Assembly: GCA_937899905.1 (NCBI GenBank)
Contig: CALCCF010000013.1
Location: 1 to 45,725 of the forward strand
Length of the DNA: 45,725 nucleotides
Direction of reading: 5' to 3'
Source of the DNA: an uncultured Phycisphaeraceae bacterium
GTDB lineage: Bacteria > Planctomycetota > Phycisphaerae > Phycisphaerales > UBA1924
The notes under the pieces were generated by a model. It ran no database searches, was not told where the DNA came from, and worked only from the letters and a program-made list of their open reading frames with translations. Position 1 is the stretch's first letter. Each line of letters starts with the position of its first letter. The translations under genes were made by a program, and so were the position numbers. This document shows positions 1 through 45,725 of this stretch, one piece after another.

Positions 1-752
1 AACCCGAGCGCGTCAATGAGACAGAGGGCAGGGACCGGATCCGCGCGCTCGATGCGGACGCTTGGGTGGTCATCGCCTTTGGCCAGAAGCTGGGGCGGCG
101 ATTGCTTGAGGATCGGTTCGCGATCAATCTGCACGCGTCGTTATTGCCGCGATGGCGAGGTGCGGCACCCATCAACGCGGCCATGGTCGCCGGCGATACG
201 GAGACCGGCAACAGCGTGATCACGCTCGCCGAGGAGATGGACGCGGGGCTCGTGCTCGGCCAGTCAAGGCGTGCGATCGAACCGCGCTACACCGCAGGAG
301 AGTTGCACGATTTGCTCGCGGAGGATGGGCCGGAGCTGATGCTGCGTGTACTCGGGCAGCATGTGGGCGGAACGCTCGAGGCCGAGGCGCAGGACGAGTC
401 GCGGGTGACGCTCGCGTCGAAGATGTCAAAGGCCGATGGCTGGATCGACTTCGCGCAGAGTGCCGAGGCGTGTCGCGCAAGGGTGCACGGGCTCACGCCG
501 TGGCCGGGTGTGGGTATCGAGCTTGGCGACACGATGCTGAAGCTGCGGCGCGTGGCGGCGGAAGCGGGCCATGGGAGTGCGAAGCCGGGAGCTGTGCTCG
601 ACGCGGACGGGCTGATCGCGTGCGGTGAGGGTGCGCTGCGGCTGTTGGAGGTGCAGCCGGCAGGGAAGAAGCCGATGGCGTTCTCGGCATTCGCCAACGG
701 GCGGGAGATCGCCATCGGGAGCATTGCCCGATCGGAGCGGCCACCATGCTGA
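1..752 (+). CDS. fmt: Methionyl-tRNA formyltransferase, 5' end missing
   Basis: Transfers a formyl group from 10-formyl-tetrahydrofolate to the initiator Met-tRNA in the cytoplasm. The reading frame is open from base 3 of the window, so the N-terminal Rossmann part lies outside and about 249 codons are visible. The family signature HASLLPRWRGAAPI, with the catalytic/folate-binding region, is clear near codon 48, followed by TGNSVITLAEEMDAGLVL, typical of formyltransferases. The second half is the C-terminal OB-fold tRNA-binding domain, with the usual LTPWPGV segment. The stop overlaps the next start (ATGCTGA), so the two genes are probably translationally coupled. No peptide deformylase gene is seen, but one would often lie upstream. 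Confidence 0.95.
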   Translation, partial: PERVNETEGRDRIRALDADAWVVIAFGQKLGRRLLEDRFAINLHASLLPRWRGAAPINAAMVAGDTETGNSVITLAEEMDAGLVLGQSRRAIEPRYTAGELHDLLAEDGPELMLRVLGQHVGGTLEAEAQDESRVTLASKMSKADGWIDFAQSAEACRARVHGLTPWPGVGIELGDTMLKLRRVAAEAGHGSAKPGAVLDADGLIACGEGALRLLEVQPAGKKPMAFSAFANGREIAIGSIARSERPPC

Positions 753-1297
753 CGCTATGGGACCTCATGCCGATGAAGCCGAAGCGGCCGCTAAGGCCAA
801 GGCCGCCAGCGCGGCGTCCCGTTGAGGTCAGGCCAACGCCGCGGACTCGGCCCGCGACCGAGCGGTACGAGGCCGTCGCTCGTGCAATGCTCGCGAAGTA
901 CGGCATCCGCGTGCGAAAGTGGCGGAGCAGTACCAGCGGCGTCGCGTGGCAGGTGACGTACGCCGATGGGACCGTTTCAAGGTTGATCGAAGCGCCCCGC
1001 CCGCGGGGGCCGATCTCGGTGGCGGTGTTCCTACACGAAGTGGGGCACCACGCCATCGGCCTGGGTACGTACAAGCCACGCTGCCTCGAGGAGTACCACG
1101 CGTGGCTGTTCGCGTTGCAGCAGATGCATGCGCACGGGTTGAACATCACGCCGAAGGTTCACGAGCGTGTCGACTACGCGCTGCGATACGCCGTGGCCAA
1201 GGCCCGCCGGCGTGGCATCAAGGCGTTGCCAATCGAGCTCGTACCGTTCGATGGACGCGGCCCGGTGTGCGAGTTGCCGTATCTTGAGGATGCCTGA
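746..1297 (+). CDS. Small HExxH zincin-like protein of unknown role
   Basis: A 183-residue soluble protein. Residues 1-35 are rich in Pro and Arg (KPKRPLRPRPPARRP) and probably disordered. A single metalloprotease-like motif, HEVGHH, is at about residues 97-102, followed about 12 residues later by CLEEYHAW, which could supply a third zinc ligand (Glu or His). The tail is basic. The start ATG overlaps the fmt stop, and no other good start exists, so it is the distal gene of the fmt transcript. I do not recognise a named family. An ImmA/IrrE-like or SprT-like minimal zincin is possible, but the fold is not certain. The gene is followed within 2 bp by the stop of a convergent gene. Confidence 0.75.
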   Translation: MLTLWDLMPMKPKRPLRPRPPARRPVEVRPTPRTRPATERYEAVARAMLAKYGIRVRKWRSSTSGVAWQVTYADGTVSRLIEAPRPRGPISVAVFLHEVGHHAIGLGTYKPRCLEEYHAWLFALQQMHAHGLNITPKVHERVDYALRYAVAKARRRGIKALPIELVPFDGRGPVCELPYLEDA

Positions 1298-1298
1298 G

Positions 1299-2003
1299 TC
1301 AGGCTGCGCGGTCGTGCCGGACGGGCTGTTCGGTTGGCACAGGGCGCACGAGGCGGGCCGGGCTCTGGCAGACCAGTGTCAGCTTGCAGCTGGGGCACGA
1401 GCCGTCGGTGACGCCACGGATGTCCTCCTGGCATCTCGGGCACACGCCGGTGCGCGCTGCCCACGCCGCGTGTGAGGCCCAGCGCATGAGGGACCCGGCG
1501 ACGCCCGCGTGCCACGCGATGGCGGCGGCGAAAGTCGTCGTTGGGTTGTCATTGTGCGAGAGCGATGCGCCGGCGACCAGCGCGGTGAGCAGCAGCACAT
1601 GCCAGAAGGTCGCGGCCGACGCCGTTCCGAGATACATCATGGCGCCCGAAGCGACGCCGCCGACGAAGAGCACCGCGGCGCTTGCCATCGGGCCAACCAT
1701 CGATTCTGCGACTCCCCACTCGAGCATGGTGGGGGCCATCGTCTCAACGCCAAAGTCTTGGCCGATGGGCAGCCACATGCCGAAGCCAGCGGCCCACGCC
1801 AGTGGCAGCAGCGCGGTCAGGCCGGCCTCTCGACGGGCGAGCACGAACGCGGCGAGCGTGTAGGCCATGCATAGCAGGCCGAGGGCGAACAGCCCAGCTT
1901 GCGGGTCGGCGGGCAGCAGCCAGTGCGCCGTCGCGGCGGCACCGAGCACACCGAGCAGCCAGATGCCAACGGCCGAACGCACCACTGTTGTTCTTTCCGA
2001 CAT
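1299..2003 (-). CDS. Membrane protein with C-terminal zinc ribbon
   Basis: 234 residues. At least six hydrophobic segments cover residues 10-180 (for example AVGIWLLGVLGAAATAHWLL, LFALGLLCMAYTLAAFVLA and FWHVLLLTALVAGASL). After a short basic linker the C terminus has a two-CxxC zinc ribbon, CPRCQEDIRG...CPSCKL, at about residues 194-215, and a disordered basic tail. The start at 2003 is chosen over the longer frame because TCGAGGAGTCG lies just upstream, while the extension has no such site. Function is unknown. The ribbon may face the cytoplasm and bind protein or nucleic acid. It converges on the zincin gene with one base between the stops. Confidence 0.75.
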   Translation of the reverse strand: MSERTTVVRSAVGIWLLGVLGAAATAHWLLPADPQAGLFALGLLCMAYTLAAFVLARREAGLTALLPLAWAAGFGMWLPIGQDFGVETMAPTMLEWGVAESMVGPMASAAVLFVGGVASGAMMYLGTASAATFWHVLLLTALVAGASLSHNDNPTTTFAAAIAWHAGVAGSLMRWASHAAWAARTGVCPRCQEDIRGVTDGSCPSCKLTLVCQSPARLVRPVPTEQPVRHDRAA

Positions 2004-2064
2004 TTCGCACGACTCCTCGACATCGGTATCGGGCGTGCTGGCTAGGGCCGCCGAGCCAAAGAAC

Positions 2065-2090
2065 AACGGACGCCGCGATGGGCGTCCGTT
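2065..2090 (-). terminator. Hairpin downstream of the tricorn-like gene
   Basis: A perfect 9-bp stem, AACGGACGC (2065-2073) with GCGTCCGTT (2082-2090) and an 8-nt loop. On the minus strand it is followed by GTTCTTTGG, which is only moderately T-rich. It sits 62 bp after the stop of the protease gene and before the next start, as expected for its transcription terminator. Confidence 0.5.
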
Positions 2091-2151
2091 TCGGGGGTCT
2101 GGGCTGTGCTGTCGCCCGGTTACCGGGCTCAATGGGTTATGAGAGCGACAC

Positions 2152-5100
2152 TCAGTCGAGGTCTTCCATCACGGCGCGGACGCCGGCCTCGAGCTGCGGA
2201 TCAACACCCTCGACCTCGTGCTGCGGCTTCTTGAGCACGACAACGTCGGGCATGGCGCCGTTGTTCTCCATGTCGGTGCCATCGGGCAGGAACCATCCAC
2301 GGAACGGGCGCCGGACGGTGGTGCCGTCGATCAGGCGGTAGGAGCCGGTCGAGATGACCGCGCCATACGTCTGCTGGCCGACCAGCGTGCCACGGCCCGT
2401 GGTCTTGATGGCGTGGGAGAAGATCTCGGCATTGGAGTAGGAGTTCTCGTTGCATAGCACGGCGATGGGGCGGGTGTAGCCGTAGATCAGACGGCGGTCG
2501 CGCGGGTAGGCGTCGGCCGGCACATCGTCGGCGTTCGCGCCGCGTGGGATGGTATAGGCGTGGCGGGGTGCGGTGAGCGAGCTGAGCAGGATGTCTGTGG
2601 TCCAGCCGCCGCCGTTGTCGCGCACGTCGATGAGCAGGCCGTCCTTACCGTTCGCGGCGGCGAAGAGGTCACGCTCGAAGTCACGCAGCGATGGCTCGTT
2701 CATGCCTCGGATGTGCAGGTAGCCAACGCGGCCGTCTGACATCTGGTCGACCATCGCGCGACGCTGTCGGACGCCATCCTCGTAGCGCAGGTTGCTATCA
2801 CCGCCCGAAGACGTCGGCACGATGAGGACGAACTGCGATCGCTCGGGGTCGGCGGGGATGATGTCCAGCAGGGTCTCCTCGCCGGAGGTGCCAGCCATCG
2901 CCTCGCCGAGGTCCATCATGGGCATGCCGCCATCACCAGCGAGCGGGTTGCCGTTGATGGCGGTGATGACGTCGCCAACCTCGAGGCGGCTGGCCTCTCG
3001 CCACGCGGGCCCCTCAGGCAGGACGTATGTCACCTCGTACCCGCCGTCGACGGGCATGGCATCAACGCCGAGGTAACCGGTGCGGATGCTCGGCGGGCTG
3101 TAGAGCTGCGTGCCGCCCCAGATGCCCAGGTGCGAGCCGTTGAGCTCGCCCATAAGCAGGCGGCCGACCTGGTAGAACTCGCTTGGCGTGCGTGTGACGC
3201 GGGCGAGTTCGAGGTAGCGCTCGGTCAGGCCGGACCAATCCAGGCCCTTCATCGTCGGGTGGTAGAACTCGCGGCCGAGCATGTTGGCGGCGTCCCGGAA
3301 CTTCTGGGCCTGCTCGGCTGCGACGTCGATGCGCACGCGGGCGTCGACGCCGAGCGTCTCGGAGCCACCGCCGCCGGGTCGGGCCGTGCCGGCCTGCCCG
3401 CTGCGGATGAACACGGCCTTCGAGCCGTTGGGCGTGACCTGGACGCGTGAGACGCCGCCGCTCTGGACGGTCTTGCGGTCCTGGCCGCGATAGTTCACCG
3501 AGAACAGACTGGTGCTGCCATCGATGCTCGTCGAGTACAGCACGCGATCGCCGCCGGGGGTGAGCGCGAGGTTGCCAGCGCCGTCGACACGAGTGAGCCG
3601 GCGGACACGCTGCCATGCGTCCTCGGCGTCGAATTCGAGCGGCTCGGGAGCTTCGTACTCCTCATCGAAGTCGGGCGTATCGATGGCGCCCTTCTTGCTG
3701 GCGGCCTTTGCGGCCGCGGTGAAGTGCTGCTCGAGCTCGTAGTCGGTCAGGCCCTCGAGCGAGCGGTCGAGCAGGATGCCGTAGACGTCGTACGACCAGT
3801 TGTTCCCCGCGCGATCGCTCAGGAACACGAGCATGCTGCCGTCGGCGCTCAGGCGCGGCGAGGTATCGATATCGGGGTGGCGCGTGAGGTTGATCGGCTC
3901 GGCGTCTTCATCGCCAAGGTCCAGCAACCAGACGTCGCTGTTGAAGTCCAGGTCTGCCACGTTGTAGACGATGTGGCGGCTGTCGCTAGCCCACTGCACG
4001 CCCGGCGTGTTCCAGCTCTCGAAGACCAGACGCTGCTCTCCGGTGGCAAAGTCATGGTGCCAGAGATCGCCGCGCTCACGCATGAACAGGAGCGAGCGGC
4101 CATCGGGTGCGGGCATCGGCGACACCTCGCGCACGTCGGTCATGACGAGCGGCTCGACATCGAAGCGGAGGGACTCGGCCCAGCGCTTGCCGTGGTCGAT
4201 CTTCTCCTCTTCCTCGGCCTCTTCGTCTTCGGTCGCTTCCTCGTCGGCAGACTCGGCATCGCCTTCCGTGTCATCGACCGCCTCTTCGGTGGTCTCTTCG
4301 GTGCCCTCCGTAGCCTCTTCGGTGGTTTCCTCCGTCGACTCCTCGGTGGCGTCTTCGGTCTCCTCCTCGACTGTCTCCTCTTCCTCGGGTTCCTCAGGCT
4401 TGATATCCTCGCGTGCAAGCGAGACCGAAGCGCGATAGATGGCGAACTCGCCGGTCTCGTCGCTGGCGAAGTAGAGGTACTGGTTGTCCGGGCTCCACGC
4501 GATGTCCTGCTCGCGGCCCGAGGTGAAGGTCACGCGGCGCGTTGGGCGGTCATCATCGGTGCTGCGGACGAACACCTCGCCGCGGGCTACGACGGCCAGG
4601 GTCTTTCCGTCTGGGCTCAAGACGGCCTCGCTCACCTGGCGGCTCAGTGTCTCGATTCGAGTGTCGAGCATCTGCATGTCGCCCGAGGCGTAGATCTCGA
4701 CGGGCTGAGGTTGGGTATCGCGACCGGTAAGGTCGAGCGTGTACAGCGTGTCCCACACCAGGAAAGTCGCGGTCGAGCCGTCGAAGGAGACGTTGAGGTC
4801 CATCACGCCGTGGCCGATGGAAAGCTCGCCCTCGGCGGGCTTGAAGTTCGTGAGGGCGCTCGGGCCGTCCGCGTCGGTGCGGCCGGCGGGGATGCGCCAG
4901 ACGTTGTTCTGGCCGTGTCGGCTGGACACATAAATGGTCGAGCCGTCGGGCAGCGCGAAGCCGTGAGCGTCGTTGCCATCGAACATGGTCAGCTGCGTGA
5001 AGCGGCCGGTCTCGGTGTCCATCTGCCAGAGGTCGCCGGCCGCGGGGCCCTGGTATGCCGGGCGGTCGGCGATGTCGCGCTGGCGGGTAAACAGGACGCG

Positions 5101-5772
5101 CGAGCCGTCGGCCGCCATGCGTGGCATCGAGCCGTACGCGTCGGTCAGCGGTGTGATGGCGCCGCCTTCCATCGGCACGGTGTACATGTTCACGCCGCGG
5201 TACATGCTGGGCTGCAGCCTGCCGTGCACCAAGACGTGCTCGCCATCCGGATGGAACCCCGAGAGCGAGAGCGAGCGGTCGCTGAGCGTCAGCCGACGAA
5301 CCGCGCCGGCGACGACTCGGCCGTTCTCCATTGCGAGCGGCATCGCGTACAGGTTGCGGCTGCCGTCACGCGTCGACTCGAAGACGAGCGTCGACCCATC
5401 GGGGCTGAACGCCGAGCGCAGGTCGTCGGCGGGGTGTGTCGTGAGCTGCGAGGCGATGCCGCCCTCGCTATCAACCGCCCACAAATCCCCAGCCCAAGTG
5501 AAGACAAGCATCGAGCCGTCCGGGCTCAGGCTCGGCATGCGTGGGTAACCAACGCGGGACTGGCTCGCCATCCAAGCGGCGGCGGCGGTCGTCGTGGTTG
5601 CGCTCTCGTCGGACGCTGGCAGCGTGCTAACCATCGTCGCCTGCGGGAGGACGGAGGCGTCACTCGCGCAGGCCATCTGCAGCGAGGCCGAGCCGGCGGC
5701 GACCGCCATCAAGAAGGCCGCGGAGACGCGGCGCGGGGCCAGGCTGGGCGATGGGCGTGGGGATGCGGGCAT
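2152..5772 (-). CDS. Tricorn protease homologue, S41 family, exported
   Basis: A 1206-residue peptidase of the tricorn type. It starts with a signal-like segment (FLMAVAAGSASLQMACAS), so it probably acts in the periplasm, unlike cytoplasmic archaeal tricorn. Residues ~50-750 are WD40/PD40-type beta-propeller repeats (LSPDGSMLVFTWAGDLW, FSPDGSTLVFEST). A PDZ-like domain follows (~residues 930-1010), then the S41 catalytic domain with LLIDVRDNGGG and the nucleophile serine in NENSYSNAE at about residue 1113. A ~70-residue run of Glu, Thr and Asp at about 455-525 interrupts the second propeller. ATG 5772 is preferred to the longer frame because CAGGAGAG lies 8-10 bases upstream. Substrates are unknown; the family degrades peptides. 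Confidence 0.93.
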   Translation of the reverse strand: MPASPRPSPSLAPRRVSAAFLMAVAAGSASLQMACASDASVLPQATMVSTLPASDESATTTTAAAAWMASQSRVGYPRMPSLSPDGSMLVFTWAGDLWAVDSEGGIASQLTTHPADDLRSAFSPDGSTLVFESTRDGSRNLYAMPLAMENGRVVAGAVRRLTLSDRSLSLSGFHPDGEHVLVHGRLQPSMYRGVNMYTVPMEGGAITPLTDAYGSMPRMAADGSRVLFTRQRDIADRPAYQGPAAGDLWQMDTETGRFTQLTMFDGNDAHGFALPDGSTIYVSSRHGQNNVWRIPAGRTDADGPSALTNFKPAEGELSIGHGVMDLNVSFDGSTATFLVWDTLYTLDLTGRDTQPQPVEIYASGDMQMLDTRIETLSRQVSEAVLSPDGKTLAVVARGEVFVRSTDDDRPTRRVTFTSGREQDIAWSPDNQYLYFASDETGEFAIYRASVSLAREDIKPEEPEEEETVEEETEDATEESTEETTEEATEGTEETTEEAVDDTEGDAESADEEATEDEEAEEEEKIDHGKRWAESLRFDVEPLVMTDVREVSPMPAPDGRSLLFMRERGDLWHHDFATGEQRLVFESWNTPGVQWASDSRHIVYNVADLDFNSDVWLLDLGDEDAEPINLTRHPDIDTSPRLSADGSMLVFLSDRAGNNWSYDVYGILLDRSLEGLTDYELEQHFTAAAKAASKKGAIDTPDFDEEYEAPEPLEFDAEDAWQRVRRLTRVDGAGNLALTPGGDRVLYSTSIDGSTSLFSVNYRGQDRKTVQSGGVSRVQVTPNGSKAVFIRSGQAGTARPGGGGSETLGVDARVRIDVAAEQAQKFRDAANMLGREFYHPTMKGLDWSGLTERYLELARVTRTPSEFYQVGRLLMGELNGSHLGIWGGTQLYSPPSIRTGYLGVDAMPVDGGYEVTYVLPEGPAWREASRLEVGDVITAINGNPLAGDGGMPMMDLGEAMAGTSGEETLLDIIPADPERSQFVLIVPTSSGGDSNLRYEDGVRQRRAMVDQMSDGRVGYLHIRGMNEPSLRDFERDLFAAANGKDGLLIDVRDNGGGWTTDILLSSLTAPRHAYTIPRGANADDVPADAYPRDRRLIYGYTRPIAVLCNENSYSNAEIFSHAIKTTGRGTLVGQQTYGAVISTGSYRLIDGTTVRRPFRGWFLPDGTDMENNGAMPDVVVLKKPQHEVEGVDPQLEAGVRAVMEDLD

Positions 5773-5952
5773 GGCGTCTCTCCTGGGAGCGGATGGATGA
5801 ACGGATCGCGGTTGGTACACGCAGACACCGGCCCGCCGGGATGTCCAGGGGCCGGAAGTCGTAACTACAGATTACCGGCGGTGATGCGCAGGGTCTAGCG
5901 AGCCGTCATCGAGGCGAGGGGTTGCCCTCGTTCCTGGGCCGAGAGAGCGGTT

Positions 5953-7251
5953 CTACAGGCCCGCGGCTTGCCATCCGGCGGCCTGTTCGTCCTGCCGCTC
6001 GCGCGCGGCGGCGGTCCAGCGACGGGTCAGGCGACGCTCCAGCGTGTCTACTGCGCCGAAGTGACGCTCGAATCGCGCGAGGTGCTCGGCGTCGGTCTGT
6101 TCGCCCGGCGGCAGGTCGGCCAGTTCCTTGAGGTATGCCGCCATCTGCGCACGCTTCGTGCGGTGCAGCTCCTTGAAGAGCCCGTAGGCCGCGGCGTACA
6201 GCGGGCGCGCAGTGTGGGCATCAAGGTGGGTGTTGTCATCCAACGTCAGCAGATCGAAGAGCTCCGGCAATTCGCCTCGCAGCACGATCTCGTCGAGCTG
6301 CTGCCTGCGCGGCTCGTACGCGAAGGCGAACCCGAAGCGCCCGCTCGTGTTGTCGGTCTCGAAGCTGGACGCCAGGCCCTCGCTGACCCAGAGCGGGTAC
6401 GCAACATCGCGCTTCTGCAGCCCGGTGTTGAAGGCGAGCAGGTGGACCGCCTCGTGGAGCACCTTGGCGACGCCGAAGCGCAGCACCTGCTGCTCGATGC
6501 GCTCCCGATCGGCGGTGAGGTTCTCCTCGAGGTCGGCGGCGGCCTGTCGGAGCAGCTCGGCCTGCTGCGTTTGGCGCTGGCGATCGGCTTGCTTTGCTCG
6601 TTCATTCAGCTCATCGATACGAGTCTGATCGACGTCCATCTCCCGGAGGATTCGCGTGAGGCTGGGCGACGTTCGATCATCGTGGATGATGATGGCGTTG
6701 TGGCCCATGCTGTAATAGCCCGCGGTCCAGCCCGCGTTGAAGCCATCGTGCTTCTTTGCGAACTGGAGGTAGTCGCCGTGCTCACCGAAGAAGACGCAGA
6801 CGAGCCGGTGTGCGTGCGGATGCACGGGTACGCCGAGGCGGTCGAGATCACGGAAGTACTGTTCGCGGGCGCGCTCGAGCAGCGTGATGCGCGAGCGTGT
6901 CCACGCATCGCCAGCATCGGAGAGCACGAGAAAAGAGCGTGAGCGGTAGGTCGCAAACGCCGAGCCAAGCTTTTGCTGGAGCGGCTGGATCGCGCTCAGG
7001 TCGTCCTCGGCCCGGAAGCGGGCGATGCGCTCAAGGGCGCGGGCTCTGCGGGCCGACTCGGCTCGCAGCTCGGGATCGTGCCACGCTTCGAGATACCCCT
7101 CGAAGGCGTCGGAGTGGCGCCCTTCGGCCTCGGCCACTTTGGCGCGCTCAAACGCGTCCTTCGGGTCGGGGCTGGCAGCCCGAACGCTGGCACACGCCGC
7201 AAGAACGGTCGCGGCCGCGACAGCGAACATCACCCTGCGAGATACGAGCAT
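5953..7251 (-). CDS. Lipoprotein gluzincin-like peptidase (DUF1570 type)
   Basis: 432 residues. The N terminus is a signal peptide with a lipobox, TVLAACAS, so the protein is probably membrane-anchored. Residues ~30-110 are helical and TPR-like (AFERAKVAEAEGRHSDAFEGYLEAW). The catalytic motif HEAVHLLAFN at about residue 266 is followed by LWVSEGLASSFE about 20 residues later, the spacing of an HExxH...E gluzincin. A coiled region rich in Glu, Arg and Gln precedes the motif. This matches the DUF1570 proteins common in planctomycetes. ATG 7251 has GAGGGAGGG upstream. The substrate is unknown. The gene could be co-transcribed with the tricorn-like gene, which follows after about 180 bp. Confidence 0.8.
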   Translation of the reverse strand: MLVSRRVMFAVAAATVLAACASVRAASPDPKDAFERAKVAEAEGRHSDAFEGYLEAWHDPELRAESARRARALERIARFRAEDDLSAIQPLQQKLGSAFATYRSRSFLVLSDAGDAWTRSRITLLERAREQYFRDLDRLGVPVHPHAHRLVCVFFGEHGDYLQFAKKHDGFNAGWTAGYYSMGHNAIIIHDDRTSPSLTRILREMDVDQTRIDELNERAKQADRQRQTQQAELLRQAAADLEENLTADRERIEQQVLRFGVAKVLHEAVHLLAFNTGLQKRDVAYPLWVSEGLASSFETDNTSGRFGFAFAYEPRRQQLDEIVLRGELPELFDLLTLDDNTHLDAHTARPLYAAAYGLFKELHRTKRAQMAAYLKELADLPPGEQTDAEHLARFERHFGAVDTLERRLTRRWTAAARERQDEQAAGWQAAGL

Positions 7252-7383
7252 GGACCGGCCCTCCCTCGGCGGTGTCTATCGGGGGACGGGCCCGGGATGT
7301 GGCGTGCGGGGTCGGTATGGGCCCTTGGGCCGTGCTGCCTGGCGCGGCGATCGTCCGAGAAGGCATACACTGATGGCCCCTCA

Positions 7384-7456
7384 GGGGCGGTAACTCAATT
7401 GGTAGAGTGCCAGCTTTGCAAGCTGGAAGTTGGGCGTTCGAGTCGCCTCCGCTCCA
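7384..7456 (+). tRNA. tRNA-Ala(UGC)
   Basis: A full cloverleaf of 73 nt. The acceptor GGGGCGG pairs with CCGCTCC and includes the G3:U70 wobble that marks alanine tRNAs. The anticodon stem CCAGC/GCTGG has the loop TTTGCAA, giving anticodon TGC (7417-7419). The T arm is GGGCG-TTCGAGT-CGCCT, and the discriminator is A. No CCA is encoded. No T-rich terminator is visible in the 190 bp that follow, which hold no other gene. Confidence 0.95.
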
Positions 7457-7643
7457 TTGCCCCCTGCAACGTCGTCCGTATCGTATTTACAGGACTCGAA
7501 GCTGCGGCTACGTCCCGATCCGCGGTGCCGCTGCAGAGAGCTGGGCCGGAGCCAAGCCCGCGAACTCTCGGCCACCGCAGACGTCTCGCAGACCACAGAC
7601 GAGCCCGCATCGCCGAGGCATGTTCCCCGCTCGCGAATCCGTC

Positions 7644-8669
7644 CTACAGCTCGGGGGCTATCTGCACGTGATGCACGCCCTTGTCAAGGCACTTCTTCAA
7701 TACTCGCACCGGCAGGAATCGCTCGATGACCTCGGCGTTCGTTTCGGAGTGCTGCGAGAGCCTGCCGGTCTTGAAGCCGCCGCCCCCGGCAAGGGCAAGC
7801 GGGAGCATGAGCTGGTCGGCGAGATAGCGCCACACCGGGACGCCCGCATCGATGTAGCGCTGCGCGTCCTTGGCGGCCTTCCCGGCCACCTTCTCCGCCG
7901 AGACGCCGCGCTCGCCGAAGCCCGTGAACACCTCGGTAATCTCCTGCCGACCGACGTCGATGCTCACAACATTGCCGGGCCCCTCGTCCTGCGTGAGCTG
8001 TCGGATCTGGAGGCACTCCTCCGGCCAACCGAGGGTCTCCGAAAGGACGCCGATCTCCCGAGTCGCGATCGACGGCGGTAAGCCCACGATCGTGGCGGTC
8101 GCGGACCGCGCAGAGATGGGCGACGCGTCCATGAGTTCGATCGGGCGCAAACGCTCGGTCGGCTCGACGTGGACACGAATGCGGCCTCCGCCCGCAGGAA
8201 AGAACCCATAGCGCTCGAGTTCGAGTCGGACGGACGGCCCCATCCGGTTGATGAGCGGCAGGAAGGCGCGCTGGAGGAAGTCCGTGCTCGGCGCATGGAT
8301 GTTGTGCGTGCCACCCGTCAAGACGACTTCGGACTCAGTGCTCGCGGTTATGAGCGCTGGGAGGATCGTTTGCAGTACCAGTGTCGTGCTTCCCGCGGTG
8401 CCGATTGAGAAGGTGAATTCGCCGCCACGAATCTTGGCGGGCGTGAACTCGAGGCTCGTCGACCCCAATGCAGCGCCAAAAACCCCGCCGGAACAGACGG
8501 CGCGCGCGGCCTCGACCGAGGTCAGGTGCTGACGCATCAGTCCCGGCTTCGGCCGTCCGGCGCGGATGTTGTCGATGCGGAACGGCTGCCCAGTGATCAT
8601 CGACAGGGAAAGCGACGTCCGCAAGATCTGCCCGCCACCTTCGCCTTGTGAGCCATCAATCTGGATCAT
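7644..8669 (-). CDS. rtcA: RNA 3'-terminal phosphate cyclase
   Basis: Converts RNA 3'-phosphate (or 2'-phosphate) ends to 2',3'-cyclic phosphates through a covalent enzyme-AMP. 341 residues, the normal family length. The N terminus IDGSQGEGGGQILRTSLSLS and the segment RPKPGLMRQHLTSVEA are hallmark RtcA motifs. The C-terminal block AGGGGFKTGRLSQHSETN contains the adenylylated histidine at about residue 307. The start overlaps the stop of the AAA gene by 4 bp, so the two are co-translated. It is the last gene of the repair operon. In other bacteria rtcA accompanies rtcB under RtcR control, but here the AAA gene and 304 bp of leader separate it from rtcB. Confidence 0.97.
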   Translation of the reverse strand: MIQIDGSQGEGGGQILRTSLSLSMITGQPFRIDNIRAGRPKPGLMRQHLTSVEAARAVCSGGVFGAALGSTSLEFTPAKIRGGEFTFSIGTAGSTTLVLQTILPALITASTESEVVLTGGTHNIHAPSTDFLQRAFLPLINRMGPSVRLELERYGFFPAGGGRIRVHVEPTERLRPIELMDASPISARSATATIVGLPPSIATREIGVLSETLGWPEECLQIRQLTQDEGPGNVVSIDVGRQEITEVFTGFGERGVSAEKVAGKAAKDAQRYIDAGVPVWRYLADQLMLPLALAGGGGFKTGRLSQHSETNAEVIERFLPVRVLKKCLDKGVHHVQIAPEL

Positions 8670-9943
8670 CTCCAGCCTCCTCGAATCCCCGAACCCCAGC
8701 GAGACCGGGGCCTCGTCCCGACTTGCGGCGGACCGGGCGCTTGGCTTTGCGAGGCCGACGTGCTGCGCCGCCAGTCTTGACGCATGAGCCGATTGATAAG
8801 CATGGCCGAGGTTGGACGCTCCATCGCCATGACCTCGTTGACGACGTCGTGCCGGTTGGGCACATGGGCGAACAGCCGATCAACGTAGTCCATCGCGGCA
8901 TCGCGATCGAGCAGTGGGACCTCTAGCTTGATGTCGGCTCGGCCGGGCCGGACCAACGCCGGGTCGAGGCGATCAACATGGTTGGTAGACATGATCAGCA
9001 CGCGCCCGTTCTGCGGCGCGATCATGCCGTCGATGCAATTGAGGAAGCCGGAAAAGGTGATCCCCGAAGCCTCTTCGTTTTCCCTCTGGTGGAAGGCGCA
9101 GTCGACGTCCTCGATCAGCACGATGGAGTCTTCGCGGACGCCCTCGAAGGCGCTCACGAGTTCTTCGTCCGAGCGCATGTCGGCCAGCGGAATCACGGCC
9201 AGCCTCCGATTCAGCGTCGACGCGAGCGAATGGGCGATCGAGGTCTTGCCCGTTCCCGGCTCACCGTGCAGCAGAATGCCGAGCCGCCACGGGATACCCA
9301 GCCGCTCGTAGTCCTCGCGGCTCTCGGAGAATTGCCGGACTCGCAACTCCAAGCCATCAAAGAACTCGTTGGGTAGGCAGAGCGTGTTCGGGGCGCGCTT
9401 GGGCAGCGACATCGTGTTGCTCGAACCATACTTGTTGCACAGATCGACCAACTGGCGATCATCCATCACGTTCGCCCGCGCCTTGGCGGCGTCGAGCATG
9501 CGCGCGAGATCCTCGCGTGTGCCGAAGAGCACCTCGACGTTGATGATGAACCGGCGCACCAGGTCCGCAGTGGCCCCGGAGGACTCCTCTCGCTGGACCG
9601 AGACCTTGCACCAACGCCCGCAAAGGCGCGCCCAGAAGTCGTCCGAGCCGGCGGCGAAGGCCGAAGTGGCAGCGCTCTCGTCATAATCGTCGGAAGTCGT
9701 GCGCACTTCGAGTGTCCTCGGCCCGCCCGGCCGGAACGCGCCGTCCGTCAGGAGGCCTAGCCATGCGTCGTAGAGGGGGTGCTTCTCGCGCACCTCGATG
9801 ACACGGGTAAAGAAGCTCCGGCAGAAGCGGAACGCCTTCGTCGGCAAGGAACGGATCTGGTATGCGAGCCAGCCGACGATCATGAGCGTCAGGCCTCCCT
9901 GGACCATTGGGGACTCTTGAATGATGTTCTCGATCCAGTTCAT
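8666..9943 (-). CDS. BCS1-like membrane-anchored AAA ATPase
   Basis: 425 residues. One N-terminal transmembrane helix (GGLTLMIVGWLAYQI, residues 15-30) is followed by a BCS1-type N domain (~30-200) and an AAA core: Walker A HGEPGTGKTS at ~226, Walker B IVLIEDVDCAF at ~272, then FSGFLNCIDGM, MSTNHVDRLDPALVRPGR (sensor 1 and arginine fingers) and a basic disordered tail. BCS1 in mitochondria translocates folded Rieske protein; bacterial relatives are poorly known. It overlaps rtcA by 4 bp and follows rtcB, so a role in RNA repair or damage response is inferred from context only. An in-frame ATG at 10057 would add 38 residues that look non-coding. ATG 9943 has only a weak ribosome site. Confidence 0.85.
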   Translation of the reverse strand: MNWIENIIQESPMVQGGLTLMIVGWLAYQIRSLPTKAFRFCRSFFTRVIEVREKHPLYDAWLGLLTDGAFRPGGPRTLEVRTTSDDYDESAATSAFAAGSDDFWARLCGRWCKVSVQREESSGATADLVRRFIINVEVLFGTREDLARMLDAAKARANVMDDRQLVDLCNKYGSSNTMSLPKRAPNTLCLPNEFFDGLELRVRQFSESREDYERLGIPWRLGILLHGEPGTGKTSIAHSLASTLNRRLAVIPLADMRSDEELVSAFEGVREDSIVLIEDVDCAFHQRENEEASGITFSGFLNCIDGMIAPQNGRVLIMSTNHVDRLDPALVRPGRADIKLEVPLLDRDAAMDYVDRLFAHVPNRHDVVNEVMAMERPTSAMLINRLMRQDWRRSTSASQSQAPGPPQVGTRPRSRWGSGIRGGWR

Positions 9944-10247
9944 ATCGACACACCGAGGGCGGAACGCGTCGAGACTTCGACGCGCCAGCGGTTTACAGGC
10001 AAGGACGCGGCGCAAACACACATAGTGTTCGGGCGCGACATGAGCACAATCGCTCATGACAAATCTGGGTTGTGGGGTGGATGGCTCCACCGGCGTCGCC
10101 GGCGGAGCGGCGACAGGTCAAAGTGAGTTACGGTACTCGTGCAGCAAGGCATACCTCCTGTCGTGGGGGGGTGGATTATGAATGATGGAACACGCAAGTC
10201 AACCCGCGAATCAAAATTTATAAGAACGTCTTTCGTCAGCGTCCGAG
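9944..10247 (-). other. 304-bp structured leader between rtcB and the AAA gene
   Basis: No convincing gene is present. Two strong hairpins are readable on the minus strand: GCTCC-G-CCGGC with GCCGG-T-GGAGC around a GAC loop (10084-10108, 11 bp including one G:U) and CGCGTCGA/TCGACGCG with a 4-nt loop (9965-9984, 8 bp perfect). A short frame, MPCCTSTVTHFDLSPL..., begins next to ACAGGAGGT at about 10150 and ends in an ATGA overlap with an in-frame upstream ATG of the AAA gene. It might be a leader peptide, but the spacing to its ATG is too short for an ideal site. Confidence 0.5.
10175..10202 (-). promoter_or_regulatory. Sigma70-like promoter upstream of the AAA-rtcA pair
   Basis: On the minus strand, TTGACT (10202-10197) and CATAAT (10180-10175) are separated by 16 bp and match the -35 and -10 consensus at five of six positions each. 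It would start transcription near 10168, upstream of the leader hairpins, giving the AAA ATPase and RtcA a supply independent of the sigma54 promoter. Confidence 0.45.
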
Positions 10248-11744
10248 TCAATCGTCCGCCTTGTCGCCGTCCTTGATCACAAACTTCGCTTCAAGTCGCG
10301 CCACCTCGGATGCGAGGCCGGCGAGTTCGACGGACTTGAGTACCTCGTCGAAGTCCTTGTACGCGGCGGGCGCCTCGTCGATCGGGTAGTTGCGGCAGTT
10401 GGTCAGGATGTCGCGGTCATCGAACGACGCGTTGATCTCGGCCTGGTCGAGCGTGCGCGATGCGGCCTTTCGGCCCATGACACGACCCGCACCGTGGTTC
10501 ACGCTGTAGCACGACGCTTCGGCTCCCGGGTTTGCGACCATCACCGAGGAGCCGTCCTGCGGGTTCCCCGGCAGCAGGATCGGGTGGCCCGTGGCCGCGA
10601 ACGGCGTTCCCTTGAGCGCGTGGTGTCCACCGGGGAACGCGCGGGTCGCGCCCTTGCGATGCACCCAGTGGGGCTTGTTGTCGACGATCTCTTCACGGGC
10701 AATGTTGTGGCTGATGAAGTACACCAGCCGCCCATCGATTCCGGGCAGGACCTCCTGGAACGCTTCGAGAACGAGCGCGTTGATCAGGAGGTGGTTGAGC
10801 GTCGCGAAGTTTGCACCGATCGCCATGTCGTCCAGGTACGCGTTCGCCTGGTCGCTCCCGAGAGGCGCGTGCACCAGCTGTCGGTCTCCACCGGGAAGCG
10901 GGATGCCCCACTTGGTGAAGTGCTCCTCCAGGACCCGGAACTGTCCGGCAGCCATGTCGTGCCCGAGCCCGCGAGAACCGCAGTGCGACAGGAATGCAAC
11001 GCCGCCGTCACGCAGGCCGAACGTTTCTGCCGCCTCGCGCACGCGATCGCCGTCGCGAAGGCGAACCACCTCGCACTCTCCGAAGTGGTTTCCGCCGCCG
11101 TACGAACCGAGCTGGCGGATCTTCTTGGGGAATCGCTCGTAGAAGCGTGCATTCTGCTTGTGTACGTCGAGGCGCGTGCGCAGCGCGTCCGTGGTGCCAT
11201 CGTGGCCCGTGTGGACGCTGTCCTCGCATCGGTCGGCCCACTCTGGCGGGATGCCAAGCTCGGTGCAGATCGCCTCGGTTGCTCCTTCCGTCACGATGCG
11301 CGTGCCCAGCTCGTGGGACACGTTCCGCGACCTCGGCACGCTGCGCTGCCCGCGACCCGTACCCGTGGGCGTGCGCTCGCAGATCGCGTTGATGATCGCG
11401 CGTCGAGTGCGCACATCGCGCACGGCATCTTCGTCGATGTCCAGCGCGAGCAGGCTCATCGAGCACTTGATGTCGACGCCGACCGGCCCAGGATAGATGT
11501 GCGACGGGCTTGCCATGACACACCCGACGGGCGTGCCATATCCAACGTGCGCGTCGGGGTTGAGTACGAGATGGGAGACCCCGGGTGCCATGGCCGAGTT
11601 CACGGTCTGCTTGAGGCATCCGGAATCGAAGGTCTCGCGGATCTCGGGCGTGCCGATCACGGTCACGGGCTTGCGATCGTCCGGGAGCGGCAGGATCGCG
11701 GTGGCTTCGCCGGTCTCGACAAAAGGCGTGTTCGACTCGGTCAT
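10248..11744 (-). CDS. rtcB: RNA-splicing ligase RtcB
   Basis: A GTP- and metal-dependent ligase that joins 2',3'-cyclic phosphate or 3'-phosphate ends to 5'-OH ends, for example cleaved tRNA halves. 498 residues. Conserved blocks are all present: DAHVGYGTPVGCV, GVDIKCSM (metal-binding Cys), GSYGGGNHFGE, FLSHCGSRGLGH, HRKGATRAFPGGH, and the guanylylated histidine in NHGAGRVMGRK. ATG 11744 is chosen because GGAGGAG lies 8 bases upstream; a longer frame runs back through the tRNA-Arg sequence and is not real. The gene follows tRNA-Arg by 30 bp, within the same minus-strand transcript as rsr and the Y-like RNAs. Confidence 0.98.
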   Translation of the reverse strand: MTESNTPFVETGEATAILPLPDDRKPVTVIGTPEIRETFDSGCLKQTVNSAMAPGVSHLVLNPDAHVGYGTPVGCVMASPSHIYPGPVGVDIKCSMSLLALDIDEDAVRDVRTRRAIINAICERTPTGTGRGQRSVPRSRNVSHELGTRIVTEGATEAICTELGIPPEWADRCEDSVHTGHDGTTDALRTRLDVHKQNARFYERFPKKIRQLGSYGGGNHFGECEVVRLRDGDRVREAAETFGLRDGGVAFLSHCGSRGLGHDMAAGQFRVLEEHFTKWGIPLPGGDRQLVHAPLGSDQANAYLDDMAIGANFATLNHLLINALVLEAFQEVLPGIDGRLVYFISHNIAREEIVDNKPHWVHRKGATRAFPGGHHALKGTPFAATGHPILLPGNPQDGSSVMVANPGAEASCYSVNHGAGRVMGRKAASRTLDQAEINASFDDRDILTNCRNYPIDEAPAAYKDFDEVLKSVELAGLASEVARLEAKFVIKDGDKADD

Positions 11745-11774
11745 GATGGGACTCCTCCGTACGTAGACTGAAAA

Positions 11775-11849
11775 CAGCCTCGGCAGGACTCGAACCTGCG
11801 ACCTCCGCGTTCGTAGCGCGGCGCTCTGATCCAACTGAGCTACGAGGCT
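11775..11849 (-). tRNA. tRNA-Arg(ACG)
   Basis: A 75-nt cloverleaf with no mismatches in the main stems. The acceptor AGCCTCG/CGAGGCT is perfect. The D stem is GCTC/GAGC. The anticodon stem CCGCG/CGCGG has the loop CTACGAA, giving anticodon ACG (to be edited to inosine). The T arm is GCAGG-TTCGAGT-CCTGC, and the discriminator is G. No CCA is encoded; GTTTTC follows. It lies 30 bp upstream of rtcB and starts immediately after the last base of the neighbouring Y-like RNA, so RNase P cleavage at its 5' end would also make that RNA's 3' end. Confidence 0.9.
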
Positions 11850-11988
11850 CCAATGAGCAGCGACAAGGGTGTGAGAAACGGGATGTGCTCTGCCTCTGAG
11901 CTACCGAGTACACGAGGTGTGACTCGGGCGGGATTCGAACCCGCGACCTCATCGTTATGTAGTTCCTCTGGCATTCGCTGCTGGTCGG
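11850..11988 (-). ncRNA. Y-RNA-like element Y4 with circularly permuted tRNA domain
   Basis: In 5' to 3' order on the minus strand: the closing stem CCGA-CC-AGCAGCGA (11988-11975) pairs with TCGCTGCT-CA-TTGG (11863-11850). ATGC (11974-11971) comes next, then a 7-bp helix GAGGAAC/GTTTCTC (11968-11962 with 11879-11873). Inside is a tRNA-like domain in permuted order: half-stem GATG (11953-11950), AGGTC, T arm GCGGG-TTCGAAT-CCCGC, acceptor-like stem CCGAGT/ACTCGG (11927-11922 with 11909-11904) closed by an ACAC-CTC-GTGT hairpin, D arm GCTC-AGAGGCA-GAGC, and CATC closing the anticodon-like stem. Bacterial Y RNAs are known to bind Ro and to mimic tRNA with the ends placed at the anticodon position. 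GAATG on the 5' side and CTTGTC on the 3' side resemble the Ro-binding strand motifs. Transcription is unproven. Confidence 0.82.
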
Positions 11989-11996
11989 TATCCGAA

Positions 11997-12070
11997 TCTG
12001 GGAGGGAGGATTCGAACCTCCGGCCTCGTGCACCCAAGGCACGCGCTCTGCCAAGCTGAGCTACACCCAG
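11997..12070 (-). tRNA. tRNA-Pro(UGG)
   Basis: A 74-nt cloverleaf. The D stem is GCTC/GAGC. The anticodon stem CGTGC/GCACG has the loop CTTGGGT, giving anticodon TGG followed by G37, as in proline tRNAs. The T arm is GGAGG-TTCGAAT-CCTCC. The acceptor CTGGGTG/CTCCCAG has a C1:G72 pair, typical of proline tRNAs, but one T6:T67 mismatch. The discriminator is A, with no encoded CCA. Three T residues separate it from Y3 upstream and 8 nt separate it from Y4 downstream. The mismatch leaves open whether it is a working tRNA or a processing signal and decoy. Confidence 0.88.
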
Positions 12071-12073
12071 AAA

Positions 12074-12217
12074 GTGAATCGGAGACAAGGGGTGGTGAGA
12101 CGTTCGCGCTCTTCCATTTGAGCTACCGTCCCTTGAGTGGTGAACGAGACGGGCGGGACTCGAACCCGCAACCTCGAGGACCTAAACCTGTAGTCCCACG
12201 TGCATTCTCCGATCCAC
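12074..12217 (-). ncRNA. Y-RNA-like element Y3 with circularly permuted tRNA domain
   Basis: The closing stem is 12 consecutive base pairs, GTGGATCGGAGA (12217-12206) with TCTCCGATTCAC (12085-12074), with one G:U. Next come ATGC (12205-12202) and a 7-bp helix GTGGGAC/GTCTCAC (12199-12193 with 12101-12095). The tRNA-like part, in permuted order: a small AGG-TTTAGGT-CCT hairpin, the T arm GCGGG-TTCGAGT-CCCGC (12169-12153), the acceptor-like stem CCGTCTC/GGGACGG (12152-12146 with 12132-12126) closed by a 13-nt loop, and the D arm GCTC-AAATGGAA-GAGC (12123-12108). The anticodon-like stem is only 3 bp. CCCCTTG lies in the 3' internal loop. The overall plan equals Y4, with only partial sequence identity. 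The element ends 3 nt before tRNA-Pro. Confidence 0.82.
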
Positions 12218-12229
12218 GATCACACAAAC

Positions 12230-12317
12230 AGAACGAGTCGAGGCGGCAAGTCGATCGTCGAGACCTGTCTTGGATCACAACCATGGAGTCCCGACTGCAT
12301 CCGATCCGACCCATTCC
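12230..12317 (-). ncRNA. Short Y-like hairpin Y2, no tRNA domain
   Basis: A closing stem of 12 bp with three G:U pairs, GGAATGGGTCGG (12317-12306), pairs with TCGACTCGTTCT-side bases (12241-12230); a 2x2 internal loop and CGG/CCG continue it. ATGC (12300-12297) and, four bases later, GGGACT (12292-12287) follow, with CGGGACT pairing to GGTCTCG (12265-12259). CTTG is at 12250-12247. The apical loop is about 21 nt, with no T or D arm. It shares the core of Y3 and Y4, so I call it a Y-like element. It could be a degraded Y RNA or a minimal Ro ligand. Confidence 0.6.
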
Positions 12318-12364
12318 GCTGAGTTGTCCTTTCCTTCGCTGACGACAAACCGAGAACGGGAGGC

Positions 12365-12442
12365 CGCGGTGGCGGCGTGGCAAGGGGTTACCGAGACTGG
12401 GGGTCAGGATGTAGTCCCGGCGGCATCCCCGCCGCCACCGCG
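12365..12442 (-). ncRNA. Short Y-like hairpin Y1, no tRNA domain
   Basis: A perfect 13-bp closing stem, CGCGGTGGCGGCG (12442-12430) with CGCCGCCACCGCG (12377-12365). ATGC (12426-12423) is followed after four bases by GGGACT (12418-12413). The inner 8-bp stem CCGGGACT/AGTCTCGG (12420-12413 with 12398-12391) closes a 14-nt loop, and CCCCTTG is on the 3' side (12387-12381). Alternative pairings exist: GGCGGC/GCCGCC locally, and CCCAGTCTC with an upstream GAGACTGGG. It starts at the base directly after a GC-rich hairpin that follows rsr. Confidence 0.6.
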
Positions 12443-12490
12443 CGGGCCCAGTCTCCTGAGCCCGGGCCCCCGGCCCGATTGCCGGGGGCC
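12443..12490 (-). other. Twin GC-rich hairpins after the rsr stop
   Basis: Two adjacent stem-loops start 14 bp after the rsr stop. GGCCCCCGGC/GCCGGGGGCC is a perfect 10-bp stem with a 6-nt loop (12490-12465), and CGGGCTC/GGGCCCG has 7 bp with one G:U and an 8-nt loop (12464-12443). No T-run follows, so they are unlikely to be a full terminator. They may protect the 3' end of the rsr message or act as an attenuator before the RNA block. Confidence 0.55.
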
Positions 12491-12503
12491 GCCTCCCGCC
12501 GTT

Positions 12504-14066
12504 CTAGATCACCTGCTCGTTGATCAGGTCGACCCAGTGTTGTGTTCCCGAGTCGCTGCGAGCAAACTGGCTGATCACCTTGAACACGGCGTCGGAGAAC
12601 CCTCCGACGTTCAAGATTTCCTGGCGGTTGGGCGCCTGCGTCGACCCGTACGGCTGCACGTCGATGCACACCATCCGTGCCTTGGGCGAGCGAGCCTTGA
12701 CTTGCGTCCACTCGTTCATGGTCTCCGTACCCCGACGCCACGATCCCTGCGATGTGTCGATCCATGACTGGTTGTCCGAGACATAGATCACCGTGTCCAC
12801 CTCCGACTTGCGTCGGTTGAGCTCCGCCATCGGTGCAGAGCAGTCCGTTCCGCCTGCGGGCAGGCTCGCGAGCTTCTCGGCGTTGGTCATCACGGTGTCC
12901 CGCGGGTTTAACCGGGTACGCACCACCTCGTCGTGGAACGGGATGACCTCCGCGTCGGGGTTCTTTCGGAGCACCGCCGCCGCGACGAGTGCCGCAACGT
13001 CGACGCACCGAACCGCGCTGGTCGAGCCCTTGCGGTACCCCGTCACCGGGGAGTGCATCGAGCCCGATACGTCGACGAACACGAACGTCTTGCCAGGCAG
13101 TTCCGGTACGTTCTGCACCGAGACCTCCAACGCGAGTTCCAGGGCTCGGAGGATCTGCCGCGGTACCTCACTCGACGCCATCATGTAGGCCGTGAGCAGT
13201 TGGTACGGGAACGCGCGTGAGCGCCGTACCTGTTCCGCGTCAGCGAGCCTCTTCGCGATGAGCTTGACCATCTTCGAGTCCTCGAGCACCCCATGACGCA
13301 CAAAAGTGTTCAGGTTCATTCGCGTCATCTGCCATGAGCCGTTGCGAGCGATCTCCTTCCACGCCGCTTTGTCCAGCGGCAACGACGTCAACATCTGGAA
13401 GGGCACGTTGGGCACGTCTGACGATTCGCCGGCCTTGTACGCCTCGTACTTCCGAACGATGTCTGGCAGCATCGATGCGTCGTGATCTCGCCCAAGCAGG
13501 TAGCCGTACAGCGCCTCGCGGCTCTGGCTCGCCGGCTTGGGGTGGACCATCTTCACGATGTCGGCCAACGACGGATCGCTGCCAACCGAACCGAAGAAGA
13601 TCGCCTCATCCGATCGCGACTCGAGCCACTGCCGGACCATGCGCTTGGGCAGGCTTCCGAGTGACTTCCTCGCGACCGCCCCGGAGCGCATGATCTGCAC
13701 GAAGTTGCGAAGCATCTTCGGCGAGTCGATCACGCGGTCGAAGACCTCAGCCATGAGCCCGGGCGAAACCACGCTGAGCACCGCACACAAGAACGCGGGC
13801 AGGTCCTTCATGTGGCCCTCACGCCGGCAGTACAGCGCCACCCGCGCGATGAACTCTGGGCTCACCGCGCCGCAGAGATCCAGCACGGTGTCGAGCTGGT
13901 CCTCGGCCGAGGCGTAGAACGTCGAGTTCATGCACCCCGTCGCGGCGTACTGCGCGAGCATCTGCTCGGGCGTCATCGCGTAGGCCGTGCCTCCCGCCTC
14001 GTTGACGGTGTCGGTCGCCTGGGGCCGGGGTCCGCGAAACGAATTGAAGAGTGTCTTGTTTGCCAT
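12504..14066 (-). CDS. rsr: Ro60/TROVE domain RNA-binding protein
   Basis: Ro-type ring protein that binds misfolded RNA ends in its central hole and Y RNAs on its outer surface; bacterial Rsr works with Y RNA and exonucleases in RNA quality control. 520 residues. Residues ~20-330 are the HEAT-like TROVE domain (TPEQMLAQYAATGCMNSTFYAS and later the helical repeats). The C-terminal von Willebrand A domain has a MIDAS motif, FVFVDVSGSMHSP, at ~340 and GGTDCSAPM. ATG 14066 is chosen for CAGGAGAC upstream; a longer frame to 14099 would reach past the expected transcript start. It is the first gene after the sigma54 promoter, and its predicted ligands are encoded directly downstream. Confidence 0.96.
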   Translation of the reverse strand: MANKTLFNSFRGPRPQATDTVNEAGGTAYAMTPEQMLAQYAATGCMNSTFYASAEDQLDTVLDLCGAVSPEFIARVALYCRREGHMKDLPAFLCAVLSVVSPGLMAEVFDRVIDSPKMLRNFVQIMRSGAVARKSLGSLPKRMVRQWLESRSDEAIFFGSVGSDPSLADIVKMVHPKPASQSREALYGYLLGRDHDASMLPDIVRKYEAYKAGESSDVPNVPFQMLTSLPLDKAAWKEIARNGSWQMTRMNLNTFVRHGVLEDSKMVKLIAKRLADAEQVRRSRAFPYQLLTAYMMASSEVPRQILRALELALEVSVQNVPELPGKTFVFVDVSGSMHSPVTGYRKGSTSAVRCVDVAALVAAAVLRKNPDAEVIPFHDEVVRTRLNPRDTVMTNAEKLASLPAGGTDCSAPMAELNRRKSEVDTVIYVSDNQSWIDTSQGSWRRGTETMNEWTQVKARSPKARMVCIDVQPYGSTQAPNRQEILNVGGFSDAVFKVISQFARSDSGTQHWVDLINEQVI

Positions 14067-14100
14067 GCTGTGTCTCCTGTCGTTGGTGACGGGGAGCACT

Positions 14101-14117
14101 TTGCATGGGGCGTGCCA
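14101..14117 (-). promoter_or_regulatory. Sigma54 promoter of the rsr-rtc operon
   Basis: The minus strand reads TGGCACGCCCCATGCAA, matching TGGCAC-N5-TTGCA except for one base, with the invariant GG and GC exactly 10 bp apart. Transcription would begin near 14091, leaving a leader of about 25 nt to the rsr ATG. The divergent regulator RtcR is a sigma54 activator, which supports the call. Confidence 0.88.
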
Positions 14118-14145
14118 ATTCGTGGTGATGCCGCTCGGAATGTGT

Positions 14146-14180
14146 AAAAACCGCTCTGGCGGGCCAGGAACGGCGTTTTT
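14146..14180. promoter_or_regulatory. Imperfect dyad, candidate RtcR upstream activating site
   Basis: AAAAACCGCTCTGGC and GCCAGGAACGGCGTTTTT form an interrupted inverted repeat centred near 14162, about 70 bp upstream of the predicted sigma54 start site. Such dyads often bind the helix-turn-helix of sigma54 activators. It also lies about 100 bp upstream of rtcR and might autoregulate it. Smaller palindromes (TGTATACA at 14234-14241; GATA-N6-TATC at 14216-14229) lie closer to rtcR. Confidence 0.4.
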
Positions 14181-14267
14181 CTGAATTCTGGCTCACTTGG
14201 CTCTCTCTATGGTGCGATATAGAAGTATCGAGATGTATACAATTGGATAGACACACGGAGTGGTTCA

Positions 14268-15884
14268 ATGAAGGCGAAACCGACGGTCCGACCCACGGTC
14301 GTGCTCGGCATCCTGGGCACCACCCTCGACACCGGGAAGGGCCCCAAGCGGTGGGAGCGTTGGAGGCCGACGGTCTCGCTCTGCCAGCACGAGGACTTCG
14401 TGGTCGATCGCCTGGAGTTGATCCACGCCAAGCGTGCGACCGCGCTGGCTGAGACCATCGTTGAAGACATCGCGGCCGTCTCACCCGAGACCACCGTCCG
14501 CCAGCACGTCGTCGACATGGCCGACCCCTGGGACTTCGAGGAGGTGTACGGCGCCCTGCACGACTTCGCCGCGGGCTACGCGTTCGATACAGAGCGGGAG
14601 GACTACCTCGTCCACATCACCACGGGCACGCATGTCGCACAGATCTGCAACTTCCTCCTGACCGAGGCCCGGTACTTCCCGGCTCGACTGATCCAGACGA
14701 GCCCCCCGCGCGGGAACAAGGGAAAGAGCACCGACAGCCCAGGCCGTTTTAGCATCATCGATCTGGACCTCTCTCGCTACGATCGACTGGCGGCTCGCTT
14801 CGAGCGTGAGCACTCCGACGCGATCGCGTCGCTCAAGGGCGGCATTGAGACGCGGAATTCGGCGTTCAACCAACTCATCGAGCGGATCGAGCACGTCGCC
14901 GCCCGCACGACCGATCCCATCCTGATCATGGGACCAACCGGAGCCGGCAAGTCGCGGCTCGCAGGGCGCATCTTCGAGTTGCGGAAGCATCGCCGACTCA
15001 CGGATGGCGACCTCGTCGAGGTGAACTGCGCGACACTGAGGGGCGATGGAGCGATGTCCGCATTGTTCGGGCACAAGAAGGGCGCGTTCACCGGAGCCGC
15101 TTCGGATCGATCGGGACTGCTGCGCGCCGCCGACGGCGGGATGCTCTTCCTCGATGAGATCGGTGAGCTTGGTCTCGATGAGCAGGCCATGATGCTCCGG
15201 GCGATCGAGGAGAAACGGTTCCTTCCGCTGGGTGCGGACGCCGAGGTGGGGAGCGACTTTCAGCTGATCGCCGGAACCAATCGTGACCTCGCCGAACGCG
15301 TGCAAGGCGGCGAGTTCCGCGAGGACCTGCTCGCCAGGATCAACCTCTGGACGTTCGAGCTCCCGGCACTGCGCGATCGGCCCGAAGATATCGAGCCCAA
15401 CCTCGAGCACGAGCTGGAGCGGTTCGCTCGGGAGCGCGGCCAGCTCATCCGATTCAGCCGCGAGGCGCGCGCGTCGTTCCTGGACTTCGCCACCGGTCCC
15501 GAAGGGCACTGGCCGGGCAATTTTCGCGATCTGGGTGCGGCCCTGACACGCATGGCGACGCTCGCCCCTGGCGGCCGAATCTCACGCGAAGTCGTCCAAG
15601 AGGAAGTCGAGCGGCTGAGGCGATCGTGGCAGGGTGGCGACAACTCCAGAAGTGGAGGGCTCGTCGCCCGCCTGCTCGGCGAGGCACGATCAAGGGAGAT
15701 CGATCTCTTCGATCGCGTGCAGCTGGAGACCGTTCTGGAAGTCTGCCAGCGCTCACGGTCGATGTCCGATGCCGGACGCACGCTGTTCGCTGCATCTCGC
15801 TCTCGGCGTACCTCGGTCAACGACTCCGATCGCGTCCGGAAGTTTCTCGCCAAGTACGGGCTGACATGGGATGAACTCCGTTAG
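14268..15884 (+). CDS. rtcR: RtcR, CARF-domain sigma54-dependent activator
   Basis: Switches on the divergent repair operon. 538 residues. Residues ~1-180 form the CARF sensor (VVLGILGTTLDTGKGPKRWERWRP at the start; HITTGTHVAQICNFLLTEARYFPARL at ~116-141). The AAA+ core has Walker A GPTGAGKS (222-229), the sigma54-contacting GAFTGA loop (272-277) and Walker B LFLDEIGE (293-300), followed by LARINLWTFELPALRDRPEDI. The last ~50 residues resemble a helix-turn-helix. In Salmonella and E. coli RtcR responds to RNA with damaged ends, such as tRNA halves carrying 2',3'-cyclic phosphates. ATG 14268 has GGAG eight bases upstream. It is divergent from rsr, with 201 bp between the starts. Confidence 0.97.
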   Translation: MKAKPTVRPTVVLGILGTTLDTGKGPKRWERWRPTVSLCQHEDFVVDRLELIHAKRATALAETIVEDIAAVSPETTVRQHVVDMADPWDFEEVYGALHDFAAGYAFDTEREDYLVHITTGTHVAQICNFLLTEARYFPARLIQTSPPRGNKGKSTDSPGRFSIIDLDLSRYDRLAARFEREHSDAIASLKGGIETRNSAFNQLIERIEHVAARTTDPILIMGPTGAGKSRLAGRIFELRKHRRLTDGDLVEVNCATLRGDGAMSALFGHKKGAFTGAASDRSGLLRAADGGMLFLDEIGELGLDEQAMMLRAIEEKRFLPLGADAEVGSDFQLIAGTNRDLAERVQGGEFREDLLARINLWTFELPALRDRPEDIEPNLEHELERFARERGQLIRFSREARASFLDFATGPEGHWPGNFRDLGAALTRMATLAPGGRISREVVQEEVERLRRSWQGGDNSRSGGLVARLLGEARSREIDLFDRVQLETVLEVCQRSRSMSDAGRTLFAASRSRRTSVNDSDRVRKFLAKYGLTWDELR

Positions 15885-15984
15885 CACGGCTGCTAGGGAA
15901 CGGGCCTCGAATCGAGGCCTGGGCGAGGCGCCGTTCGAGCAGAAGGGTTGAGAGCTTGCGTCGCCCCAACTCGCACTAGACGAA

Positions 15985-16031
15985 GGACGAGTCCGCGCTC
16001 GCCCGAAGCGAGCACTTCGTTCCGCTCGTCC
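15985..16031. terminator. Stem-loop between convergent genes
   Basis: Outer arms GGACGAG (15985-15991) and CTCGTCC (16025-16031) enclose an inner hairpin GCTCGC/GCGAGC (15997-16002 with 16008-16013). It lies between the rtcR stop and the stop of the convergent porin gene, so it may end transcription both ways, although no T-run is present. A smaller hairpin, GGCCTC/GAGGCC, lies at 15903-15919. Confidence 0.4.
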
Positions 16032-16035
16032 GTGG

Positions 16036-17445
16036 TCAAAACTTGAACTCGTACCAAAGCGCGAGGTAGTCCACATCATCCCCGCCGGTCGAAGTTACCG
16101 CTTCGCCCGCAAGAAAGCGTGTGTACGCGAGCGTCAACGACGAGTGGCGGTCGAACTGGTAGACGCCCTTAGCCGAGAGGCTGTGGCCGACGAAACGGCC
16201 CAGGGAGTCCGCCGGGTCGAACAAGGGCACGCCTGGCGGGCCGTAGGCGGCATCGTCGCCAGAAGTCAGCCAGACGAAGTCCCACATCGCGAGCAGCTCC
16301 AGGCGCTCGGTCGGTCGGAGCGACAGTGATGGATTCACGTCGATCAGGTTCGATGGCGACAAGACCGCGGCCTCGCTGAAGTAGCTGTTGTTGGGGAACA
16401 GCGGATCGAACGTCTCGGTCGTGCCGCCGTTGCCTCGAGCCCCGCTGGAGATGTTCGCGCGGAGGCCGATCCTCGGTTGCCAGGGGTGCTGCTCCCAGGT
16501 GTAGCCGATATCACTCGCGATGGTCCAGGCGCGGATGTCCGATGCCCCAAGCGTGCCGAACTGGCCGACCGACTCCAGGTTGTAGTCAAAGCCGCGCCGC
16601 TCACCGAAGAGCCGCAAGCCGACGGAGTGCCTCGTCTCGTCTCCCTCCGCAACTCCGAATCGGCGGTCGTCTCGGTCGATGCCCAGGTAGTAAACATCCA
16701 TGCCGCCCTGGACATCGATCACGCTGGGAAACGTGGCATAAGCGCCCCAGAATACGGTTTCTTTGTTGAATCGATCGTCAAACACGCCGGGTCGCAGTTC
16801 GACTGGTGCGGCCACAAACGTGTCGACGCTCCATCGGTCTTGTGCCAGCGTAAGTCTTGCGGCGTCGAAGCTGAGCCTTGTATTCGGCCCATCGCGGAGC
16901 GAGACCAAGCGACCCGAGCCGAGTGGAAGCTCCTGCCGACCGAGTCGGAGCCGGAGGCCATCCGTATCGCCGGTCGGCGTGAGGTCGATGAAGCCCTGGG
17001 CGAAGTACAACTCGTTCTCGTCGACCGGGGAAGGCGTAGCGTCGCGATCCACGATGAGCGAGTTGCCAAACTCGATGAACGCACGGGCTTGCGTGCCGAA
17101 GCGCACGTTGGCGTGGAGCAGGAGCCGGTGCAGCAAGTACGCGTCGTCATCGCCCTCGGCGAATCCGAATTCACGGTTCTGGTAGGACTCGAACTGTTCC
17201 CGCAATGAGCCGCCGAAAGAAACGGCGATCCCGTTGTCGCGGGAGATCGGGAGCCACTTGAGTCGATCGAGCCCCGTCAGCTCGTCAGCCGAGTCGGCGA
17301 GTGGTCGGTAGTCCTCGGACCATCTTGTGATCTCGATCGGCGGCAGTGCGTACCCAGTCTGTGACTGCTCTTGAGGAACGGGACTTGCGAACGCCTGCGT
17401 GCTCGCGAGCACAAGGATCCACGCTGCGGCGATGTACTGAGTCAC
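16036..17445 (-). CDS. Alginate-export-type outer-membrane porin
   Basis: 469 residues. The signal peptide AAAWILVLASTQAFASPVPQ is followed by a beta-barrel protein resembling the alginate export (AlgE) domain: DNGIAVSFGGSLREQFESY, LLLHANVRFGTQARAFIEFGNS, FAQGFIDLTP, LRLGRQELPLGSGRLVS and FWGAYATFP. The C terminus LALWYEFKF ends in an aromatic residue, as expected for barrel assembly. Many planctomycete proteins of this family are not tied to alginate, so the substrate is open; a small organic solute of the upstream pathway is plausible. The start overlaps the cupin stop by 4 bp, and it is the last gene of the cluster. Confidence 0.85.
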   Translation of the reverse strand: MTQYIAAAWILVLASTQAFASPVPQEQSQTGYALPPIEITRWSEDYRPLADSADELTGLDRLKWLPISRDNGIAVSFGGSLREQFESYQNREFGFAEGDDDAYLLHRLLLHANVRFGTQARAFIEFGNSLIVDRDATPSPVDENELYFAQGFIDLTPTGDTDGLRLRLGRQELPLGSGRLVSLRDGPNTRLSFDAARLTLAQDRWSVDTFVAAPVELRPGVFDDRFNKETVFWGAYATFPSVIDVQGGMDVYYLGIDRDDRRFGVAEGDETRHSVGLRLFGERRGFDYNLESVGQFGTLGASDIRAWTIASDIGYTWEQHPWQPRIGLRANISSGARGNGGTTETFDPLFPNNSYFSEAAVLSPSNLIDVNPSLSLRPTERLELLAMWDFVWLTSGDDAAYGPPGVPLFDPADSLGRFVGHSLSAKGVYQFDRHSSLTLAYTRFLAGEAVTSTGGDDVDYLALWYEFKF

Positions 17446-17804
17446 GCCGGGGCCTGGGCCAAGGGAATGAACAGCGAGCGTCGGGGGGTGTCGCCGATGG
17501 AGCGCGTGCGATGCCCTCGGCCTTCCGTATCCTCGACGAGCAGCACCTCGCCCCCGCGAAACTGCCGCACCTCGCCGGTGCCCACCTCGATCTCGATCTC
17601 ACCATCGAGAAGCACGATGTACTGCCGCTGCGGTGCGGGGTGCCAGTCATAGTCGTAGTCGGGCGGGGTTTCGCGGAAGATCACACCCTCGGCCGGCAAC
17701 AGCCTCGAGAGCCGCCCGATGGTGCCGTGGTCTTCGAGCGTGACAGAGTCCTCGGCGAACGTGGACACGCCCCGCGCATCCTCGATGATGCGAGTGACCT
17801 TCAC
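17442..17804 (-). CDS. Small cupin-domain protein
   Basis: 120 residues forming a single cupin fold: RETPPDYDYDWHPAPQRQYIVLLDGEIEIEVG carries motif 1 with a histidine and glutamine, and FRGGEVLLVEDTEGRGHRTRS is motif 2 with the distal histidine. It lacks the usual HxH pair, so metal binding may be weak. Small cupins act as isomerases, dioxygenases or sensors; no activity can be assigned. It overlaps both neighbours by 4 bp (ATGA type), so it is tightly co-expressed with the esterase and the porin. Confidence 0.8.
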   Translation of the reverse strand: MKVTRIIEDARGVSTFAEDSVTLEDHGTIGRLSRLLPAEGVIFRETPPDYDYDWHPAPQRQYIVLLDGEIEIEVGTGEVRQFRGGEVLLVEDTEGRGHRTRSIGDTPRRSLFIPLAQAPA

Positions 17805-18493
17805 GCCGAACCTCCAACCGTCGCCGCTCGGGCGAGTTCGCGAACCCGGTCGACCTGATCGGGCAGCACCGCGTGCGGCGCGTTCTCATATCCAACGAGC
17901 TCGACGTTGCCGCCCATCCCCTCGAGCACACGCGCCGACTCTCGCACCCGCGACCACGGCACGTGCGGATCGGGATCGCCCGAACCCAGAAAGACCGGCG
18001 TGCCGTTGAGCGCACCGTCACGATCGAAGTCCGTGCCCGGCGGGCCGATGATCCCGCCGGTCAAGCCCGCGATGAACGCGTATCGGCGGGGAAAGCGATA
18101 CGCATGATCGACAGCCAGGCACGCCCCCTGGGAGAATCCGAGGAGCGCAATCGGCGCGGGCGAAGATCGGCCTACCGCGATCGAGTCGATCAGTGACTCG
18201 ATCACCTTATGGGCCGAGTCGATCCCAGGTTGATTCACCTCGAAGGGGGCAATAAACGACGCGGGGTACCACGAGAATCCGGCGGCCTGCGGTGCGACAA
18301 ACGCCGCGTCCGGACACTCGAAGTGCTCGGCCAGTGCAAGCATCTCGCGGGCGTTGCCCCCGCGGCCATGCAAAAGGATGAACACCAATCCAGCGGTCTC
18401 GATCGGCGACCCGCCCGTGGAGACCGGCATCCCGCCGTGGGGAGGATCGGCGGAGTCGGTCTTGATGATGAACCGCGATTGGTGACCGCTCAC
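17801..18493 (-). CDS. Alpha/beta hydrolase, phospholipase/carboxylesterase type
   Basis: 230 residues of the small carboxylesterase family. FILLHGRGGNAREML gives the oxyanion region, LLGFSQGACLA the nucleophile serine (~residue 117), GSGDPDPHVPWSR the aspartate and NAPHAVLPD the histidine. No signal peptide. In Bacillus, the hydrolase MhqD sits beside the VOC dioxygenase MhqO and protects against quinones; the same pairing here, with 4-bp overlaps on both sides, suggests a similar job, by inference. Confidence 0.9.
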   Translation of the reverse strand: MSGHQSRFIIKTDSADPPHGGMPVSTGGSPIETAGLVFILLHGRGGNAREMLALAEHFECPDAAFVAPQAAGFSWYPASFIAPFEVNQPGIDSAHKVIESLIDSIAVGRSSPAPIALLGFSQGACLAVDHAYRFPRRYAFIAGLTGGIIGPPGTDFDRDGALNGTPVFLGSGDPDPHVPWSRVRESARVLEGMGGNVELVGYENAPHAVLPDQVDRVRELARAATVGGSA

Positions 18494-19404
18494 GCGTGCG
18501 CACCGTCGAGCGGAACCAGGTGCGCCGCGATCTCCGATCGCCTTGCCTCGTACTGTGGCGGTAGCTTCAGTGCCTCGCCAAGTGTTTCCAACGGCTCATC
18601 AACGTCAAAGCCCGGCCCATCGGTTGCGACCTCGAAGATGACACCGCCAGGAATGCGGAAGTAGATCGACCGGAAGTACTGGCGGTCCATCACGGGGGTA
18701 ACCGCGATGCCAGCCTCGGTCAGCGCGGCGGCAACACGAGCCTGCGTCTCGTCATCCGGCACACGCCAGGCGACGTGGTGGACGGTGCCCGCGCCCATCG
18801 ATGTCCGCGGATCGATCGCAACCTGGACGAGCTCAAGGCGACGTCCGGGGGTGCCGTCGCCAAGCGTCAAACGAGCACCCGAATCAGACTGGGCGGCGGT
18901 CGCGAAGCCCAAGACCTCTTGCAGGAACGAACTCGTTGCACCAATATCCGGCACCCGGATCGACACGCTCTCGATCCCCAAGATCGAGCCTTCGTCGGCC
19001 GCTTCGGCTGGCTCCTCGACCAACGCGAACCGCATGTCGTCGTGATCACCAAAGGCAAGACGCCGAACGCCATCGTCCTCGACAATTTCGGTTTGTACTC
19101 CATGGCTGCCGAGCCGCTCGGCCCACGAATCGAGCGTCCCAACCGCGGTACGCAAGCGGGTCTCGAGGATTTCGGGCGAGCCATGAACCCCCGCCCGCGA
19201 GAGCGGATGCGGGAAGTGCGTCAGCAGCGTCCCCGGCGATCCGCGATGGTCGCCGTAGTACAGGTGATAGGTCAGCGGATCATCGAAGTTCACCGTCTTC
19301 TTGACCATGCGAAGGCCAAGCAGCGAGGTGTAGAACTCGAAGTTCTTCAGCGGATCCTTGGCGACCGCGGTGACGTGATGAATGCCGGTAATCAGCGAAT
19401 CCAT
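18490..19404 (-). CDS. VOC-family ring-cleaving dioxygenase
   Basis: 304 residues with two vicinal-oxygen-chelate modules. The N terminus ITGIHHVTAVAKDPLKNFEFYTSLLGLRMVKKTVNFDD, the block YHLYYGDHRGSPGTLLTHFP and the second module, with TVHHVAWRVPDDETQ and RSIYFRIPGGVIFEVATD, match the MhqO-like proteins. Probable metal ligands are His in IHH and VHH and Glu in IFEVA. It may open hydroquinone or catechol rings. It starts 3 bp after the amidohydrolase stop and overlaps the esterase by 4 bp. Confidence 0.92.
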   Translation of the reverse strand: MDSLITGIHHVTAVAKDPLKNFEFYTSLLGLRMVKKTVNFDDPLTYHLYYGDHRGSPGTLLTHFPHPLSRAGVHGSPEILETRLRTAVGTLDSWAERLGSHGVQTEIVEDDGVRRLAFGDHDDMRFALVEEPAEAADEGSILGIESVSIRVPDIGATSSFLQEVLGFATAAQSDSGARLTLGDGTPGRRLELVQVAIDPRTSMGAGTVHHVAWRVPDDETQARVAAALTEAGIAVTPVMDRQYFRSIYFRIPGGVIFEVATDGPGFDVDEPLETLGEALKLPPQYEARRSEIAAHLVPLDGAHA

Positions 19405-19407
19405 GAT

Positions 19408-21243
19408 TTAGCCTCCATACTGATAGCCACCGAACTCGCGAACCGGCGACCACGCGGGCATCACCGGCGGGAGCGGTGGGGTGTCGTGCTGAGAGAGCTG
19501 GCCGTCCGCGTAGACAACCTCTCCGCCCACAGCGGTCAGGCTCGAGCGAAGCATCTGCAACTCACCGTCGGGAACCGTAAAGTAATCCCGATCGAGCACG
19601 ATAAAGTCCGCGAGCTGGCCCGACTCAATCGCACCTTTGACGCCCTCGTGCCCGGTCGACCATGCACTACCCACCGTCCACGCACGAAGCGCCTCTTCGC
19701 GAGTCAGAAGGTTGTCGTCGCCGTACATCTGCATGCCGCCGAGCGACTTGCCGGTACACAGCCACGCCAGGCTGAGCCAGGGATTGTGCGAGGACACGCG
19801 CGTCGCATCGGTGCCGCCAGCAACAGGCAGGCCCATATTCAGCATCTTGCGCACCGGCGGCGCCGTGCTCAGTGCCTTGGGTCCGTACCGCCGGGCGTAG
19901 TCCTCGGCTTGGTAGATGATGCGGTTCTGGATCGCGATGCCGCCGCCGAGCCGCGCGATGCGCTCCATGTTCCGCTCGGAGATCGTCTCGGCGTGGTCAA
20001 CAACCATGCGTGGGCCCTTGCCGATGCCGCCCGCGTGCGTCGCGTGGGCCCGCTCGTACGTGTGCAAGAGGCGCTCGATCGTCTCGTTGTACGTCATGTG
20101 CTGGCGGGTCGGCCAGCCGTTGGCGGCGAGCACGTCGACGATGGGCTGCTGCACTTCCTCGGCATTGCTGTCGATGTCGGGCCGTGCGTCGTTGAAGATC
20201 TCGTAGTCGTATGCCGCCCAGCAGATGTTCTCGCCCGCGCCGGTGAGGTAGAGCATATTGTCGCCGTGCCCGACCTTGTGGTCGCGCACCCATCGCCGGT
20301 AGTCCGACTCTTCCTCGCCCTTGACTTGCGGGAAGGTGTTCAGGCTGGTACGGATCTTGAGCCTGCCCTGATCGTTCAGCTCGTTGATCACGCCGTAGGC
20401 GTCGGGGAACACCATGCCGCCGCCGCCACAGTCCGAGACCGACGTGACGCCGATCGAGTGCATCTCGCGCTGGAAGCTCAGCGACGAGTTGATCTGGTCG
20501 GCCTTGTTCAGCCTTGGGCCATTGGAGATCGACTTGTACAAGATCAGCCCCGAGGGATCGGCGAACACCGCGCCGGTCGGGATGCCGTGGCGGTCGAATG
20601 CCAGGCGTCCACCCGGGTACGTTGGCCGGTCCGGCGAGTCGTAGTTGAGGTACTCGATCGCCTTGCGATTGAGCAGCGCGTAGGCATAGAGATACAAGAC
20701 GAACACCGGATGGTCCGGGGCGACGGCGTTGATCTCCTCAAGCGTCGGCATGCGACGCTCCTTGAACTGGTACATCGAGAACCCGCCGATGACGCGGATC
20801 CACTGGCCCTTCGGTGTGCGCGCGGCCTGCTCTCGCAGCATCTCCAGGGCGCGTTCGAGCGAGTCGACGCCGTCCCAGCGCACTTCCATGTGGTAGTTCA
20901 GGCCCTGGCGCACGAAGTGCATGTGCGAGTCGTTCAGCCCGGGGATTACGCGCTTGCCCTTGGCGTCGATCACACGCGTGCCCGCGCCGATGAGCGGCCT
21001 CACGTCCGCCTCGCCGCCGACCGCGACGAACCTGCCGTCTTTGGCCGCCAAGGCCGTCGCCTCGGGCATGCCCGGGTTCATGGTCGTGACACGACCATTG
21101 AGCAGCACGAGATCTGCCGCGCTCCCCCAGCCGATGCCTCGGCCGCGTGTTGAACCCAACGCCGTCAGCGGGCCGAGGGCTAACAGCCCAGCTCCAGCCG
21201 CCGCCGTTCCTAAGAAAGCCCGCCTTGTGGTATCGTGATGCAT
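19408..21243 (-). CDS. Tat-exported amidohydrolase, YtcJ-like
   Basis: 611 residues. The N terminus has a twin-arginine signal, TTRRAFLGTAAAGAGLLALGP, so the folded enzyme is exported. The mature part is an amidohydrolase_3 protein: DLVLLNGRVTTMNPGMPEA, then VIPGLNDSHMHFVRQG with the metal-binding HxH, and VAGGTDATRVSSHNPWLSL with the catalytic aspartate near the C terminus. Members hydrolyse C-N or related bonds in small organic molecules; the substrate is not predictable. ATG 21243 is chosen for CGAGGAG upstream. It is followed by the VOC dioxygenase after 3 bp. Confidence 0.92.
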   Translation of the reverse strand: MHHDTTRRAFLGTAAAGAGLLALGPLTALGSTRGRGIGWGSAADLVLLNGRVTTMNPGMPEATALAAKDGRFVAVGGEADVRPLIGAGTRVIDAKGKRVIPGLNDSHMHFVRQGLNYHMEVRWDGVDSLERALEMLREQAARTPKGQWIRVIGGFSMYQFKERRMPTLEEINAVAPDHPVFVLYLYAYALLNRKAIEYLNYDSPDRPTYPGGRLAFDRHGIPTGAVFADPSGLILYKSISNGPRLNKADQINSSLSFQREMHSIGVTSVSDCGGGGMVFPDAYGVINELNDQGRLKIRTSLNTFPQVKGEEESDYRRWVRDHKVGHGDNMLYLTGAGENICWAAYDYEIFNDARPDIDSNAEEVQQPIVDVLAANGWPTRQHMTYNETIERLLHTYERAHATHAGGIGKGPRMVVDHAETISERNMERIARLGGGIAIQNRIIYQAEDYARRYGPKALSTAPPVRKMLNMGLPVAGGTDATRVSSHNPWLSLAWLCTGKSLGGMQMYGDDNLLTREEALRAWTVGSAWSTGHEGVKGAIESGQLADFIVLDRDYFTVPDGELQMLRSSLTAVGGEVVYADGQLSQHDTPPLPPVMPAWSPVREFGGYQYGG

Positions 21244-21314
21244 GGGTGCTCCTCGCTTGGACCAAGCGCGCCGCCGGGCTCTCACCCGAGGGCACGCGGA
21301 GTGGGGGTTTGGGA

Positions 21315-22091
21315 CTACTTGCTACCTTCGCTCGTGCCGAACATGCCGTAGGCATAGCTGATGCCCACGCCGTACGCGCCGGAGTGCTCGCGTGCGATGT
21401 CCGTGACGGCTTCGTACGTGCCCTGGTTCGCCCAGTCACGCTGCCACTCGAGCATGACCTGCTGCCAGGTGACCGGGATCGCGCCGGCCTGGACCATCCG
21501 CTGAACCGCCATATCGTGGGCTTCCTTGCTTGTACCGCCGGACGCGTCGGTGACGAGGTACACCTGGTAGCCGTCGGCCAGCGCCTCGAGCGCGGGCATG
21601 GTCAGGCACACCTCGGTCCACAAGGCACCGATGATGAGCTTCGGGCGTCCCGCCCGCTCGATGTCCGAGACCACGCGCGGATCGTCCCACGCGTTCATGC
21701 TCGTCCGGTCGTAGAGCGTGTGGTTCTCCAACACTCGGGTGATCTGGGGGATCTTCGGCCCCGAGAACGTCTCGGCCGAAACCGTGGTCAGCACCGTGGG
21801 CACGTCGAACGCCATCGCGGCCTTCGACAACGCCTCAACGTTGTTGAGGATCGACTGGCGATCGTGCGAGTTCACACCGAAGATCATCTGCGGCTGATAA
21901 TCGATCAGCAGCAGCGTCGAGTTCCTCGGGGTCAGGAGCGACAGCTTCCCGTCTTCCTGCATGGCGTGGTGACCGTCGGTGTGCGCGTGGGCGTGGGCGG
22001 CGGGCTCGCCGTGCATGGCGGCCCCGATCGAGGTCGCCGTGATCGCCGCGGCCATCACCAATATCGCGGATCGGAACGTTCCCTTGTTCAT
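21315..22091 (-). CDS. Exported isochorismatase-family hydrolase, copy 1
   Basis: 258 residues. A signal peptide (SAILVMAAAITATSIGAAM) and a His-rich linker (HAHAHTDGHHAM) precede a cysteine hydrolase domain: Asp in TLLLIDYQPQM, Lys in GRPKLIIGALW and Cys in TEVCLTM form the expected triad. Export is unusual for this mostly cytoplasmic family. Related YcaC-like hydrolases have unknown substrates. It lies 38 bp after a paralogue and 71 bp before the amidohydrolase. Confidence 0.88.
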   Translation of the reverse strand: MNKGTFRSAILVMAAAITATSIGAAMHGEPAAHAHAHTDGHHAMQEDGKLSLLTPRNSTLLLIDYQPQMIFGVNSHDRQSILNNVEALSKAAMAFDVPTVLTTVSAETFSGPKIPQITRVLENHTLYDRTSMNAWDDPRVVSDIERAGRPKLIIGALWTEVCLTMPALEALADGYQVYLVTDASGGTSKEAHDMAVQRMVQAGAIPVTWQQVMLEWQRDWANQGTYEAVTDIAREHSGAYGVGISYAYGMFGTSEGSK

Positions 22092-22129
22092 GATCGTCTC
22101 CTTCGAGTGCGAGTGGGTCGCCCGGTTGC

Positions 22130-22954
22130 TCAGCGATTACCCATCGACCGCGCACGCTGCTGTGCCGCGTGGCTGTGGTAGATTTCGGCGTACGCCGGGA
22201 AGTGCTCGACGAACAACTGGGCCGAGTCCGCGCCCGTGGGGTTGCGCCAATCCCAGAGCATCTCGCACGACAGCGCGAACCACGTGCCGATGACCGCGCC
22301 CGCGTCCTGCATGCGCATGAGCGATGTCAGCTGGGTCTGCTCACTCATGCTGCCGGACGCGTCGCTGACGACGTAGACCTCGTAGCCCGCATCGAGGGCC
22401 GACAACGCTGCGAACGCGACACACACGTCGGTGGTGATGCCCGACATCACGATCTTGGTGCGGCCGGTTGCCTCGATGGCGCGCACGAACTCGTCGTTGC
22501 TCCAGGCGTTGATCTGGCCCGGCCGCGAGATCAGCGGCGCGTCGGGCAACAGCTCGACCACCTCGGGCATCTTGGGACCATTGGGGCCCGTCTCGTCGCT
22601 GGTCGTGATCACCGAAGGCACGTTGTGGATCTTCGCGAGCTTGGCGAGCCCGACCACGTAGTTCTTATACTCGACGGTGGGGGTGTCATCGACCAGGTTC
22701 ATCAGGCCGGTCTGGTGATCGATGAACGCGAACACCGTGTTTTCCGGGGTCCACCGCTCGCGCCTACCGCCGGGGGCCCACGTGGGCGAGCCGACGTCGC
22801 GGCTGCCCGACAGCGTCGCGGACTGGTTATTGGCTTGCGTGCCCGCGTCGCTGCTTGCCGAGGCAGGCTGAACGCTGAGCACGGCCATGCACGCGGCGGC
22901 GCCGAGCGCGGCACCAGTTGCGATCATCGCCGAACGAGAAGTAAAGATGGACAT
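22130..22954 (-). CDS. Exported isochorismatase-family hydrolase, copy 2
   Basis: 274 residues. The N-terminal signal (AMIATGAALGAAACMAVLSVQPASAS) is followed by a ~30-residue Ser/Asn-rich linker. The triad is Asp in FAFIDHQTGLM, Lys in GRTKIVMSGI and Cys in TTDVCVAF. It is clearly paralogous to the next gene (shared LxxDAGYEVYVVSDASG and MQDAGAVIGTW-like blocks). ATG 22954 has CAAGGAG upstream; the long frame extending to 23359 is antisense noise over the flavoprotein gene. Confidence 0.88.
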   Translation of the reverse strand: MSIFTSRSAMIATGAALGAAACMAVLSVQPASASSDAGTQANNQSATLSGSRDVGSPTWAPGGRRERWTPENTVFAFIDHQTGLMNLVDDTPTVEYKNYVVGLAKLAKIHNVPSVITTSDETGPNGPKMPEVVELLPDAPLISRPGQINAWSNDEFVRAIEATGRTKIVMSGITTDVCVAFAALSALDAGYEVYVVSDASGSMSEQTQLTSLMRMQDAGAVIGTWFALSCEMLWDWRNPTGADSAQLFVEHFPAYAEIYHSHAAQQRARSMGNR

Positions 22955-23001
22955 GCGTGGACTCCTTGGGTTGGTCGATCGAGTCAGTTTGGTCGAGTCG
23001 G

Positions 23002-23595
23002 TCAGGTTTGGGGGGAGGTGAACGACGGACGGGCGATCCGTCCGGCGGTTTGGGGTGACAGCTGTGAAACGACGCGGGCCACGTTCTGGCCGTGCGCCAT
23101 GAGCAGGGGAAGGCTCTCGGCTGGCGGGGGCGTGTGCGACAGCTCGTCGGAGCCGCACCGCGCGTACGGGCCCCAATGCAGGCCACCGTGCGCGTAGGAC
23201 TCGGTGCACTTGGGCAGCGGCACGATCACCATGCCCAGCTCGGCGAGCGTGGCCAGCATGGACAGCATCGCGAGCTCGCAGCCCCCGCCCGCCCCGCCGT
23301 AGCCACCACCGGTGGCAAACACGCCACCCACACGACCAACCATCAGGTCCTGGTTCCAAAGGGCCGAGAGTGTCTCATCGATGAAGCGCTTGAGCTCCCA
23401 GTGGATGCTGCCCATGTGGACCGGGCTGCCCAGGATCAGGCCGTCGGCATCCAAGACATCTTCTCGCGTGACTTCCGCGGCTGAGCGAAGTCGCACGTTG
23501 GTCCCCACGACGCGCTCGACCCCGAGCGCAACCTCGGCGGCGGCACGCTTCGTGTGCCCGTAGTCCGACGCGTAGATGACAAGAACGGTGCCCAT
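23002..23595 (-). CDS. Flavodoxin-like NAD(P)H:quinone oxidoreductase, WrbA type
   Basis: 197 residues. VLVIYASDYGHTKRAAAEVALGV is the FMN phosphate loop, LILGSPVHMGSIHWELKRFID the WrbA/flavodoxin middle block and FATGGGYGGAGGGCELAM the third FMN loop. WrbA-type enzymes reduce quinones by two electrons, avoiding semiquinone radicals. As the first gene of the eight-gene cluster it fits the quinone theme of the VOC dioxygenase and esterase. ATG 23595 was chosen because the fold begins there. It is divergent from the ECF sigma gene. Confidence 0.88.
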   Translation of the reverse strand: MGTVLVIYASDYGHTKRAAAEVALGVERVVGTNVRLRSAAEVTREDVLDADGLILGSPVHMGSIHWELKRFIDETLSALWNQDLMVGRVGGVFATGGGYGGAGGGCELAMLSMLATLAELGMVIVPLPKCTESYAHGGLHWGPYARCGSDELSHTPPPAESLPLLMAHGQNVARVVSQLSPQTAGRIARPSFTSPQT

Positions 23596-23753
23596 GTCGG
23601 CTCGTACTCCCGGCGTTTCAGAGGGAGATACGAGAATCCGACTCGCGGCCCGACACGCAACCCACAAGTTCTCTGGCGACGCATCAGCCACAAAATGCGG
23701 CTTCCCCGAACGTACAATGGGTCAGCACCAATCACCATGCGTGGAGCCCGCCC

Positions 23754-24350
23754 ATCACGCAGCACGGCGATCATCCCGTCACCCAGATCCTGGAAGCCGC
23801 CGTCGGTGGCGATCCCGACGCTGTCAACCGCCTGCTGACGCTCGTCTACGACGAGCTCCGAGGCCTCGCGCACGCGCGCCTTTCTGGGCTCACGCCAGGT
23901 CAATCGCTGCGGCCAACGGACCTGGTGCATGAGGCTTACATCAAGCTCGTGGGCAACGACGATCGCACATGGGAGAACCGACGGCACTTCATCAACGCCG
24001 CAGGCACCGCGATGCGCTCCATCCTCGTCGACCGGGCCCGTGCCCGAATGACGATCAAGCGCGGCGGCGATCGCCAGCGCGAGCCGCTGCACGACGATGC
24101 CGCCGTCTTCAATCGGGATCCTGCCGAGGTGATTGCGATGAACGAGGCGCTCGAAGCACTCGCCCAGGAAGACGAGCGCGCCGCACAAGTCGTCTCGCTC
24201 CGCATCTTCCTGGGCATGGCCGAGTCGGAGATCGCCGACGTGCTGGGCGTGACCGACCGTACTGTGCAGCGAGACTGGAAGTACGCGAAGGCGTGGCTCG
24301 CGACCCGCATGAAGGGGGAATCTCGGGGGAGCCGAGAGGCAGCGAAGTAG
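23754..24350 (+). CDS. ECF sigma factor; start codon unclear
   Basis: About 198 residues of a planctomycete-type ECF sigma factor. Region 2 is seen in VTQILEAAVGGDPDAVNRLL, LVYDELRGLAHARL and LRPTDLVHEAYIKL; region 4 in DERAAQVVSLRIFLGMAESEIADVLGVTDRTVQRDWKYAKAWL. The homologous frame has no ATG, GTG or TTG before GTG 23925, which would remove region 2. The best position by homology is ATC at 23754, which has GGAG 8 bases upstream; AUC is a very rare initiator. An ATG at 23737 is in another frame. It is followed after 9 bp by a Ser/Thr kinase gene, a pairing common in this phylum. Confidence 0.85.
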   Translation: MTQHGDHPVTQILEAAVGGDPDAVNRLLTLVYDELRGLAHARLSGLTPGQSLRPTDLVHEAYIKLVGNDDRTWENRRHFINAAGTAMRSILVDRARARMTIKRGGDRQREPLHDDAAVFNRDPAEVIAMNEALEALAQEDERAAQVVSLRIFLGMAESEIADVLGVTDRTVQRDWKYAKAWLATRMKGESRGSREAAK

Positions 24351-24359
24351 GGACGGCAC

Positions 24360-26828
24360 ATGCCTGGTGATTGCGTCAAAGAGCTGTTCGCGAGGCTGGA
24401 GTCGCTCAACGCGACCGAGCGCACGGCGATCCTTGACGCGGAGCTCGCGGATGATCCCGAGACGAGATCGCGGGTCGAAGAGCTCCTCGCGGCGAACGAC
24501 GAACTCGACGACGATACGTTTACGCCATTCGTAGACTCGCCGATCGACGCTGCGCTTCCCGATGAATCGCCCGAGCGAGTCGGGCCATATCGGGTCGTCT
24601 CCATGCTCGGCCGGGGCGGCATGGCCTGTGTCTTTCGAGCCGTCCAGGAGCGACCTTTCCGCCGCGAGGTCGCGCTCAAGATCGTTCGGCCCGGCTTCGA
24701 CACGCAGGCGGTGATGTCGCGATTCGATTCAGAGCGGCAGGCTCTCGCTCGGCTCGAGCACCGCAACATCGCCACCGTGCTCGACGCGGGTGCCGACCCC
24801 TTTGGACCATCGTGGTTCTCGATGTCGCTCGTCGACGGGCCGCCGGTCACCGACTACTCCGAAGAGAAAGGGCTGAGGTTCGAGGAGCGCCTAAAGCTGT
24901 TCGTGCAGATCTGCCGCGGTGTGCAGCACGCGCACACTCGCGGCATCCTCCACCGAGACCTCAAGCCGTCGAACATCCTCGTCAGCCAAGAGGATGGCGA
25001 AGCGGTCCCAAAGATCATCGACTTCGGCGTTGCCAAAGCGCTCGGTGTCGATGCCTCGCTCGGCGATGTGAAGCACACCCTCGACACCCAACTCGTCGGC
25101 ACGCTCGAGTACATGAGCCCCGAGCAGGCCCGCTTTGGCAACCCGGACGTTGACGCACGTTCCGACGTCTACGCGCTCGGAGTCATCCTCTACGAGCTCC
25201 TGACCGGCTCGGTCCCCATCGGTGGCGACGAGTTCCGCAGTTTGCCGCTCGACGACATCCAGAAGCTCATCCAAGGGACGAAGCCATCGAAGCCGAGCAC
25301 GCGCTCGCACGTTGGGGCTCCCGAAGACTTCGACTGCGTCGTCCTCAAGTCGATCGAAAAGCTCCCCGACGATCGGTACGACAGCCCGAAGGAACTCGCC
25401 GACGACATCGAGCGATACCTTGAGGGCCGCCCGCTGGCGATCCGCCCGCCCACACGGATGTACGTCCTCCAGAAGTTCGCCTCGCGAAACAAGGGCCTCG
25501 TCGCGTTCGTCGCCATCCTGTTTACCGCGCTCGTCCTCGGCCTCGTCGGCACGAGCATCGGCTTCTACCGCGAGAGCCAAGCACTCGCCGAGGTCCAGGC
25601 CCGCGACCTGAAACTCGAGCGGTCCCTCACCGAGGCTCAGAGCCTCAACGACATGATCGGGGACATCTTCTTCGGCATCCGACCCGAACGATCGGGCCGC
25701 GACGTCACGCTTCGGGAGGCCATCGTCGAGGCTTCCCAGAGCCTGCTCGCCGACGACCCCGAGCCCGACTTTGCGACAGCCTCACTCGCGCGATCGCTCA
25801 TGGAATCGCTCTTCACGCTTGGCGAGTTCGCGCTGAGCGAGTCCATGGCGGACCACGTCGTGCGTTGGGCAGAGGCCAATCCAGATCGCATCGAGGACGA
25901 CATGCTCGAGCAGGGTCTGTTCCGGAGAGGCCACGCCCGAGCAAGGCAGGGCGAAGGCGAACAGGCCGAGCAAGACTTTCTACGAGTGATCGAAGTCGCC
26001 GATCAAGCGGTTGGTCGTGCATCGTCATTCCGCCATACCGCGAGGCTCAGCATCGCGGAGTGGTTCTCCGCCCGCGCGCGCTACGACGAGGCGCTCGAGT
26101 ACCAGCTCGCAGCGCTCGAGATCGCCCAGGAAGCGGAGCCCGCCGATGCCGCCGCCGAGGCATTTATCTACAGCGAGATCGGGCGTACCTACAGCCAGTT
26201 GGGTGATCGAGACGCGGCGTTGGAGTTTGCCGACGAGGGCCTGCGTGTGCTTGAGCGCGTCGGCACTGCCGAGGATCTCAAGCTGCTGTCGACGCAGCGG
26301 ACGGTCGCTCTGATCGCGATGGATGCCGGCAACTACGAACGCGCCGCAGAGATCTTGGAGAAGAACGCCCCGGCCACCAGCAAAGCGCTCGGCCCCGAGT
26401 CCGTGGCGGCGCTCTATTCCGCAACCTTACTCGGCTCGTGCCAGTCCAGGCTTGGCGTCGAACCGGCTGACGACGTCATCGGCGAGATGCTTCGCGTCGC
26501 CGAAACCGCCGATCGAGTCGCTCCCCCCAACATGTCCCTGTTCTTGCGCGCGTACGCGGTCAACGCGATGCTGTCCTACGGCCGCGTGGACCAAGCACTC
26601 GAAGCCATGGCCGATGTCGTCAGCCGGGGCGAAGACGCGTTCGGGCCCACCGGAGATCAGACACTCCAGCTCCGCGCGATGTTCGCGACCGAGCTCGCCA
26701 ACGCCCGCCTGTGGGAACACGCGGAGCCGCAGCTCAACAGCCTCATCGCCGACCTGCGGGCGACACGAGCCGAGGATGATCCGTTCCTGGCCCGAATGGT
26801 TGCCCTTCGCGCATCGGCGGAACGGTAA
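24360..26828 (+). CDS. Transmembrane Ser/Thr protein kinase with TPR-like repeats
   Basis: 822 residues. A short helical N region (1-75, with RVEELLAAND) is followed by a Hanks-type kinase domain ~78-355: glycine loop LGRGGMACVF, lysine in VALKIV, HRDLKPSNIL, DFGVAKALG and YMSPEQ. One transmembrane helix, FVAILFTALVLGLVGTSIGF, lies at ~380-400. The remainder is about 400 residues of helical TPR-like repeats (ALEYQLAALEIAQEA, RAAEILEKNAP). The kinase faces the cytoplasm and the repeats lie outside. It probably signals to the adjacent ECF factor. Start ATG 24360 is 9 bp after the sigma gene. Confidence 0.93.
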   Translation: MPGDCVKELFARLESLNATERTAILDAELADDPETRSRVEELLAANDELDDDTFTPFVDSPIDAALPDESPERVGPYRVVSMLGRGGMACVFRAVQERPFRREVALKIVRPGFDTQAVMSRFDSERQALARLEHRNIATVLDAGADPFGPSWFSMSLVDGPPVTDYSEEKGLRFEERLKLFVQICRGVQHAHTRGILHRDLKPSNILVSQEDGEAVPKIIDFGVAKALGVDASLGDVKHTLDTQLVGTLEYMSPEQARFGNPDVDARSDVYALGVILYELLTGSVPIGGDEFRSLPLDDIQKLIQGTKPSKPSTRSHVGAPEDFDCVVLKSIEKLPDDRYDSPKELADDIERYLEGRPLAIRPPTRMYVLQKFASRNKGLVAFVAILFTALVLGLVGTSIGFYRESQALAEVQARDLKLERSLTEAQSLNDMIGDIFFGIRPERSGRDVTLREAIVEASQSLLADDPEPDFATASLARSLMESLFTLGEFALSESMADHVVRWAEANPDRIEDDMLEQGLFRRGHARARQGEGEQAEQDFLRVIEVADQAVGRASSFRHTARLSIAEWFSARARYDEALEYQLAALEIAQEAEPADAAAEAFIYSEIGRTYSQLGDRDAALEFADEGLRVLERVGTAEDLKLLSTQRTVALIAMDAGNYERAAEILEKNAPATSKALGPESVAALYSATLLGSCQSRLGVEPADDVIGEMLRVAETADRVAPPNMSLFLRAYAVNAMLSYGRVDQALEAMADVVSRGEDAFGPTGDQTLQLRAMFATELANARLWEHAEPQLNSLIADLRATRAEDDPFLARMVALRASAER

Positions 26829-26910
26829 TCTAACCCCGATCGCCTAGGGGAAGGCCGCCGAGATCGGTCGTAGTGGCCAAGACGCGAGCTCCGAGCTTCA
26901 ACACTCCGAG

Positions 26911-28455
26911 ATGGACCGCGGCCTTGTCTGGTTCAAGCGAGATCTGCGCGTGAGGGATCACGCGCCGCTGTGCGATGCCGCATCGCGAGGACCCGTACTG
27001 GGCATCTACATCTACGAGCCGTGCGTGCTTCGGGCTGATGAGCACGACGCCCGGCATCTCGAATTCGTGAATGAGTCGCTCAAGGAGTTGCGATCGGACC
27101 TCCAGCAACTCGGCTCGGACCTGCTGATCGCGGAAGGCGACGCCGTCGACGTCTTCGAACGGCTTTGGCATACACACGCGTTCGCCCGACTGCATAGCCA
27201 CGAAGAGACTGGCCTCGGCCAGACCTTCGACCGCGACAAGCGCGTGCGGTCGTGGTGCCGAGAGCGTCGTGTGGAGTGGCACGAGGCGATACAGCACGGC
27301 GTATTCCGCCCACTCACGAGCCGCGACGGCTGGTCACGACGCTGGAACGGCTACATGCGCCAGCCCGAGTGTCAAACACTTGAGGCGTTGAGCCCATGGC
27401 CAAACTCGAAAACGCTCGATCTGGGTGATACGCGCAGCCCCAGCGAACTCGGCGTGCGGGAGCTGTGCGATTTGTCCGACCGACAGCGAGGTGGGACCCA
27501 AGCGGGCGAAGATCTGCTCCGCACGTTCCTCCACGAGCGAGGCGAGACGTACCAGCGGGCCATGTCGTCTCCGCTCGAGGGCGCGGACGCGTGCAGCCGA
27601 TTGAGCCCCCATCTTGCGTACGGCACCGTTTCGATCCGGACGGCCTCGCACGCGGCAAACGAGCGCGCGGCTGACCTACGCGACGCGGGTGGCAATGGCC
27701 TCTGGCTCCGATCCATCGGCAGCTTCCAGAAGCGCCTGCGATGGCACTGCCACTTCATCCAGAAGCTCGAGAGCGAGCCCGAGATCGAGTTCCAGAACAT
27801 GCACCGCGGCTACGACGGAATGCGCGTCGAAAACGAGGCCCAATGGAACGAGGCCGACCGGCACGCGTACGCCGCCTGGTGCGACGGTCGCACGGGCTAT
27901 CCGTTCGTCGACGCCTGCATGCGTTCGCTCAACGAGACGGGCTGGCTCAATTTTCGTATGCGATCAATGCTCGTCAGCTTCGCGGCCTACCACCTTTGGC
28001 TGCACTGGCGGCCGGTCGCCCGCCACCTCGCACGCGCTTTCACCGATTTTGAGCCGGGCATCCACTACAGCCAAGTCCAGATGCAGAGCGGCACGACAGG
28101 CATCAACACCGTGCGTATCTACAACCCCGTGAAGCAAGGCCGGGACCAGGACCCCGACGGCGTATTCGTCCGTCGCTGGGTCCCCGAGCTCGCCGAGCTA
28201 CCCGGTGATCTCGTGCACGTGCCGTGGGAGTCCGCGGACTCGCTCTTCAGCCGTACTGTCGACGAAAGGGCCTATCCAACCCGCCTCGTTGATCACGCGA
28301 CGGCGTATCGTGAGGCGCAGCGGCGTATCTTCGCCGTGCGCAAGCAGTCAGCAGTGCGTGATGAAGCCCGCCGTGTGTACATCAAGCACGGCAGCCGCCG
28401 CGGCGGCGCACGTCTGCAGTACCGTGGCGCACCGGAGGATCGCGGTGATCGATGA
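26911..28455 (+). CDS. Cryptochrome/photolyase family flavoprotein
   Basis: 514 residues. The N-terminal photolyase alpha/beta domain starts MDRGLVWFKRDLRVRDHAPL. The C-terminal FAD domain has LSPHLAYGTVSIR, WLNFRMRSMLVSFAAYHLWLHW and FEPGIHYSQVQMQSGTTGINTVRIYNP. The last motif, with GTTGIN, resembles the deeply branching FAD-binding group rather than classic PhrB, which reads TGYP-RM and GTG.DA there. Repair of UV-induced pyrimidine lesions is likely but the lesion type is not certain. The C-terminal tail is Arg- and Lys-rich (KHGSRRGGARL). The stop overlaps the next gene by 11 bp. Confidence 0.88.
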   Translation: MDRGLVWFKRDLRVRDHAPLCDAASRGPVLGIYIYEPCVLRADEHDARHLEFVNESLKELRSDLQQLGSDLLIAEGDAVDVFERLWHTHAFARLHSHEETGLGQTFDRDKRVRSWCRERRVEWHEAIQHGVFRPLTSRDGWSRRWNGYMRQPECQTLEALSPWPNSKTLDLGDTRSPSELGVRELCDLSDRQRGGTQAGEDLLRTFLHERGETYQRAMSSPLEGADACSRLSPHLAYGTVSIRTASHAANERAADLRDAGGNGLWLRSIGSFQKRLRWHCHFIQKLESEPEIEFQNMHRGYDGMRVENEAQWNEADRHAYAAWCDGRTGYPFVDACMRSLNETGWLNFRMRSMLVSFAAYHLWLHWRPVARHLARAFTDFEPGIHYSQVQMQSGTTGINTVRIYNPVKQGRDQDPDGVFVRRWVPELAELPGDLVHVPWESADSLFSRTVDERAYPTRLVDHATAYREAQRRIFAVRKQSAVRDEARRVYIKHGSRRGGARLQYRGAPEDRGDR

Positions 28456-29503
28456 GTTCAAGTCATTCGAGACTGCCGCCAGCCGTCGCGTCGGAGTGGT
28501 TGGCGGTGGTATCGCCGGCCTCGCGGCTGCACGAGTACTTGCCGAGGCTGGGGTGGCCGTCAAAGTGTTCGACAAGGGGCGCGGTCCCGGTGGCCGCGCA
28601 TCGACGCGTCGTGTCGAGCAGGACTCCGGCACGCTCGCGTTCGATCACGGTGCGCAGTACTTCACGGTGCGCGCCGATCGGTTCGCAACGGTAGTCGAAG
28701 GCTGGGTGTCAATGGGCGCGTGCGCGCCGTGGAATGGTCAGATCGCCACGATCGACAGCGCAGGAAGACTCGAAGCGAAGCCCGGCGGCCCGACGCGATT
28801 CGTCGGCACCCCTAGGATGAACGCTGTCGTGGCGCAGCTGGTGGCCGATCTTCCAAGGAACGCCAAGGTCCAGTTCTCTGCACGCGTCGATCGTGTAGAG
28901 CATGCAGGCGGTGGTTGGCTGGTCGAAGGTCCCGAAGACCGCATCGGAACCTTCGACGCGCTGATCGTGACCGCACCAGCCCCTCAAGTTGTCGAACTCA
29001 TGCCCGAAAGCCCGGAGCTCGCCGCGCGTGCGGCCGCGTGCGTGATGCATCCGTGCTGGGCCGTGATGGCCGCCTTCGATGCGCGGCTGCCAATCGAGGC
29101 CGACGGCATCTTCGTGAACGTGCCTGGAAACCCACTGTCTTGGCTGGCGCGTGATTCCAGCAAGCCGGGTCGATCGCCCGGCGAGCGATGGATCCTGCAC
29201 GCCGGCCCAGAGTGGTCAATGGCGCACGTCGACGACGATCGCTCAAGCGTCGTGTGCGAGTTGCTTGAATCGATGCAGGCCGCCCTCCAGCTTGCGCTGC
29301 CGCCCGCGACCTACTCCGCCGCACACCGATGGCGATACGCGTTGACGAGTTCTCGTGTCGACGGCAGAGCGCTCTTCGATCGAGACAGGCGCGTCGCCAT
29401 CGCTGGAGACTGGTGCAATGGCGGGCGAGTCGAAGGCGCGTTCCTGAGCGGATGTGCGGCGGCGGACATGCTGTTGCGTGGTTTTGAATCCAAGTCGAGC
29501 TAG
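28445..29503 (+). CDS. Renalase-like FAD-dependent oxidoreductase
   Basis: 352 residues. The dinucleotide fold VGVVGGGIAGLAAARVLAEAGVAVKVFDKGRGPGGR is at residues ~16-51, followed by FDHGAQYFTVR, typical of renalase-type amine-oxidase relatives, and the C-terminal FAD segment VAIAGDWCNGGRVEGAFLSG. GTG 28445 is chosen: GGAGG lies 6 bases upstream and the domain starts right there. Translation is probably coupled to the photolyase gene, which it overlaps. Pairing of renalase-like proteins with photolyases is known in several bacteria; the substrate is unknown. Confidence 0.88.
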   Translation: MIDEFKSFETAASRRVGVVGGGIAGLAAARVLAEAGVAVKVFDKGRGPGGRASTRRVEQDSGTLAFDHGAQYFTVRADRFATVVEGWVSMGACAPWNGQIATIDSAGRLEAKPGGPTRFVGTPRMNAVVAQLVADLPRNAKVQFSARVDRVEHAGGGWLVEGPEDRIGTFDALIVTAPAPQVVELMPESPELAARAAACVMHPCWAVMAAFDARLPIEADGIFVNVPGNPLSWLARDSSKPGRSPGERWILHAGPEWSMAHVDDDRSSVVCELLESMQAALQLALPPATYSAAHRWRYALTSSRVDGRALFDRDRRVAIAGDWCNGGRVEGAFLSGCAAADMLLRGFESKSS

Positions 29504-29505
29504 CT

Positions 29506-30216
29506 CTACGCAACGCTCTCCCGGGCGAAGCCGGCCAGGGCCGAATCGACGAAGGCCGCAACCCGATCCGGATGCGTAAGCGTGATCAGGTGTCCCGCAT
29601 CCTCGATGGTCTCATCCGCTTCTGAACGCATATCCGGGATGACATCATCGTGCGCACCGTGGATGTGCCGGAGCGGCACGTCAAAGCTGGGTGGGCCCTG
29701 CCAGTGCGCGCACGCCGCGGCGGACCAACTCAGGAAAGCCGGCTCATTGGCGGACGCCATATCGACAAGCAACTGCGTTGCAGCATCGGCGAGCCCCTCA
29801 CGCTTCGCAAACCGCCGAGCCACGGGCGTGTACAACCGCCGAGCGATGAACCCGGGGACGAGCGCGCCAATCCTCTGTTGCCGGACGAAACCGGGCAAGA
29901 TCTGGTGCCGACCTCGAACGCCGCAGATGAGCACGACGCCCAGAGGCTTCGGATCCAGCACTGCCGCCAGCTCTTGCGCGAGTTGCCCCCCAAAGCTGAA
30001 GCCCCCGACGGCGTAGCGACCATCTTCGGGCAGGCTCGGGCCAAGATGCTCGGCGTATCTCCGCGCGTAGGTGCGCAGGTCTTCCCCGGGCTCGGGCTCA
30101 ATGAACGCTGGTGTACGCATGTTCGAGCAGCGCTCGACCAGCGGCGCAAACAGCCGCTCGTCGGCGGCAAGGCCCGGCCAGAGCAGCAACGGGATGTTCG
30201 TTGTGGGCTGCGTCAC
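29506..30216 (-). CDS. Alpha/beta hydrolase
   Basis: 236 residues. IPLLLWPGLAADERLF gives the oxyanion turn, VGGFSFGGQLAQELA the nucleophile elbow (Ser at ~91), HGAHDDVIPD the aspartate and EDAGHLITLTHP the histidine. BioH-like in size, but the exact family is not recognised. The stop is 2 bp from that of the convergent renalase-like gene. Confidence 0.85.
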   Translation of the reverse strand: MTQPTTNIPLLLWPGLAADERLFAPLVERCSNMRTPAFIEPEPGEDLRTYARRYAEHLGPSLPEDGRYAVGGFSFGGQLAQELAAVLDPKPLGVVLICGVRGRHQILPGFVRQQRIGALVPGFIARRLYTPVARRFAKREGLADAATQLLVDMASANEPAFLSWSAAACAHWQGPPSFDVPLRHIHGAHDDVIPDMRSEADETIEDAGHLITLTHPDRVAAFVDSALAGFARESVA

Positions 30217-30242
30217 GGGGCATCATTGCGCCCGAGTCTCGC

Positions 30243-31181
30243 TCACGCAGATTCCGCGAGGATGCGCTCGAGCCTCTGGCTGACGATCCCGCCGCTGGCC
30301 TCGCGCTCGAGGCGACGGAACTTGCTCACCACGCGGCTGGACGCCCATCGCCACCGATGCTCGAATCGCGTGATCCGCGGCAGCGACCGCGTTCGCACGA
30401 GCTCGGCCGGGTGGCGGAGCAGCATATCGAGATAGAAGCTCGCGAAGTAACGAGCGCGGTGCGATGCTCGATCTGCCTCAAAAGTTAGCGACGAGCCAAG
30501 GGAGAACCATCGTGCGAAGCCCGGCGAGATCTCGGAGAATCTCGGCTGCACGATGGCCCGCTGCTCGTGCCATAGCAAGAGCGTGTTGCCCGCCCAAATG
30601 AACGCCTCAGCCCGCTCTGGGTCGTCTCGCAGAGCGCGACGCCCCAGGTCGATCAGCTCGAATCCGCGCAGCATCGGCCGATCCTCCGGCTCTGTCAAGA
30701 GGCTGCGCAGCGCGCGCATGCCATGCGATGGCATCATGTACGCCGCGTGGGCCCAGAAGATGTCGCGGAAGATGCCGTTGTTGACCGTGCGGATGAGCTC
30801 AAGGTCCTCGAAAGGGACACCCAGCCAGCGCCCGCGGCTCCCGCGTGGCGCTTCGGGCTTGACGAGCGCGCCCGTTTCATCCACCCGAAGCTTGAACGGC
30901 GTCAGCAGCAGCCGCGCGTGATACGACGCAAACGCCGCCATGCCACACCACTTGAACAACCGTGGTCTGTTGAGGTACATCCACGAGTAGGCGGCCGAAA
31001 TCTCAAGGTTGCGATAGAAGATGCACGGCTGATTCGACAGCAGGAGGTCCGTCGCGTCGCACCACTGCTCGACGCTCTTCGCGCGCTTGGCCGCGTCCAT
31101 AAACCGTTCGACACGAGCGCCACGCTCGGCAATCCCGGGCAAAGGTGGTGGGTGGCTGGTGGGCAACTGAGCCTCGCTCAT
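30243..31181 (-). CDS. Unknown conserved protein
   Basis: 312 residues, not recognised. It appears mostly helical and rich in Trp, Phe and Arg (IFYRNLEISAAYSWMYLN, NGIFRDIFWAHAAYMM, FSLGSSLTFEADRASHRARYFASFYLDMLLRHP). There is no signal peptide, clear transmembrane helix, or metal motif. The sequence is compatible with a soluble or peripheral helical protein. Its start overlaps the stop of the phosphatase gene by 4 bp, so the two are co-translated and may work together, for example as a partner in phosphatase signalling. Confidence 0.75.
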   Translation of the reverse strand: MSEAQLPTSHPPPLPGIAERGARVERFMDAAKRAKSVEQWCDATDLLLSNQPCIFYRNLEISAAYSWMYLNRPRLFKWCGMAAFASYHARLLLTPFKLRVDETGALVKPEAPRGSRGRWLGVPFEDLELIRTVNNGIFRDIFWAHAAYMMPSHGMRALRSLLTEPEDRPMLRGFELIDLGRRALRDDPERAEAFIWAGNTLLLWHEQRAIVQPRFSEISPGFARWFSLGSSLTFEADRASHRARYFASFYLDMLLRHPAELVRTRSLPRITRFEHRWRWASSRVVSKFRRLEREASGGIVSQRLERILAESA

Positions 31182-33061
31182 GCCCCGACCGCGTGGCGGA
31201 CGATCGCGACCACCGTGATATCGTCGGTCTGGTTGTCGCCCTCGAAGTCTCGCACCGCACGAACGACACGATCGGTGATTTGGTGCGCCGACAGCGGCGC
31301 AGCACTACGCAGGGTCTCGTGCAAGCGATCGGTCTCGAAGATCTCGCGTTCGTCACCGGTGCCAGGTGACGCCTTGGCGGCCTCAAGCACACCGTCGGTC
31401 ACGAGCACGAGCGAGCGCCACGACGGATCGAGCTCGAGATGCTCGGTCCGGGCCTGCAAGTGGACATCCTTGAACGCGCCCACGATCGTGCCCGTGGGCG
31501 GGGCGGCGGCCGACACGCGCCCATCTGCGGTGATCTGCGCAGCGTGCGGATGTCCCGCGTTGGCAAACGTGATTCGACCGCTTGGCTCGATCGCGAGGAT
31601 CTTCATCGTGATGAAGCTGCCGTCGATGTCGTGCGTGGTTTCCAGCAACAGGTCGTTGATGGCAACGACCAAATCACCGGGATGCTCGCACGTGTCGGCC
31701 GCCGTACGAAATGCCGTGCGCGCAACGGCCATGAGCATCGCCGCACGGGCACCTTTCCCCGAAACATCGGCGATGCAGACGATCAGCCGGCCCTTGGCGT
31801 CGACGAGGTAGTCAAAGAAGTCGCCCGCGACGCCCGATGCCGGCACGTTCTGCCCAGCGATGTCGAGCCCGAAGGGACGCAGTTCATCCTCTGGGATCGG
31901 CTCGGGCAGCAACGACTCCTGCACCGAACGAGCCACCCGCAACTCGCCCTCGGCGAACTCGCGACGCGCGACCTCTTCCAGTCGACTTGCTGTGAGGTGT
32001 GTGAGTTGTGAGCTCGTCCCCTCGAGCACATCATCGAGCACGCGCAGCTCGAGTGGCGCGTGCGTTGCGACGTGCTCATAGTCCTTGCCCTCGCCGAGCC
32101 GCTTGGCGGCCTCGGAGATGCGCTCAATCGGCGCCGTGATTCGGCGGGCCGTGAACCATACGGCGCCCACGATGAGCAGCAAACCCAGCACCATGATCGT
32201 CGCCGATCTTGTAACTTGCGTGTACACCGGTGCCAAGAGCTCCGCTTCGGGCACGGCCGTGACCAGCGTCCAGCCGGTTTCGCCAACGGGGTGGTAGTAA
32301 ATCATGTAGGGCTCAGGCGTCACGAACCCAACCGGCATCCTCGTCTTGCCGGCCTCGCCAGAGAGTGCGGTGCGAGCGGCCTCGGCGATCGACGGGCGGT
32401 CCATGTCGCGTGCGAAGCTGAAGACATCGACGTCCGAGGCCAACACCTCGCGGTTGTAGTGCCACAGATACCGTCCCGCATCATCCAGGAGCAGCAAGAG
32501 GCTCCGATCCACGATCGGCTCACCCAGCCGCGCCTCGAACGCCTCGGCGGGAATCTCGATCAGCGCCTGTGCGGTGACGGCATCCTGGCTGATGATCGGC
32601 GTCATCCAGATCGCGCGACGGTCCGCGCCGTCGGGTTTGACACTCGCCCAGGCGCCCGGCTCAAGTCCAACGGCCGCCGGAAGGAAGCGCGGTTCCGCGA
32701 GCGCGCCGTCCACACCACGCTCGTACCGCTTCAACCCCTCGGTACCGGCACCGGAATAAACCAGCTCGACCGAAGTGACGATCGGAAGCCGAGCGAACAT
32801 GCGTTCGGCGAGCGTGTCTGCGGCCCGGCTGGGTGTTGCGGCCAGTGCAACCGTCTCTGCGACATCGCTCGCGGTGGTCGCCGCCGCATCGAGCTCATCC
32901 GAAAGCGCGCTCGCGCGCCATTCGAGCGCCTCTCGATACCGCTCGTCCGTCTGCTGCAGGGCGCGATCCTTCGATTCGATGAACCCATAGCCCAGCACCG
33001 CCACGTACACCAGCGTGATCGAGCCGACCATCCAGACTAGCAGTCGTTGGCGAATCGTCAC
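31178..33061 (-). CDS. SpoIIE-type phosphatase with periplasmic sensor and HAMP
   Basis: 627 residues. TM1 (RLLVWMVGSITLVYVAVLGYGF, 6-27) and TM2 (ATIMVLGLLLIVGAVWFTA, ~285-303) bracket a ~255-residue extracytoplasmic sensor that looks like a Cache domain (PIISQDAVTAQALIEI, PYMIYYHPVGETGWTLVTAVPEAEL). HAMP follows (RRITAPIERISEAAKRLGEG). The catalytic PP2C/SpoIIE domain starts at ~390: VPASGVAGDFFDY, VCIADVSGKGARAAMLM, FANAGHPHAA and LVLVTDGVLEA carry the metal-binding aspartates. Such proteins dephosphorylate anti-anti-sigma factors. No target gene is adjacent. Confidence 0.92.
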   Translation of the reverse strand: MTIRQRLLVWMVGSITLVYVAVLGYGFIESKDRALQQTDERYREALEWRASALSDELDAAATTASDVAETVALAATPSRAADTLAERMFARLPIVTSVELVYSGAGTEGLKRYERGVDGALAEPRFLPAAVGLEPGAWASVKPDGADRRAIWMTPIISQDAVTAQALIEIPAEAFEARLGEPIVDRSLLLLLDDAGRYLWHYNREVLASDVDVFSFARDMDRPSIAEAARTALSGEAGKTRMPVGFVTPEPYMIYYHPVGETGWTLVTAVPEAELLAPVYTQVTRSATIMVLGLLLIVGAVWFTARRITAPIERISEAAKRLGEGKDYEHVATHAPLELRVLDDVLEGTSSQLTHLTASRLEEVARREFAEGELRVARSVQESLLPEPIPEDELRPFGLDIAGQNVPASGVAGDFFDYLVDAKGRLIVCIADVSGKGARAAMLMAVARTAFRTAADTCEHPGDLVVAINDLLLETTHDIDGSFITMKILAIEPSGRITFANAGHPHAAQITADGRVSAAAPPTGTIVGAFKDVHLQARTEHLELDPSWRSLVLVTDGVLEAAKASPGTGDEREIFETDRLHETLRSAAPLSAHQITDRVVRAVRDFEGDNQTDDITVVAIVRHAVGA

Positions 33062-33148
33062 GACGGATCGGCTCTCTCACGGTACCACAAGACGCGCTGG
33101 CGATGTCCAACGCCAAGCGTAGGTAGGGCCAACAAGAGCCGTTTAATG

Positions 33149-33772
33149 TCAGCCGTCGATCGCGCGAGGCTTGTTCCACCACAAGAGCACGTCCTCGGTC
33201 GCCCGCCGAACGAGATACTCGTCGGGCCCAAACGTGTCGGCCCACCATTGGGCGGGTCGGATCGTTCGGTGCAGATTCTCACCGTTGTGATCGACCGAAG
33301 CCGACGGCCGGAGGCTGGCAGAGCAAAACAGCAGCCCCTGTGGGGCCAGCACGCGTCGCATCTCGGCACGGAGTTCAAGGATGTCCGGCTCGTCAAGATG
33401 CTCGAGCACGTCGAAGCATGTCACGAGCGAGAATGAGGCGTCTTGGTGCGGGATTTTGCCCGGCTGCATCGTCACGACGCGGTCCGCCGGAACCAGCTTG
33501 CGGGCCCGCTCGATGCCTGAGGTGCTGACGTCAACGCCGTAGGACGTAAAGCCAAACGCGGGCATGCCAAGAAGCGAAACGACGTAGCCTGCGCCGCAGC
33601 CTACATCGAGAGCCCGGCCGGAAAACCCGCGCAGCCGTTCCGCGTGCCGCAGGCACGCGTGATATCCTGGCGACCCGTGGGCGTCGTTGTAGCCCGCATT
33701 CTCTGCGATCACCCGGTCATAGATCGCGGCGTAGTCCGGCGCTGTTGATTCGGTCGCGCTGTTCGCTGCCAT
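33149..33772 (-). CDS. SAM-dependent methyltransferase, class I
   Basis: 207 residues. ALDVGCGAGYVVSLLG is motif I and VDVSTSGIERARKLV motif II, followed by ASFSLVTCFDVLEHLDEPD and LRRVLAPQGLLFCSA-like motif IV-V. The pattern matches methyltransf_11/UbiG-like enzymes; the substrate is unknown. GAGGGTGAT precedes the ATG. Confidence 0.88.
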   Translation of the reverse strand: MAANSATESTAPDYAAIYDRVIAENAGYNDAHGSPGYHACLRHAERLRGFSGRALDVGCGAGYVVSLLGMPAFGFTSYGVDVSTSGIERARKLVPADRVVTMQPGKIPHQDASFSLVTCFDVLEHLDEPDILELRAEMRRVLAPQGLLFCSASLRPSASVDHNGENLHRTIRPAQWWADTFGPDEYLVRRATEDVLLWWNKPRAIDG

Positions 33773-33835
33773 ATCACCCTCGCCTAGTGCTCGTGCACTC
33801 CTCTATCGGCACGCGGCGTGGCCCAACCGGCGTAG

Positions 33836-35551
33836 TCACTCGCCCCCGGCCACCTGGTTGACCTCTTCGAGGCTCGTGATGCCCTGGGCCGCCAGCCGCA
33901 GGCCGAACGTGCGCAGCGTCGTGAATAGGTCGGCCTCGATGACCTTCTTGATCGCCTGGATTGAGGGCTCCTGGAGCACGATGTCACGCAGAGCGTCATT
34001 GAACTCGAGCAACTCGAAGATCGCGCGGCGGCCGACGTATCCCGTGCGCAAGCACCGAGCGCACCCGGTTGGCGTGTACACGTGGTTCGCCGTCTTGGCC
34101 CCACCAGAGTGCTTGCTGAGGATGCCGCCGAGCTTGCTGGACTCGCCCGGGCTCAGCGGCACCTCGCGACGGCAATTCGTGCACAGCACGCGAACCAGCC
34201 GCTGCGCGAGCACCAGATCGAGCGCATTGGCGACCAGATACGGCTCCACACCGAGGTCGAGCAGGCGGAAGATCGCCGCAACCGTGTCCTTAGCATGGAC
34301 GGTCGAGAACACCAGGTGCCCGGTCATCGCAGCCTGCATAGCCGTGCGCGCCGTCTCCTCGTCGCGAACCTCGCCGACGAGGATCACATCCGGATCCTGA
34401 CGCAGCACGCTGCGGAGTAGGCCGTGGAAGCCCAGTCCCTGCCTGTCATCCACGGGGATCTGTGTCACGCCCTCGAGCTTGTATTCGACCGGGTCCTCGA
34501 TGGTGACCACGTTCTTGCGCTCGCGGTCGATCTCGCGCACGCAGTTGTGCAGGGTCGTCGTCTTGCCGCTCCCCGTCGGCCCACAGACGAGCAGCATGCC
34601 CTGGTCCTTCGAGAGCACCCGCTTGATGCGCGGCATCATGTACGGTGCCAGGCCAAGATCGTCCACCGAGTGCGGCACACCCCGACCATCGAGCACGCGC
34701 ATCACCAGCTTCTGTCCGCCCACGGCCGGCGTGAAGCTGACGCGATACTCCACCCGCTGATCGACACCGTCGACCTCGAACACGGCAGACATCGTTCCGT
34801 CGTGGATGGCCTGCTTGCCCGCAACCTCGAGCTCGCATGCCGTCTTGATCAGGTTGCACGCGAGATTACCCGCACTCGACGGCATCTCAGACAACGGCAC
34901 CATCTGCCCATCCACGCGCAATCGGGCGTTGTACGTGTCGCCGCGAGGCTCGACATGGATGTCCGTCGCTCGGCTCTTGCTCGCGCTCGCCAGCAGCAGT
35001 CGGACGGCCACCGGCCCGGGGCTGTTGCCGTTCAGGGCGCCCGTCTTTTGCCCGGAAGCGTTCAAGATCACGATCTTTTCGTTGAGCTTGCCGGCGGGCG
35101 GCAAGCTCTCGACGGTCCGCCGAATCTCCTTGGCCCAAGCCGTATTCGTGGCGGGCGCCTCGACCTTCTGGCCCTTCTTGCGCGACGTCTTCGTCACGGT
35201 GATCGTGTCCGATTCCTCAGCGTCGGGGTCGAAGAACTCCTCGTGCTCGGGCCTGGGCTCCACGATGAACTCGTGGCCACCGATCCGGATCACGTCACCG
35301 TCGGCGATGTGCGTCTGCTTTACCTTGACCTCGTTGACGCGAGTGCCGTTGCGGGAATCCATGTCGACGACGATGTAGCGTCCCGCGTCGTCAGGGCGGA
35401 TGGAGCAGTGGTGGCGGCTGGCCTTCTCGTCGGAGAGACGGACGGTGTTCGACGGATGGCGACCGACAGTGATCTCGCGCCCGTCGAGCACGTGCGTCTT
35501 GCCCTGCCAGCCCTGGGGGCGAAGGACGAGTGTGGGATCGTCGGATGACAT
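33836..35551 (-). CDS. GspE/PilB-type ATPase with N-terminal FHA domain
   Basis: 571 residues. An FHA phosphothreonine-binding domain covers residues ~8-100 (ITVGRHPSNTVRLSDEKASRHHCSI and DMDSRNGTRVNEVKVKQ). A linker is followed by the secretion-ATPase N2 domain and core: RATDIHVEPRGD, Walker A CGPTGSGKTTT, Walker B-region DPDVILVGEVRDEETA, HLVFSTVHAKDTVAA, and the tetracysteine zinc element CTNC...GCARC. It powers type II secretion or type IV pilus assembly. FHA in place of the usual GspE N-terminal domain suggests control by Ser/Thr phosphorylation. ATG 35551 is preferred to the frame running back to 36004, which is antisense to the next gene. Confidence 0.92.
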   Translation of the reverse strand: MSSDDPTLVLRPQGWQGKTHVLDGREITVGRHPSNTVRLSDEKASRHHCSIRPDDAGRYIVVDMDSRNGTRVNEVKVKQTHIADGDVIRIGGHEFIVEPRPEHEEFFDPDAEESDTITVTKTSRKKGQKVEAPATNTAWAKEIRRTVESLPPAGKLNEKIVILNASGQKTGALNGNSPGPVAVRLLLASASKSRATDIHVEPRGDTYNARLRVDGQMVPLSEMPSSAGNLACNLIKTACELEVAGKQAIHDGTMSAVFEVDGVDQRVEYRVSFTPAVGGQKLVMRVLDGRGVPHSVDDLGLAPYMMPRIKRVLSKDQGMLLVCGPTGSGKTTTLHNCVREIDRERKNVVTIEDPVEYKLEGVTQIPVDDRQGLGFHGLLRSVLRQDPDVILVGEVRDEETARTAMQAAMTGHLVFSTVHAKDTVAAIFRLLDLGVEPYLVANALDLVLAQRLVRVLCTNCRREVPLSPGESSKLGGILSKHSGGAKTANHVYTPTGCARCLRTGYVGRRAIFELLEFNDALRDIVLQEPSIQAIKKVIEADLFTTLRTFGLRLAAQGITSLEEVNQVAGGE

Positions 35552-35675
35552 GGGGCGGGGTCGCTCCTCGGTCGCCTCGGGGCGGCCCTCTCGGGCGCTG
35601 GGCAGGTACGGCAAAGGATCGGCGGTCGGAGCCAATCTGGCAATCCTACCGCAATAAGACCAAGAGGTTGCTGCC

Positions 35676-36488
35676 GTGACACTCCAAACCGGCCGATGTG
35701 GCCTCCGATGCTCCAGGGGGCGACAATGCCCGGTGAGCCTGCCGCCCATCGAACTCGAAAAGGACCCAGTCCCACCGCCCTTGCGGGACACCGTGGCCTT
35801 CGAGTCATCCACCGAAGAAGTGCTGGCAGCCGTCGCCCAGGACGTGACGCTCCAAGCTAAGGCCTGCGTCCGAGAATTCGGCAGCTTCCACCTCGCGGTT
35901 TCGGGCGGCCCGTCGCTCAAGCTGCTCGAACGGCTATGCCGCGAGCTCATGACCGACCCGGCGTATCGCATGCTCCCGTGGCGAGACACCCACGTGTGGA
36001 CCATCGACGAAGCGCCGGTCTCGATCGATCACCCCGAGAGCGTCTACGGTGTGCTACGAGACCTCATCCTCGGGCACTCGGGCATCCCCAGGGATCAGGT
36101 CCACGGCATGTCCGCCTTCCGGCCCGCGGCTGACAGCGAGTACGAGCGCACACTGCAGAAGGTCCTCGGGCATCGGCCCAGCGGTCACGACCGCCTGGAC
36201 ATGGCCTTGCTGGGCCTAGGTCCGACGGGCGTCGCCGGTCGCCTCGAACCCGAGCACGCCGCGGAAAGCCAGCGGCTCGCGGTTCGCCTTCCCGATCAGG
36301 GCGTGACGCTCACACATCGAATGCTCGCCGGCAGCCGTTTTCTTGGCGTGTTCGCGGTGGGTTCGCATGTCGCGCCCGCGCTCGAGCGCGTTTCCGCCGG
36401 CGAGTTGGCACCCGTGCCAGACCTGCTCGCCGGCCACACGCGCTGGTACGTCGACCACGACGCGATCGGCCTGGGCGGTGGGGCATGA
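35676..36488 (+). CDS. 6-phosphogluconolactonase-like protein, motif altered
   Basis: 270 residues of the Pgl/DevB family. FHLAVSGGPSLKLLERLC, WRDTHVWTIDEAPVSIDHPESVYGVLRDLIL and LDMALLGLGPTGVAGRLEP align to the family blocks. In usual Pgl the last block reads GMGxDGHTASLFP; here Asp and His are replaced (PTGVAG), so lactonase activity is doubtful. GTG 35676 has GAGG nine bases upstream; GTG 35733 is an alternative. It overlaps the pseudouridine synthase by 4 bp. Confidence 0.78.
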   Translation: MTLQTGRCGLRCSRGRQCPVSLPPIELEKDPVPPPLRDTVAFESSTEEVLAAVAQDVTLQAKACVREFGSFHLAVSGGPSLKLLERLCRELMTDPAYRMLPWRDTHVWTIDEAPVSIDHPESVYGVLRDLILGHSGIPRDQVHGMSAFRPAADSEYERTLQKVLGHRPSGHDRLDMALLGLGPTGVAGRLEPEHAAESQRLAVRLPDQGVTLTHRMLAGSRFLGVFAVGSHVAPALERVSAGELAPVPDLLAGHTRWYVDHDAIGLGGGA

Positions 36489-37228
36489 ACCTCTCGATAG
36501 AACCGAACGAGCGGATCGGCGTCACGGTGCGCTATGAGGACGAGCATCTCTTGGTCGTCGAGAAACGCGCTCGACTCGCGACCGTCCCCGGCAAGGCCCA
36601 CACGAGCGACACCCTCCTCAATGGCCTCTTCGCCAAGTACGGCACCAAGCTGCAAAACGTCGGGAAGCAGCGCGAGTTTGGCATGATGCACAGGCTGGAC
36701 AAGCCAACCAGCGGCCTGCTCCTGGTCGCGCTCAGCCCCGAGAGCTACGACGCGCTCGCCGACCTATTCCGCAAACGCGAGATCGCCAAGTTTTACTACG
36801 CCATCACACGCCGCCCACCGGCCAAGCTGCCCACCGGCGCCATCAACCGCCCCATCCTCGAAGAGCAAAAGGCCAAGAAGCTCGCTCGCGTCGCCAGCAG
36901 CGGCAAGCCCGCGCTCACGGCGTACCGATTGGTCGAGCAGACGCCCGCCGCAACGCTGCTCGAATGCCGCGCCGTGACGGGACGCTTGCACCAGGTCCGA
37001 GTCCACCTCGCATCGATCGGCTGCGCCATCCTGGGAGACGACCTGTACGCTAACGCCACGATCGCCGACGCGGCCGGCCGCCTCATGCTCCACGCCCACG
37101 GGCTCGTGTTCACGCACCCGATGACGGGCGCCCAGATCGACACTCGAGCGCCCCTGCCTCGTGACTTCGTCGCCATGCTCAAGCGAGCCGGCCTCAGCAA
37201 GCCCACGGTCGAGACGCCCGCGGGCTAG
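36485..37228 (+). CDS. RluA-family pseudouridine synthase
   Basis: 247 residues. It isomerises uridine to pseudouridine in rRNA or tRNA. The catalytic aspartate is in MMHRLDKPTSGLLLVALS (~residue 67), with FYYAITRRPP and the C-terminal ECRAVTGRLHQVRVHLASIGCAILGDDLY block. No S4 domain is present, so it resembles the shorter RluC/TruC/RluA forms. The target base cannot be fixed. It overlaps Pgl-like upstream by 4 bp and converges on hemW, overlapping by 4 bp. Confidence 0.92.
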   Translation: MNLSIEPNERIGVTVRYEDEHLLVVEKRARLATVPGKAHTSDTLLNGLFAKYGTKLQNVGKQREFGMMHRLDKPTSGLLLVALSPESYDALADLFRKREIAKFYYAITRRPPAKLPTGAINRPILEEQKAKKLARVASSGKPALTAYRLVEQTPAATLLECRAVTGRLHQVRVHLASIGCAILGDDLYANATIADAAGRLMLHAHGLVFTHPMTGAQIDTRAPLPRDFVAMLKRAGLSKPTVETPAG

Positions 37229-38448
37229 ATTCGCATCATGAATGCCGAGGCGATGCCGTCGGCGAGCATGATGCCGGTATCGGTCAGCCTCCACCGATCA
37301 CCATCGACCACAAGGTGCCCGCGCCGCTCGTGTGACTCGGCTTCCGCTATCAGTTGCTGTGGGAGATCGGCGTCGATCGCCGCGGCGTCGCGCAGCACGG
37401 CTTGGCGTTCGATTCCCTCACGCAGGCGTAGCCCAGTCATCAAACGCTCGGCGAGTGCCCGTGCGGAGTCGGGCGCTTCGGCATCGACGACTGGCGGCAG
37501 TCCGCCATCCGCGGACTCCCTGAGGTACGGCTCGAGCTTGGGTGCGTTCTTCCAGCGCCAGCCCGCGAAGTGGCCGCTGGCCGACGGGCCCGCCGCGAGC
37601 CACTCGTCCTGTCGCCAATACGCGAGGTTGTGGCGGCACTCATCGCCCGGTCGCGCATAGTTGCTCACCTCGTACCGCTCGTAGCCCGCAGACCGCAGGG
37701 TCCCGAGCGTGCACTCGAGCATGTCGGCTTCGAGGTCCTCGTCGGCGGGCTCGAAGTCTCCGCGACGCAGCCGAGTGGTCATCGCGGTGTTGGGCTCGTA
37801 CGTCAGCGCATAGCACGAGAGGTGCGAAGCGCCCAATCCGAGTGCGTGATCGAGGTCCGACCGCCACTCCGCCAGCGTCTGGCCCGGCACCGCGAAGATC
37901 AGGTCAATGGACTGCCGATCGATCCCCGCGGCGCGCGCGAGCTCCACCGACCGCTCGACGTTGTCCGGATCGTGCCAACGCTCGAGCGTCTCAAGGTGGT
38001 TTGTGTTAAAGGACTGCGCCCCGATGCTCAGCCGGTTGACGCCTCCCCCGACGAGAACATCGAACAACTCGGCCGAAGCGGTTTCAGGGTTGCACTCCAC
38101 CGTAAACTCGGCGTTCGCAAGATCGAACCGCTCGTGCATCGTCGAGAGCAGCCAACGCCACAAGTCGGGCCTGAGCAGCGTGGGTGTGCCGCCGCCGACA
38201 AAGACGCTCGCGAGCGGCCCGGCGTAGGGCGAGATCGCCTCCAACTCGCGCATCAGACGCTCGGTGAACGGCTCCTGGCGGTCCCGCGAGTCCACGATGC
38301 TGTAGAAGTCGCAGTAGTGGCACTTGTGGAAGCAGAATGGCACATGCACGTACAAAGACCGAGCACCAGCCGATGTGGCGGACACGGACTCCAGCGGGTG
38401 CCCCGAGGTTGAGCGTTGCCCGGCGATGGTGATCGGTGTACGGTCCAT
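37225..38448 (-). CDS. hemW: HemW-like radical SAM protein
   Basis: 407 residues. The CxxxCxxC cluster motif is in PFCFHKCHYCDFYS (~38-51), preceded by SLYVHV, and followed by VFVGGGTPTLL, VECNPETA, RLSIGAQSFN and SIDLIFAVPGQTLAEWRSDLD. HemW is thought to insert heme and was formerly annotated as oxygen-independent coproporphyrinogen oxidase. The start at 38448 gives a ~30-residue leader before the core; a shorter start is possible. Confidence 0.92.
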   Translation of the reverse strand: MDRTPITIAGQRSTSGHPLESVSATSAGARSLYVHVPFCFHKCHYCDFYSIVDSRDRQEPFTERLMRELEAISPYAGPLASVFVGGGTPTLLRPDLWRWLLSTMHERFDLANAEFTVECNPETASAELFDVLVGGGVNRLSIGAQSFNTNHLETLERWHDPDNVERSVELARAAGIDRQSIDLIFAVPGQTLAEWRSDLDHALGLGASHLSCYALTYEPNTAMTTRLRRGDFEPADEDLEADMLECTLGTLRSAGYERYEVSNYARPGDECRHNLAYWRQDEWLAAGPSASGHFAGWRWKNAPKLEPYLRESADGGLPPVVDAEAPDSARALAERLMTGLRLREGIERQAVLRDAAAIDADLPQQLIAEAESHERRGHLVVDGDRWRLTDTGIMLADGIASAFMMRI

Positions 38449-38528
38449 GTGCGCGTCCGGAGCCGGCCCAGAGCTGGGCCGTCGGGTGCGCTCTGGACCG
38501 GTTGAATGCGGTAGCGGGAGTGTACGCC

Positions 38529-39014
38529 GTGGCAGTTGAACTCGTGCTCTTGAATCCTGACGGCGACCAGCGCGCCTTCCCTGTGTCCAGGGCCCGGATC
38601 ATCGGCCGGGAAGAGGACTGCGACATGCGGATCCCCGTGGCTGAGGTGTCACGCGAGCATTGCCGTGTCGAGCCCTCCTCGAACGGTGGCCTCGAAGTCG
38701 AGGACCTCGGCTCGAGCAACGGTACCTACATCAATGGGATGCGCATCGAGGAGGCCGAGATGGCCGCCGGCGACATCCTCAAGATCGGTCCAGCGATCAT
38801 GGTGCTCCGAGTCGACGGCCAGCCGGCCGCCATCGACGCGGACGAGGCCATCCTCCGAGGTACACCGTCCGAGCACGAAGCCCAAGCGCCGGCAAGCCAA
38901 CCGCAGGCCAGCAAGCAGGTCGGTCAGGGATCGCTGCTCGACGAAGACGATGAGGACATGTTCTCGGACTTTGATTTTGATGACGATGACGACGACGAGG
39001 CTCCGAAGCTCTAA
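38529..39014 (+). CDS. FHA-domain protein with acidic tail
   Basis: 161 residues. The FHA fold occupies ~1-95: RIIGREEDCDMRIPVAEVSREHCRV contains the phosphothreonine-binding Arg and Ser, and VEDLGSSNGTYINGMRI the conserved NG. A Gln- and Ala-rich linker leads to a very acidic C terminus (DEDDEDMFSDFDFDDDDDDE). It is a likely reader of the Ser/Thr kinases common in this organism. GTG 38529 is chosen since GGGAG lies eight bases upstream; the in-frame extension back to 38436 overlaps hemW and looks random. Confidence 0.88.
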   Translation: MAVELVLLNPDGDQRAFPVSRARIIGREEDCDMRIPVAEVSREHCRVEPSSNGGLEVEDLGSSNGTYINGMRIEEAEMAAGDILKIGPAIMVLRVDGQPAAIDADEAILRGTPSEHEAQAPASQPQASKQVGQGSLLDEDDEDMFSDFDFDDDDDDEAPKL

Positions 39015-39028
39015 TCGCCTTCATTGGG

Positions 39029-41490
<2,462 letters not shown>

Positions 41491-41574
41491 TGTGCCTCCA
41501 CCACGATCGGTGCTCTCCTCTCGTGGGCCCGCTCACAGCCGATGTGTTCGCTTCATCCTTCGGAGCACTGCGTG

Positions 41575-43599
41575 ATGTCCGTCCTCGGCTCGCTCGGCTT
41601 CGTGCTCTCGCTGGCGGCCCTACTGGTGGTCGCTTGGCGCATCGCCATCGAGTTCGCCGGGCGTGCCACGGACCGCCTGTGGATCGCACTGGCAACATGC
41701 ACGCTCTTGCTCGGCGCGATCAGCATCACCGCTTCGCTGCTTGGGGCGTACACACCCGCGGGCTTTTTTGTCACGCAGATCGTGATCTCGGTCGCGGCGC
41801 TGGCGGCGGCAAGGATTTGCGCTCGCCGCTTCGAGCTGCGAATCGCAATTGAACCCGCGGAAGGTCTCGATGCTCCGCGTGAGCCCCTACGCGCCACCGA
41901 GTGGGCGTTGATTGTGGCGATCGTCCTGACAGTCGTGCCCTCACTTTTCGCGCGCATACTCATGCCAGCCCATCACACCGATGACCTGAACTACCACGCT
42001 TCGCGCGCCGCGTACTGGATCGTCAACGAGAGCGTCTTCCCCTACGCCACGCACAACGATCGGCAGACCACATTCCCGTTTGGCGCCGAGCTCGTCTTCG
42101 CGTGGCCGCTGCTCTTCACGGGCGTCGATCTGCCGGGCAGGGTGTTGTACTGGCTGGCGTACCCGCTCTCGATCCTCGGCGTGCTGAGTGTGGTCCGGTC
42201 CATCGGAGGCTCGCGCTCGGGTGGCCTGTTCGCGGCGATGCTCTACGCCGTGACGCCAGCCGTGCTCATGCACACAGCGACGCTCAAGTCGGATATCTGG
42301 ATGCCCGTGTACGTCCTCGGCGCGGGGTACTGGCTTGCACGCGCGGCCCGCGACCCGGCTCACGCGGTGAAGTCGTTCTTCTGGGCCGGTGTCTTCGTTG
42401 CGCTCGCCATGAACGTCAAGACCATCGTGGCGATGATGGTCCCGATCCTCGTCCTGGCGCCGCTCGTGGTCCTGCCGTGGCGCGGGGCCGCGAGAGCGAT
42501 CGCGGCCGCCGGTGTCGGTGGGATGATCGCCACCGCGTTAAGCGGCCTCGCCGTGCTGCTCGTCGCAAACCTCGCGAACCACGCCCACCCGCTCGGGCCG
42601 GGATACATCCGAGCCCTTGTGCAGCCCGAGTACTCCCTGAGGCAAACCTACACGCACGCCGTGCGACTCCCGATGTTCCTCATCGATCTGCCCGAGAACC
42701 CAAGCATGCCGGCGCGCGCGTGGCTCACCGACGCCGGCAACGACGCGATCGAACTGCTCAACGCTGATGAACCGCTCCCAAGAGAGGACAATGCCGGCTG
42801 GCCAGGAGCCTTCCGATTCGAGTCCAGGCCGCTGGCCCGAGCGTTCGGTCTGGGCGGGATGCTCTGGCTGCCCATGCTCGCCGTCGGCCTTGGCCTCGCC
42901 GTCGTACAAGCCGTGCGGACGTTCCCGAGCGTGAAGCTCTCACCGGCGGCCGTGCTCGCGCTGGCGTGCGTTCCTCTGCTGCTCAGCGTCGTCTTCATGA
43001 TCCGCTGGATGGGTGGCGGACCGGAACGCTTCTGGCTCGCCGCGTACGCCCTCGGCCTGGCGCTCGGCGTCGGCATACTCGCGTCGCCGCGACGCAGCAG
43101 CCGGGTCCTCGCGGTGCTTGCGATCCTCGGGGCGGCCTGGGCCGTGCAGGCTTCGGCGACCGCCAACCTCTTCCGCTGGCAACGCGCAGCGAGCCACGAC
43201 CGGCCGTATCGCTTCCAAGCCGCCATCGACGCCATACCCACCGGCTCTACCGTGCTGCTCGTGTCCAGTTGGAACGCCGAGGACTACCCGCTTCTCGCGC
43301 CCGACGGCCGCCTGTCCAACCGCGTCGTCCTCTGGGGCAAGCAGCCATTCGATCCCGCGAGCCCGGCACGTTTGAGCGACCTGCTGGAGCAGGAAGGCAT
43401 CGAGTTTGTCGTGTTGGAGCACGGCCGGAGTCTCAACCTCGGCGGAGACCGGCGCCTCCCCGCCCAGCCGATGATCCGGTGGCTGACCGACTCGGCCGGC
43501 GCGACACTCGTGGAGTTGGACTCGCAGACCCAGGTAATACTGCTGCGCGTCGCGAACGACGCTGATTCGGCACTCGGACTCGACGGCCAAACCGACTGA
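41575..43599 (+). CDS. Polytopic membrane protein, GT-C glycosyltransferase-like
   Basis: 674 residues. About 11-12 hydrophobic helices cover 1-500 (VLGSLGFVLSLAALLVVAW, ATCTLLLGAISITASLL, and so on), and a soluble C-terminal domain follows from ~540 (AIDAIPTGSTVLLVSSWNAEDYPLL, FVVLEHGRSLNLGG). HHTDDLNYHASRAAYWI in the first large loop resembles the acidic DD/DE motif of GT-C enzymes, which use lipid-linked sugars; its location after uppS fits. The exact family is not certain. ATG 41575 has CGGAG nine bases upstream. Confidence 0.75.
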   Translation: MSVLGSLGFVLSLAALLVVAWRIAIEFAGRATDRLWIALATCTLLLGAISITASLLGAYTPAGFFVTQIVISVAALAAARICARRFELRIAIEPAEGLDAPREPLRATEWALIVAIVLTVVPSLFARILMPAHHTDDLNYHASRAAYWIVNESVFPYATHNDRQTTFPFGAELVFAWPLLFTGVDLPGRVLYWLAYPLSILGVLSVVRSIGGSRSGGLFAAMLYAVTPAVLMHTATLKSDIWMPVYVLGAGYWLARAARDPAHAVKSFFWAGVFVALAMNVKTIVAMMVPILVLAPLVVLPWRGAARAIAAAGVGGMIATALSGLAVLLVANLANHAHPLGPGYIRALVQPEYSLRQTYTHAVRLPMFLIDLPENPSMPARAWLTDAGNDAIELLNADEPLPREDNAGWPGAFRFESRPLARAFGLGGMLWLPMLAVGLGLAVVQAVRTFPSVKLSPAAVLALACVPLLLSVVFMIRWMGGGPERFWLAAYALGLALGVGILASPRRSSRVLAVLAILGAAWAVQASATANLFRWQRAASHDRPYRFQAAIDAIPTGSTVLLVSSWNAEDYPLLAPDGRLSNRVVLWGKQPFDPASPARLSDLLEQEGIEFVVLEHGRSLNLGGDRRLPAQPMIRWLTDSAGATLVELDSQTQVILLRVANDADSALGLDGQTD

Positions 43600-43689
43600 G
43601 CCCCCATCCAATGGGCAAGCCGCGGCTCACCCGTGAGATTCTGGTTCGCCCGCTGCGAGGCATGGCGCGGGGCCGGATATGCTTTCCGC

Positions 43690-44442
43690 GTGAATCCCGA
43701 TCACCCCAACAACGTATTCCACATCACCCACTGGAAGTCCGGCAGCCAGTGGGTGCGCGGTGTGCTCCAGCGTCTAGTGCCAGACCGCGTGGTCAAGCCC
43801 AAGCCCGATATGTCCGACGTCGCGGACGGCCAGCTGAAGCCCGGAGGCGTCTACACGCCGCTCTACATGGCAACGCAGTGGTTCGACGGACAGGTCACGC
43901 GGACCGAAGACCAGAAGTTCTTCGTGGTCATCCGGGACCTGCGCGACTCGGCCGTGTCGTGGTACTTCAGCATCAAGCACAGCCATAAGCCGATCAATCT
44001 CAAGGACGCCGACGACCTCATGCAGAGCTATCGCCAACGCTTCAATGAGTCGAGCGTTGAGGACGGCATCCGCATCGTGATCGAAGAGCGGCTCGAGCCC
44101 TTCGCCAACATCCAGGAAACCTGGCTCGGCCAGCCCGAGGCCGCGCGATTGATGGTCCGCTACGAAGACCTCATCGCCGACGAGCACGCGACCTTCAATC
44201 GGATCTTCGACTACGCCGGCCTCGAGCCCGACCCCCAGCGCCGCTCCGAGGCGGTCGCGGCCGAGTCGTTCCAGAAGCGCACGGGCCGCAAGCCCGGTGA
44301 AGAGCGGGTCGACGCCCACCATCGCAAGGGGATCGCCGGCGACTGGCAGAACCACTTCACGCCCGAGCTGACCCAGTTGTTCAAGGATCGCTTCGGCCAG
44401 ATCCTGATCGATGCGGGATACGAGACGGACACGAACTGGTAA
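43690..44442 (+). CDS. Sulfotransferase-domain protein
   Basis: 250 residues. The N terminus FHITHWKSGSQWVRGVLQRL is the 5'-phosphosulfate-binding loop for PAPS, and FFVVIRDLRDSAVSWYFSIKH is the 3'-phosphate region; VRYEDLIADEHATF follows and the C-terminal KRTGRKPGEERVDAHHRKGIAGDWQNHF is typical of sulfotransferase_1 proteins. The acceptor is probably a carbohydrate or lipid of the envelope. GTG 43690 was chosen because the fold begins there; an upstream GTG at 43633 is possible. Confidence 0.88.
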   Translation: MNPDHPNNVFHITHWKSGSQWVRGVLQRLVPDRVVKPKPDMSDVADGQLKPGGVYTPLYMATQWFDGQVTRTEDQKFFVVIRDLRDSAVSWYFSIKHSHKPINLKDADDLMQSYRQRFNESSVEDGIRIVIEERLEPFANIQETWLGQPEAARLMVRYEDLIADEHATFNRIFDYAGLEPDPQRRSEAVAAESFQKRTGRKPGEERVDAHHRKGIAGDWQNHFTPELTQLFKDRFGQILIDAGYETDTNW

Positions 44443-44469
44443 GTCCGGATGCGGTCAAGAGGAATGGAA

Positions 44470-45210
44470 ATGCAGCCAAGATTGACACGTCCCCTGATCT
44501 TCGTCCACATCTTCAAGGCCGGGGGAACGTCGCTCCGCAAGATCATCAGGCAGAACAACAAGGGCGCTCCAGTCCAGCTGTTCAACGGCAACTTCGGGCA
44601 GAACAACGAATGGCGTGCACGGCCGCAAGACGAACGCGACTCGTTCGGCCTACTCCTCGGGCACCAGCATTACGGCAACCACGAGTACCTCTCGGCGCCG
44701 GCCTCGTACATGACCGTGTTGCGCGATCCGATCGATCGCGTGATCTCGTACTACTACTTCGTGCTGCGGTACAAGGACCACCACCTCTACAAGCACGGGT
44801 TCACCGACGACACCACCCTGTCCGACTTCGTGCACCACGGTCGGAACATCGAGCTGGACAACATCCAGACGAGGCTCCTGAACCCCCAGCCCGAGAAGCA
44901 GTATCCCTTCGGCTCCGTCGACCAGTCCATGCTCGACATCGCCCTCGAGAATCTGGAGAAGATCGACCGCGTGGGCATCGTCGAGCGCATGGGCGATTTC
45001 CTCGAGTTGCTCCGCCAAGCCGAGGGCTGGACCATCGAGACCGAGTTCCATGAAAATCGGACCGCCGATCGCCCGCGTGTCCACGACCACGATGAGTCGG
45101 TCCTCGAACGGATCCGCGAGCTCAACCGATTCGATATCGTCCTGCACGAAGCGACCCGCAAGAAGTTCGAGCGAGAGTGGACCGAGTGCCTTGCGGCCGT
45201 CCAGGGCTGA
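44470..45210 (+). CDS. Sulfotransferase family 2-like protein
   Basis: 246 residues. FVHIFKAGGTSLRKIIRQN is the PAPS-binding P-loop-like start (HIFKAGGTS), and YMTVLRDPIDRVISYYYFVLRYKDH the 3'-phosphate motif. The C-terminal part includes the conserved ELDNIQTRLL. It resembles carbohydrate sulfotransferases of the Sulfotransfer_2 type. ATG 44470 is preferred to 44449 for AGAGGA six bases upstream. It follows the other sulfotransferase by 27 bp; the two are distant in sequence. Confidence 0.88.
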   Translation: MQPRLTRPLIFVHIFKAGGTSLRKIIRQNNKGAPVQLFNGNFGQNNEWRARPQDERDSFGLLLGHQHYGNHEYLSAPASYMTVLRDPIDRVISYYYFVLRYKDHHLYKHGFTDDTTLSDFVHHGRNIELDNIQTRLLNPQPEKQYPFGSVDQSMLDIALENLEKIDRVGIVERMGDFLELLRQAEGWTIETEFHENRTADRPRVHDHDESVLERIRELNRFDIVLHEATRKKFEREWTECLAAVQG

Positions 45211-45270
45211 GGCCCCGAATCCTGGGCGACTCGGCCCCCAATCCACCCAAACCCGTCTACCATCGGCCCT

Positions 45271-45725
45271 ATGGCCGAATTGCTCAGCTTTCTCACCGCC
45301 CAGCTCATCGTTAGCGTCACGGTCTACGCCGTGATCGTGCACGTGCTGCTCGGCGGCGCCGGCTACTTCACCTACGCCGAGCGGAAGATCTCCGCCTACA
45401 TCCAGGACCGCATCGGCCCCAACCGAACCGGCTTCGACCTGGGCCTGCCGTTCCTCAGCTTCCTGAAGGGCCGCAAGCTGGTCGGGCTCGGCCAGCCGCT
45501 GGCCGACGGCATCAAGTTCATGCTCAAGGAGGACTACACCCCCGGCAAGGTGGACAAGGTCCTCTTCACGCTGGCCCCGGGCATCGTGGTCATCCCGGCC
45601 CTCATCGGCTTCGCGGTCATCCCCTGGGGCGGCGTGTGGGAGTGCCCGACCTTCACCATCCCGCTGCTGCCCCTCACCATCGAGGGCGGCCCCGTCCAGA
45701 TCGCCGCCCTGCCGGTGAACGTCGG
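45271..45725 (+). CDS. nuoH: NADH-quinone oxidoreductase subunit H, 3' end missing
   Basis: Membrane subunit H of complex I, which helps form the quinone site. The frame runs from ATG 45271 to the window end without a stop, giving 151 codons. AELLSFLTAQLIVSVTVYAVIVHVLLGG is the first helix, then YAERKISAYIQDRIGPNRTG, the signature loop, then GLGQPLADGIKFMLKEDYTP. The remainder lies outside the window. Other nuo genes would be expected downstream. Confidence 0.95.
   Translation, partial: MAELLSFLTAQLIVSVTVYAVIVHVLLGGAGYFTYAERKISAYIQDRIGPNRTGFDLGLPFLSFLKGRKLVGLGQPLADGIKFMLKEDYTPGKVDKVLFTLAPGIVVIPALIGFAVIPWGGVWECPTFTIPLLPLTIEGGPVQIAALPVNV

Follow-up and report, generated by a model that had tools for sequence, protein, structure and literature searches.

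Four predicted Y RNAs and two tRNA genes share the rsr-rtcB spacer of a planctomycete RNA-repair operon

In the 45,725-base stretch of planctomycete DNA that was analysed (the window), the spacer between the rsr and rtcB genes was found to carry, all on one strand and in this order, two short Y RNAs, a YrlA-type RNA, a tRNA-Pro, a YrlA RNA and a tRNA-Arg. The Y RNA and tRNA identities are well supported by covariance models, and the locus is, judging by its gene content, an RtcR/sigma-54-type RNA-repair operon. The reading favoured here, with a probability of roughly one half, is that a damage-induced operon delivers the enzymes of repair together with spare tRNAs and with scaffolds made of Rsr and Y RNA; the spare-tRNA role is the part that we infer.

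The genes of the operon lie on the minus strand. The divergent rtcR gene (14268–15884, plus strand) encodes a CARF-type sensor joined to a sigma-54 activator (Pfam RtcR, E 2e-84; Sigma54_activat, E 3.1e-47; PADLOC RtcR--CARF_AAA_HTH, E 4.8e-256). The product of rsr (12504–14063), for which the ATG start was picked from conservation in the alignment A1, is a Ro60-like ring protein with TROVE (Pfam, E 4.7e-11) and vWA (Pfam vWA_Ro60, E 1e-22) domains. The other genes encode the RNA ligase RtcB (10248–11744; Pfam RtcB, E 1.6e-101), the RNA 3'-phosphate cyclase RtcA (7644–8669; Pfam RTC, E 4.5e-80) and, between these two, a BCS1-like AAA ATPase (8666–10090; Pfam AAA, E 7.7e-23, weak BCS1_N). The presence of rtcR with both its CARF and sigma-54 activator parts, of rtcB and of rtcA places the locus among the RtcR-regulated RNA-repair operons. 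The rsr gene adjoins the Y RNAs, and a PNPase gene is present in the same genome.

Upstream of rsr, a sigma-54 -24/-12 promoter-like site, TGGCACGCCCCATGCA, was located at 14102–14117 of the minus strand. This site, a sequence match only, agrees with the consensus at 11 of 12 positions and has the GG-N10-GC spacing; the pattern was matched once in the window, with 0.01 matches expected. Among the 86 of 92 loci having at least 400 bases before rsr, a site scoring at least 10/12 was found in 49 of 63 rtcR-bearing loci versus 1 of 23 loci without rtcR. The operon probably has a sigma-54 promoter before its first gene, and both the sigma-54-type site and the Y RNAs are conserved in relatives. Sigma-70-like promoters and terminators were not found within the spacer, which is weak evidence.

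A sequence-only reading of the window had reported four minus-strand ATGC-N4-GGRACT cores, and all four were confirmed at 12426–12413, 12300–12287, 12205–12192 and 11974–11961, against a mean of 0.15 and a maximum of 1 in 100 dinucleotide shuffles. Behind each core stands a compensating strand followed by CTTG, 7–9 nt apart. Of the strands given earlier as GTCTC or TTCTC, GTCTC holds for copies 1–3, but in copy 4 it is GTTTC that faces GGAAC in the models, the TTCTC lying two bases further on. Closing stems are likewise present in all four copies, although not with the 13, 12, 12 and 8+4 pairs first counted: energy folding gave 14, 13, 7 and 7 closing pairs, and an ungapped scan gave scores of 13, 10, 12 and 8. 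The energy-folding z-scores of copies 1–4 (-4.6, -0.2, -1.0 and -2.4) are weak alone and not decisive, and the lowest-energy fold of copy 3 does not contain the GGGAC:GTCTC helix, so that the case for structure rests on conservation. Among 15 short elements taken from other genomes, both partners vary in 12 of the 16 pairs; pairing holds in 95.0% of the cells, compared with 32–49% after sliding by 1–3 columns.

As a descriptor based on motif and stem undercounted Y RNAs, covariance models were used instead. The R1 model, for which 15 elements were taken from other genomes including the close relative L089, identified all four elements in the window and nothing else, which supports the earlier placement of Y RNAs between rsr and rtcB; over the whole genome, the three R1 matches listed are all at the rsr-rtcB locus. 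The R3 model, made without L089 and with one row misplaced in its alignment (L159:7724-7822), finds three of the four elements, and the first long one (12212–12076) is not among its listed matches. The covariance search of relatives that the sequence-only reading had proposed as a check was also run and was positive.

Short Y RNA 1 occupies positions 12365–12441 (R1 44.5 bits, E 3e-10; R3 44.0 bits), and short Y RNA 2, which has a counterpart in L089, positions 12231–12315 (R1 44.6 bits, E 2.7e-10; R3 39.4 bits), both on the minus strand. The two long elements of the same strand, at 12076–12212 (RF02553 64.0 bits, E 1.1e-13; R1 35.8 bits) and 11854–11981 (RF02553 75.3 bits, E 6e-17; R1 39.1 bits; R3 36.9 bits), match the YrlA family RF02553 over its full length (model 1–114), and the R2 model, also from other genomes, scores them at 115.4 and 107.4 bits, respectively. 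With the curated Rfam cut-off at 69 bits, the second is YrlA, and the first is YrlA-type and not a formal member. D, T and acceptor-like arms of a tRNA-like domain are recognizable in both and are conserved in the 16 relatives aligned in A3; Chen in 2014 reportedly described one or more tRNA-like Y RNAs for each species. The proposed division into a short and a long class was thus borne out, the long class being YrlA and the short one scoring below the Rfam cut-offs. Assignment of the short elements to YrlB (RF02565, cut-off 97 bits) was rejected, as element 1 scored 21.5 bits and element 2 was not listed; YrlB, too, is a short Y RNA and lies next to rsr within an rtcBA operon, but the short class found here has a consensus of its own. 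All four elements carry the bulged Ro-binding helix AUGC / GGRAC:GUYYC / CUUG beside rsr, and their identification as bacterial Y RNAs in the wide sense is well supported by these sequence features.

The sequence-only reading had regarded a four-member array with a short and a long class as undescribed, which proved overstated, since four is the commonest number across 63 complete rsr-rtcB intervals. Exactly four Y RNAs were counted in 25 of these intervals and more in 5, and an array peculiar to the source genome was rejected, as 30 of the 63 hold at least four. Short Y RNAs (R1 matches of at most 95 bases) and long ones are mixed in 43 of the 63. The census covered 92 of 97 loci, the window included, after removal of four copies (L091, L141, L098 and L162) and of L088, whose genome was already represented by another contig. 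It used 285 of 292 R1 matches, without the weakest seven (E 0.0057 to 0.18); one of these is L076 9280–9408 (R2 108.7 bits), so that the Y RNA counts are slightly low. The short class spans several phyla and occurs in predicted viral contigs as well. Because the Rfam models scored short Y RNAs below their cut-offs where tested, annotation probably misses some of the Y RNAs near rsr.

The region 11775–12490, which had been read as four Y RNAs, holds these four, but the YrlA tRNA-like domain and two tRNA genes alternating with the long Y RNAs had been missed. These are tRNA-Pro(TGG) at 11997–12070 (RF00005 62.2 bits; also found by ARAGORN) and tRNA-Arg(ACG) at 11775–11849 (68.3 bits), both on the minus strand, with fully paired anticodon stems and scores over the 29-bit cut-off and within the range of the genome's 47 RF00005 matches (43–76 bits). 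Both are second copies: for each anticodon, Pro(TGG) and Arg(ACG), the genome search found a single further gene. The operon tRNA-Pro is 97% and 92% identical to the operon copies of L089 and L090. Lower values were obtained for non-operon Pro(TGG) genes, 82–85% for the best eight found in 60 relatives and 80% for the copy on C65 of its own genome; the operon Pro of L087 (71–73%) falls under the own-genome copy. The operon tRNA-Arg is 93%, 85% and 83% identical to the operon copies of L090, L073 and L109, and 68% to its own-genome copy on C56. Outside the operons, the nine tRNA-Arg genes of relatives that match best, all with other anticodons, reach 79–83%, so the operon Arg lineage is weak: L109 and L073 stand hardly above the non-operon best, and L076, L083 and L087 reach 61–68%. 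Set against these non-operon genes, a closer relationship to operon copies elsewhere than to the own-genome copy is borne out for the Pro and for the Arg of L090, and not clearly for the Arg of L073 and L109. An origin of the spacer tRNAs as recent copies of the genome's same-anticodon genes was rejected.

Between the tRNA-Arg genes of the window and L109, acceptor pairs 1, 2 and 5 and one T-stem pair are changed on both sides, indicating that the tRNA folds are kept. One mismatched pair each was found in the window Pro (T-T) and in the Arg of L109 (C-A), L090 (A-C) and L073 (T-C). The anticodon loops of operon and housekeeping genes differ (Arg, CTACGAA versus CTACGGA; Pro, CTTGGGT versus TTTGGGA). 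The operon tRNA-Pro has C1-G72 and A73, which we take to fit the Pro identity rules.

The placement of tRNAs in the rsr-rtcB interval is not due to chance. By chance, 0.005 same-strand tRNAs are expected in 763 bp, and 54 complete rtcR-bearing loci have 16 tRNAs in 52.7 kb of rsr-rtcB interval versus 20 in 624 kb elsewhere, a 9.5-fold higher density. A credible tRNA is present in 9 of 63 complete intervals (10 before L084 was dropped), so the system in general needs no spacer tRNA. Two ARAGORN predictions, tRNA-Gly(acc) in L084 and tRNA-Leu(taa) in L150, were rejected as false because they overlap Y RNAs. Another arrangement was observed in loci without rtcR: 13 of 18 have 8–31 tRNAs upstream of rsr, versus five or more in none of 56 rtcR-bearing loci; the placement p-values assume independence among loci, an assumption that does not hold: of the 13 loci with arrays, 12 bear acidobacterial names. 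A tRNA array unit comprises 20 or more clustered tRNA genes, and the present operon, with two tRNAs, is not such a unit.

In the favoured reading, tRNA damage may set off joint production of repair proteins, of the RNAs that act as their scaffolds and of replacement tRNAs. A single transcript would span the spacer, and RNase P and 3'-end enzymes would cut it at each tRNA, also helping to set the YrlA ends. The Y RNAs would bind Rsr by way of their conserved bulged helix; the tRNA-like part of YrlA could tether Rsr to PNPase, and the short Y RNAs, having no such part, could occupy Rsr without tethering. When tRNA is broken in the anticodon loop, the known kind of RtcR signal, the two spare isoacceptors would refill the pool.

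The same cuts could instead be the main purpose of the tRNAs, which would then serve chiefly as sites where RNase P and 3'-end enzymes release YrlA and the rtcB message, with the tRNAs themselves of secondary importance. The short, regular spacing agrees with this, as it does with the favoured reading: both spacer tRNAs start 6 nt behind a YrlA closing stem, and the corresponding distances are 5 and 2 nt in L089, 6 and 11 nt in L090 and 6 nt in L078. In these four loci, YrlA-to-tRNA gaps of 2–11 nt and tRNA-to-Y gaps of 3–14 nt recur; the next Y RNA follows the tRNA after 12–14 nt in the window, L089 and L090, whereas in loci lacking such tRNAs the median of 142 Y-to-Y gaps is 40 nt. Some relatives have looser gaps, which speaks against the favoured reading: values of up to 187 and 256 nt separate Y RNA from tRNA, and 181 nt tRNA from Y RNA, the 187-nt value being inflated because R1 missed a YrlA in L073. 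However, processing needs no tRNA in the 54 of 63 complete intervals without a credible one, and the kept Pro and Arg anticodons and mostly paired stems exceed what a cutting site needs, so this account is considered unlikely.

As described in the available text of PMC7790460 and PMC9879122, the Salmonella operon rsr-yrlBA-rtcBA shares the order rsr, Y RNAs, rtcB, rtcA, the divergent rtcR and the sigma-54 promoter before rsr; it has two Y RNAs, one with a tRNA-like domain. Unlike it, the operon analysed here has four Y RNAs, two spacer tRNA genes and an AAA ATPase between rtcB and rtcA, and the term "tRNA gene" is absent from the available text of both papers. In archaea, 20 of 29 tRNA gene clusters are physically linked to an Rsr/TROVE gene, according to the accessible part of PMC6333295, which makes no mention of RtcB; the window has only two tRNAs, between Y RNAs. 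The Anabaena TrcR regulon, in which a 26-tRNA trn operon and rtcB are co-induced by translational stress, similarly puts spare tRNAs and RtcB under one stress circuit, but with another regulator and with rtcB and tRNAs at separate loci, and "Y RNA" is absent from the accessible text (PMC10272220).

Phage and plasmid tRNA arrays are described, in the portions available, as an anti-nuclease supply (PMC10264068, PMC12803027, PMC11555353), and the spacer tRNAs resemble them as extra divergent copies that could outlast anticodon-nuclease attack (PMC10264068, PMC12803027), although their setting here is a repair operon of the RtcR type in a bacterial contig. It is doubtful that rsr, Y RNAs and tRNAs came jointly from large phages with rsr-bearing tRNA arrays, the two tRNAs being mildly useful or neutral leftovers. 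Of 61 predicted viral contigs that carry an rsr relative, several being near-copies of one another, 28 have at least five tRNAs in the stretch fetched, which reaches up to 8 kb to either side; R1 gave 73 matches in total in the 54 contigs searched with it. The array tRNAs of G298 are 54–71% like same-anticodon genes elsewhere in that genome, and rsr is patchy within the class, a point that also counts against the favoured reading: it was found in 16 genomes out of 298, and the five listed from the same genus gave none. However, rtcR, a sigma-54-type site, rtcB and rtcA belong to the operon as well, while an rtcR match was found in 0 and an rtcB match in 2 of the 61 viral loci, and the paired changes and the 92–97% identity of the Pro copies argue for selection.

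A bait role for the tRNA-like part of YrlA has been proposed for Salmonella in the available text of PMC7790460, and YrlA and the spare tRNAs might by extension bait an anticodon nuclease or another tRNA-binding enzyme; this is very improbable, as nothing here favours bait over supply, the anticodon stems being normal and fully paired and the Pro having C1-G72 and A73. That the four cores are a coincidental repeat, by chance or artefact, can be dismissed, for although folding energy is unexceptional in two of the four copies, 0.15 matches were expected, a model from other genomes finds exactly these four, and covariation is strong.

As a tentative extension of the favoured reading, less probable than that reading itself, planctomycete and acidobacterial RNA-repair operons could be combined repair-and-replace systems. 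On breakage of the tRNA pool by anticodon nucleases, one switch would then bring forth the ligase and cyclase mending fragments, Rsr-Y RNAs directing the exonuclease, and dedicated spare tRNAs with differing anticodon loops, possibly nuclease-escaping; in loci without rtcR, a further set of tRNAs, close to complete where it is largest, would stand beside rsr instead. The split between rtcR-bearing and rtcR-less loci in upstream tRNA arrays is a testable pattern. The extra tRNAs inside the operon suggest that it is the tRNA pool that is defended, and they single out two tRNAs for assay, which bears on the purpose of the bacterial RNA-repair operon and on why Ro60 and Y RNAs sit there.

The locus of the window is read on the minus strand as an ordered row that opens with a sigma-54-type site (14117-14102) and rsr (14063-12504), the gene of a Ro60-like protein. 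These are followed by two short Y RNAs (12441-12365 and 12315-12231) and then by long Y RNAs alternating with tRNA genes: YrlA 1 (12212-12076), tRNA-Pro(TGG) (12070-11997), YrlA 2 (11981-11854), and tRNA-Arg(ACG) (11849-11775). The rtcB gene begins at 11744, with genes for an AAA ATPase and then rtcA behind it; rtcR, encoding a CARF and sigma-54 activator, begins at 14268 on the plus strand, divergent from the others. The BCS1-like AAA ATPase gene (8666-10090, minus strand) overlaps rtcA by 4 bases, and PADLOC gave IetA as its best match (E 4.2e-14, across the AAA domain).

According to Rfam, the tRNAs scored 62.2 (Pro) and 68.3 bits (Arg). YrlA 2 exceeded the YrlA cut-off of 69 with 75.3 bits and YrlA 1 was under it with 64.0 bits; for YrlB, short Y RNA 1 reached 21.5 bits against a cut-off of 97, and short Y RNA 2 was not listed. 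The sequence-only reading had taken four exact ATGC-N4-GGRACT cores as part of a real RNA structure. All four were confirmed (12426-12413, 12300-12287, 12205-12192, 11974-11961; 0.15 expected by shuffling), and the structure and Y RNA identity were upheld by covariance models built from other genomes. Fifteen short elements, gathered by a motif and stem rule and containing no window sequence, gave a model that matched the four elements with 44.6, 44.5, 39.1, and 35.8 bits (E 2.7e-10 to 7.7e-8) and nothing else in the window at E up to 10. One of the 15 (from locus L089) belongs to a close relative of the window; the model built without it matched three of the four (44.0, 39.4, and 36.9 bits; E 2.6e-9 to 1.7e-7), missing YrlA 1 and giving no match outside the elements. 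Genome-wide (3.63 Mb, 95% complete), the 15-element model gave three matches, all at the window locus. A model of 16 YrlA elements from other genomes gave 115.4 and 107.4 bits for the long elements.

In the alignment of the 15 short elements, both sides changed in 12 of 16 pairs and 95.0% of cells were paired; none of 500 shuffles reached these values, and sliding the partner by 1-3 columns left pairing at 32-49%. Since the elements were picked by a stem rule, this alignment is biased to paired cells, and the window matches are therefore the cleaner test. The YrlA set showed the same pattern (16 of 28 pairs). Energy folding alone gave z values of -4.6, -0.2, -1.0, and -2.4, strong for one or two of the four elements.

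The sequence-only reading had also presumed a four-member array with a short and a long class to be undescribed; the array proved not to be unusual. In a search across the class, 16 of 298 genomes had rsr, counting the window's own; the five genomes listed for the same genus gave no match. The best 80 loci from a pattern scan of named genomes carried titles of planctomycetes, verrucomicrobia, acidobacteria, myxobacteria, and others; the closest two among the matches listed (Rsr identity 80 and 77%) were named Phycisphaerae and Phycisphaerales. Among 92 distinct loci, window included, 63 had both rsr and rtcB in reach. Four matches to the 15-element model was the usual number in these complete intervals (25 loci), with 0 in 1, 1 in 10, 2 in 8, 3 in 14, 5 in 4, and 6 in 1; 30 of the 63 had at least four, and short and long Y RNAs were mixed in 43. 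In a Rhodothermales locus (L159, 7624-8186), some short members of a tandem Y RNA row have an apparent extra apical hairpin, possibly a further subtype.

As for regulation, a -24/-12 site was looked for in a span reaching from 260 bases upstream of the approximate start of rsr to 30 bases downstream. A score of at least 10/12 was reached in 49 of 63 rtcR-bearing loci versus 1 of 23 lacking this gene, and in 0.3% of shuffled sequence. A simple scan of the window spacer (the rsr-rtcB interval) saw no sigma-70-like promoter or terminator. We infer that one transcript covers the whole spacer. In Salmonella, as excerpts of two papers state, RtcR is activated by 5' tRNA fragments with a 2',3'-cyclic phosphate end (PMC7790460) and acts on a sigma-54 promoter upstream of rsr (PMC9879122).

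Chance placement of the spacer tRNAs is unlikely: 0.005 same-strand tRNAs would be expected in 763 bp, and tRNA density in the interval is 9.5 times that of the rest of the locus (54 complete rtcR-bearing loci). Credible tRNAs occur in 9 of the 63 complete intervals (10 before removal of L084), with Arg(ACG) in seven and Pro(TGG) in four. Both window tRNAs are second copies, with one other of each among the genome's 47 tRNA matches. The tRNA-Pro shares 97 and 92% identity with the operon copies of L089 and L090 and 80% with the genome's other Pro(TGG); with slightly different ends, the values are 96, 91, and 78%. It shares just 71-73% with the operon copy of L087, and 82-85% with the best eight non-operon Pro(TGG) among the loci listed for 60 relatives. 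The tRNA-Arg shares 93, 85, and 83% with the operon copies of L090, L073, and L109, 61-68% with those of L076, L083, and L087, and 68% with the genome's other Arg(ACG). Because the best nine non-operon tRNA-Arg genes of relatives reach 79-83%, L090 alone stands out clearly for Arg. These comparisons give good support to a common operon lineage of the Pro copies, and of the Arg copy with that of the closest relative; a common lineage farther out is possible. The nine non-operon matches of the tRNA-Arg(ACG) gene (11775-11849, minus strand) all have other Arg anticodons (TCG, CCT, CCG, TCT), and an anticodon change in a gene of this kind may have given rise to it.

The tRNA stems are mostly paired, with one mismatch each in the window Pro and in Arg of L109, L090, and L073; at four pairs, both bases differ between the tRNA-Arg of the window and that of L109. 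In the window, 6 nt separate each YrlA stem from its tRNA and 13 nt the tRNA from the next YrlA; the distances are 2-11 and 12-14 nt in L089 and L090, and up to 256 and 181 nt in other relatives. The anticodon loops of operon versus other copy read CTACGAA versus CTACGGA (Arg) and CTTGGGT versus TTTGGGA (Pro). A difference of this sort has been proposed for phage tRNAs that evade anticodon nucleases (PMC10264068, excerpt), and may matter here too. On contig C40 of genome G000 (about 29,900-31,200; loci L068 and L010), a few tRNA-like genes, most of them with low scores, are grouped next to a weak YrlA match (His, Tyr, Leu, and one unreadable anticodon; His(GTG) and Tyr(GTA) being second copies); the group is perhaps a mobile tRNA cluster.

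A different arrangement was found without rtcR. Where 3 kb or more of sequence preceded rsr (74 loci), at least five same-strand tRNAs lay upstream in 0 of 56 with rtcR and in 13 of 18 without it. Each of these 13 arrays comprises 8-31 tRNAs, and ~30-300 bases separate rsr from the end of the last tRNA or Y RNA; at least one Y RNA match lay upstream of rsr in ten, and none in L080, L157, and L166. Twelve bear acidobacterial names and so represent few independent events; the thirteenth, L080, is of the window's order, no rtcB was found in its stretch, and 32 of the 78 tRNA matches of its genome fall within that stretch. Arrays also occur, with shorter upstream sequence, in L165 (Sandaracinaceae), L118, and L150. 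In genome G298 (locus L146, Pyrinomonadaceae), 20 of the 24 tRNAs in the array have a counterpart with the same anticodon elsewhere in the genome, but identity is only 54-71%, so that by sequence the array is a second, divergent tRNA set; the remaining four may look unique as the genome copy is incomplete. Behind this array, rsr is followed by a gene for a borderline-HEPN protein, not RtcB (7618-8835, plus strand). The L166 array contains an HNH endonuclease gene (3843-4592, plus strand), as is reported for mycobacterial tRNA clusters (PMC9569102, excerpt). Of 61 predicted viral contigs that bear a relative of rsr, 28 carry at least five tRNAs; one (L183, 12606-13107) has four tandem short Y RNA matches at 142-base spacing, ~3 kb downstream of rsr.

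The operon itself is already known, as are its two kinds of Y RNA. Two papers report a TROVE gene in 20 of 29 archaeal tRNA clusters (PMC6333295) and a stress repressor common to a 26-tRNA operon and rtcB in Anabaena (PMC10272220). A full-text literature search, which did not extend to the central papers on Y RNAs, found no description of an RtcR operon in which Y RNAs and tRNA genes alternate; this does not prove that the alternation is new.

In the known system, according to an excerpt of PMC8394870, the tRNA-like part of YrlA binds PNPase and the stem holds Rsr. By analogy, the window's YrlA would carry Rsr and PNPase in the same way, and the short Y RNAs, having no tRNA-like part, would occupy Rsr but not act as a tether. 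That YrlA and tRNA lie so close together suggests that YrlA is trimmed as well when the tRNAs are processed. The locus is most likely a damage-induced RtcR operon: tRNA damage would produce fragments that activate RtcR, and the operon would then yield RtcB and RtcA for end repair, Rsr together with its Y RNAs, and spare copies of tRNA-Pro and tRNA-Arg.
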